NCBI GenBank assembly: GCA_012523595.1
Contig: JAAYIG010000016.1
Span: 1 to 36,507 of the forward strand
DNA: 36,507 nucleotides
Direction of reading: 5' to 3'
From: Fibrobacter sp.
GTDB lineage: Bacteria > Fibrobacterota > Chitinivibrionia > Chitinivibrionales > Chitinispirillaceae
Below, in pieces: positions 1 to 36,507 of the stretch. A program made the translations under genes and the position numbers. The notes beneath the pieces are model-generated. The model had not been told where the DNA came from. It ran no database searches and was given only the letters and a program-made list of their open reading frames with translations. Numbering within the stretch: the stretch's first letter is position 1; each line of letters begins with the position of its first letter.

Positions 1-1
1 A

Positions 2-1402
2 TCATTAGCACGCAAGGGTAAAGGACTTACCAGTTTGAGTAAAGGGTATTTTTCATTAGGACTGCTTGTTCAAATTATCAAGATACTCCGCAATAACAAC
101 CCGTCCATCGTTCAGACCCTGATGTCCAGGAACGAGGCGAATATACGGGAACTGCAGCAAAGGATCGCAAACCTGTCCGGCGATAAGCTGTTTGCTCTCA
201 CCAAAGAAGAACTGAAGAAATTAAAAAAAGCTATGTATGATCCGCAAAGCATGGGAGCAATTTACGCCGGGACTTTGGCGTACGGCTGGATCAATAAAAA
301 AATGGAAAAGTGGCTGGGTGAAAAAAACGCAGCAGATTCACTTTCCAAATCGGCTGCCAACAATGTTACTTCCGAAATGGGGCTGGAACTGCTGGATGTA
401 GCGGATGTTGTTCGGCAATCTCAGGAGGTGATGGAGTATTTTAAGCATGCCAGAGATCAAACCTTTTTTGAGGATCTATCCAAACTGAAAGGTGGCAACG
501 CTGTCAGTAAATCCATACAGGGATTCTTAAAAAAATATGGTATGCGTTGCCCCGGTGAGATCGATATCACAAGGCCCCGTTTCAGCGAACAACCGACTGC
601 CCTCATTCCCACGATTCTCAGCAACATCAAAAACTTTAAGCCGGGTGCCCATGGCGCCAGAACCAAACAGGGACAATTGGAAGTAAAGCAGAAGGAACAT
701 GATCTTCTGAGCCGTTTGGAACAATTGCCCGGTGGAAAACAAAAAGCCAGGAAGGCCAGGAAAAAGATCAGCATTTTGCGCAATTTTATCGGCTACCGGG
801 AATACCCGAAATATATCATGATCGGGTATTACTGGGTAATCAAACAGGCTTTGCTCAGGGAGTCTGAAAACCTTGTACAAAAAGGAGTAGTCTGCAATAA
901 GGAAGATATTTACTATTTGTCTTTTGAAGAATTCAGGGAGGCCGTTCGTACCAACCGGGTGGATTACAATATCATCGCGAAGCGGAAAGAGGAATACGAA
1001 ACCTATACAAAATTGACACCTCCGCGTATCATAACCTCCGAAGGCGAGGTATTTTCCGGTGGATACGACACCGGCAATATCCCTAAAGGTGCTTTGGCAG
1101 GCATACCCGCTTCTTCTGGAACCATTGAGGGGCGCGCACGAGTCGTTTTGAGAATTGAGGACGCCACTTTAGAGGAAGGTGATATTTTGGTCACAACATT
1201 TACCGACCCAAGCTGGACACCAGTATTTGTGTCTATCAATGGTTTGGTGACGGAAGTGGGTGGAATGATGACACACGGTTCAGTAATTGCCAGAGAATAC
1301 GGTTTGCCTGCGGTTGTAGGCGTGGAAAACGCCACAAGGCTGATTAGAGATGGGCAAAGAATTCGTGTAAATGGTTCGGAAGGGTATGTAGAAATATTAT
1401 AA
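2..1402 (+). CDS. PEP-utilising phosphotransferase, C-terminal part (rifampicin phosphotransferase/PEP synthase-like)
   Basis: The reading frame is open to the left edge, so the gene is truncated at its 5' end; the TTG at 35 is only the first possible start inside the window. The last ~85 residues form a PEP-utilising mobile (swivelling phosphohistidine) domain with GGMMTHGSVIAREYG and the His codon at 1274-1276, the residue that carries phosphate between active sites in this family. Upstream, YREYPKY (near 793-813) and the helical stretch after it resemble the central domain of rifampicin phosphotransferases and PEP synthase paralogues. Full-length members are about 850-900 aa, so the ATP-grasp domain should lie outside the window. 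Family assignment is firm; the substrate (antibiotic, pyruvate or other) cannot be decided from this half. It converges with the GH51 gene. Confidence 0.8.
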   Translation, partial: SLARKGKGLTSLSKGYFSLGLLVQIIKILRNNNPSIVQTLMSRNEANIRELQQRIANLSGDKLFALTKEELKKLKKAMYDPQSMGAIYAGTLAYGWINKKMEKWLGEKNAADSLSKSAANNVTSEMGLELLDVADVVRQSQEVMEYFKHARDQTFFEDLSKLKGGNAVSKSIQGFLKKYGMRCPGEIDITRPRFSEQPTALIPTILSNIKNFKPGAHGARTKQGQLEVKQKEHDLLSRLEQLPGGKQKARKARKKISILRNFIGYREYPKYIMIGYYWVIKQALLRESENLVQKGVVCNKEDIYYLSFEEFREAVRTNRVDYNIIAKRKEEYETYTKLTPPRIITSEGEVFSGGYDTGNIPKGALAGIPASSGTIEGRARVVLRIEDATLEEGDILVTTFTDPSWTPVFVSINGLVTEVGGMMTHGSVIAREYGLPAVVGVENATRLIRDGQRIRVNGSEGYVEIL

Positions 1403-1507
1403 GGTGCCGAGATGAGAAAATGGGAAAGTATTATCAAAGCAGCATTTTTATAATAATCCAACACAAAACTACATTTATCCTATATACCTTGATCAGGTTT
1501 CAGGTAT

Positions 1508-1545
1508 AAAAAAAAGGCATCGATACCGAAAATGGTACCGATGCC
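1508..1545 (-). terminator. Rho-independent terminator of the GH51 gene
   Basis: Read on the minus strand this is a 12-bp stem (arms 1534-1545 and 1516-1527) with one G-U pair and a 6-nt loop, followed by eight T (1515-1508). It lies 26 bp past the GH51 stop codon. On the plus strand the same stem has an A-C mismatch and no T-run after it, so it mainly serves the minus strand. Confidence 0.85.
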
Positions 1546-1571
1546 TGCCCCATTATTGAAAGCATCTGCAC

Positions 1572-3380
1572 TCAGGGAAGTAAAGATACCATCCTGCTTA
1601 CAGAAACGCCATCAATCTCCGCGCGTAAAATGTACGTCCCGTTACCCATGTTTCTGTTCATTGGCTGCCAGGTCAGTTGATTTCTGCTGCCCTGTCCTGC
1701 AGTTACTGATTTTTCCGCCACAACCTTGCCGTCAATACCAAACAGTTTGAACTTTACAGGAGAATTGGAAACGGTCGTATAGTCAATTGTGATGCTTCCT
1801 GCAGCGGTCGATTTTATTGAAAAATCACGCTCAACAGAGTGTCTGGAAACTGATGGAATCACTCTTGTTGATACCGGTGTCAATGACAGAAGAATTACGC
1901 TCTTTGACGGAACCTGCACTGTGAGTGTCTTTCCGGAAAGAGAGAACTTGTCATTTGAAAGAGGCTGGATATTTACCAGTTCCTGCTTTCCAAAATCATT
2001 GTACGCGGTCACCTCATTGGCTGTTATGATCTCTCCTTTAACCGAGGAAAAAGTTTTGGAACCGTTGAGATTGATCTGAAGATTCCTGGAGTTTGTAAGA
2101 TCACTGTTGCTTACGGTGATATTCACTATACCATTGCTGTCAAGAGATGCCGATGCGGTCAGGTAGGGATAGTTGAAGTTTGTACCATTGACATTCTGTT
2201 TGAAAGACTCTGACTGCAAAGTGATCGGAATTTTCTTTGCGTTTTGATGTACCTTGAACATCTTGAAAGTATAAAAAACCGGAGTCTTTACCATCCTGGT
2301 CTGGTCATTCTTATCGGTCAGGAAAAGCGCCTGAATCACGTTTACCGGCTGCGCCACACATGCCAGGTGTACCCGCTCGCAGTAATTGTTGAAAGAATTG
2401 AGATGAATCGCCGCAATCAGAGCATCCCTTACCGTGCTCTGGGAAAAAGTGTACCCCTGTCCAGGTATCTCCTGATACCATGCTCCCCATTCGTTATACA
2501 TCAACCCGAATTTCTTTTCCGGATCATACTTGTCCATCGCCTGATCAAAAGACTTGATAAAGTCAGGAACTCCATAAGCCAGATTTATGATCTGGTGGTA
2601 TTGAAAAGTTGAATAATTGATACTTGGGCCTGCCAGATTGTCCCAGTCATTGACCAGGTATCTATGCACTGAAAAACCATCCACCTTACCGGGATTCTTG
2701 TCAAAAACTGTTTTCACCCAGCCGGCATCCCAGGTCCCCGCACCGGCTATCCTGACCATCGGCTTTCCCGGTATCTCCGGCACAGCAGCCACAAATTGTG
2801 CGTACTGGTCGGCAAACTGAGTGGCATTCAAGTTTCCACCACAACCCCAGGGCTCATTCCCCATGCTCCAGTATTTCACATGCCACTCCGGATGCTGGGG
2901 GTTGTTATTTACATAGTTAATCCAGTCTGCCATCTCCTGAGGAGTTCCAGTCTTTAAATTAGCACAGATATAGGGCTCAGCACCGATAAGCTGGCAGAGC
3001 TTCATGTACTCATCAGTCCCCATTCCATTTCTGCCATCCCCGCCCGGTCTGCTGCCTACATTTCCAACACCGTCACGCCAGTGGTAATCATCCGCAAAAC
3101 ATCCACCCGGAAACTCCAGATTCGATATTCCACACTCTTTGAATCCCTCGATAATATCATTTCGCATCCCGTCTGTATTGGGAATGGATGAGTTCCTGCC
3201 GACATAGAGGCCGCCATAGATACCGCGCCCCCAGTTCTCCAGAAGCGCTCCGTAAATTGCCCTTCTAATAGTTGATTTTGCATCATCTATAGAAAGACTC
3301 AATGTATTTTGAGCCTCGGTACTTATTAACATTCCGAGAATCAGAACTACCGGGGTAATCTGCTTAAATCTGTTAATCAT
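1572..3380 (-). CDS. Secreted GH51 alpha-L-arabinofuranosidase with C-terminal sorting-type domain
   Basis: 602 aa. A signal peptide covers about residues 1-23 (hydrophobic VVLILGMLIS, then TEAQ). The GH51 (beta/alpha)8 barrel is recognised from the run of family motifs FPGGCFADDYHWRDG (90-104), NGMGTDEYM (118-126), GAEPYI (133-138) and KYWSMGNEPWGCGG (169-182). The acid/base should be E176 in GNE, and the nucleophile E297 in YNEWGAWY. A beta-sandwich follows, and the last ~90 residues (VKFKLFGIDGKVVAEK, GNGTYILRAEIDG, VSRMVSLLP) look like a type A sorting domain of type IX secretion. It should release arabinose from arabinoxylan or arabinan outside the cytoplasm. Many bacterial GH51 enzymes are intracellular, so the signal and sorting domains are noteworthy. 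It is divergent from the TonB-receptor-like gene, with an operator-like inverted repeat at 3487-3506. Confidence 0.92.
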   Translation of the reverse strand: MINRFKQITPVVLILGMLISTEAQNTLSLSIDDAKSTIRRAIYGALLENWGRGIYGGLYVGRNSSIPNTDGMRNDIIEGFKECGISNLEFPGGCFADDYHWRDGVGNVGSRPGGDGRNGMGTDEYMKLCQLIGAEPYICANLKTGTPQEMADWINYVNNNPQHPEWHVKYWSMGNEPWGCGGNLNATQFADQYAQFVAAVPEIPGKPMVRIAGAGTWDAGWVKTVFDKNPGKVDGFSVHRYLVNDWDNLAGPSINYSTFQYHQIINLAYGVPDFIKSFDQAMDKYDPEKKFGLMYNEWGAWYQEIPGQGYTFSQSTVRDALIAAIHLNSFNNYCERVHLACVAQPVNVIQALFLTDKNDQTRMVKTPVFYTFKMFKVHQNAKKIPITLQSESFKQNVNGTNFNYPYLTASASLDSNGIVNITVSNSDLTNSRNLQINLNGSKTFSSVKGEIITANEVTAYNDFGKQELVNIQPLSNDKFSLSGKTLTVQVPSKSVILLSLTPVSTRVIPSVSRHSVERDFSIKSTAAGSITIDYTTVSNSPVKFKLFGIDGKVVAEKSVTAGQGSRNQLTWQPMNRNMGNGTYILRAEIDGVSVSRMVSLLP

Positions 3381-3486
3381 AAGACCGGTTCCTTTTTGAG
3401 GTTATAATAGCCGGATTGTAAAAGTGAGTATCATACTTATAATTTAATAGTTTATTGTCTTTTTTTGATGTTAAGGGAATAAAATC

Positions 3487-3506
3487 TGTTGAACTGTTCT
3501 TCAACA
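3487..3506. promoter_or_regulatory. 20-bp inverted repeat, putative operator (copy 1)
   Basis: TGTTGAACTGTTCTTCAACA is a perfect 7-bp inverted repeat with a 6-bp spacer, in the divergent gap between the GH51 gene and the TonB-receptor-like gene. The edge facing GH51 is 106 bp from its start codon. The same architecture occurs at 18840-18859 and 27725-27744. The rest of the 303-bp gap (3381-3683) is AT-rich, with several possible -10 boxes and no convincing gene. Confidence 0.65.
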
Positions 3507-3683
3507 AATTCCCGGCCTTTTTACCTGAAAGTAAATCAATAAATCAGGTCCTGTGATGAGAAGCGCTGAGCATCTTGAATGCAATAATCGCAGCCCCACT
3601 CTGCCAGTTACGGATAATTTTCCAGATTTTCAGGTTTTCTTGCTTTCAAGAGAAGAAACGGTGTTTATTATAATTATTATATC

Positions 3684-5738
3684 TTGTTTAAACCTGTTCT
3701 CAATGCTTTACCTGGAACCTGGAGATTGTATCAATTGTACCTGAACCTGCTTTCAAGCCTTCTGATCTTCACAGTTTCCCCTGACTCTGTTTCTGCCAAC
3801 CTGGACACTATGGTAGTTACAGACAGCAGATCCGTCAAAAACATATCAACAACCTTTCAGCAGCAGCGATTCGGGCTCAGCGATGACATAAGCAAACTGC
3901 TCTATCTCCAGCCTGGTGTCGACCGGCTTCCTGAAACCGGTTCCGCCAAGCTTGTACGGGGATGCGGTCTTTATGATAACCTGTTCACAATTGCAGGTGT
4001 ACCCATGCTCAATCCGGTTCATTTCGGCCTGCATTCTTTCGCGGACCGCACCGGAACAATCTTCTCATCCATCGAAAATGTAAAGTTTATCACCGATGGA
4101 GCCGGTGAGTATTGTGATGCACCCGGAGGTCTCACTGTTATCGAGCCGTCTATACCCAGACTCCCTGGAGGAAAACTGAATATTCTTGGAAATATCGGGA
4201 TTCTCGATTGGGAAACGCTCCTCTCGGCTCCTTTACGGAATGGGGATGATCTGGTTCAAATCGGGATACGGAAATCAAACGAATTGATGATGCGCTGGAA
4301 GAATTCCGCGTGGGGAAATGGTAACTCTCCCCTTTCACCATTTGTATTCAGTGATTCCGCGAAACTGGGATATTCTCCTCCGGGATCTTTCTACGATATC
4401 TGCCTGACAACTTTACATAAAATTCACAGTTCAAAGCTGAAAAACCATTTCTGGTATGCGCTCGATACTTACAAGGCATCAGGAAACAGGGATGAAAGGA
4501 ACATACACTGGGGACTTTTCTCCAGCACTCTGGAACTTCACAATCACACGCTTCTCCGCGAGATCACCATTGGCGGTTCTTCACAGCAATTTTTCGAGGG
4601 CAAAAAATACGGCCCTGTTATCCCTCTTAAAGAGGTAAAAAGAAACAACCTGATCCTCTCCGGAGAGATGCGCCCATGGGAATGGGAATCGACCGGACTT
4701 GACATCCATTCAAAATTCTCGGTGGAAACGATGAAATGGGATGGGAAACTTACGTTTGACAGTTCACGCTCAATCAACCGGGAAATTTACGAAGATTACA
4801 GATCCGGTGAAACTGAATTCAGAGGGACATTGAGCACCGGTTTAAAGGGTGGAAATCCGCCATTTTATTTCGGTACTGATATTCTATCCTGTATCAACGG
4901 ACCCGGCATCGATATTTTCTTTGACCCGCGGATCTGGTGCAGCTATTCCGGCACATGGTTTCAATACACAGGAAGTATCGGCGCCATGTCATCATTCCCG
5001 GATATCAGAGGCCTTCCCGATTCCAGATACCGTCATGACAAATACATGACATATTCACAATTAAATGATCTGAAATTTTCATTTTTCAAGGGTCTCATCA
5101 ATTTGACTGCCCAGACCCATATCAGATATTCCAGTGAATATCCCGCTTTTTCCGATATTCCCGGAAAAATCATGTGGGACCCTGACTGTGAAACCCGTTT
5201 TATCTCCGCAGGAGCGGGTCTCTTTGCTGAAATCAACAGAAAAAACATCGGGTTCTCTACATTTCAGAATATCGGGAAATCTTACCGTCTTGTCAAAAAC
5301 ACCCGTTACCCGTTCGAATATGACATCCCATGGTCAAATAAATCCGTCCTGCGACTCAGTACCACTTCCGGCAGGGTCAACCTGTTTCTCTACGGGTACT
5401 TTGCAGCCGGATTGCCTTTCAGGGACCTGGAAATGAAAAATGAGGAATTGGTATTTTCAGAAAAAATAAAACGGGTTAAAGCCTATAAACGCCTTGACAG
5501 TAAAATAGAGTTCTTCAATAAAATCGATCACCCTTTTATCGATCACTGTAATCTGTATATCGATTTTCTGAACCTGGCAAATGCCTTCGAAGGGCGGTTG
5601 GGGCCAAAGAACGCATCAAAGTGGTACTGGGAAAATGACAGAGAGTATTACTGGAACGATACATTACAAAGGCAATCGATTCAGGTCGAGAAAGCCACGA
5701 TTGCTTTTGGATTAAAACTTGGATTAAAGCTGTTCTGA
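3684..5738 (+). CDS. TonB-dependent-receptor-like outer membrane protein
   Basis: 684 aa from the TTG at 3684. After a hydrophobic secretion signal (LLSSLLIFTVSPDSVSA) the N-terminal ~130 residues resemble a TonB receptor plug: LLYLQPGVDRLPETG, then LVRGCGLYDNLFTIAGVPML and NPVHFGLHSF. The rest is rich in alternating aromatic/polar beta strands and ends in GLKLGLKLF with a terminal Phe, as in outer-membrane barrels. The start is uncertain: 3684 has no clear ribosome site, whereas the in-frame TTG at 3735 has GGAG 10 bp upstream but gives a signal lacking basic residues. It is shorter than typical SusC proteins (~1000 aa), no SusD-like gene is adjacent, and I see no carboxypeptidase-like extension. 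Divergence from GH51 suggests uptake or binding of the same glycan; the ligand is unknown. Confidence 0.7.
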   Translation: MFKPVLNALPGTWRLYQLYLNLLSSLLIFTVSPDSVSANLDTMVVTDSRSVKNISTTFQQQRFGLSDDISKLLYLQPGVDRLPETGSAKLVRGCGLYDNLFTIAGVPMLNPVHFGLHSFADRTGTIFSSIENVKFITDGAGEYCDAPGGLTVIEPSIPRLPGGKLNILGNIGILDWETLLSAPLRNGDDLVQIGIRKSNELMMRWKNSAWGNGNSPLSPFVFSDSAKLGYSPPGSFYDICLTTLHKIHSSKLKNHFWYALDTYKASGNRDERNIHWGLFSSTLELHNHTLLREITIGGSSQQFFEGKKYGPVIPLKEVKRNNLILSGEMRPWEWESTGLDIHSKFSVETMKWDGKLTFDSSRSINREIYEDYRSGETEFRGTLSTGLKGGNPPFYFGTDILSCINGPGIDIFFDPRIWCSYSGTWFQYTGSIGAMSSFPDIRGLPDSRYRHDKYMTYSQLNDLKFSFFKGLINLTAQTHIRYSSEYPAFSDIPGKIMWDPDCETRFISAGAGLFAEINRKNIGFSTFQNIGKSYRLVKNTRYPFEYDIPWSNKSVLRLSTTSGRVNLFLYGYFAAGLPFRDLEMKNEELVFSEKIKRVKAYKRLDSKIEFFNKIDHPFIDHCNLYIDFLNLANAFEGRLGPKNASKWYWENDREYYWNDTLQRQSIQVEKATIAFGLKLGLKLF

Positions 5739-5761
5739 AACAATCTGACAGATGTACGCAT

Positions 5762-6601
5762 TCAATTGCCGGCACACTCTCCTGTACCATCAAAAGCATC
5801 CATTATCGTAATAAATGCTCCGGGATCTTTTCTCTTTACAAGAGCCTTCAATGACGGAATGCTGGATCTGTTTACCACTGAGTAAAGCACCGGATTCTCG
5901 ACACCAAGGAACCCGCCTTTGCCGTAAAGTAAAGTAACCTGCCACCTTTTCTGTTTTGTAATCTCTTCCAGCAGTTCCTTCCAGTTAGAGGAGATAATCA
6001 TCGCTGCCCGCCTTGCCGACAGCGCACGGAAGATTATATCTGTCACTCTGGCTGAAATAATAATGTAAACGAAGGTGTACAGCACATTTTCCAGAGGAAA
6101 CAGAAGCAGCGATATGGATAATACTATCAGGTTAAGAAAAATGCTTCCGGCCCCCAGTGATATTCCCAAAAGCCTCTGAAGCATTACACAAATTATTTCA
6201 GATCCCCCTGCAGCGCCATAAGATCTCAGCATGATTGCCACACCGGTGCCGGACATTCCACCGGCAAGTATTGCCCCCAGAAGCTTATCGTTTGTGGGCA
6301 TACCAACCTCTGGAATAAAGAGCATTGCCGAATAAATCACCATTCCCCAGGCAGTATAGGCAATAAATCTGAATCCGATAATCCTAAAACCGGCGATAAA
6401 CACCGGAACATTGATCAGGAAATAAATCAGCCCTACAGGAAGTATCTGCCACCGGTTGTAGATTATCAGTGATAACCCGGTCACTCCACTTGACAAAAAC
6501 CCAAACGGAAGCAGTATGGTTTTAACCGCCACTGCACACAGCAGACTTCCTGTTACAAGCAGTAAAGTATTAAAAGCAAAGACTTTTATCTTATTGATCA
6601 C
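5762..6601 (-). CDS. YitT-family (DUF161/DUF2179) membrane protein
   Basis: 279 aa from a GTG start. Five to six hydrophobic helices occupy residues ~8-190, including the family-typical FGFLSSGVTGLSLIIYN (33-49) and a glycine-rich segment LRSYGAAGGSEIICVMLQ. The C-terminal ~85 residues (WQVTLLYGKGGFLG, LYSVVNRSSIPSLKALVKR, DPGAFITIMDA) match a cytoplasmic DUF2179 domain. Transport function is assumed for the family, but no substrate is established. It converges with the TonB-like gene, with only 23 bp between the stop codons. Confidence 0.88.
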   Translation of the reverse strand: MINKIKVFAFNTLLLVTGSLLCAVAVKTILLPFGFLSSGVTGLSLIIYNRWQILPVGLIYFLINVPVFIAGFRIIGFRFIAYTAWGMVIYSAMLFIPEVGMPTNDKLLGAILAGGMSGTGVAIMLRSYGAAGGSEIICVMLQRLLGISLGAGSIFLNLIVLSISLLLFPLENVLYTFVYIIISARVTDIIFRALSARRAAMIISSNWKELLEEITKQKRWQVTLLYGKGGFLGVENPVLYSVVNRSSIPSLKALVKRKDPGAFITIMDAFDGTGECAGN

Positions 6602-6674
6602 AGAGAACCCCGGATTACAGTTGCATTCTAAACCTGAGCAGAGTTTCCGGAAAACAGAAATCTATCAGCACTCA

Positions 6675-7682
6675 TTAGGAGACAGCTTTTTTTTCTCTTT
6701 TTCTCTTTCTCTTTTTCCCTCCGTCCATGAGAAGAAATGCCATGAAATTTTCCTCAAAAGTACGTATCGGTCCTCTGTCTCTTGAAAATCTCCTCGACAT
6801 CGCGTGTCTCCGACGATGGTTGTAGAACCGGTACAACTGAAGCGGATCATCATCTTTGCTGCTTAAACAAAGCGTTTCTTTTCCCAGTATCGTTGCAACC
6901 TCTTTCTGGCTGGTACATGTCTGTTTTGATCTTGACATGTATTCCTTTACAACACAAAGCTCCTCATAGGTAAGGCCAAAGAGGAATTCCTCAAGCGCCG
7001 ATGACTCATCGGGAAACTCACTTGCATGGTATATGTACTCCAGACAGACTTTGTCGGCATTTTTACACAGGCTGATATATTCATGAATCCCCGAAAGAGT
7101 ACCGTAGACCGGGATAGAATTCAGCCTGATCATCCACATGTTTCGAAGCTCAGGGCTGAACGCAATCGACTCGGCAGATATCCGACCCTCCCAGATCTGA
7201 GCCAATGCGGCTGCTGCAAAAGTTTTTGCACTGCTGCGCAATGGACCACTCAACAGATCAAGTAAAACATCTTCAGTCATTATAGAGAGCATCCGGTTCA
7301 TGATAAAAGGAAACGGATCCAGCTCAGGATCTTTAATATCGAGCACTCTGGTAATCTCCTTTATCATATAAAGAAGATTGATTTTACCTATCTCATAGCT
7401 TCTGGTCAGGATTGCTCTTGTCGGCATCACAAAGATACTCTCATCACAATATCTCTCAGATAAAACTGAAACAAGCGTTTCAAGGTTCCGCTCTGAACCT
7501 CCGATACGGTTCGATTCGAGAATAGACGGGTAAAGTGAGAGAGCAATAGCCTGATACTCGAGCGCAGTAAGATTCTTATTCAATTTCTGCTGCAGATCAT
7601 TCTTACCCGCAATAAACAGACGATTTGTCATTTCATTCAGGAGATTTTTTTCCTGAACAGACCAGATTTCCTGCTTTACCAT
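6675..7682 (-). CDS. Unknown cytoplasmic helical protein with a basic tail
   Basis: 335 aa, not recognised. It has a strong ribosome site GGAGGAGG (7696-7689) six bases before the ATG, no signal peptide and no membrane segment. The protein is predicted largely helical. Residues ~235-270 (TYEELCVVKEYMSR, TSQKEVATILGKE) could form a helix-turn-helix-like element, but this is weak. The C-terminus is KKRKRKREKK, encoded by a nearly pure purine tract (pyrimidine on the plus strand, about 6686-6722). It lies 73 bp upstream of the YitT gene on the same strand and may be co-transcribed with it. A DNA- or RNA-associated role is only a guess from charge. Confidence 0.7.
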   Translation of the reverse strand: MVKQEIWSVQEKNLLNEMTNRLFIAGKNDLQQKLNKNLTALEYQAIALSLYPSILESNRIGGSERNLETLVSVLSERYCDESIFVMPTRAILTRSYEIGKINLLYMIKEITRVLDIKDPELDPFPFIMNRMLSIMTEDVLLDLLSGPLRSSAKTFAAAALAQIWEGRISAESIAFSPELRNMWMIRLNSIPVYGTLSGIHEYISLCKNADKVCLEYIYHASEFPDESSALEEFLFGLTYEELCVVKEYMSRSKQTCTSQKEVATILGKETLCLSSKDDDPLQLYRFYNHRRRHAMSRRFSRDRGPIRTFEENFMAFLLMDGGKKRKRKREKKAVS

Positions 7683-7882
7683 TTTTAACCTCCTCCACTT
7701 GCTTCACAGGATACAGTCGTAATTATACCCTCTTTTTATCCGGGGAGTGATATGCGAAATGCGTGCCGGAACATTCAGTCCCTTAAAGCAGCCGCTGTGA
7801 AGCAATTTGACATAGAAGAAGGTTAAAAAAGGTTAATTCTGAGTGAACCGGGTAAACAAAAGTTGATATTTCACACATATTC

Positions 7883-8042
7883 AAAAGGATTTCTTGATTT
7901 TAAATAAGGAAACAGACTTTGAGCCTCAACTGTTTGTTTCCGGTTCAGGTTCGATACCGGAATCATTATTTTTTCGCCGCAATACAATGATGTATCAATA
8001 ACACGAAACTCTATTCTCTATCTAAAATCAAGAAAATCCTTT
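7883..8042. repeat. Long imperfect inverted repeat in the 7683-8061 gene-free gap
   Basis: The arms 7883-7902 and 8023-8042 are inverted copies (AAAGGATTT(T)CTTGATTTTA) differing by one T, and bracket 120 bp. Inside are nested repeats: 7908-7917 pairs with 7932-7941 at 9 of 10 positions, and CCGGT (7940-7944) pairs with ACCGG (7956-7960). I see no ORF. It could be a large structured RNA end, a terminator of the SRPBCC gene, or a small MITE-like element; no target-site duplication was established. The remainder of the gap holds the ribosome site of the 6675-7682 gene and a short direct repeat AAGGTTAA near 7820-7835. Confidence 0.5.
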
Positions 8043-8061
8043 AATCAGAAAAACAATACCG

Positions 8062-8514
8062 TTAATCAGTTGTCGAGACTTCCTCCAGCTTCTTCAATGC
8101 CTCGGGCCAGATTTTGCTGAATATCCCGACATAATTATCATCCGTATCCACATCCACTTCGAACTTTGTTCCCCCGTTTACCCCTTTAAAGGTATAGTTC
8201 TCGTGGGCGGATTCCCATCTTTTAGCCTCATTACTTGTCCTGTCCTCTACTCCCCCTGATATTATACCAAGGTGCTTTATCGAGATGAAATCGTACTTTC
8301 TGGCATCCTCTATTTCCGAAAGCATCCCCTCTTTTTCCCCCTTTTCATTGGTTGCCAGAAAGCGGATACGATCTCCCTTTTCCCATCCACCTTCAAAATA
8401 GGAGCCCTCATGAAAAGCACTTGTCCACTCCCGGTATTTCCTTTCATCTACAATGGCATCCCAGACCTTCTCAGGCGGCGCCTGTATTATCCGTTCGAAA
8501 TGCAGTCTCCGCAT
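8062..8514 (-). CDS. SRPBCC/AHSA1-like ligand-binding domain protein
   Basis: 150 aa. The start is fixed at 8514 by GGAGGT (8524-8519) four bases before the ATG; two upstream in-frame starts lack such a site. RIIQAPPEKVWDAIVDERKYREW is the canonical N-terminal strand-helix of the SRPBCC (START-like) fold. It is followed by GDRIRFLATNEKGEKEGMLS, a segment YDFISIKHLG, and the C-terminal helix PEALKKLEEV. The fold binds hydrophobic ligands in an internal cavity; no ligand can be named. It is divergently oriented to the sigma-54 island, whose first palindrome (8589-8604) lies 74 bp upstream of this start, so shared regulation is possible. Confidence 0.85.
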   Translation of the reverse strand: MRRLHFERIIQAPPEKVWDAIVDERKYREWTSAFHEGSYFEGGWEKGDRIRFLATNEKGEKEGMLSEIEDARKYDFISIKHLGIISGGVEDRTSNEAKRWESAHENYTFKGVNGGTKFEVDVDTDDNYVGIFSKIWPEALKKLEEVSTTD

Positions 8515-8588
8515 GCTTACCTCCATGTTTAGATAGACATCTTTTATAACCCTCAAATAGATTACGGATAAAGGATGTCCGGTAATTC

Positions 8589-8604
8589 ATCAACATTTGT
8601 TGAT
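8589..8604. promoter_or_regulatory. Palindrome ATCAACA-N2-TGTTGAT, putative enhancer site 1
   Basis: ATCAACATTTGTTGAT has 7-bp arms around TT. Its centre is about 85 bp upstream of the start site predicted from the -24/-12 element at 8656-8671. That is a normal distance for an NtrC-class activator site, and such an activator is encoded at 11203-12618. Related copies lie at 9109-9134 and 9178-9193. Confidence 0.65.
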
Positions 8605-8655
8605 ATTCCATTTTTTCTACCTTTGTAACAGATTGAATTTATGGCAGTTACGGTT

Positions 8656-8671
8656 CGGCACGACTTTTGCA
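8656..8671 (+). promoter_or_regulatory. Sigma-54 (-24/-12) promoter of the Rnk-like gene
   Basis: CGGCACGACTTTTGCA matches the consensus TGGCACG-N4-TTGCW at all fixed positions but the first. GG (8657-8658) and GC (8669-8670) are separated by exactly 10 bp. The start site would be near 8682, which leaves a ~37-nt leader before the ATG at 8719 and excludes the earlier in-frame ATG at 8641. Confidence 0.75.
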
Positions 8672-8718
8672 ATACCTTTGGAAATCATTTTTTTACCAAC
8701 CTATGGAGGAATATTTAC

Positions 8719-9108
8719 ATGAGAAATGAAAGCGTCAAAGAGCTTATCCTGCTGGATTCCGATGCTGCACGGTTGAAGAAGATCTTTTCAAACGACCAAT
8801 CTGCAGGCAGGCAATACAGTAATGCCCTGGGAGGAGAGATTTCAAAGGCAAAAATTGTCTCCAGGGAGGAATTACCTGATGATGTGATAACCATGCACTC
8901 TGTAATTGAGATCCAGGACATGGAGGATGGTGAAAAGATGAGTTACACTCTGGTTTATCCCTGGGAGGCCGATGCTGATACCTGCAAATTATCAATTCTG
9001 GCGCCGGTAGGGACCGCTCTTATCGGGTATAGAGAAGGTGATGAGATCGAGTGGAAAGTTCCCGGAGGAGTAAGAAAGTTCAAGGTTATCTCCGTCAAGC
9101 AGCCATAA
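8719..9108 (+). CDS. Rnk/GreA-GreB C-terminal-domain elongation factor-like protein
   Basis: 129 aa. The start is chosen for GGAGG at 8705-8709, nine bases before the ATG, and because the sigma-54 promoter lies downstream of the 8641 ATG. The C-terminal ~75 residues carry the Rnk/GreA FKBP-like fold: MHSVIEIQDMEDGEKMSYTL, then LVYPWEADADTCKLSILAPV, GTALIGYREGDEIEWKVPGG and KFKVISV. Rnk ('regulator of nucleoside diphosphate kinase') binds RNA polymerase and modulates transcription. The N-terminal ~45 residues are short and helical, like Rnk rather than the long coiled coil of GreA, and I see no acidic DXX(E/D) tip motif, so cleavage-stimulating activity is unlikely. It is first in a probable operon with the two-component genes. 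Confidence 0.85.
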   Translation: MRNESVKELILLDSDAARLKKIFSNDQSAGRQYSNALGGEISKAKIVSREELPDDVITMHSVIEIQDMEDGEKMSYTLVYPWEADADTCKLSILAPVGTALIGYREGDEIEWKVPGGVRKFKVISVKQP

Positions 9109-9134
9109 CCGACATCAACATATGTTGATGTCGG
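9109..9134. promoter_or_regulatory. Perfect 26-bp palindrome, putative NtrC-type site 2
   Basis: It starts directly after the Rnk-like stop codon. The core ATCAACATATGTTGAT (9114-9129) is the same motif as at 8589-8604, extended by CCGAC/GTCGG-type arms to 26 bp of perfect dyad symmetry. There is no T-run after it, so a terminator is less likely than a protein-binding site. Confidence 0.6.
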
Positions 9135-9177
9135 AAGTTCAATTAATATATCTTAACGGGGTGATAGGAAAGTTGCA

Positions 9178-9193
9178 ATCAACATATATTGAT
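9178..9193. promoter_or_regulatory. Near-palindrome, putative NtrC-type site 3
   Basis: ATCAACATATATTGAT differs from the core of site 2 at one base. It lies 26 bp before the ATG of the 9220 gene. No GG-N10-GC sigma-54 element was found between 9134 and 9219, so sites 2 and 3 may serve autoregulation or repression rather than a separate sigma-54 promoter. Confidence 0.5.
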
Positions 9194-9219
9194 ACGGCAA
9201 TAGCAGGCTCTGAAAAAGC

Positions 9220-9636
9220 ATGATCAGCAGAGATCGGATCAGGGAGATCGGTTCATTTGCGGCTTCTTTTGCACGCATTCTTGAATCTGAGCTGCAGAGT
9301 GTCTGCAGCATGAATTTGCATGCTGTTTTCAGGGTCTCCGGTCTTGCCAGCGGTTATGTGAGTGTGGTTTACAAAGCGGGTAAATATCCTGAAAACCCCT
9401 CTCAATGCAGATCTGCGTTACTGAGGTGCAGGGAGAAGATACAGGAAGAATTCCCCGATTTCAATATCACAGAAGCGGACATCGATAACTGGGATCTATT
9501 CGCATACAACCTGCGGAAAAGAGAACCTCAGATGACATTCAATATTCAATTAAAACGCTGCAGTATCGAATTGTATATAACAGAAACGGCACCGAATGAA
9601 GAGAGAAAAGATAAAACTGAGCACAAAGCTTTCTGA
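9220..9636 (+). CDS. Unknown 138-aa protein preceding the histidine kinase
   Basis: Not recognised. A soluble protein without signal or membrane segments. The N-terminus is helical (IGSFAASFARILESELQSV) and the centre mixed alpha/beta (GYVSVVYKAG, TFNIQLKRCSIELYITE). The gene overlaps the kinase gene by 41 nt and sits between it and two palindromes, which suggests translational coupling and a role as accessory or sensory partner of the kinase. No clear ribosome site precedes the ATG. The overlap raises the possibility that the kinase starts further downstream. Confidence 0.6.
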   Translation: MISRDRIREIGSFAASFARILESELQSVCSMNLHAVFRVSGLASGYVSVVYKAGKYPENPSQCRSALLRCREKIQEEFPDFNITEADIDNWDLFAYNLRKREPQMTFNIQLKRCSIELYITETAPNEERKDKTEHKAF

Positions 9637-11200
9637 TTTGCCTCCTGAGAAATCCTGGATAGCTGCAGCCGCTATCTCCTCTTCCATCTCACCAATCATG
9701 TTTGCGGATCCCCGGAACAGAATCGTTTATGTAAACGATGCTTTTCTGAGTATCTGGGGATATGACAGCAAGGAAGAGGTCATTGGCGAGCAGATAAGCA
9801 GATTCTGCGGATTCAAGGACAGGAAAAGAAAAATCCAGAGAAAGCTTCAGGACAAAGGCGGCTGGATAGGAGAGATGGTTGCTTTTCGCAAAGGAGGGGG
9901 TGAATTCCCTGTACAGGCATCAGCGACTTTACTGACAGAAGAGAGTGGCGAGACAGTCTGCATGATGATCTCTTTTATAGATATTTCGGATAGAATCGCT
10001 GCTCAAAAGGAACAGCATCGTCTGTTATGTGACCTGCAGGAGAGGATAAAGGAGCTTAATTGTCTTTACAATATTCTGAGCATCCGGCATTCATCCGATT
10101 CCACTCTTGAGGAACTGCTGCTTTCTGTTGCAAACGCTATCCCACCCTCACTTCAGAGGCCCGAGTCATGTTATGCCCGAATAGTGTTTGGAAATCTCGA
10201 TGTCTGTACTTCAAACTTCACCGTTTCATCATGTCTCCTGAAAATTTCTCTTTCTGCAGGTGATGAAGCCGGGTTTCTTGAGGTGGGATATTATCCTGAT
10301 AAAAAAAGTAAAGAGAAGATGTGTCTGCTGGATGAGGAAAAGGATCTTTTAAAGGCTGCTGCCAGGGAGATAGAGCGTCTGATTAAGCAGAAACGCGCCG
10401 AGGATGAATTACGCTCAAGCAGGGAAAAGCTGCTGCATGCAGATAAGCTCTCCTCCATCGGGGTTCTGAGCGCAGGTATCATTCATGAAATTGGAAATCC
10501 GAATAATTTTATAGCGATAAATGCCGGAATTCTTTCCAAGGCATGGGACAATGTGCTTCCTGTGCTTGACTCTTACTACCGGGAAAACGGAAACTTTTCC
10601 GTTGCAGGGCTTCCCTACACAGAGGCCAGGGTTGAGGTGAAAAAACTTCTGGCAGGTATCTCTGAAGGCAGCGGCAGGATCAAGGAGCTGAGTTCCCGTC
10701 TGCAAAGTTTCGCCGACAAAAGCGGTCACAGAAAAGACGAGTTTTTCAGGATAAATGATTCTGTGCTTAAAGCAATTGAGTTTTCCAGAAACAGCATCGA
10801 CTCGGTGACAGACTGTTTTGAAATCAGCCTGGATCCGGAAAACCCGCTGCTGAGAGGCGATAGCAGCCAGATTCAGCAGATTATCATCAATTTCCTGATG
10901 AATTCATGTCAGGCTTTGTCATCACGTAAAGATAAGATCACTGTCCTTACATCAGCACTGCCTCAGGAAGGTCTGGTTAAGGCGGTTGTGGTCGATGAGG
11001 GAAAGGGAATCGATCCCAGAGATCTTCCCTTTGTTATGGATCCGTTTTTTTCCACCAAAAGAAGAAATGGAAACACAGGTCTTGGCTTGTCGGTTTCCAA
11101 TGATATCGCTTCGCGCCATGGGGGAAAGATTCTTCTGCAGTCAAAGCCCGGATTCGGGACTACTGCAGAGCTGATATTACCTCTGGTGAAGGAAAATTGA
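9596..11200 (+). CDS. PAS/GAF-like sensor histidine kinase (NtrB type)
   Basis: 534 aa, soluble, with no membrane segment. A PAS domain covers ~25-135 (IMFADPRNRIVYVNDAF, LSIWGYDSKEEVIGE, ending ISFIDISDR). A GAF-like domain common in PAS kinases spans ~150-255 (LYNILSIRHSSDSTLEELLL, IPPSLQRPESCYARI, DEEKDLLKAAAREIERLI). After a short coiled coil, the dimerisation domain has the H box GIIHEIGNPNNFI with phosphoacceptor H297. The ATPase domain shows the N box (QQIIINFLMNSCQAL), G1 (VVDEGKGIDP) and F/G2 boxes (DPFFSTKRRNGNTGLGLSVS). It should phosphorylate the adjacent regulator, whose ATG follows its stop after 2 bp. The input signal is unknown and cytoplasmic. Confidence 0.93.
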   Translation: MKREKIKLSTKLSDLPPEKSWIAAAAISSSISPIMFADPRNRIVYVNDAFLSIWGYDSKEEVIGEQISRFCGFKDRKRKIQRKLQDKGGWIGEMVAFRKGGGEFPVQASATLLTEESGETVCMMISFIDISDRIAAQKEQHRLLCDLQERIKELNCLYNILSIRHSSDSTLEELLLSVANAIPPSLQRPESCYARIVFGNLDVCTSNFTVSSCLLKISLSAGDEAGFLEVGYYPDKKSKEKMCLLDEEKDLLKAAAREIERLIKQKRAEDELRSSREKLLHADKLSSIGVLSAGIIHEIGNPNNFIAINAGILSKAWDNVLPVLDSYYRENGNFSVAGLPYTEARVEVKKLLAGISEGSGRIKELSSRLQSFADKSGHRKDEFFRINDSVLKAIEFSRNSIDSVTDCFEISLDPENPLLRGDSSQIQQIIINFLMNSCQALSSRKDKITVLTSALPQEGLVKAVVVDEGKGIDPRDLPFVMDPFFSTKRRNGNTGLGLSVSNDIASRHGGKILLQSKPGFGTTAELILPLVKEN

Positions 11201-11202
11201 TT

Positions 11203-12618
11203 ATGGGTAAATTTCCACTAAAGCCGGTTTTTATTATCGATGATGAAGAGCAGTTTCTCTACTCCATCGGCTTGTCTCTGCGGTCAAACGGGATCACAAA
11301 TGTAGTGACTTGTTTAACCGGTAATAAGGCTAAAGAGTATCTCTCTGCTCTTGAGTTCTCTGCCATTGTACTGGATGTCAATCTTCCGGATATCTCCGGA
11401 GTAGAAATTCTTGATATAATATCAGAGCAGTGTCCGGAAACTCCGGTAATTATGATTTCCGCCATAAATCAGGCTGAACTGGCTGTAGAGTGCATTAAAA
11501 AAGGCGCGGTAGATTACCTTGTAAAGCCTTTCGATGAAAGCAGGATGCTTACTGTTCTTAAAAACGCCATTGCCCAGAGGGAGCTTCATGGCGAAAACGA
11601 GGCCCTCAAGGATTATCTGTTAGGAAGTCAGTTGAAGAGGCCGGAGGCATTTGAGCATATAATAACAAAGAACAACCGGATGCACTCACTTTTCCAGTAC
11701 GTAGAGGCGATTGCGCGTACTCCCTTCCCGGTATTGATCACAGGAGAGACTGGTGTCGGGAAAGATCTTTTCGCGCAGGTGATCCACAACCTCAGCGAAA
11801 GAAAGGGACAATTTGCGACAGTCAATGTGGCGGGTATTGATGAGAATACTTTTTCGGATACCCTTTTCGGGCATGTAAAGGGAGCTTTTACAGGAGCAGA
11901 CCGGGCGAGGCAGGGGCTTATCGAGCAGGCCAGCGGCGGAACCCTCTTCCTTGATGAAATCGGGGATCTTTGCAAAAACTCACAGGTGAAGCTCCTCCGT
12001 GTTATTCAGAACAGGGATTATTTCCCTCTGGGTTCAGATGTAGCCAAGCTGGCAGATGTCAGAATTATAGTCGCTACAAACAAGAGCATCGAGGATCTTA
12101 AAAACGAGGGACAGTTCCGCAGTGATCTGTTTCACAGATTAAGAACGCACCACATCGCAATTCCTCCTCTCAGGGATCGCAAAGATGATATTCCAGTACT
12201 GTTTGATTACTTTCTTTCCGAGGCCTGTAATATTCTGGGAAAGGAAAAACCGGTTGTGCCCGCTGGATTTACAGAGTTTCTTAAAAGGTATGATTTCCCG
12301 GGTAATATCCGTGAGTTGAAATCGATGGTATTCGATGCTGTAAGCATACAGACATCCGGCGTCCTTTCGTCGGAGGTTTTCCGGGAAAGAATGGACTGCA
12401 AGGATGAGGGGTTTCCTGTTGTTTCTCCGGCAGAAAACGCGCCATTACATTTTGAATCGACTCTCCCCACCATTCGTCAGGCCGTACAGGCATTGATAAA
12501 TGAGGCACTGAGCCGTTCAAACGGCAACCAGAGTGCAGCATCAAAACTGCTTGGAATTTCTCCTCAGGCATTGAGCAGGAGATTGAAGTACAGTCGGAAC
12601 TTTGATTCGCTTGATTAA
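11203..12618 (+). CDS. Sigma-54-dependent NtrC-family response regulator
   Basis: 471 aa from the ATG at 11203 (AAGGA at 11189-11193); a TTG six bases earlier is less likely. The receiver covers ~6-125, with D58 in IVLDVNLPDISG as phosphorylation site and the K of YLVKPF. The AAA+ domain has Walker A GETGVGKD (181-188), the sigma-54 contact loop GAFTGA (227-232), and Walker B FLDEIGDL (249-256). The C-terminus is a Fis-type helix-turn-helix (NGNQSAASKLLGISPQALSR). It should bind tandem or palindromic enhancer sites and drive the -24/-12 promoters in this island; the ATCAACA-N2-TGTTGAT palindromes are the obvious candidates. It forms a two-component pair with the upstream kinase. Confidence 0.95.
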   Translation: MGKFPLKPVFIIDDEEQFLYSIGLSLRSNGITNVVTCLTGNKAKEYLSALEFSAIVLDVNLPDISGVEILDIISEQCPETPVIMISAINQAELAVECIKKGAVDYLVKPFDESRMLTVLKNAIAQRELHGENEALKDYLLGSQLKRPEAFEHIITKNNRMHSLFQYVEAIARTPFPVLITGETGVGKDLFAQVIHNLSERKGQFATVNVAGIDENTFSDTLFGHVKGAFTGADRARQGLIEQASGGTLFLDEIGDLCKNSQVKLLRVIQNRDYFPLGSDVAKLADVRIIVATNKSIEDLKNEGQFRSDLFHRLRTHHIAIPPLRDRKDDIPVLFDYFLSEACNILGKEKPVVPAGFTEFLKRYDFPGNIRELKSMVFDAVSIQTSGVLSSEVFRERMDCKDEGFPVVSPAENAPLHFESTLPTIRQAVQALINEALSRSNGNQSAASKLLGISPQALSRRLKYSRNFDSLD

Positions 12619-12634
12619 AAATTCAAGCGAATCA
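12603..12634. terminator. 12-bp inverted repeat at the end of the NtrC-type gene
   Basis: TGATTCGCTTGA (12603-12614) and TCAAGCGAATCA (12623-12634) form a perfect 12-bp stem with an 8-nt loop that includes the stop codon. No U-run follows directly, so it may be a weak or factor-dependent terminator, or an RNA 3'-end stabiliser. Confidence 0.5.
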
Positions 12635-12636
12635 GG

Positions 12637-12652
12637 TTCAACTTTTGTTTAA
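12637..12652. promoter_or_regulatory. Degenerate copy of the ATCAACA-N2-TGTTGAT motif
   Basis: TTCAACTTTTGTTTAA matches the 8589-8604 site at 12 of 16 positions. It lies about 115 bp upstream of the start site predicted for the second sigma-54 promoter, which fits an activator site. Alone it would not be convincing. Confidence 0.4.
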
Positions 12653-12735
12653 TTGATCCCCGCAACCTAAACATTCTTTTACACTCTTCCTGCCGGAAAA
12701 TTTGCATCTGATGTCAAAATGCTCTCTTTTGCTGC

Positions 12736-12751
12736 TGGCACACTATTCGCA
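12736..12751 (+). promoter_or_regulatory. Sigma-54 (-24/-12) promoter of the small paralogous genes
   Basis: TGGCACACTATTCGCA has an intact TGGCAC -24 element, GG (12737-12738) and GC (12749-12750) exactly 10 bp apart, and two departures from consensus (A for G, TCGC for TTGC). It is embedded in a 9-bp inverted repeat, CTGCTGGCA (12732-12740) with TGCCAGCAG (12755-12763). The predicted start near 12762 excludes the ATG at 12754 and agrees with the ATG at 12802. Confidence 0.6.
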
Positions 12752-12801
12752 GTATGCCAGCAGACGGAACTCATATTATCTCAAGCAGGAGAAAGAGTTT
12801 A

Positions 12802-13182
12802 ATGAAAAAAAGAGTTCAGGTGTTCCAGGTTAAGAAAACCATCTGGATAAAGGAAAACGGAATGCGGCAACCGTGCGATGTATCAATCAACAGGGCTGAT
12901 TTTAAGGCTATTGATCTTGTCATTGCCCATGCCGGTCATCCTGAATGCTGTGGCATGCTGAAATCGGAGGATGGAGGCTATAATTATCAGGGGAAAATCG
13001 CATCATGCTTTCTTGAATACACTATCGCCCTCAAATGCTTTGTCAATGATAAGGACGTACTCCTGTTTGGCAACTGGTACCACAAGGATTTCAGCGGCGA
13101 ATTGTGCATCCATGCAAGCATTCAGAACCTGATAATCAACCATGGCAAGAAAACACCAAGTGGTCTTACACCTGCTGCTTGA
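12802..13182 (+). CDS. Small unknown protein A (paralogue of the next gene)
   Basis: 126 aa. The start at 12802 is supported by AGGAG (12787-12791) and by the sigma-54 promoter just upstream; the in-frame ATG at 12754 would lie at or before the transcript start. A cytoplasmic, mainly beta protein with no recognised domain. The C-terminal half (EDGGYNYQGKI, then KCFVNDKDVLLFGNWYHKDF and SGELCIHASI) aligns with the same region of the 13219-13554 product (FRKWVNGKDLLLAGSW). It has several cysteines, including CC in HPECCGML. Likely a target of the two-component system; function unknown. Confidence 0.7.
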   Translation: MKKRVQVFQVKKTIWIKENGMRQPCDVSINRADFKAIDLVIAHAGHPECCGMLKSEDGGYNYQGKIASCFLEYTIALKCFVNDKDVLLFGNWYHKDFSGELCIHASIQNLIINHGKKTPSGLTPAA

Positions 13183-13218
13183 AGATACATTTAACCTTAA
13201 CAGAATTAAGACAGGATC

Positions 13219-13554
13219 ATGATACTGCAAACAGATTTAACCACCAGTGGACGGGTTGAGGTGACGAAATCATTCTACATGACTTTCAACGGGAAGCGAT
13301 GTTATTGCCGTATTCCCAGCCTTTATTTAGGGACCAGGTCCGGAAAAATCAATGTAAAATACCAGCAGGGAGATGAGGAGACCTATTTCCTTGTATCAGA
13401 AGACGGGCTGTATTTCACCGGTACGGTCTGCACAGAGGATGATAACAGAGTGATTTTCAGGAAATGGGTTAATGGAAAAGATCTTCTCCTTGCCGGGAGC
13501 TGGAAGTGCGGTGGACGTGAAGGAGAGTGGTATATTGAGGGGATATTATCCTGA
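13219..13554 (+). CDS. Small unknown protein B (paralogue of the previous gene)
   Basis: 111 aa, following its paralogue after 36 bp and probably in the same transcript. It shares the pattern SEDG-x-Y-x-G, then F-x-(K/W)-W/F-V-N-x-K-D-x-L-L-x-G-x-W, then G-x(2)-I near the end, which suggests a compact beta fold. The ATG at 13219 has only a close AGGA; the ATG 21 codons in is an alternative. No signal peptide or membrane segment. Confidence 0.65.
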   Translation: MILQTDLTTSGRVEVTKSFYMTFNGKRCYCRIPSLYLGTRSGKINVKYQQGDEETYFLVSEDGLYFTGTVCTEDDNRVIFRKWVNGKDLLLAGSWKCGGREGEWYIEGILS

Positions 13555-13580
13555 TTTTTTCGTACGATTTCTTCCGGATG

Positions 13581-13673
13581 GGTTCCTGATTCCGCAGGAA
13601 CCACGCAAAGGTAAAGATGTTGCTGTAAAGAACATTCGTCACCCTGAGGCGTCATGCCTGTGAAAACAGGCAT
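13581..13673. repeat. Pair of REP-like hairpins
   Basis: GGTTCCTG-ATTCCG-CAGGAACC (13581-13602) is a perfect 8-bp stem with a 6-nt loop. ATGCCTGT-GAAA-ACAGGCAT (13654-13673) is a perfect 8-bp stem closed by a GAAA tetraloop. They are 51 bp apart. Stem-loops of this shape, in pairs, are typical of REP/BIME elements mobilised by tyrosine transposases, one of which begins at 36225. The rest of the gene-free stretch 13555-13998 holds a C/T-rich segment (13700-13770) and the module 1 promoter region. Confidence 0.55.
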
Positions 13674-13829
13674 CCAGACTTCTGTTTTCCCAAATAAACT
13701 TTATCCTCCCCTCTTCGCGCCCTCACATGCAGATCTCTTCCTCACACTCGTCCCCAAATTCCTCTTCCAGTGTTGTCAAATTTTCCTATCTATTATGCAT
13801 AAGACCGCCGCAACAACATCTTTAACTAA

Positions 13830-13887
13830 TTGAATTCAACCAATATACGTCTTTTTATAGCATTTTCATTGTTGTCATTTTACAACA
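13830..13887. promoter_or_regulatory. Inverted repeats upstream of regulator/lipoprotein module 1
   Basis: Two dyads lie here: TTGAATTCAA (13830-13839, no spacer) and TGTTGT-CATTTT-ACAACA (13870-13887; 6-bp arms, 6-bp spacer). The second resembles the 20-bp operators upstream of the other units but is 2 bp shorter between the TGTTG and CAACA halves, so it may be the site of a regulator with altered specificity. Confidence 0.45.
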
Positions 13888-13998
13888 CCATCAATAATTT
13901 TTTTCCCTTCTTTCCAGATTTTTTTTCTTATATTACTGTTGTCGGTTTTGTTAAAGGAACAGAGACTCTGAAATTAAACGTAACGTTTCAGGAAAACC

Positions 13999-14829
13999 AT
14001 GATCACAATCTTTGACTATACTGATTTCCGTAAATTTCTTTCCGATTATCATGAGGAATTGAAGAAGGAAAACCCCCGATTCTCTTACAGATTTCTTTGC
14101 GCACAGGGGGGTATAAATCCGGGGAATTTCACCAGGATACTCAAAGGGGAAAGAAACCTCACTCTCCCATCGGCAATCAGACTCGCCCGTGTGCTTAAAC
14201 TCAACAAGAGAGAACGCGACTATTTTCAGTCAATGGTTCTTTTCTGCCAGGCAAAAAACCATGAGGAGAAGCGGCGCTGTTTTGAGGAACTGATGAGCTA
14301 TAAGGAATCATCCGTGCGTATTCTCGATGCCAGTCATTATCAGTTCTATGATAAGTGGTATTACACAGCAGTGCGGGAAACGCTTGCGTTTTTCCCGTTA
14401 ACCGATAGTAATTTTGCCGAACTGGGGAGATGTATTACTCCCGCCATTACAGAAAAAGAGGTCTCCCGGGCAATTTCTCTTCTTCTTGAGCTCAAACTTG
14501 TGGAAAAAGACAGTCAGGGCCGGTATATACGAACCGATGCTCTTATCTCCACCGGAAACCAGATCCGTTCACTGACCCTCAATAACTTTGTTATCAACAC
14601 CATGAAACTGGCTGAGGAGGCAATCAACAGCGGAACAGACGAGACAAATCTCTCATCAGTCACTTTCTCCATCAGCACAGACGATTTCGCGGCTGTCCAG
14701 GATGAGATCCGGAGATGCCGCCGCAGAATAATGGAGATCGCAAAGGAAAGTGAAAAACCGGACAGGGTTTTTCAGCTCAACACACAATTGTTTCCCTTGA
14801 CTAAACGGTACACAGGAGGGAAAACATGA
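13999..14829 (+). CDS. TIGR02147/DUF4423-family regulator, module 1
   Basis: 276 aa. The N-terminal ~75 residues resemble a phage-repressor-type helix-turn-helix: FDYTDFRKFLSDYHEELKKE, then FLCAQGGINPGNFTRILKGE and a recognition/packing helix before the conserved KRERDYFQSMVLF. The remaining ~200 residues match DUF4423: QFYDKWYYTAVRETLAFFPL, a winged-helix-like segment (EVSRAISLLLELKLVEKDSQ GRY), and the C-terminal FSISTDDFAAVQDEIRRC and VFQLNTQLFPLT. The family is typical of Fibrobacterota and has no established mechanism; the N-terminus argues for DNA binding. The stop overlaps the lipoprotein start by 4 nt (ATGA). Confidence 0.87.
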   Translation: MITIFDYTDFRKFLSDYHEELKKENPRFSYRFLCAQGGINPGNFTRILKGERNLTLPSAIRLARVLKLNKRERDYFQSMVLFCQAKNHEEKRRCFEELMSYKESSVRILDASHYQFYDKWYYTAVRETLAFFPLTDSNFAELGRCITPAITEKEVSRAISLLLELKLVEKDSQGRYIRTDALISTGNQIRSLTLNNFVINTMKLAEEAINSGTDETNLSSVTFSISTDDFAAVQDEIRRCRRRIMEIAKESEKPDRVFQLNTQLFPLTKRYTGGKT

Positions 14830-16463
14830 ACTCTCTCCTGTACTCTGCGATTATTATTTCACTATTCTCAATTTCCTGCATGCAGCTCTCACCAGTGGTC
14901 AAGGGCGGCGGCTCTGAGGTAGAGGTTGTGGGAACCGCTTATTTTGAAAACGGAGAAGAAGCCTCATATACCCAGGTCAAGCTGATTCCGGTTGGCTACG
15001 ATGCTGTCTCGATGGAAAGTATTCCTGATTCCATGCTTGACACCAGTGATGCGCATGGGAGGTATTCTTTCAGGGGCGTTGAGCCCGGCTCTTACAATAT
15101 TCAGGCGGTACACCTTAGTGAAAGAACAAGATTTCTTCTCACTGGAATTGCAGTATCGGACGACACAGCTTTTGCCCCATCAGGAACTCTTCAGAACCCC
15201 GGCTCGATTCGCCTTTTGCTTCCGGAAACAGATGTCTCATCCGGTGACTATGTTAGTATTTCAGGAACCGATATCGCAGTCTTTACAAAAGGCGAAGACG
15301 AAGTGATTCTGGACTCTGTTCCGGCGGGTATTATTCCACAACTCAGATACATAAATGACGGAAGTGTGGTTTTTACGAAATTCAATGTGACTGTTTTATC
15401 AGACGACACAATCACGATTGCAAATCCCTTATGGAAATACTCTCATCCCGTTCTTCTCAACACTTCCCAGTCAGGTGCGGACATAAAAGGAGATGTATAT
15501 AATTTTCCGCTGCTTGTCAGACTTGACGAAGAAAATTTCGATTTCAGCCAGGCGAAACCGGACGGCTCCGATATCCGCTTTACAAAATCTGACTATTCAC
15601 CGCTTGAACACGAGATTGAGCGCTGGGATCAAAGCAGTTATCAGGCGGAGGTCTGGGTAAAAGTCGACACGCTTTTTGGCAATGATTCACTCCAGTGGAT
15701 AATGATGTACTGGGGAAATGAAGATGCTCAAGACCGTTCAAATGCCGCAGCAGTTTTCGATACTGCATCAGGGTTTCAGGGAGTATGGCATCTTGCGGGA
15801 GATCAGAATGAATACGATGCTACAGCCAACAGTTACGATGGAGTAGCTTACGGGATGGCTGAGGGGGCTGTCGGGGGAATTATCGGAAAAGCAAGATCGT
15901 TTGATGGGACCTCAAGCCATATAAAAATGCCCAATACTGCAAACAGCAAGCTCAACTTTCCGGAAAACGGGAGTTATTCGGTTTCAGCCTGGGTAAATCT
16001 TGATTCCCTTGACCTTGCTTACCGTACGATTATCTCCAAAGGATACTACCAGTACTACATGCGTGTCACATGCATGTTGACCGATAAACCTCTGTGGGAG
16101 TTTGTAGAATTTGACCAGAGTTCAAACTGGAAATCCTCCACAGTTCCCGCAAGCGCAAAGCAATGGGTATACCTTACCGGTGTAAAAAAAGGTAGTTCCC
16201 AGTATCTGTTCTGTAATGGTGAACTTGTTGACAGCGTAACAACAAACTATCCTAACATGCTCTCCAGAAATACTTCATCTGATATATCCATTGGGGGGTT
16301 TCTTGATGAGGTTACTTTCCCTACAATAGAGGGATACTGCTTTTTCAAGGGAAAAATCGATGAAGTCCGGATTCAAAACACAGCCTGCAGTGAGGACTGG
16401 GTGAGGCTCTGTTATATGAATCAGCGTTCCGACAACAGACTCGTGGTTTTTCAAAGCCATTGA
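14826..16463 (+). CDS. DUF2341/LamG surface lipoprotein, module 1
   Basis: 545 aa. A lipoprotein signal ends at SISC with lipidated C18. After a short linker with KGGGSE comes a carboxypeptidase-regulatory-like beta domain (~35-105: SDAHGRYSFRGVEPGSYNI) and a second beta segment. A DUF2341-like domain follows (~205-310: FPLLVRLDEENFDF, RFTKSD, HEIERWDQ, VWVKVDTL), then a LamG/concanavalin-like domain (~315-540: GVWHL, ARSFDGTSSHIKM, YSVSAWVNLDS, GKIDEVRIQN). LamG folds commonly bind glycans. Co-translation with the regulator and closeness to esterases suggest a surface glycan-binding protein or sensor; no catalytic residues are evident. Confidence 0.87.
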   Translation: MNSLLYSAIIISLFSISCMQLSPVVKGGGSEVEVVGTAYFENGEEASYTQVKLIPVGYDAVSMESIPDSMLDTSDAHGRYSFRGVEPGSYNIQAVHLSERTRFLLTGIAVSDDTAFAPSGTLQNPGSIRLLLPETDVSSGDYVSISGTDIAVFTKGEDEVILDSVPAGIIPQLRYINDGSVVFTKFNVTVLSDDTITIANPLWKYSHPVLLNTSQSGADIKGDVYNFPLLVRLDEENFDFSQAKPDGSDIRFTKSDYSPLEHEIERWDQSSYQAEVWVKVDTLFGNDSLQWIMMYWGNEDAQDRSNAAAVFDTASGFQGVWHLAGDQNEYDATANSYDGVAYGMAEGAVGGIIGKARSFDGTSSHIKMPNTANSKLNFPENGSYSVSAWVNLDSLDLAYRTIISKGYYQYYMRVTCMLTDKPLWEFVEFDQSSNWKSSTVPASAKQWVYLTGVKKGSSQYLFCNGELVDSVTTNYPNMLSRNTSSDISIGGFLDEVTFPTIEGYCFFKGKIDEVRIQNTACSEDWVRLCYMNQRSDNRLVVFQSH

Positions 16464-16557
16464 CAAGTAATATCCGGCTGCAACAGGAGCAGAAGTGTAT
16501 CGGTTCAGAAAAAGGACACTCTTCCGACAGGAACATAAAAGTTTTTGAGGAGGTTAT

Positions 16558-17628
16558 ATGTTTAAAGCCATCACACTCACAACATCGATTCTGTTTCTGG
16601 CGGCCAATCTCTTTGGGCAAACCGGAAGTTTTGTGTCAGGGGGCCAGAGCCGCACCTTCTATGCCCATGTTCCCTCTGGCCTGCAAAATCCGCCACTGGT
16701 AATAAGCATGCACGGGATGGGCGGCAACGGTTCACAGCAGCGCCAGATGTCAAGATTCGACCAGTTGGCGAACAGGGAAAATTTCGTTGTGGTTTACCCT
16801 GATGGTATTAACAGCCAGTGGGATATTTCCGGATCAACCGATGTCAATTTTCTCCTGGCTCTCATTGACACCATGCATGCCCGGCATGGCATCGACCGTA
16901 ACCGGGTTTACGCCACAGGGTTTTCCATGGGTGGCATGATGAGTTACAAGCTGGCTTGTTCTGCGGCAGATAAAATCGCGGCAATAGGGCCGGTAGCCGG
17001 TTACCCTCTGGGAGGCATGATTGGCAGAACCTGTTCACCTGCACGCCCTGTTCCAATCATCCACATTCATGGTTCAATAGACAATGTAGTCTCCTTTCCG
17101 GGCCTCGCTTCATACATAAGCCAATGGGTGGAGAAAAACGGGTGTCCCGGTACAGCACAGATAACGCAGCCTTACCCTGAATCCAAACCTTCTTCAAAGG
17201 TAAAGAAAGAGTATTACGGGGTCTGCAACCAGGAAAGTGAGATAATTGTACTTACAGTCGAGGGGATGGATCATGCTTATCCGGGCAGCTTCGGATCATC
17301 GGATATCAATGCGAGTGAAGAGATCTGGGCATTTTTCAAGACTCACGCCCCTGGTTCAATTGATGTCGGCTATTTCTCTCAAAGTAAAGGATATTCCCCC
17401 CCCATTTCCGCATTCTACAAAGCAGGGAAAATTCACCTGCAAAACAGACAGGAGATTCGCAGTATCCGGGTTATGGATCTTAGCGGGAAAATTATCTGTA
17501 CATTCAAAGCAGGCAAAGAGCCTGTGAAAGCAGTTTCATTTCCGTTAAACCGAACCACCAGAGGAGTTTATCTGATCGATGTCTTTGATATCACTGGCCA
17601 TTCAGTGCTGAATATCACAGTGTATTAG
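16558..17628 (+). CDS. Secreted CE1/PHB-depolymerase-like esterase with sorting domain
   Basis: 356 aa, with a strong ribosome site GAGGAGG before the ATG. The signal peptide covers ~1-20 (ITLTTSILFLAANLFG). The alpha/beta-hydrolase domain has HGMGGNGSQ (52-60, oxyanion region), the nucleophile elbow GFSMGG with S123, D175 in HGSIDN and H239 in GMDHAYPG. This arrangement matches LpqC/feruloyl and acetyl-xylan esterases. The last ~75 residues (IRVMDLSGKIICTF, TRGVYLIDVFD) are a type A sorting-like domain. It probably removes feruloyl or acetyl groups from xylan; which one is not decidable. It follows lipoprotein 1 after 94 bp on the same strand. Confidence 0.88.
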   Translation: MFKAITLTTSILFLAANLFGQTGSFVSGGQSRTFYAHVPSGLQNPPLVISMHGMGGNGSQQRQMSRFDQLANRENFVVVYPDGINSQWDISGSTDVNFLLALIDTMHARHGIDRNRVYATGFSMGGMMSYKLACSAADKIAAIGPVAGYPLGGMIGRTCSPARPVPIIHIHGSIDNVVSFPGLASYISQWVEKNGCPGTAQITQPYPESKPSSKVKKEYYGVCNQESEIIVLTVEGMDHAYPGSFGSSDINASEEIWAFFKTHAPGSIDVGYFSQSKGYSPPISAFYKAGKIHLQNRQEIRSIRVMDLSGKIICTFKAGKEPVKAVSFPLNRTTRGVYLIDVFDITGHSVLNITVY

Positions 17629-17711
17629 TTCTGTATATGAAATTATCGGCGATTTCTTTATTCGGACACCTGATTATCAAAAGAAAACTAAACCAACTAA
17701 GGAGGTTTCTT

Positions 17712-18662
17712 ATGCGCCGTTTTTCGCTTTTAACGCTTGCCCTTTTGTTGATTTGTAAACTAACTGTGCAGTCGCAATCAATCAAAGGAAGCGATGTGCT
17801 CATTATCGGTGATTCGTTTTTTGCCATGTCCAATGAGATCAAGAAATTTCTTGAAAACCATGCCCGGGCGGATGGTGTAATAAGGCAGGACGAGAGCTTC
17901 CGCAGCGGCGCAGTATCTGGTGCCATACTTTCTGAAATATCGGGTCAATACTCAAATGCAAACCCCAAGCCGAAATGGGTTATCATGGATGCCGGCGGCA
18001 ATGACTGTCTTCTTGCAAACTGTTCCAACCCTGTTAATATTCAGTGTCAAGGTCTTAAGTCTGCTCTTGACGGTGTGCAGCCGCTGCTGGACAAAATGAA
18101 AGCAAACGGCACAAAAAAGGTACTCTGGATGTGTTATCCTGAGCCACAGGGATTTATGGCGGGGGGGTTGAAGCCAAAGCTGGATGTCCTGATGCCTGAG
18201 GTTGAAAGAATCTGCAAAGCCAGCACAGATCCTGAAGTCTTGTGGGTTGATCTGCGGCCGGTATGGGGAAATAACAGCAGTTATACCGGTGACGGCATCC
18301 ATCCAACAACCGCAGGAAGTCAGGCAACTGCCGATGCCTTCTGGGATGCAATAAAAAGCAGTAACTTTTTTGGCTCAACGGGAAACGCTCTCAACAGAAC
18401 AAAAGCTGTTCTGCCTTTGAGTCTTGAACATTCAATCACTAATGACCAGATGATTCTCTCGGTCTGCCTGTCTCAGCCGTCAAACATTACCGCACGCATA
18501 TTATCACTTTCAGGCAGAGTTGTATCATCGAAGGTCAACAATGAGCAGACTGCCGGAATACGCACTGTTCGTTTTCCTGTAAGCACGCTCTCCCCTGGAA
18601 TATATTCCATCCAGGTTGAAGCAGGACAATTCTCTAAAATGTCAACACTTATGGTACCATAG
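17712..18662 (+). CDS. Secreted SGNH/GDSL hydrolase with sorting domain
   Basis: 316 aa. The start at 17712 is preceded by AAGGAGG (17699-17705), and the protein then begins with a normal signal peptide (MRRFSLLTLALLLICKLTVQ); the longer frame from 17637 lacks this. SGNH blocks: IIGDSFF (catalytic Ser), GNDC (block III Asn), and DGIHPTTAG near the domain end (Asp and His). The C-terminal ~80 residues (ARILSLSGRVVSSKV, STLSPGIYSIQVEAG) form a sorting-like domain. Together with the upstream esterase it suggests deacetylation of hemicellulose; some SGNH enzymes act on other esters. Confidence 0.87.
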   Translation: MRRFSLLTLALLLICKLTVQSQSIKGSDVLIIGDSFFAMSNEIKKFLENHARADGVIRQDESFRSGAVSGAILSEISGQYSNANPKPKWVIMDAGGNDCLLANCSNPVNIQCQGLKSALDGVQPLLDKMKANGTKKVLWMCYPEPQGFMAGGLKPKLDVLMPEVERICKASTDPEVLWVDLRPVWGNNSSYTGDGIHPTTAGSQATADAFWDAIKSSNFFGSTGNALNRTKAVLPLSLEHSITNDQMILSVCLSQPSNITARILSLSGRVVSSKVNNEQTAGIRTVRFPVSTLSPGIYSIQVEAGQFSKMSTLMVP

Positions 18663-18694
18663 TATCACAGGTAAATTTCCGCTCCCTCTGTAGG

Positions 18695-18726
18695 CGGGGT
18701 GCCTCGTCAATTAACGGGGTGCCTCG
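18695..18726. repeat. Tandem 12-bp direct repeat followed by a T-run
   Basis: CGGGGTGCCTCG occurs at 18695-18706 and 18715-18726 (period 20), the second followed by CTTTTTC. The layout (G-rich 12-mer, then T-rich tail, twice) resembles the paired GGGACGGAC repeats next to the transposase at 36087-36132. It may be a degraded transposase-associated repeat. The gap 18663-18839 also holds an inverted repeat GTTTCAG (18785-18791) with CTGAAAC (18804-18810). Confidence 0.5.
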
Positions 18727-18839
18727 CTTTTTCTTATTAGGCAGAAGTCTTCGACCAGTGTTGAATAAATCACCCAAAAAATCAGTTTCAGGCATTATGT
18801 GATCTGAAACAGCAATTATTGCTACTTAATTAAAATGCC

Positions 18840-18859
18840 CGTTGAACATCTGTTCAACA
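18840..18859. promoter_or_regulatory. 20-bp inverted repeat, putative operator (copy 2)
   Basis: CGTTGAACATCTGTTCAACA has perfect GTTGAA/TTCAAC arms around a 6-bp spacer (symmetry extends to GTTGAAC/GTTCAAC). It stands 54 bp before the module 2 regulator ATG, the closest operator-to-gene distance of the three. Confidence 0.65.
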
Positions 18860-18913
18860 TTTTTACAGGCAGGAACCTGTTTAAACCCGGAAATCAGGTA
18901 TATTATATATAAT

Positions 18914-19738
18914 ATGAAGCGAATTTTTGAATATTTCGACTATCAGAAATTCCTGCGGGATTATTACGAGGAAAAAAAGCGGGATAATCCTTATATTTCT
19001 TTCAGGTTTCTAGGCAACCACATGAATCTTGATCCGGGGTTTCTTCTGAAGGTTATTCAGGGGAAGCATCACCTGGCAAAAAGATCCATCGCACCGGTTT
19101 GCGCATTTTTCAAGTTTTCGGAGCAGGAAGCACGCTACTTCGATGTCCTTGTAAGTTACAATAAAGCTAAAACAACTTCTGACATTAAGCTATATTTTGA
19201 GAAGCTGATGACTCTCAGGGAACCTGGATGCAGGCCTTTGGAGGAGTGGCAGTATGCATTTTACCAGAAATGGTATCACAGCGCTATCCATGCGCTTCTT
19301 TCTATTTATGAATTCCGTGGCAGTTACAGGGAACTTGCTTCAATAATGACTCCTTCCATTACCGCTAAACAAGCAAGGGAATCGATACAACTGTTAACCA
19401 AAATAGGATTGGTCAGACGCGATGAGGACGGCGTTTACAGGCCGACTGATGCTTTTGTCACCAGCGGCGAGCGATGGCAATCCATTGCAATACAGAATTT
19501 CCAGAAGGAGACCATCACTCTATCTGCACAGTCTCTTGATCTGCATCCAAAAGAACTCCGTGACATTTCAACTGTCACTGTAGCCCTTTCCAGGAAAGAC
19601 CTGCCTGAGATTCGTGAACGTATCCGCCAGCTAAGACAATCTATCCTTTCACTTGAAAATGACAATGAGCCAGACACTGTGTTTCAGATAAATATTCAGG
19701 TCATCCCTGTAACAAATCCTCTCGGGGGTGACTCGTGA
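18914..19738 (+). CDS. TIGR02147/DUF4423-family regulator, module 2
   Basis: 274 aa from the ATG at 18914. The upstream in-frame TTG at 18842 lies inside the operator-like repeat and would add a stretch absent from the two paralogues, so it is rejected. The N-terminal helix-turn-helix region (FDYQKFLRDYYEEKKRDNP, FLGNHMNLDPGFLLKVIQG) and DUF4423 landmarks (YAFYQKWYHSAIHALLSIYE, TKIGLVRRDEDGVYRPTDAF, VFQINIQVIPVT) match the paralogues. The ribosome site is weak; a TATAAT-like string sits directly before the ATG. The gene overlaps the next by 4 nt (GTGA). Confidence 0.86.
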   Translation: MKRIFEYFDYQKFLRDYYEEKKRDNPYISFRFLGNHMNLDPGFLLKVIQGKHHLAKRSIAPVCAFFKFSEQEARYFDVLVSYNKAKTTSDIKLYFEKLMTLREPGCRPLEEWQYAFYQKWYHSAIHALLSIYEFRGSYRELASIMTPSITAKQARESIQLLTKIGLVRRDEDGVYRPTDAFVTSGERWQSIAIQNFQKETITLSAQSLDLHPKELRDISTVTVALSRKDLPEIRERIRQLRQSILSLENDNEPDTVFQINIQVIPVTNPLGGDS

Positions 19739-21390
19739 AACATCTTTGGCTGATCCTCTCTTCTCTTCCGGCACTCTTTTTTGCCTGTTCAATCGGAGAT
19801 ATTGCAGGAAGCAAGGGCGGTTCTGAAACAACCAACGGTGTCTATGCCTGTGTGCTGAATCCTGATGGGAAACCTGCTGCCGGCAGTGCGGTCCGCCTGC
19901 GGAAATCAGATTATGTCAGCCAGCCGTCTATGCTTGCAAAGAAAACTATCGACCGTAAAGAATTGATCACCGATTCAACGGGCAGTTTTCTTATCACCGG
20001 TATCGATCCCGGAGAATACTATATCGAAGTTAACGATACCGCGACCCGATCCGGAGCCGTTCTGTTTAGTTTCACTATCGGTAACAACAAAGACACCCTT
20101 GATCTGGGATCCGATTCGCTGCGTCCTTACGCTGTTTTAAGAGGGCAGATCGATACCGATTCTACCGAAAGTAACCGGTTTTTCGTTCAGGTAAAGGGGC
20201 TTGAGCGGCTGGCAGAGGTTGATACCAATGGGTCGTTCATAATTAATGATCTTCCGGAAGGCTTTCTGGATGTGGTTATAAGTGGTGGAAGCACGTCAGG
20301 TACTGAAAAAGAGCTTAAAAATGTAAAAACCGCCTCTGATGACACTGTCACAGTCAGGATTTCAGGCAGTTCCGTTTATTGGGAATATATATACCTCAAT
20401 ACGGCTTCTGCCTCGCTGTCCGGTTCCGCAATTACCGGCTTCCCTGTGCTTATCAGACTGAATTCATCATCGTTTAATTTCGAAGAAGCAGATCCGGAAG
20501 GAGACGACATTCTCTTTACCAAAGCAGACGGAACAGCTTTGCCCTTTGAGATCGAACAGTGGGATAACCTGACCGAAGATGCCGTTATATGGGTGAAACT
20601 TGATACTATCTCAGACAACAGCACCGATTATTTCATAGTGATGAAATGGGGTGGAACAGAAGAAAACCGGTCAAATGGAGCTGCAGTTTTCGATACTGCA
20701 AACGGTTTCGCAGGTGTATGGCACCTCAATGAGAATCCCTCATCCGGTACCGGTTCCCTGAAGAACCGGACTGGAAACAGATACCATGGTACTGCGGGAC
20801 TCAGCATGACAAGTAATAATTCCGTAGAGGCTGTTATCGGAAGAGGCCTTTGGTTTAACGGCATCACCGACACAGTGAATGCCGGCGTGCTTAATCTGGA
20901 AGAGAATTACACTCTGAGCTGCTGGATTAAAGCGGAGAAGAGTCCATGGAGCAACTGGAGATTAATCATTAAAGAAACATCCTACACCCTGTGGTATGAC
21001 ACAGTCTTCAATGGTTTCCGTTCCGAGCACTTTGTTGACACCTTTACATGGCATGGAATTTACCAGGATTGTGACAATTCCAATCCCTACCCAGTCACTC
21101 TTGATACCTGGACATACCTTGCAAGCACCTATGATGGAAACAGGATACGTCTCTATATAAACGGAGAAATAGTAGATTCCACCAGCAATATCAGTATGAA
21201 TCCACACTCCAATACTGACAATCCGCTTCTTTTCGGCGGGAGACTCTACAAGGGCGAAATCAGTGAATTCTTTAAGGGCGTAATGGACGAGGTACGGATC
21301 GAGAACAAGGCCCGCTCAGCAGAGTGGATTAGACTCTGTTATCTCAGCCAGCAGCCGGGCAGTAAAATTGTGAGATTCAGGAACAAATAA
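19735..21390 (+). CDS. DUF2341/LamG surface lipoprotein, module 2
   Basis: 551 aa from a GTG start. The lipobox FFAC gives C18, followed by AGSKGGSETTNG, the same glycine-serine-glutamate motif as in the other two lipoproteins. Then come a carboxypeptidase-regulatory-like domain (~35-110: STGSFLITGIDPGEYYIEVN), a second similar beta repeat (~130-190: TNGSFIINDLPEGFLDV), a DUF2341-like domain (~215-320: FPVLIRLNSSSFNF, LFTKADG, FEIEQWDN) and a LamG-like domain (~325-550: FAGVWHL, LWFNGITDTVN, YTLSCWIKAE, GVMDEVRIENKARSAEWIR). It ends 58 bp from the convergent zincin gene. Confidence 0.87.
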   Translation: MKHLWLILSSLPALFFACSIGDIAGSKGGSETTNGVYACVLNPDGKPAAGSAVRLRKSDYVSQPSMLAKKTIDRKELITDSTGSFLITGIDPGEYYIEVNDTATRSGAVLFSFTIGNNKDTLDLGSDSLRPYAVLRGQIDTDSTESNRFFVQVKGLERLAEVDTNGSFIINDLPEGFLDVVISGGSTSGTEKELKNVKTASDDTVTVRISGSSVYWEYIYLNTASASLSGSAITGFPVLIRLNSSSFNFEEADPEGDDILFTKADGTALPFEIEQWDNLTEDAVIWVKLDTISDNSTDYFIVMKWGGTEENRSNGAAVFDTANGFAGVWHLNENPSSGTGSLKNRTGNRYHGTAGLSMTSNNSVEAVIGRGLWFNGITDTVNAGVLNLEENYTLSCWIKAEKSPWSNWRLIIKETSYTLWYDTVFNGFRSEHFVDTFTWHGIYQDCDNSNPYPVTLDTWTYLASTYDGNRIRLYINGEIVDSTSNISMNPHSNTDNPLLFGGRLYKGEISEFFKGVMDEVRIENKARSAEWIRLCYLSQQPGSKIVRFRNK

Positions 21391-21409
21391 TCTAATTATT
21401 CAGGAAAAG

Positions 21410-21437
21410 CGGAGGGCAGAATCGTATCTGTCCTCCG
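21410..21437 (+). terminator. Hairpin between convergent genes
   Basis: The 11-bp arms 21410-21420 (CGGAGGGCAGA) and 21427-21437 (TCTGTCCTCCG) pair with one G-U in the plus-strand transcript. The plus side lacks a T-run; on the minus strand a CTTTTC follows. It probably separates the two convergent operons. Confidence 0.55.
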
Positions 21438-21448
21438 GACTATCGGAA

Positions 21449-23269
21449 TTACCTCACAAGCGATATAGACTCCACCATCGAGTGTCTGTTTGTCAAAACT
21501 CTGACGATGTAAGTCCCGGTTGAAGCTGCAAACCGGTCAATGCTGTACTTGTCCTCATGATACCCCGCCTGTTTGAATCCCTTGTCAAGGACTGTAATCA
21601 GTTCTCCGGAAGGGTTGTAGACTTTGACAGTTACCGGTGTCGGACTGCTGACTTTGTACCCTACGACCAGATCCTGATAGTTCCTGAAAGACAATTTCAG
21701 TTCCGGGGTTTCTTTCTTTTTCGTAACAACTGTCTGTTCAACATTTTTAACTGCCAGATCTACATCGTACCATTTGGTGTATATATCCGCTGTGCCGGTT
21801 ACCCCTGTACCAAGCTTAAGCCTGTAATCATAATGTGCCTTGCGTGTATCATCTCCTTTGTAAACATAATCGGTGTTGCAGATAACCGCTATCACCACAT
21901 TGTTTGCCGGAGCCTTGTCCAGACGGATACTGCATGTTCCACTCGTTACAGGGACACTGTAGACCGGTGTCCCGTCAGTGGCACGGTAACATAATTGACA
22001 AGACATATTCGCTCCGATCGGCTGGAAATCGACACTTACCATGTTTCCCGATACTTTCAGCGGGATCTGGTTTGCCCCGGACCATCCCGGAGTGGTGCGC
22101 TGTTCAGGCGTGAGCAGACCGTTTCCATCGTTTGTGGTCTTTGCATAAGGTGTCATCTTCCAGGTTTCACAGTTGATCCAGTAAGGCTCCCATTCCGCCC
22201 CGATATTCTGGCCAATATTGGAATTTAAGAGTCTCTTGCATTCATTGGACCATTTTTTTATGTCAAGCAAGGCTGTTCTTGCCCTGTACTCCATTATCAG
22301 ACGGCGGACCTGCTCCTCTCCCAGCTGTTTGGCCATCCCTTCCAGTATCCGACCTGTGCAGTTTTTCCAGATCCAGGGAATACTCCCCAGCCCAAGCCAT
22401 TCTCCAAGAAAGGTCGGGAAGATATTGCCATACTGCGTTCCGCCGAGAAATTTACGCCATGTACAGATCTGCTGGCTTCCCTCAAACATGTTGACTCCCT
22501 CAGCCGAGGGGCCCCCAAAGCTCCCATCCTGAAGCCATCCGCTGTAGCACTCAATCGGCATGAAAGGAGCAATCAATGCTGCTCCGTTAAGAAAACCCAT
22601 GGAACTGTAATTATTGGTCTGCTGGGCTGTAGCCTGCTGCTGAAGCCAGGTATTTCCTCCCTCATGAAACCAGGCCGCCTGTCTTGCCCCTGGAAGACTG
22701 GCCAGAATACAATGAATACCCTCGTGAACCATTCCTCCTGTCTGAAATTCCTTATCATTGTAATTGCATGATGGATCAAAGCAGTAAACCGGATAATAGG
22801 ATGCCAGAATGATGGGGTAACCTCCAACAGAACTCTGCCATCCACCCTTTTCCGTATTAGAGGCGTTATCTGTGCACAGGCCCGAACCATAAAGGTAAAC
22901 AGCACTTCTATACCCCTCCTGAACACGCCTGTCCGGTGGCCATCCCATCACATCCCTGAAATATGCAAACTCCTCATTCAACCGCTTCAGCATTGGAGTG
23001 ATTGCTGCCTCTGTCACCAGAGAATTCTTTCTTGATCCCCACTTGAAAGTCCACCATCCCGATGACTGCGTTCCCGCAACTCCTGAGCAATCATCACGAT
23101 CCTTGGTAGGCATGGGGAAATTCGGGTTCTCATCCTTAAAGTTATAGTTGATTGTCGGGCTGTAGGCCGGCCAGATGTAGGGGTCACCCTCCGCAGCATA
23201 ACCTTCCCCCTGACTGATCAAAAATACCATCCCTGTACACAACAGAATATCTCTCAACTTCTTCATCAC
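21449..23269 (-). CDS. Secreted HExxH zincin-like protein with sorting domain (DUF6055-like)
   Basis: 606 aa. The signal peptide covers ~1-25, ending GEGYAAEG. The central domain has HEGIH (182-186), an HExxH zinc motif, and 16 residues later WFHEGGNTW, where E203 could be the third ligand as in gluzincins. Many Trp/Tyr and Cys residues follow. A beta domain (~400-510) precedes a C-terminal sorting-like domain (VTVKVYNPSGELITVL, ASTGTYIVRVLTN). The layout is reminiscent of DUF6055-type extracellular proteins of fibre degraders, but the family name is recalled rather than tested. It could be a peptidase or glycopeptidase trimming cell-wall or surface glycoproteins. It lies on the same strand as the GH43-module 3 genes, 197 bp downstream; that gap contains no gene. 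Confidence 0.75.
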   Translation of the reverse strand: MMKKLRDILLCTGMVFLISQGEGYAAEGDPYIWPAYSPTINYNFKDENPNFPMPTKDRDDCSGVAGTQSSGWWTFKWGSRKNSLVTEAAITPMLKRLNEEFAYFRDVMGWPPDRRVQEGYRSAVYLYGSGLCTDNASNTEKGGWQSSVGGYPIILASYYPVYCFDPSCNYNDKEFQTGGMVHEGIHCILASLPGARQAAWFHEGGNTWLQQQATAQQTNNYSSMGFLNGAALIAPFMPIECYSGWLQDGSFGGPSAEGVNMFEGSQQICTWRKFLGGTQYGNIFPTFLGEWLGLGSIPWIWKNCTGRILEGMAKQLGEEQVRRLIMEYRARTALLDIKKWSNECKRLLNSNIGQNIGAEWEPYWINCETWKMTPYAKTTNDGNGLLTPEQRTTPGWSGANQIPLKVSGNMVSVDFQPIGANMSCQLCYRATDGTPVYSVPVTSGTCSIRLDKAPANNVVIAVICNTDYVYKGDDTRKAHYDYRLKLGTGVTGTADIYTKWYDVDLAVKNVEQTVVTKKKETPELKLSFRNYQDLVVGYKVSSPTPVTVKVYNPSGELITVLDKGFKQAGYHEDKYSIDRFAASTGTYIVRVLTNRHSMVESISLVR

Positions 23270-23466
23270 TGCCTCCCTCTGTTACATGCACTGAGTTTAA
23301 CTGATTTAATAACACTCATTTATTTTGCCTGTATCTCTACAGTGTAACATCCGCATTTTTGTGCTCCGGATGCATCCCCTTCATTTTTTAGACAAAATCC
23401 CCCCCTGCCCGGCATTTCTGCCCAGTAAAACCAAACCATCAAGTACTTTTCCGATTTACATGTATA

Positions 23467-25044
23467 TCAGTAGTTTACAAGCCTCTGGTCTAAGCGCTGA
23501 TTCTCAAAGCATAACTTCAGCCATGCCCCATCCCTTGCACGGCTGCACACACGCACCTCATCTATAAGCCCCTCGAAATTGCAGGATTCCCTGAATGCCT
23601 GTCCGATGTATGTATCTGAACCGACTTTATTGTAAACCAACGCATCCAGCATTTCAGCCTGACTCTTCAACACACCATCGATGTAGAGAAAGACCTGACC
23701 TGCATCAGAATCGATCACTATAGCCACAAAATGCCACTGCGATTCAGGCGTCTCAACCCTGGCACTGATCGGAAGCCAGCTTGTTGCATCACCATAGGAA
23801 TAGTAACTGTAAAAATCAACCCAGTTGCTGTCGCTTGAAAACCGGATACCGGCATTATCACCTATGGATATGATCTCCCCCACACTGTCGGCACTGTTGA
23901 TCCAGGCGCTGATAGTCAGTGATGCGGGTTGATCGAGGAGACCCGGTATCTGTATGAACCCGTCGACACCGTTGAATTCCTGGCAAGATCCGATTATACC
24001 TGCTGATAATCTGCCCGTTGCCATGTTTAATCCGCTCCCGTTCCGGCCGTGAGATGTTGCATCTTTATATTGATCCTGTCCATTTCCGGATACCTCGCTC
24101 AGGTGCCAGACACCTGCGAACTGATCCGCATCAAAAACCTCAGCAACCCCAGACCTGTAAGAGGAAGAACCGGATCCATAGTGCATGTACAAAAGGGTAG
24201 TATCATTCCCTTTTACTGTGTCAACTTTAACCCAGACAACAGCTGTGCCGCCCGCCTGATCCCAGGACTCTACCTGATGTGCAAGCGGGGTTCCATCACC
24301 TTTTGTAAAACAGACAGCACTGTCTTCCGGAACCGGTAATTCACCCCCCAGCCGGATCAACACCGGGAACGAAATTACATCCTCAGCCACATCACTGCCT
24401 TCAGCGGTTGTATTCAGTATGATCGCTCTTGAGAAGCGGTAGCCGACAACATTTATCTCACCGCTTTCGGCTTTAACACTGTCAATAAGCAGAGGCAGTT
24501 CCTGAGGGTCTTCGGAAATTATCCGGAATGTATAGATGCCTTCCGGCAGGTCATCGAAATGATACGACCCGTCCTGCAAAACAGTCACTATCCTCTCCAT
24601 CCCCTCAACCTGCACATATCTGAGGTACTGATCCGACGGCTCTATCTTTCCGCTTACACGTGCATAAGGATTAAGAGTGATAGTGTCAGTCCCGGATCCG
24701 CTGTCTGCACCTGCAGTAAAACTGAACAATCCGGCACAGGACTGGGTGTCATTTATTTCCACATAGTATTCACCGTTCTCCAGGCTGTCTATTGTCAAAT
24801 ACCCGGAGCTGTCGGTAGCAGTGTCGATAACAGAATAGACATCCTCAATCACTCCACCAGTGCGGGCGAAATAATCAGCAGGACGCACTCTCACAAGGGC
24901 TTCTCTGGCAGGTTTGCCATCGGGCAGAAGGGCCAGAACAGTGAATCCATTCTGAGTCTCAGATGATCCCCCTGCGCCAGCCAGATTATTGATGCCTGAG
25001 CAGGAGAGGAGGAGCAAGGCTGTTAAAGTGATCAGTATTCTCAT
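23467..25044 (-). CDS. DUF2341/LamG surface lipoprotein, module 3
   Basis: 525 aa. The lipobox LLSC gives C15, followed by AGAGGSSETQNG, matching the motif in its paralogues. Beta domains cover ~30-105 (SSGYLTIDSLENGEYYVEIN) and ~125-180 (DGSYHFDDLPEGIYTF). DUF2341-like, ~200-300 (FPVLIRLGGELPV, CFTKGDG, QVESWDQ, VWVKVDTV); LamG-like, ~305-520 (FAGVWHL, QEFNGVDGFIQI, LTISAWINSAD, GLIDEVRVCSRARDGAWLK). The start overlaps the regulator stop by 4 nt. The presumed operon is GH43, regulator, lipoprotein. Confidence 0.87.
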   Translation of the reverse strand: MRILITLTALLLLSCSGINNLAGAGGSSETQNGFTVLALLPDGKPAREALVRVRPADYFARTGGVIEDVYSVIDTATDSSGYLTIDSLENGEYYVEINDTQSCAGLFSFTAGADSGSGTDTITLNPYARVSGKIEPSDQYLRYVQVEGMERIVTVLQDGSYHFDDLPEGIYTFRIISEDPQELPLLIDSVKAESGEINVVGYRFSRAIILNTTAEGSDVAEDVISFPVLIRLGGELPVPEDSAVCFTKGDGTPLAHQVESWDQAGGTAVVWVKVDTVKGNDTTLLYMHYGSGSSSYRSGVAEVFDADQFAGVWHLSEVSGNGQDQYKDATSHGRNGSGLNMATGRLSAGIIGSCQEFNGVDGFIQIPGLLDQPASLTISAWINSADSVGEIISIGDNAGIRFSSDSNWVDFYSYYSYGDATSWLPISARVETPESQWHFVAIVIDSDAGQVFLYIDGVLKSQAEMLDALVYNKVGSDTYIGQAFRESCNFEGLIDEVRVCSRARDGAWLKLCFENQRLDQRLVNY

Positions 25045-25877
25045 GTCTTCTCCTGCCTTTTCTGCACATCAGATACCGGGAAAACCTGCATGTTGACCTG
25101 ATAGGCGCAGTCAGTCTCTTCATCCTCGGCAACTCTGGAAATGATGGCCTGACGACACTGTTTGAGTATCTCCCTTATATCATCAAGTGTATCACTTTTC
25201 ATCGTAAGAGTCAGTGAAGAAATATCTCTGATCTCTTTAGGAAAACGCTCGATCGCCTCCTCCGAAAGGCGAATCATCTCTGCCTGGAACTTACGGACCG
25301 CAAGAGACTTGAACTGCGAGCCTGTGGATATGTGAAGATGGGTTCTTTCAAAAAAGCCATCTTCATTGCGACTTATAAGCTTCAGCTTCTCCAGAAGCTC
25401 CACCGCTTCCTTTGCCTCTTCAGTACTGATCTGAGGAAAAACGGCCTTGCTTAACTGCTTGTAATTGTTCTTTACAGGGAAAAAACCGATTACCGCCAGA
25501 ACTGCTGAGTAGTACCATTTTTTATAGTACTCGTACTGAAGCGAATCGAGACAGGTGGATTTTACTCCACCCTTAAGCTGCATTATTTTCTCGAAATATA
25601 TCGATGCTTCCGAGTCGGTCTTCGCCCTGGCAAATCCTACAAGCGCCTCAAAGTATTCTATTTCCACGGGCTGGAAAGAGAAGTAGGCAGCAATAGAGGG
25701 AACCTTTTTCAGAGAAAGATGTTCCTGTTTCTGCATGATTCTGAAAAGGTAAGCTGCGTTGAGGCCCAGTTTGTTGCCGAAAACACGAAGTGAAAACCAC
25801 GGCATCTCCCGCTTCCGTTCGTTGTAATAGTCGTGAAGGAAGTCACGGTAGTCTATGTATGTAAAGACATGCTGCAT
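25041..25877 (-). CDS. TIGR02147/DUF4423-family regulator, module 3
   Basis: 278 aa. N-terminal helix-turn-helix-like region (FTYIDYRDFLHDYYNERKRE, FGNKLGLNAAYLFRIMQKQE) and the DUF4423 body (YEYYKKWYYSAVLAVIGFFP, AKEAVELLEKLKLISRNEDG, STGSQFKSLAVRKFQ, DCAYQVNMQVFPVS). It starts 33 bp downstream of the GH43 stop on the same strand, so it is probably transcribed from the operator-bearing GH43 promoter; this ties the regulator family to a hemicellulase directly. It overlaps the lipoprotein by 4 nt. Confidence 0.87.
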   Translation of the reverse strand: MQHVFTYIDYRDFLHDYYNERKREMPWFSLRVFGNKLGLNAAYLFRIMQKQEHLSLKKVPSIAAYFSFQPVEIEYFEALVGFARAKTDSEASIYFEKIMQLKGGVKSTCLDSLQYEYYKKWYYSAVLAVIGFFPVKNNYKQLSKAVFPQISTEEAKEAVELLEKLKLISRNEDGFFERTHLHISTGSQFKSLAVRKFQAEMIRLSEEAIERFPKEIRDISSLTLTMKSDTLDDIREILKQCRQAIISRVAEDEETDCAYQVNMQVFPVSDVQKRQEKT

Positions 25878-25910
25878 ATCGATTACTGTAGTTTACCCGG
25901 ATAATCGTGA

Positions 25911-27620
25911 TCAGTAAACAAACGGCACCTGAAAACTGCCCGATTTTCCTTTTATCAACAGAACATACTTACCGGAGGAAATGTTTCCTTTCCCCGATGA
26001 TAATGTAAAAACATTCCCTCCGGCCACACTGACCGGATTTATCACCCTCTGTCCGTTCATGTTAAAAACGGCAAGTCTGTATGGTTCACCGGTTCCCGGG
26101 ATTCTCACCTGCAATGCTCCACCGATATCTGACCTGACCAGTTCAAAGGAGGTCTTGACTGTTTTCCATGCTCTCTGCGATGCACCTGTAGACTGCTGCT
26201 TTCCTATGCTTATCCAGTTGACATTGTACTGATTGGGAGCGGTTGTCTTGAAAACACAGAAAAGATCGTTTATTCCATCTACCCTCAACCCTTCCTGGGT
26301 GACCGGCGCAGTGACTGTCTGCCATTTTGTCAATCCACCCGTTGAGGGGACCTGGACTGTACCCAGCAGTGTTCCTGTACGGCTGCCTGCACGCACCTCG
26401 ATCGCTCCCCCGGAGCTCACCGAGGCTACCCTGGCCATAATATTACCCGAACTCTTGTCTGTAGTGGAGAAATCGACTTCATTATACCTTATATAACCAT
26501 CATTGCTGATATTTGACACCATCCATCCCCTAGGTTCACCTCCACCAACAACACTTACCCGCGCACCGCTTATTCCGGACGGTGAATGACGGTCTATCTG
26601 AATTGTATCATAACTGAAAGGAACCCCTACACCCCTGTAAGTTTTTTTAAGCTGTGGAATGGTCCATGGATTACCTGACTTATTAAAGTCAAAATATTCC
26701 GCTCCCGTGACCCTCTTTGTCCCTGTATTGATTGTCCCTCCGAATTCATTACCACCCGTATGATAGAATATCACCCATTTCCCAAGAAAGTGGACCACCC
26801 CCGCATGTATTGTTGCGCTGTTTGTGTTCTCATTTAAAATTGTGCCCCGTTTCGTATATGGGCCAAAGAGACTTGTTGAAGTAGAGTAGGTGATCGATTC
26901 AACTGCTCCTGTCCAGTCAGCCAGAATACAATACCACAAGTTGTTCTGCTTTATGATCCATATTCCCTCTTTGTACCTTGTGGATGATCCTAAACCCTGG
27001 GTAATATCGTAGGAATTTCCTATGGCATCACTGTATGTCGAATTCAATTCTTTCAGATAAACCTGGTTGGGCGTTCTCCCAACAATATCCCAGCCGATAT
27101 ACGCTTTTCCCGTCCCGCCATCTGCGGTGTCAAGGAGAACAAAAGGATCTATGGCATCTGACCCGCACCCTGCCATGTAGTTGCGATCAGGAACAAAAGG
27201 CCCGGTTGGGGAATCTGCAACGGCATGACCAATACGGAAAGTCCTCCCATCATTTGCCGGAAAGTATAGATGAAACTTCCCGCCAAGCTTTATGCAATGA
27301 GGTGCCCACAGATTCCCGATTTTTGCTGCCCAGGGGATATCCTTCTCGGTGAGCACAACGCCCTCATATTTCCAGTGATAAAGGTCTTCTGTGGAGTAAC
27401 AAGTGATATCATAAATTGAGAGATCCCCGTTTCCGATTGCATCCACGGTACAATACAGGTATACTTTATTCCCTTCAACCATCGGAGCAGGATCAGAAGT
27501 CCCCTCATTTCCGGGGATAAGCTGATTATCGGCTTTAATTGGCAACGGTATCAGCGCTATTGCCATTATCATGTAAAAAACTGTTACAGTCCTGCCCGGA
27601 AAGCACTTAGGATTCCTCAT
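25911..27620 (-). CDS. Secreted GH43 glycosidase with CBM6-like and sorting domains
   Basis: 569 aa. The ATG at 27620 is chosen because GGAG (27631-27628) precedes it by 7 bases; a GTG at 27650 would add ten residues. Signal peptide ~8-30 (TVTVFYMIMAIALIPLPIKA). The five-bladed propeller shows GH43 residues: D43 in TSDPAP (base), D158 in AIDPFVL (pKa modulator) and E218 in YKEGIWII (acid). A CBM6-like module follows at ~360-460 (YNEVDFSTTDKSSGNIMARV, IEVRAGSRTGTLLG, WQTVTAPV). The final ~80 residues form a sorting-like domain (YRLAVFNMNGQRV, SSGKYVLLIKG). It is probably a beta-xylosidase, arabinofuranosidase or related enzyme. First gene of the operon with module 3; an operator lies 104 bp upstream. 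Confidence 0.9.
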   Translation of the reverse strand: MRNPKCFPGRTVTVFYMIMAIALIPLPIKADNQLIPGNEGTSDPAPMVEGNKVYLYCTVDAIGNGDLSIYDITCYSTEDLYHWKYEGVVLTEKDIPWAAKIGNLWAPHCIKLGGKFHLYFPANDGRTFRIGHAVADSPTGPFVPDRNYMAGCGSDAIDPFVLLDTADGGTGKAYIGWDIVGRTPNQVYLKELNSTYSDAIGNSYDITQGLGSSTRYKEGIWIIKQNNLWYCILADWTGAVESITYSTSTSLFGPYTKRGTILNENTNSATIHAGVVHFLGKWVIFYHTGGNEFGGTINTGTKRVTGAEYFDFNKSGNPWTIPQLKKTYRGVGVPFSYDTIQIDRHSPSGISGARVSVVGGGEPRGWMVSNISNDGYIRYNEVDFSTTDKSSGNIMARVASVSSGGAIEVRAGSRTGTLLGTVQVPSTGGLTKWQTVTAPVTQEGLRVDGINDLFCVFKTTAPNQYNVNWISIGKQQSTGASQRAWKTVKTSFELVRSDIGGALQVRIPGTGEPYRLAVFNMNGQRVINPVSVAGGNVFTLSSGKGNISSGKYVLLIKGKSGSFQVPFVY

Positions 27621-27658
27621 TTTTTTTCTCCATAGTAGTGATTTGTACACTCAACCGA

Positions 27659-27716
27659 CTCGATACCCCGTATTTCATAATTTACTCTCAGATTTGAGCA
27701 AAAATATGGTATCGAG
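27659..27716 (-). promoter_or_regulatory. Inverted repeat in the GH43 upstream region
   Basis: CTCGATACC (27659-27667) and GGTATCGAG (27708-27716) are perfect 9-bp inverted arms, 40 bp apart, between the operator and the GH43 start. They could form a 5'-leader stem-loop or be two half-sites bound by a dimer. Confidence 0.4.
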
Positions 27717-27724
27717 ATAAATAA

Positions 27725-27744
27725 TGTTGAGCAATTACTCAACA
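27725..27744. promoter_or_regulatory. 20-bp inverted repeat, putative operator (copy 3)
   Basis: TGTTGAGCAATTACTCAACA has perfect 7-bp arms and a 6-bp spacer. Its near edge is 104 bp from the GH43 ATG, almost the same distance (106 bp) as copy 1 from GH51. On the minus strand a weak -35/-10 pair (TTGCTC, 17 bp, TACCAT) would overlap its downstream arm. Confidence 0.65.
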
Positions 27745-28259
27745 CCCGTGGAAATAACGGCCTATTCTAACGCTTTTACTATCTTATATGTTTGATTTTC
27801 CCGCTATTTTACTCAACAGGCAAGACAAATCGTGACTTCGAGAGACAAAAACATTCCAGGAAGATTTTAATGCCGGTTCAGAAGATTTGCTGTATTTGAA
27901 AAAAAGACTTACATAATAATTGGATGGATGGGCAGCCATATTTACAAACACCAGAAAATCAGAATGACAAATATTGACATCCATTACAGATTGAACGCTT
28001 ACCATCACAATAACACCTTTACAAATATTTTTTAATACAAAAAATTTAATCCTGGTGATGCGAAAACTGGTTATCCCAACTGCCCACAAATATCCTCAGC
28101 ATTTTTTTAATCTCTGATTCATAAAGCTAACGGTTGAGATTCGACATGTGAAAGAAGAAAGATATTGTCAGGCGGGTATATATATATTACTATTAAAAGC
28201 AAGATCAATCTGACCCGGCTGTTAAACATCAACGCACTTTTGCCTCAACAGGGGTTTTT
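27745..28259. other. AT-rich gene-free region
   Basis: About 515 bp between the GH43 operator and the next gene. A minus-strand frame (27784-28089) with an inner ATG preceded by AAAGGTG exists, but its product resembles nothing and has poor coding character. I see no RNA gene, repeat or convincing terminator here. Confidence 0.5.
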
Positions 28260-29051
28260 ATGAAGACTCATATTCTCCTCTCGATCCTTATCACTGCATC
28301 CATCACAACCGCTGCAAAAAAAACAGTCCTGCTCAAACTTAATTATGCGGCAAAACAAAACTGGACCTATGCTCTTGATTACAAATCAGAATGCCTTTTT
28401 TCCGGAGTTGGACCGGCAACATCGAAGAAAACCGCTATCACCTGCGATATCACCGGAGAACTCTCAGTGGAAAAAGATAAAATCCTGACAAGAATAGCCA
28501 ACTTTAACGTAAACTCCGACCTTTACGATTCATCAGTAATCTCCAGTCTGACAGAAAAAGTCTCCTCGGCAAACTATGCTCTCAACCTGATCGATGGTTC
28601 ACCGGTAGTTGAAAACAATATCGACCTCTCAGACGGTGCTCCTGAATGGAACATCTACATGCAGCTTGCCCGCCTTATTCCGGATATGCCTCAGCAGCCC
28701 GTCAAAAAAGGCTACACATGGGATCGCAATGTCTCTCTACCCCTGCAGTCTCCCTATGGAAAGATTCAATGTGAAATCTATCGTCTTTTCAAAGTAGAGA
28801 AAATCTCCTCAAAGAAGGACTCTGTGGAGATTAGCTGGCAGTTTAAATATTCCTCATCAGAGAAATTCGACAGCACCAGAATTACCAGATATGTACCTGT
28901 TGCCGGTTCAGGAAGCGGAAATGCAGTTATCGATGTTACCAATGGCTTCATTATTAAAGCTTCGATGGAGTTTCAGACACCGGTAGCGAAAATCAACAAA
29001 GCCAGAATCAACTGGACTGAAAAAGCGGTCCTTGAATACAAAGAGAAATAA
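28260..29051 (+). CDS. Secreted or periplasmic protein of unknown function
   Basis: 263 aa. Signal peptide ~1-19 (ILLSILITASITTAA). The rest is beta-rich, with alternating strands (WTYALDYKSECLF, TAITCDITGELSVEKD, DSVEISWQFKYSSSEKFDST, GFIIKASMEFQTP). It resembles the general layout of DUF6263-like periplasmic proteins (MPQQPVKKGYTWDRNVSLP is a typical segment), but the assignment is tentative. No Cys lipobox and no sorting domain. It stands alone, 83 bp before the glycosyltransferase pair. Confidence 0.75.
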   Translation: MKTHILLSILITASITTAAKKTVLLKLNYAAKQNWTYALDYKSECLFSGVGPATSKKTAITCDITGELSVEKDKILTRIANFNVNSDLYDSSVISSLTEKVSSANYALNLIDGSPVVENNIDLSDGAPEWNIYMQLARLIPDMPQQPVKKGYTWDRNVSLPLQSPYGKIQCEIYRLFKVEKISSKKDSVEISWQFKYSSSEKFDSTRITRYVPVAGSGSGNAVIDVTNGFIIKASMEFQTPVAKINKARINWTEKAVLEYKEK

Positions 29052-29134
29052 AACCCGATTTTGCATACACCAGGCATCTGTAGTTATTTTCTTCCAATGC
29101 CCTTAATCTCGGCCCTGGTAGTATTTTAATATTA

Positions 29135-29860
29135 ATGAAACCCGGCGAAGCATTAATTATAATCCCTACTTATAACGAACGGGAAAATATCGTTCTGTTG
29201 ATACCCGAAATAAGAAAGGTTTTTCCAGAGGCCGATATTCTGGTTGTGGATGATAATTCGCCTGATGGAACCGGACAGTGTGTAAAGGAGATTGCAGGAT
29301 CTATAAAGGGAGTCAATCTTCTCGAAAGACCGAAAAAAGAGGGGCTGGGTAAAGCATATATCAGTGGTTTTAAATGGGCTCTCGAACATAGTTATCAATT
29401 ATTCTTTGAGATGGATGCAGATTTTTCCCATGATCCCAAATACCTGCCCGATTTCTTAACGGCGATTCAGGAAAATGATCTGGTGATAGGTTCCAGATAT
29501 AAATCCGGTGTTAATGTAGTGAACTGGCCAATGACCAGACTGCTGTTAAGTTATTACTCCAATCAACTTGCCAGAATCATCACCGGGATTCCTGTCAGGG
29601 ACAGTACCGGTGGGTTCAAATGTTTCCGAAGGAGTGTGATTGAGTCACTTAATCTGGACAAGATTTCCTCATCCGGCTACTCCTTCCAGATTGAAATCAA
29701 CTATTTTGCCTGGAAAAAAGGCTTCCGTATCACAGAAATACCCATTATTTTCTATGACCGTAAACGCGGGGTATCCAAAATGAGTACCAGGATAGTAAGA
29801 GAAGCTCTGGTTCTGCTCTGGAAATTGCGTCTGGTTTCTTTATTCAAGAAGGATTACTGA
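29135..29860 (+). CDS. Polyprenol monophosphomannose synthase-like GT2 glycosyltransferase
   Basis: 241 aa. GT2/DPM1 motifs in order: IIIPTYNERENI (8-19), DILVVDDNSPDGTG (34-47), EGLGKAYISGFKWAL, the nucleotide-sugar/metal site FEMDADFSHDP (~90-100), VIGSRYKSG, RDSTGGFKCFRR and SSGYSFQIEINYFAWKKGF. It transfers mannose or another hexose from a nucleotide sugar to a polyprenyl phosphate on the cytoplasmic face, for envelope glycan or glycoprotein synthesis. There is no C-terminal membrane domain, as in soluble DPM1-type enzymes. Its stop is adjacent to the next start. Confidence 0.9.
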   Translation: MKPGEALIIIPTYNERENIVLLIPEIRKVFPEADILVVDDNSPDGTGQCVKEIAGSIKGVNLLERPKKEGLGKAYISGFKWALEHSYQLFFEMDADFSHDPKYLPDFLTAIQENDLVIGSRYKSGVNVVNWPMTRLLLSYYSNQLARIITGIPVRDSTGGFKCFRRSVIESLNLDKISSSGYSFQIEINYFAWKKGFRITEIPIIFYDRKRGVSKMSTRIVREALVLLWKLRLVSLFKKDY

Positions 29861-31480
29861 TTGCCTCAAAATACGTCTGACAACACCCTGATTTCGGTCA
29901 TAGTAGTCAATTACAAGGTTCCTGAATGCCTCAAGGAGATGATACGTTCCATCAAAAACGCTTCTCTCTCTGACCGTACCGAAATCATTGTCGTTGACAA
30001 TGCTTCCAATGATGGATCTTTTGAGCTTATTACTTCCGAGTTCAGCGAGGTTAAATGGGTACAGCTCAAGAATAATATCGGATTTGGTAAAGCATGCAAT
30101 ATCGGGGCAAAGAATGCCAGAGGTGAGTTCCTGCTTCTGATCAACCCTGATACGGTAATAGCAGAGAACACTCTGTCTGTAGCTGTGGAATTTATGAATT
30201 CAAATCCCGATGCAGGCATAATGGGTCCGAAAATTCTCAACCCTGATGGTTCGCTTCAGCCTGGCTGCCGAAGAAGTTTCCCTACCCCTCAGAATGCTTT
30301 TTACCGATTTTCCGGCCTGAGCAAACTCTTTCCGAAAAGTCCCCGTTTCGGGAAATACAATCTTACCTTTCTCGATCAGGATCAGACAACAAAAGTAGAT
30401 GCTGTATCAGGATCTTTCATGTTTATCCGACGAGCGCAATTCGTTTCGATCGGCGGTTTTGATGAACAGTTTTTCATGTATGGTGAAGACCTGGATCTTT
30501 GCTGGCGAATGAGAGAAAGCGGTTACTCGGTATGGTACAACCCCGAGACACAGATCATTCATCACAAGGGAAAAAGTTCGGCCATAAATATTATTCGATC
30601 GAGATTTGCCTTCTACGAGGCAATGCTGATATTTACACGAAAGTACCGTCATAAACGTGGCGGTTATTTTCCGGAATGGCTGATAGTTTTCGGCATACTC
30701 TTTCAGGCTACTCTGAATATCGGAGCAACTCTGTTGAGTTTTTTTACTCCCGTTCTGATCGATCTCGCCATAATCAATCTCACTCTTATTGCCGGAATCT
30801 CTCTGCGCTTTTCCGATACTCTGCTTTTCTACTCCAGTCACCCTTATCATGCATTTATTGTACACCTGCTACTCTCAATCAGCTTCCTTTTCCTTTTTGC
30901 TTACAATGGTATCTACTCAAAAAGTAAATACTCGATATCAAACGCTCTGCTCTCGGGGCTTCTCGCTTCTCTGACTTTCTTCGCCAGTGTTTATTTCATC
31001 CAATCTGTTGCCTTCTCCAGAATCGCCTTTGGGATCGTCTCACTCGCAACTACTATCCTGCTTGTCAGTTGGAGAGAGATAATCCCCAAAGTAATAAAAT
31101 TCAAGCAACTGGTTTTTTCTCCCGATCAAATCCTGATCGTGGGAAACGGCCCGGTTGCCTCCCTGCTTATCAGGCAGGTTGAAGAGATGAAAAGCGGAAA
31201 AATAAAGGGAATTCTCTGGACCGAAAATGGTACCTGGCCTGGTGAATACGAAGGATATCAGGTTCTCGGCTCAATTTCAAACTTACCCAATGCGATAAAA
31301 GCCTCTAAAGCAGACACTCTCCTGATTGCAACAGACTTGCCCTGGTACTCCAGCGTTATCGAAATACTCTCCAGGAAAAAATTTAAAAATCTCACAATCC
31401 GCTGGGTTCCTCATGAGGTCTTTGAACAACAGAACGACATTCTGCACTCTGAAATAAAACTGAATACCTTCTCAGTTTAA
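29861..31480 (+). CDS. GT2 glycosyltransferase fused to membrane and nucleotide-binding-like domains
   Basis: 539 aa from a TTG start (AGAAGGA seven bases upstream) directly after the preceding stop. Residues 1-~265 form a rhamnosyltransferase-type GT2: ISVIVVNYKVPECL, IIVVDNASNDGSF, LLINPDTVIAEN, PDAGIMGPKILNPDGS and GEDLDLCWRMRESG. Residues ~270-400 hold about five membrane helices like those at the N-terminus of polyprenyl-phosphate glycosyl-1-phosphate transferases (FAYNGIYSKSKYS, then FSRIAFGIVSL). Residues ~420-520 are a Rossmann-like domain (ILIVGNGPVASLLIRQVEEM, VLGSISNLP, DTLLIATDLP). The catalytic sugar-phosphate transferase domain that normally follows is missing. Probable role in O-antigen or exopolysaccharide assembly. 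Confidence 0.85.
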   Translation: MPQNTSDNTLISVIVVNYKVPECLKEMIRSIKNASLSDRTEIIVVDNASNDGSFELITSEFSEVKWVQLKNNIGFGKACNIGAKNARGEFLLLINPDTVIAENTLSVAVEFMNSNPDAGIMGPKILNPDGSLQPGCRRSFPTPQNAFYRFSGLSKLFPKSPRFGKYNLTFLDQDQTTKVDAVSGSFMFIRRAQFVSIGGFDEQFFMYGEDLDLCWRMRESGYSVWYNPETQIIHHKGKSSAINIIRSRFAFYEAMLIFTRKYRHKRGGYFPEWLIVFGILFQATLNIGATLLSFFTPVLIDLAIINLTLIAGISLRFSDTLLFYSSHPYHAFIVHLLLSISFLFLFAYNGIYSKSKYSISNALLSGLLASLTFFASVYFIQSVAFSRIAFGIVSLATTILLVSWREIIPKVIKFKQLVFSPDQILIVGNGPVASLLIRQVEEMKSGKIKGILWTENGTWPGEYEGYQVLGSISNLPNAIKASKADTLLIATDLPWYSSVIEILSRKKFKNLTIRWVPHEVFEQQNDILHSEIKLNTFSV

Positions 31481-31560
31481 TTTATCCAATATGCCTGAAA
31501 AGATAAGTTATATTCCAAGTGCATTTATTCCTTTCATGTGCGTAATATAGCGGGTTTATA

Positions 31561-34467
31561 ATGCCAAGATTGTTTGATTTGTTGCCTGAGAATACCAGAA
31601 AAGAGCTTCTGGCTGAAGCTCGTGCCCGGTCACGCCCTGAGAAGAGAGCAAAAGGTCCTGGAAAACCTGTAAAAAGGCCACCCCTTATCGTTCCCGATTT
31701 CGTCGCACTGGATGTGGAGACCACTGGTCTGGATTTCAAACACGACCGCATTATAGAAATCGGCTGCATTAAATTTGTAAATGGCAGGCCTGAGGAGGAG
31801 TTTTCCACATTTATTAATGCCGGGGTGGCTATCCCATCACAGATAACTGATCTGACCGGTATCTCCGAGGCTGATATCAAAAACGCACCCTCGTTTCCGG
31901 AAATCGTAGATAAACTGCTCGAGTTTATAGGCAACCACCCTCTCTGCGGGCATCAGATCGAATTTGACGCCACATTCATAAGCGAGGAACTGAAAAGAAT
32001 AAACCGCCCGTCTCTGAATGTGCAGCTTCTTGACACAGCACTGCTCTCCAGAATACTTCTTCAACCTCTGCAGAGGTTCTCACTTAAAGCAGTCAGCGAA
32101 TCACTGAACGTACAGCTTGACAATGCCCACAGAGCACTGTACGACGCCAGAGCATCAGGTGAAGTAGCCGTAAATCTGGTCCCCAGAATATCATCACTGC
32201 CTCTCAATATTCGTCAGACTATGGCAGCATGCGCACCAGGATCATTCTTTAAGAGTCTGCTGATCAAATCTCTGGGAAGTTGCAAACCTCTTGTAAGACT
32301 AGAAAACAACCGTCCACCCATCTCTGTCGCCAGAATAACTGAGCCTGAAGAATATGTCTCCATAGAAAGAGAAAATGTAGGGCAGATTTTCTCTTCCGGT
32401 GGCGATCTTCAGAAAACATTCCAGCCTTTTACTCCCAGATCAAGCCAGAAGGAGATGGCACTCCAGGTCACAGATGCCCTTAACACTCAGTCATTTCTTA
32501 TCGCGGAAGCAGGGACCGGGACCGGTAAATCACTTGCCTACCTGATCCCATCAGCTTTCTGGGCACTTGCAAACAACTGCAGGGTAATTGTCTCCACCAG
32601 AACACGCAATCTTCAGGACCAGCTTTTCACCAAAGACCTTCCCCTGGTCAAAAGCATTACCGGCGGAAAACTAAAGTTTACAGTACTTAAAGGCAGGAAC
32701 AATTACATCTGCCTCCACAGATGGAAAAAACTCCTTACAGGTGATGCAGGAAACCTCTCTCCCAGAGAACGCTTCGCAGTCCTGCCGCTTATACCATGGG
32801 TAGAAAACACTGCCACAGGTGATATCGAGGAACAAAATCAGTTTAACCCCAAGTGGTTCAATAAGATATGGAATCTTATCTCTGCCGAGAGCCATGAGTG
32901 CTGCGGCCGTCACTGCGAATTCTTTCAATCCTGCTTTTTTCATCAGGCAAGGCAGAAAGCACTGGGGTCGCACATAGTAATTATCAACCATTCCCTTTTC
33001 TTTTCAGATATCTGCAGCGAAAACTCCTTTCTGGGAAAAAACGGCTCCATAATTTTCGATGAGGCACATCACCTGGAATCCTGCGGCCATCGACATCTAC
33101 GGGTGGAGCTCGATACCAACAGGCTAAATCTGTTTATCGACATGGTCAACAATCTCGTTCTTAAAATCGGTGACCTTAAAGAGGAAAAAAGTATTTACGA
33201 AAACGGAAAAGAGATCAGATCTCTATTAAAGCATTTCCGGAAGAGGTCACAAGGTCTGCTGATGGAGATCGAGGGATGGGTCTATTCTCAGCAAAAAGAC
33301 CTAACCAGAGATTACCAGGCTGCATATACTGAAAACGCATTCGAGTGCCTGACAGAACCATTTGTCTTTGAGACCGTCCTCAATGAACTGTTCGACAAGC
33401 TTCATTCATTGAAACAGGCAATAATCGCCCATCCCGAGGCAAAGCGATTTGATCAGTTGGAATCTGACCTGCAGTCATGCTCTGATAGAGCCTCGCAACT
33501 GAAAGCCGATTTCCAGTATCTGATCTCTGCCAGAACTGAGGATCATGTCTTCTGGGTTGAGGGTAACAGGGAAAAGGGTTGGGTAAAGCTCTGCGGTGTT
33601 CCCCTTGATATCGGAGGAATGCTTTCAGATGTCTGGAGCAACTGCAACGGAGCAATCGTGTTTACGTCAGCAACGATGTCGATTTCCAAATCCGTGGAAT
33701 ACTTCAAGAACTCCGCCGGCCTTATCCCCCATTCCGGTCGTACATCAACCGGCATTTTTCAAAGCCCTTTCAGTCCCGGTCAGGCAATAGCCGGTGCATT
33801 ACGAAACAGCCCGGAACCCGACAGCCCTCAGTTCTGTGAATATACTGCTGATGTAATAGTGAAACTGCATTCGGAATTTCAGAAGAATATCCTGGTGCTG
33901 TTTACATCCAACACGATGCTCAGTACTGTTTATGATCTCTTGAGAGCGAAACGGCAGGTTGAAAGCGGGAAGCTCCTCGCTCAGGGGATCAGCGGAACAA
34001 GGCAGAATATCCTTGAACAGTTCAAACAGAATCAGCGAAGAATTCTTCTAGGCACCGACAGTTTCTGGGAGGGTATAGATGTCCCCGGGGAGGCTTGCGA
34101 AATCGTGGTCATCGTCCGCCTTCCATTTCCTGTTCCCACTCATCCTCTCACTCAGGCTATAACAAGCAGGATAGAGCGGATAAAAGGTGAATCCTTTTTC
34201 TCCTACTCTGTTCCCGAAGCGGTGATCAAGTTTCGCCAGGGAGCAGGCAGACTTATCCGTACAATCGATGACCGCGGAGCCTTGATTGTTCTCGATAACC
34301 GTATCCTCACAAAGGGCTATGGAAAACAGTTTATCCGGTCTATCGATTGTGACTTCAAAGACTTCGAAGGTATTCCCCAGATGATTTCACAGATAAAAAG
34401 GTTTTTTGCTTCCGATACGCCTGAACCGGATTCCGGTATTCGCTATGTTCCTCTGGAGGATGCATGA
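31561..34467 (+). CDS. dinG: DnaQ-like exonuclease fused to DinG-type Fe-S helicase
   Basis: 968 aa. The N-terminal DEDDh exonuclease shows D51 and E53 in ALDVETTGLD, D136 in GHQIEFD, and H190/D195 in NAHRALYDA. The helicase begins with SSQKEMALQV and Walker A AGTGTGKS (~317-324). Cysteines C384, C447/C448, C452 and C458 can form the 4Fe-4S cluster of XPD/DinG helicases. DEAH lies at 500-503. The second RecA lobe has GTDSFWEGIDVPGEA and FRQGAGRLIRTIDDRG. The exonuclease-DinG fusion is known from Firmicutes and other phyla. It should unwind and trim DNA during repair or R-loop removal. All key residues are present. It overlaps lptE by 4 nt. Confidence 0.95.
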   Translation: MPRLFDLLPENTRKELLAEARARSRPEKRAKGPGKPVKRPPLIVPDFVALDVETTGLDFKHDRIIEIGCIKFVNGRPEEEFSTFINAGVAIPSQITDLTGISEADIKNAPSFPEIVDKLLEFIGNHPLCGHQIEFDATFISEELKRINRPSLNVQLLDTALLSRILLQPLQRFSLKAVSESLNVQLDNAHRALYDARASGEVAVNLVPRISSLPLNIRQTMAACAPGSFFKSLLIKSLGSCKPLVRLENNRPPISVARITEPEEYVSIERENVGQIFSSGGDLQKTFQPFTPRSSQKEMALQVTDALNTQSFLIAEAGTGTGKSLAYLIPSAFWALANNCRVIVSTRTRNLQDQLFTKDLPLVKSITGGKLKFTVLKGRNNYICLHRWKKLLTGDAGNLSPRERFAVLPLIPWVENTATGDIEEQNQFNPKWFNKIWNLISAESHECCGRHCEFFQSCFFHQARQKALGSHIVIINHSLFFSDICSENSFLGKNGSIIFDEAHHLESCGHRHLRVELDTNRLNLFIDMVNNLVLKIGDLKEEKSIYENGKEIRSLLKHFRKRSQGLLMEIEGWVYSQQKDLTRDYQAAYTENAFECLTEPFVFETVLNELFDKLHSLKQAIIAHPEAKRFDQLESDLQSCSDRASQLKADFQYLISARTEDHVFWVEGNREKGWVKLCGVPLDIGGMLSDVWSNCNGAIVFTSATMSISKSVEYFKNSAGLIPHSGRTSTGIFQSPFSPGQAIAGALRNSPEPDSPQFCEYTADVIVKLHSEFQKNILVLFTSNTMLSTVYDLLRAKRQVESGKLLAQGISGTRQNILEQFKQNQRRILLGTDSFWEGIDVPGEACEIVVIVRLPFPVPTHPLTQAITSRIERIKGESFFSYSVPEAVIKFRQGAGRLIRTIDDRGALIVLDNRILTKGYGKQFIRSIDCDFKDFEGIPQMISQIKRFFASDTPEPDSGIRYVPLEDA

Positions 34468-34958
34468 AAAGACTGATCATTACCACCCTTTTCTCTGTTC
34501 TTTTTGCCGGGTGCGGAATCTATTCATTTAAAAACACTTCCCTGCCATCACATATAAAAACAGTAGATATCCCATTGATGGAAAACCATTCTCTGGAACC
34601 TAATATTGCTGATGAGATTACAAGTGAACTTAACAAGGAAGTTATAAGAAGGAACCTTTTCAAAATCTCCTCGGAAAAGGGCGATGCTACAATTACCGGA
34701 AAGATAACCGGTTACGAAAACTCGCCTTATACCTATGGTGTTTCAGGAACCAGAAACGCAGATGTAGACCAGTATGCAGTGAAGATAACCGCTGAAATTG
34801 AATTTTTCGACAACAAGGAAAATGTGCCAATTTTCAAAGGCACTATTAATGGCGAGGGTATTTATAATTTCAAGACTGAAACCGAGTTAGCCGGACGGTC
34901 ATTAGCTATCAAAAATGTTATTCAGCGCCTGCTTGAAAGCTCCATGCAGAGCTGGTAG
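34464..34958 (+). CDS. lptE: LptE-like LPS assembly lipoprotein
   Basis: 164 aa. Lipoprotein signal with lipobox FAGC (C17), then GIYSFKNTSLPSHIKTVDIP, typical for the LptE/RlpB family (CGYsf-x-lP-x-h-i-k-t-i-x-IP). Further landmarks are ENHSLEPNIADEITSEL and a C-terminal helix. In the outer membrane LptE plugs LptD and helps insert LPS, so the organism should have an LPS-bearing outer membrane. The ATGA overlap with the helicase gene and the 21-bp gap to dapF indicate an operon. Confidence 0.88.
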   Translation: MKRLIITTLFSVLFAGCGIYSFKNTSLPSHIKTVDIPLMENHSLEPNIADEITSELNKEVIRRNLFKISSEKGDATITGKITGYENSPYTYGVSGTRNADVDQYAVKITAEIEFFDNKENVPIFKGTINGEGIYNFKTETELAGRSLAIKNVIQRLLESSMQSW

Positions 34959-34979
34959 CTTAAACGGAAATGTAACTAT

Positions 34980-35813
34980 ATGAATTTCTTAAAGATGCAA
35001 GGACTCGGGAACGATTTCATCCTTACACATGAGGTATCTGCCGGAACAGTGCAATCTGTTGCAAGACAAGCAGTTAAGCTCTGCGACAGGAGATGGGGAA
35101 TCGGTGCGGATGGGATAATTTTTGTGCTCCCTTCGCAGAAAGCCGACCTCAAGATGCGCATTATAAACAGTGATGGCAGTGAGGCAGAAATGTGCGGAAA
35201 CGGAATACGCTGCTTTTCTTTGTACGTTAAATTATTGAATTTAAACGACATACCTCAACTTGCAATAGAAACTCCAGCCGGTATAATCAGAACCGAATTT
35301 ATCGATGAGGACCATATCAGGGTCAATATGGGCAGGCCGGTTCTGGAAGCATCCAGTATTCCTGTGGCCGGTCTGACTGGCAGGGCTATCCGCAAAGAGT
35401 TAGTAATAGATGATAAGTCATTTATTTTCAACGCAGTATCCATGGGCAACCCCCACGTTGTGATCTACACAGAAGAGCTCACTGATGAGTTGGTTTTAGG
35501 ATATGGCCCTAAGATAGAGTGTCACCCATTGTTTCCGAAAAAGACCAACGTAGAGTTCATTAAAGTTCTGTCGGACAAGGAAATAGCCATGAGGGTCTGG
35601 GAAAGGGGATGCGGTGAAACTCAAGCTTGCGGCACAGGTGCATGTGCCAGTGTCGTCTCCGGCATTTTAAGCAAGCTGCACGGTAATGATATCACAGTGC
35701 ATCTTCCGGGCGGAAAACTCCATATCAGTTGGAGCGGCAGCGACATTGACCCAGTGTTTATGACTGGACCAGCGACTAAAGTTTTCGAAGGGCACATTGA
35801 ATTGAATTTATGA
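34980..35813 (+). CDS. dapF: Diaminopimelate epimerase
   Basis: 277 aa, full length for the family. It converts LL- to meso-diaminopimelate for lysine and peptidoglycan synthesis. Landmarks: FLKMQGLGNDFI (3-14), IGADGI, the first catalytic cysteine C72 in EMCGNGIRC, GNPHVVIY, and the second catalytic cysteine C217 in GETQACGTGAC. Its stop overlaps the next gene by 4 nt. Confidence 0.97.
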   Translation: MNFLKMQGLGNDFILTHEVSAGTVQSVARQAVKLCDRRWGIGADGIIFVLPSQKADLKMRIINSDGSEAEMCGNGIRCFSLYVKLLNLNDIPQLAIETPAGIIRTEFIDEDHIRVNMGRPVLEASSIPVAGLTGRAIRKELVIDDKSFIFNAVSMGNPHVVIYTEELTDELVLGYGPKIECHPLFPKKTNVEFIKVLSDKEIAMRVWERGCGETQACGTGACASVVSGILSKLHGNDITVHLPGGKLHISWSGSDIDPVFMTGPATKVFEGHIELNL

Positions 35814-36067
35814 GTTTTTTCGAACTGGCGATGCTGGTCTGCTTTGGTATCAGTTGGCCGATCTCTATAGGCAAGGCACTTCGAACCCACACCGTCAAGG
35901 GTAAAAGTCCTCTTTTCATGTCCATTGTCATAGCGGGTTACGTCTGCGGAGTTATCCACAAGTGTCTATATTCCCTGGACTGGGTTATCTCTTTTTACAT
36001 CCTCAACCTGCTTATGGTTTCCATTGATCTGTTTTTGTATTTCAGGTACAGAATGGCTGACCGCTGA
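35810..36067 (+). CDS. Small PQ-loop/SWEET-like membrane protein
   Basis: 85 aa, starting within the dapF stop (ATGA). Three hydrophobic helices: ELAMLVCFGISWPISIG, LFMSIVIAGYVCGVI and WVISFYILNLLMVSIDLFLY. The ISWPISIGKALRTHTVKGKS segment resembles the proline-bearing first helix and polar loop of half-transporters of the PQ-loop fold, which act as dimers. The substrate is unknown. The family is common as a short unnamed ORF in many bacteria. Confidence 0.75.
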   Translation: MSFFELAMLVCFGISWPISIGKALRTHTVKGKSPLFMSIVIAGYVCGVIHKCLYSLDWVISFYILNLLMVSIDLFLYFRYRMADR

Positions 36068-36086
36068 TGATTTTTCCTCTTCTCAG

Positions 36087-36132
36087 GGGACGGACTGTTT
36101 TTTTCTTCTTTTCTTACTCACTAGGGACGGAC
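36087..36132. repeat. Direct repeats upstream of the transposase
   Basis: GGGACGGAC occurs at 36087-36095 and 36124-36132 (period 37), each followed within a few bases by a T-rich tail. G-rich/T-tail repeats of this kind often accompany REP-associated tyrosine transposases and may be their recognition ends. The rest of 36068-36224 shows no gene. Confidence 0.5.
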
Positions 36133-36224
36133 CATCTTTTTCATTTGTGATTTTTCTTCGGCCCAGGATTTGCATCTCCTTACCTCCACCTTACATCCAT
36201 CTCACCCTTTTGCCGGAGGAAAAT

Positions 36225-36507
36225 ATGCCTCGAATGGCACGTATAGAATCGCCTGGTTCCCTTTTCCACATAATGGCGCACTCTGTTGAGGGAAAAGAAC
36301 TCTTTATCGATGATGACGACAGGCTCGATTTCCTTTCCCGTTTTGCGAAAGGGTTGAAAAAATGCGAATACCAGTGTTATGCATGGGTCCTGATGGACAA
36401 CCATTACCACTTTCTTATCAGAACCAGCCATCTGCCCTTGCACAAGCTGATGCGCCCCTTGAACAGCGGTTATGCTGGCAGATACAACAGGAAATACAAA
36501 AGGAGAG
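36225..36507 (+). mobile_element. REP-associated tyrosine (Y1/IS200-like) transposase, 3' end beyond the window
   Basis: The open frame from the ATG at 36225 (GGAGGA at 36215-36220) runs through the right edge, giving at least 94 residues. It begins PRMARIESPGSLFHIMAHSV and contains CYAWVLMDNHYHFLIRTS. The H-Y-H in NHYHFLI is the metal-binding HUH-type motif of Y1 transposases. The Tyr nucleophile and C-terminus lie outside. RAYT proteins mobilise short REP hairpins; candidates in this window are at 13581-13673. Confidence 0.85.

Follow-up and report, generated by a model that had tools for sequence, protein, structure and literature searches.

A Lipoprotein Gene Adjoins TIGR02147 Regulator Genes in Fibrobacterota, with Palindromic Candidate Operators Upstream of Polysaccharide-Degrading Genes

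Introduction

Several described systems resemble the arrangement described here in part. The SigI/RsgI proteins of Clostridium thermocellum are biomass-sensing pairs that control polysaccharide-degradation genes (PMC12203970, PMC4711584); FecI/FecR-type ECF switches of polysaccharide utilisation loci, hybrid two-component glycan sensors of Bacteroides, and RRNPP peptide regulators offer further points of comparison. The locus described here lies in a window of 36,507 nucleotides, the whole stretch of DNA that was analyzed, from a Fibrobacter sp. assembly (GCA_012523595.1). It encodes three members of TIGR02147 (Fsuc_second), an NCBIfam paralog family with a curated cut-off of 50 bits and without a described function, each with a lipoprotein gene next to it. 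A literature search returned no paper that names TIGR02147 and one that lists a Bdellovibrio protein with DUF4423 (PF14394).

Like SigI/RsgI, the pairs form many paralogous two-gene units that join a cytoplasmic transcription regulator to an outside glycan-binding module, the latter predicted here. Unlike SigI, TIGR02147 regulators are not sigma factors, as their only matches are to TIGR02147 and DUF4423, with predicted XRE-like and winged-helix folds. Unlike RsgI, the partner is a lipoprotein without a cytoplasmic segment or a transmembrane anti-sigma protein; the partners open with a short signal peptide that runs to the lipobox cysteine, and nothing cytoplasmic precedes that cysteine. The pairs resemble FecI/FecR-type switches in placing a cytoplasmic regulator and an envelope partner beside glycan genes. 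A domain search found no ECF sigma or FecR-type anti-sigma domain in the regulators or in 95 partners, and no SusC/SusD-like pair was found among the genes scanned for domains, which cover part of the genome. The Reg_prop propeller, a sensor fold in the Bacteroides hybrid systems, occurs in 4 of the 95 partners, and a domain search of the window genes and the 95 partners detected neither kinase nor receiver domains, and the TIGR02147 pair includes no protein that spans the membrane. An XRE-like regulator with a partner gene directly 3' is also found in RRNPP systems; unlike those, TIGR02147 regulators have no TPR domain, and the partner is a large lipoprotein with a signal peptide that is not conserved. 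The window regulators are clear members of the TIGR02147/DUF4423 family, with a lipoprotein partner and operators that fall outside the family definition as seen here.

Regulator and Lipoprotein Pairs

Regulator 1 (276 aa; 13999..14829, plus strand; 274 bits to TIGR02147, DUF4423 E 1e-31), regulator 2 (274 aa; 18914..19738, plus strand; 270 bits, E 2e-36) and regulator 3 (278 aa; 25041..25877, minus strand; 266 bits, E 6e-31) match TIGR02147 over positions 1-271 of 272, with DUF4423 matching their C-terminal parts. The mechanical open reading frame of regulator 2 begins further 5', at a TTG at 18842. The fold predicted for this protein combines an XRE-like helix-turn-helix with a winged helix, for which a fold search shows MarR/MecI-like matches; the model is modest (pTM 0.43), and known folds were matched domain by domain only, with weak E-values. 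Sequence suggests that TIGR02147 proteins are DNA-binding regulators.

All three partners have Pfam matches to DUF2341 and Laminin_G_3. Partner 1 (14826..16463, plus strand) comprises a lipobox, a GGGSEV motif, a beta-sandwich, DUF2341 and LamG. Partner 2 (551 aa; 19735..21390, plus strand), which starts with GTG, is laid out as a signal peptide (residues 1-17), C18, the motif GGSETTN, CarboxypepD_reg-type sandwiches, DUF2341 (256-327) and LamG (381-532). Partner 3 (525 aa; 23467..25044, minus strand) carries GGSSETQN after the cysteine, followed by DUF2341 and LamG. In each pair, stop and start codons overlap by exactly 4 nt (ATGA at 14826-14829, GTGA at 19735-19738 and ATGA at 25041-25044). 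The three pairs and their overlaps, first noticed in a first-pass annotation, are real, as are the neighbors that it named and that Pfam and NCBIfam searches recover. These include a secreted PHB-depolymerase-type esterase (16558..17628, plus strand; NF050058, 173 bits against a cut-off of 150), which starts 94 nt 3' of lipoprotein 1, an SGNH/GDSL hydrolase with a T9SS-type C-terminal tail (17637..18662, plus strand; PF13472, TIGR04183), and a GH43-CBM6 enzyme (25911..27650, minus strand; PF04616 E 2e-33, PF03422 E 2e-21). The GH43-CBM6 gene lies 33 nt upstream of regulator 3 and is likely the first gene of a GH43-regulator-lipoprotein operon. For the "zincin" at 21449-23269, a Pfam search gave no match at 0.01. 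More widely, genes adjoining pairs (n=30) include GH43, GH5, GH127, GH27 and CBM6, and their enrichment relative to controls looked real; because this comparison rests on family totals only, it was kept out as proof.

The source genome encodes 23 TIGR02147 genes, and in 21 of the 22 that could be tested the lipoprotein gene comes next, at -16 to +7 nt. In five well-sampled genomes the partner adjoins 67 of 69 full-length regulators, the opposite of the partnerless majority that the first-pass annotation had named as the outcome that would speak against it. A total of 126 of 137 testable TIGR02147 genes have a lipoprotein gene within 30 nt 3', as compared to 17 of 542 other genes at the same loci (Fisher p ~1e-103); the automatic count of 126 takes in one locus (L161) where the adjoining secreted protein is not the partner and the true partner lies one gene further. 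The census comprises Fibrobacterota loci; a contig scan with one protein query gave only five close loci, and a plasmid search gave no match. The association also holds when counted from the lipoprotein side: of 65 proteins that carry the N-terminal lipoprotein profile, 58 have a TIGR02147 gene immediately upstream, and lipoproteins of this kind are nearly absent from the five searched genomes without TIGR02147. These counts show that the adjacency of regulator and lipoprotein is obligate and confirm that the pairing is larger than first described. The accompanying claim of a fixed coupling stands insofar as a spacing of -4 is more frequent than any other (55 of 126 pairs; 75 of 126 at -4 or -1), but the whole range extends from -23 to +15 nt, and in rare arrangements the lipoprotein gene precedes the regulator gene or is transcribed divergently.

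Architecture of the Partner Lipoproteins

The partners have in common a signal peptide, a motif after the lipobox (approximately GGxSETxN) and an N-terminal beta-sandwich, the last two being their constant parts; beyond these the domain varies and may be DUF2341-LamG, Kelch, LRR or Reg_prop. The view of the partner as a LamG/DUF2341 protein, taken from the window, captures its lectin-like character but describes only one of several C-terminal domains, present in 25 to 27 of 95 partners. Conservation of the tail after the cysteine extends over 13 families. Similarity among regulators correlates with similarity over the 60 residues after the cysteine (Mantel rho 0.30, 0 of 200 permutations) and is without correlation to that of the lipoprotein C-terminal domain (Mantel 0.003). 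Among orthologous partners, identity is lowest in the signal peptide (0.29), as compared to 0.73 in the tail and approximately 0.5 in the domains.

In a structural model search, the LamG end resembles carbohydrate-binding domains, such as domain 4 of AbnA (TM 0.69 by target); matches of the same model to neurotoxin-binding domains were set aside as reflecting only the common ConA-like lectin fold. By both sequence and fold, the window lipoproteins contain a LamG/ConA-like domain that may bind glycans, and the partner lipoproteins are presumably located in the outer membrane.

Candidate Operators and Predicted Regulons

Pair-specific palindromes are a new observation beyond the earlier finding of the pairs. 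Palindromes of the class TGTnnn(n)-N6-(n)nnnACA, with arms specific to the pair, stand upstream of regulators and of polysaccharide-degrading genes, and 23 of the TGT type occur in 49.6 kb of intergenic DNA as compared to 1.3 in shuffles. Footprinting of the regulator 2 promoter across four orthologous loci uncovered GTTGAA-N6-TTCAAC. The window site, GTTGAACATCTGTTCAAC (18841..18858), lies 55 nt upstream of the regulator 2 start codon (ATG) and is conserved in its orthologs (L141, L142 and L143). This sequence has 9 copies in the 4.1 Mb genome (0.33 expected; 0 for a reversed-pattern control), which stand before GH10, GH43, GH51, GH62 and GH27 genes and two regulators. Genes behind these sites include an arabinofuranosidase, a CBM6/35 GH30-like protein, a PETase-like esterase and a DUF362 protein; in three related genomes the same palindrome also precedes GH10 and GH30-like genes or regulators. 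Its second copy in the window (3488..3505) lies between divergent genes, approximately 107 bp upstream of its predicted target, an alpha-L-arabinofuranosidase with the C-terminal domain PF06964 (1572..3380, minus strand; E 3e-36). It counts against the regulon reading that predicted targets include, besides the DUF362 protein, some proteins of no known function.

Two further palindromes recur in the same manner. TGTACT-N6-AGTACA has 5 copies genome-wide, located before a pectic lyase, a pectate lyase, a CBM6 protein, another secreted protein and its own regulator. TGTTGAG-N6-CTCAACA has 4 copies (0.016 expected; control 0), one of which, the candidate operator TGTTGAGCAATTACTCAACA (27725..27744), precedes the GH43-regulator-lipoprotein operon of the window, 74 bp upstream of the GH43 open reading frame. 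The candidate operator of pair 1, TGTTGT-N6-ACAACA (13870..13887), fits the TGT...ACA pattern and is not significant alone (0.33 expected); because it occurs only once in the genome, pair 1 is without regulon evidence. A generic test for any upstream inverted repeat gave no excess (79 of 139 regulators versus 162 of 317 neighboring control genes), where the controls include predicted targets; the informative signal is confined to the TGT...ACA class and to arm sequences that recur. The pattern is clear in the family of the source genome, scattered elsewhere (f5, f9 G043 and f13), and was not found in sampled Fibrobacter promoters. A sigma-70 scan of promoters drew no distinction between activator and repressor.

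The operator families stand upstream of functionally coherent gene sets, and the regulators themselves may bind these palindromes. In the source genome, pair-specific sites appear to place xylan- and pectin-degrading genes under the control of TIGR02147 regulators; two regulators share the GTTGAA site, which weakens a one-to-one assignment of sites to regulators. The suggestion that the pair is one repeated unit tied to polysaccharide degradation is borne out by the adjacency contrast and by palindromes that link the regulators to xylanase, arabinofuranosidase and pectate-lyase genes, and the earlier interpretation as a whole is partly supported.

A Proposed Mechanism and Its Alternatives

The best explanation, in which we place moderate confidence, is that the TIGR02147 protein is a DNA-binding regulator of a substrate-specific glycan regulon and that a dedicated outer-membrane glycan-binding lipoprotein is its receptor. 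Each pair would be a self-contained glycan-response cassette. The regulator, a soluble cytoplasmic transcription factor with an XRE-like helix-turn-helix and a winged-helix DUF4423 region, would bind an 18-20 bp palindrome with pair-specific arms that precedes both its own operon and a group of genes for secreted polysaccharide degraders. The lipoprotein made alongside it would be anchored in the outer membrane with its glycan-binding or propeller/repeat domain facing outside, where it would act as a substrate-specific receptor; the tail after the lipidated cysteine and the first beta-sandwich would be the parts tied to the regulator, and the exchangeable C-terminal domain would set the ligand. 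The lipoprotein is probably the dedicated receptor of its regulator, and we infer that it provides the input. It counts against a receptor role that nothing obvious physically joins a soluble regulator to an exported lipoprotein, and that the analysis brought up no third component.

A less probable, though serious, alternative treats the lipoprotein as an output, either an adhesin or a protein that captures glycans at the surface, and holds that the regulator senses an imported oligosaccharide or another cytoplasmic cue. Small ligands are the usual input of one-component regulators, lectin-type domains would capture substrate, the lipoprotein is always inside the operator-controlled operon, and no envelope-crossing link between the two proteins is known. 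In F. succinogenes, carboxypeptidase-regulatory-like domains occur in several detected envelope lipoproteins that differ between cellulose and glucose (PMC6851124), though these may be proteins other than the TIGR02147 partners. However, co-expression alone leaves unexplained why the tail is conserved and co-varies with the regulator despite exchange of the binding domain, why adjacency outlives rearrangement to divergent or upstream orders, and why lipoproteins of this type seldom occur unpaired.

It is improbable that the regulator instead binds the lipoprotein precursor (signal peptide and tail) before export, with export flux setting its activity and the gene overlap bringing both proteins together during synthesis. 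This would account for the translational coupling seen in the -4 and -1 spacings and for a conserved short tail that is visible to the cytoplasm only before export, yet some pairs that look functional are arranged divergently or with the lipoprotein gene first, and conservation does not extend to the signal peptide. That last point also speaks against a reading in which a signal-peptide fragment re-enters the cytoplasm as the ligand of an RRNPP-type regulator, like enterococcal pheromones. Lipoprotein signal peptides do serve as pheromone sources in other systems, and the helix-turn-helix and the position of the putative peptide gene would fit; nevertheless, no other segment of the orthologous partners is as poorly conserved as the signal peptide, Pfam yields only DUF4423 and the model gives winged-helix matches, making this reading highly implausible. 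Scarcely credible, too, is that the palindromes terminate transcription or recur by chance, and that the pairing is no more than the legacy of an ancient duplicated gene pair with no role in regulation: two window sites were flagged as terminator-like because T-runs follow them, but for the GTTGAA, TGTACT and TGTTGAG sites this is mainly refuted by exact arms that recur 4-9 times before genes of one functional class, by sites between divergent genes (3488; C241:10613) that leave no place for a terminator, and by reversed-pattern controls of 0.

Implications

Fibrobacterota are major degraders of cellulose and hemicellulose in the rumen and in termite guts, and to the best of our knowledge it is not known how they fit enzyme output to substrate. 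The pairs point to an undescribed route of plant-polysaccharide sensing in these fiber degraders. More tentatively, they may represent a phylum-wide form of signaling in which each soluble DNA-binding regulator answers to a dedicated lipoprotein receptor in the outer membrane, the pair itself lacking a kinase, a sigma factor and any subunit that spans the membrane; the tail after the cysteine would be the signaling element and the outer domain an exchangeable glycan reader. This raises the question of the means by which a surface lipoprotein informs a cytoplasmic regulator. Because a constant tail bears variable outer domains, the lipoproteins would also form a natural catalog of glycan-reading parts. 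The largest uncharacterized regulator family of Fibrobacterota gains a testable role and, for each regulator, a partner protein, together with concrete DNA sites and predicted regulons for xylan and pectin.

Regulator and lipoprotein pairing

The three regulator-lipoprotein pairs of the window lie where the first-pass annotation had placed them (regulators at 13999-14829 (+), 18914-19738 (+) and 25041-25877 (-)), each with an overlap of exactly 4 nt, and profile searches matched all three regulators to TIGR02147 and DUF4423 and all three partners to DUF2341 and Laminin_G_3. Regulator 2 most likely starts at the ATG at 18914 (274 aa), since this start agrees with homologs and keeps a palindromic site at 18841-18858 inside the promoter. 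In pair 3, a GH43 gene is probably the first of a GH43-regulator-lipoprotein operon.

A total of 23 TIGR02147 genes were found in the 4.1-Mb genome to which the window belongs; leaving out one that runs into an N gap, in 21 of 22 cases the next gene, at -16 to +7 nt, encodes a signal peptide and lipobox. The lone unpaired gene, on contig C99 (17638-18447; L029), encodes an additional basic C-terminal tail. Across the phylum, 130 of 137 Fibrobacterota genomes carry TIGR02147; it is missing from seven genomes of two genera (G007-G011 and G024-G025; 2.5-2.9 Mb). The survey proposed in the first-pass annotation confirmed a lipoprotein partner for most of these genes, with LamG/DUF2341 as one of several partner types: among 139 distinct genes drawn from most families of Fibrobacterota, a lipoprotein gene follows within 30 nt in 126 of the 137 testable cases, versus 17 of 542 other genes at the same loci, and 25 to 27 of 95 partners carry LamG/DUF2341 as their variable end. 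Spacing was -4 nt in 55 and -1 nt in 20 of the 126.

In five whole genomes, 67 of 69 full-length regulators adjoin a partner: 21/22 in the window's own genome, 23/23 in G026 (one with an interposed gene), 13/13 in G043 (one divergent), 9/9 in G136, and 1/2 in G021, where the lipoprotein lies upstream. Pairing is thus the rule across the genome and the phylum. The rearranged yet adjoining pairs are L238 (G021) and L243 (G043), with the lipoprotein upstream of, or divergent from, the regulator. G026 also encodes two truncated TIGR02147 proteins comprising only the N-terminal HTH part (C7:43540, L239; C27:59284, L240; about 110 matched positions).

Searches from the lipoprotein side gave a similar picture. 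A 203-position profile of the lipoprotein N-terminus, run on the window's own genome, recovered partners only, plus a protein truncated by the start of contig C156. A shorter, lipobox-centred profile (63 positions) gave 65 matches in ten genomes, 58 with a TIGR02147 gene directly upstream, and next to none in the five searched genomes that lack TIGR02147. Two tail-profile lipoproteins of G026 have no nearby TIGR02147 gene (C14:59020, L235; C16:18600, L236).

Architecture of the partners and regulators

Partners open with a short signal peptide and lipobox Cys, continue with a tail bearing a conserved motif (GGSETTN, TVTDTGNT, GIEIGNP, GTETGNP and similar) and CarboxypepD_reg-type beta-sandwiches (67 of 95), and finish in a variable end, which besides LamG/DUF2341 may be Kelch, LRR, NHL, a two-component-regulator propeller, CBM4_9 or pectate-lyase-like. 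In 105 of 129 partners the Cys is followed by Ser, Thr or Gly, and in 4 by Asp; under the E. coli +2 rule this suggests an outer-membrane location. Among orthologs of partner 2, identity is lowest in the signal peptide (0.29), highest in the tail (0.73) and about 0.5 in the domains. In a comparison of 82 pairs, similarity among regulators goes with similarity in the 60 residues after the Cys (Mantel rho 0.30; 0/200 permutations) but not with the lipoprotein beyond residue 200 (rho 0.003; 82/200 permutations); the co-inherited unit is therefore regulator plus tail, and outer domains are swapped. The predicted structure of partner 2 (pLDDT 76, pTM 0.67) has a lectin-like C-terminal domain whose nearest folds are carbohydrate-binding domains, including arabinanase AbnA domain 4 (TM 0.69 by target) and the NanA lectin domain.

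A regulator model built from 11 sequences (pLDDT 78, pTM 0.43) has five helices in an XRE-like arrangement at the N-terminus and, within DUF4423, a winged helix; solved structures gave weak, single-domain matches only (HigA, C.AhdI; MarR, MecI). The model fits a soluble DNA-binding protein.

Candidate operators and predicted regulons

Upstream of regulator 2, DNA has diverged among orthologs save for the inverted repeat GTTGAA-N6-TTCAAC, kept in 4 of 5 loci. It occurs nine times in the whole genome (0.33 expected; 0 for the reversed pattern), always upstream of genes: an alpha-L-arabinofuranosidase (window 1572-3380; site at 3488-3505), regulator 2, GH10, another TIGR02147 gene divergent from GH27, GH43, a CBM6/CBM35 protein (GH30-like by eye), a PETase-like esterase, a DUF362 protein and GH62. 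In related genomes it precedes GH10 and GH30-like genes (G013, G012) and TIGR02147 genes (G012, G016). This set looks like a predicted (arabino)xylan regulon. The arabinofuranosidase gene shares its site-bearing promoter with a divergent gene (3684-5738 (+); 684 aa) whose product has no Pfam match at 1e-4 and, on visual inspection, is similar to the plug region of a TonB receptor.

TGTACT-N6-AGTACA, from the promoter of a regulator on contig C168, has five copies: one in front of this regulator gene, the others in front of genes for a pectic lyase, a CBM6 protein, a further secreted protein and, on a different contig, a pectate lyase. This set is a predicted pectin regulon. TGTTGAG-N6-CTCAACA (four copies, 0.016 expected) lies 74 bp upstream of the GH43 gene that probably heads the pair 3 operon, with further copies before two secreted DUF6055 proteins (L279 218-1801 (-); L281 3771-5690 (-)) and a DUF5695-GH43 gene pair; the common operator suggests that DUF6055 proteins may act on the same glycan as the GH43 operon. 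A fourth pattern, TGTTCC-N7/8-GGAACA, is found in front of two GH43 genes and of a regulator on C241. In 49.6 kb of intergenic DNA there are 23 TGT-start palindromes, where shuffled sequence gives 1.3; about 282 kb of coding DNA contains 11. This class is less pronounced in other families and was not found in sampled Fibrobacter promoters. Other families have candidate operators of their own: TGTTTTC-N5-GAAAACA (four copies; L169, L170; G028) and, in the promoter of a divergent regulator, palindromes with TGTTCG (L153, G136). Many predicted target enzymes carry T9SS-type C-terminal sorting tails and InlB-B-repeat-like (Flg_new_2) linkers joining catalytic and binding domains (window 17637-18662; enzymes of L033, L034 and L270).

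Proposed mechanism and relation to known systems

The TIGR02147 protein would act as a pair-specific transcription factor for a glycan regulon and its own operon, with the lipoprotein as a receptor conferring substrate specificity. That role is the most likely one, since the regulator is linked to the tail alone, with the outer domain being swapped, and since adjacency is kept despite changed gene order; no membrane-spanning component was found for this step. The main rival casts the lipoprotein as a capture protein made along with the regulator, which itself would sense an internal sugar. In logic the proposed arrangement resembles the SigI/RsgI pairs of C. thermocellum (PMC12203970, PMC4711584). 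TIGR02147 pairs have neither a sigma factor nor a transmembrane partner and are therefore not members of that system. Membership tests ruled out an ECF/FecR switch, a hybrid two-component sensor and an RRNPP system.

No paper found in the literature search names TIGR02147, and lipoproteins go unmentioned in the paper describing the genome of the related Chitinispirillum. What is demonstrated as new, at the level of sequence, is a regulator family with predicted operators and a partner; the receptor link, if true, would represent a new kind of signal transduction.
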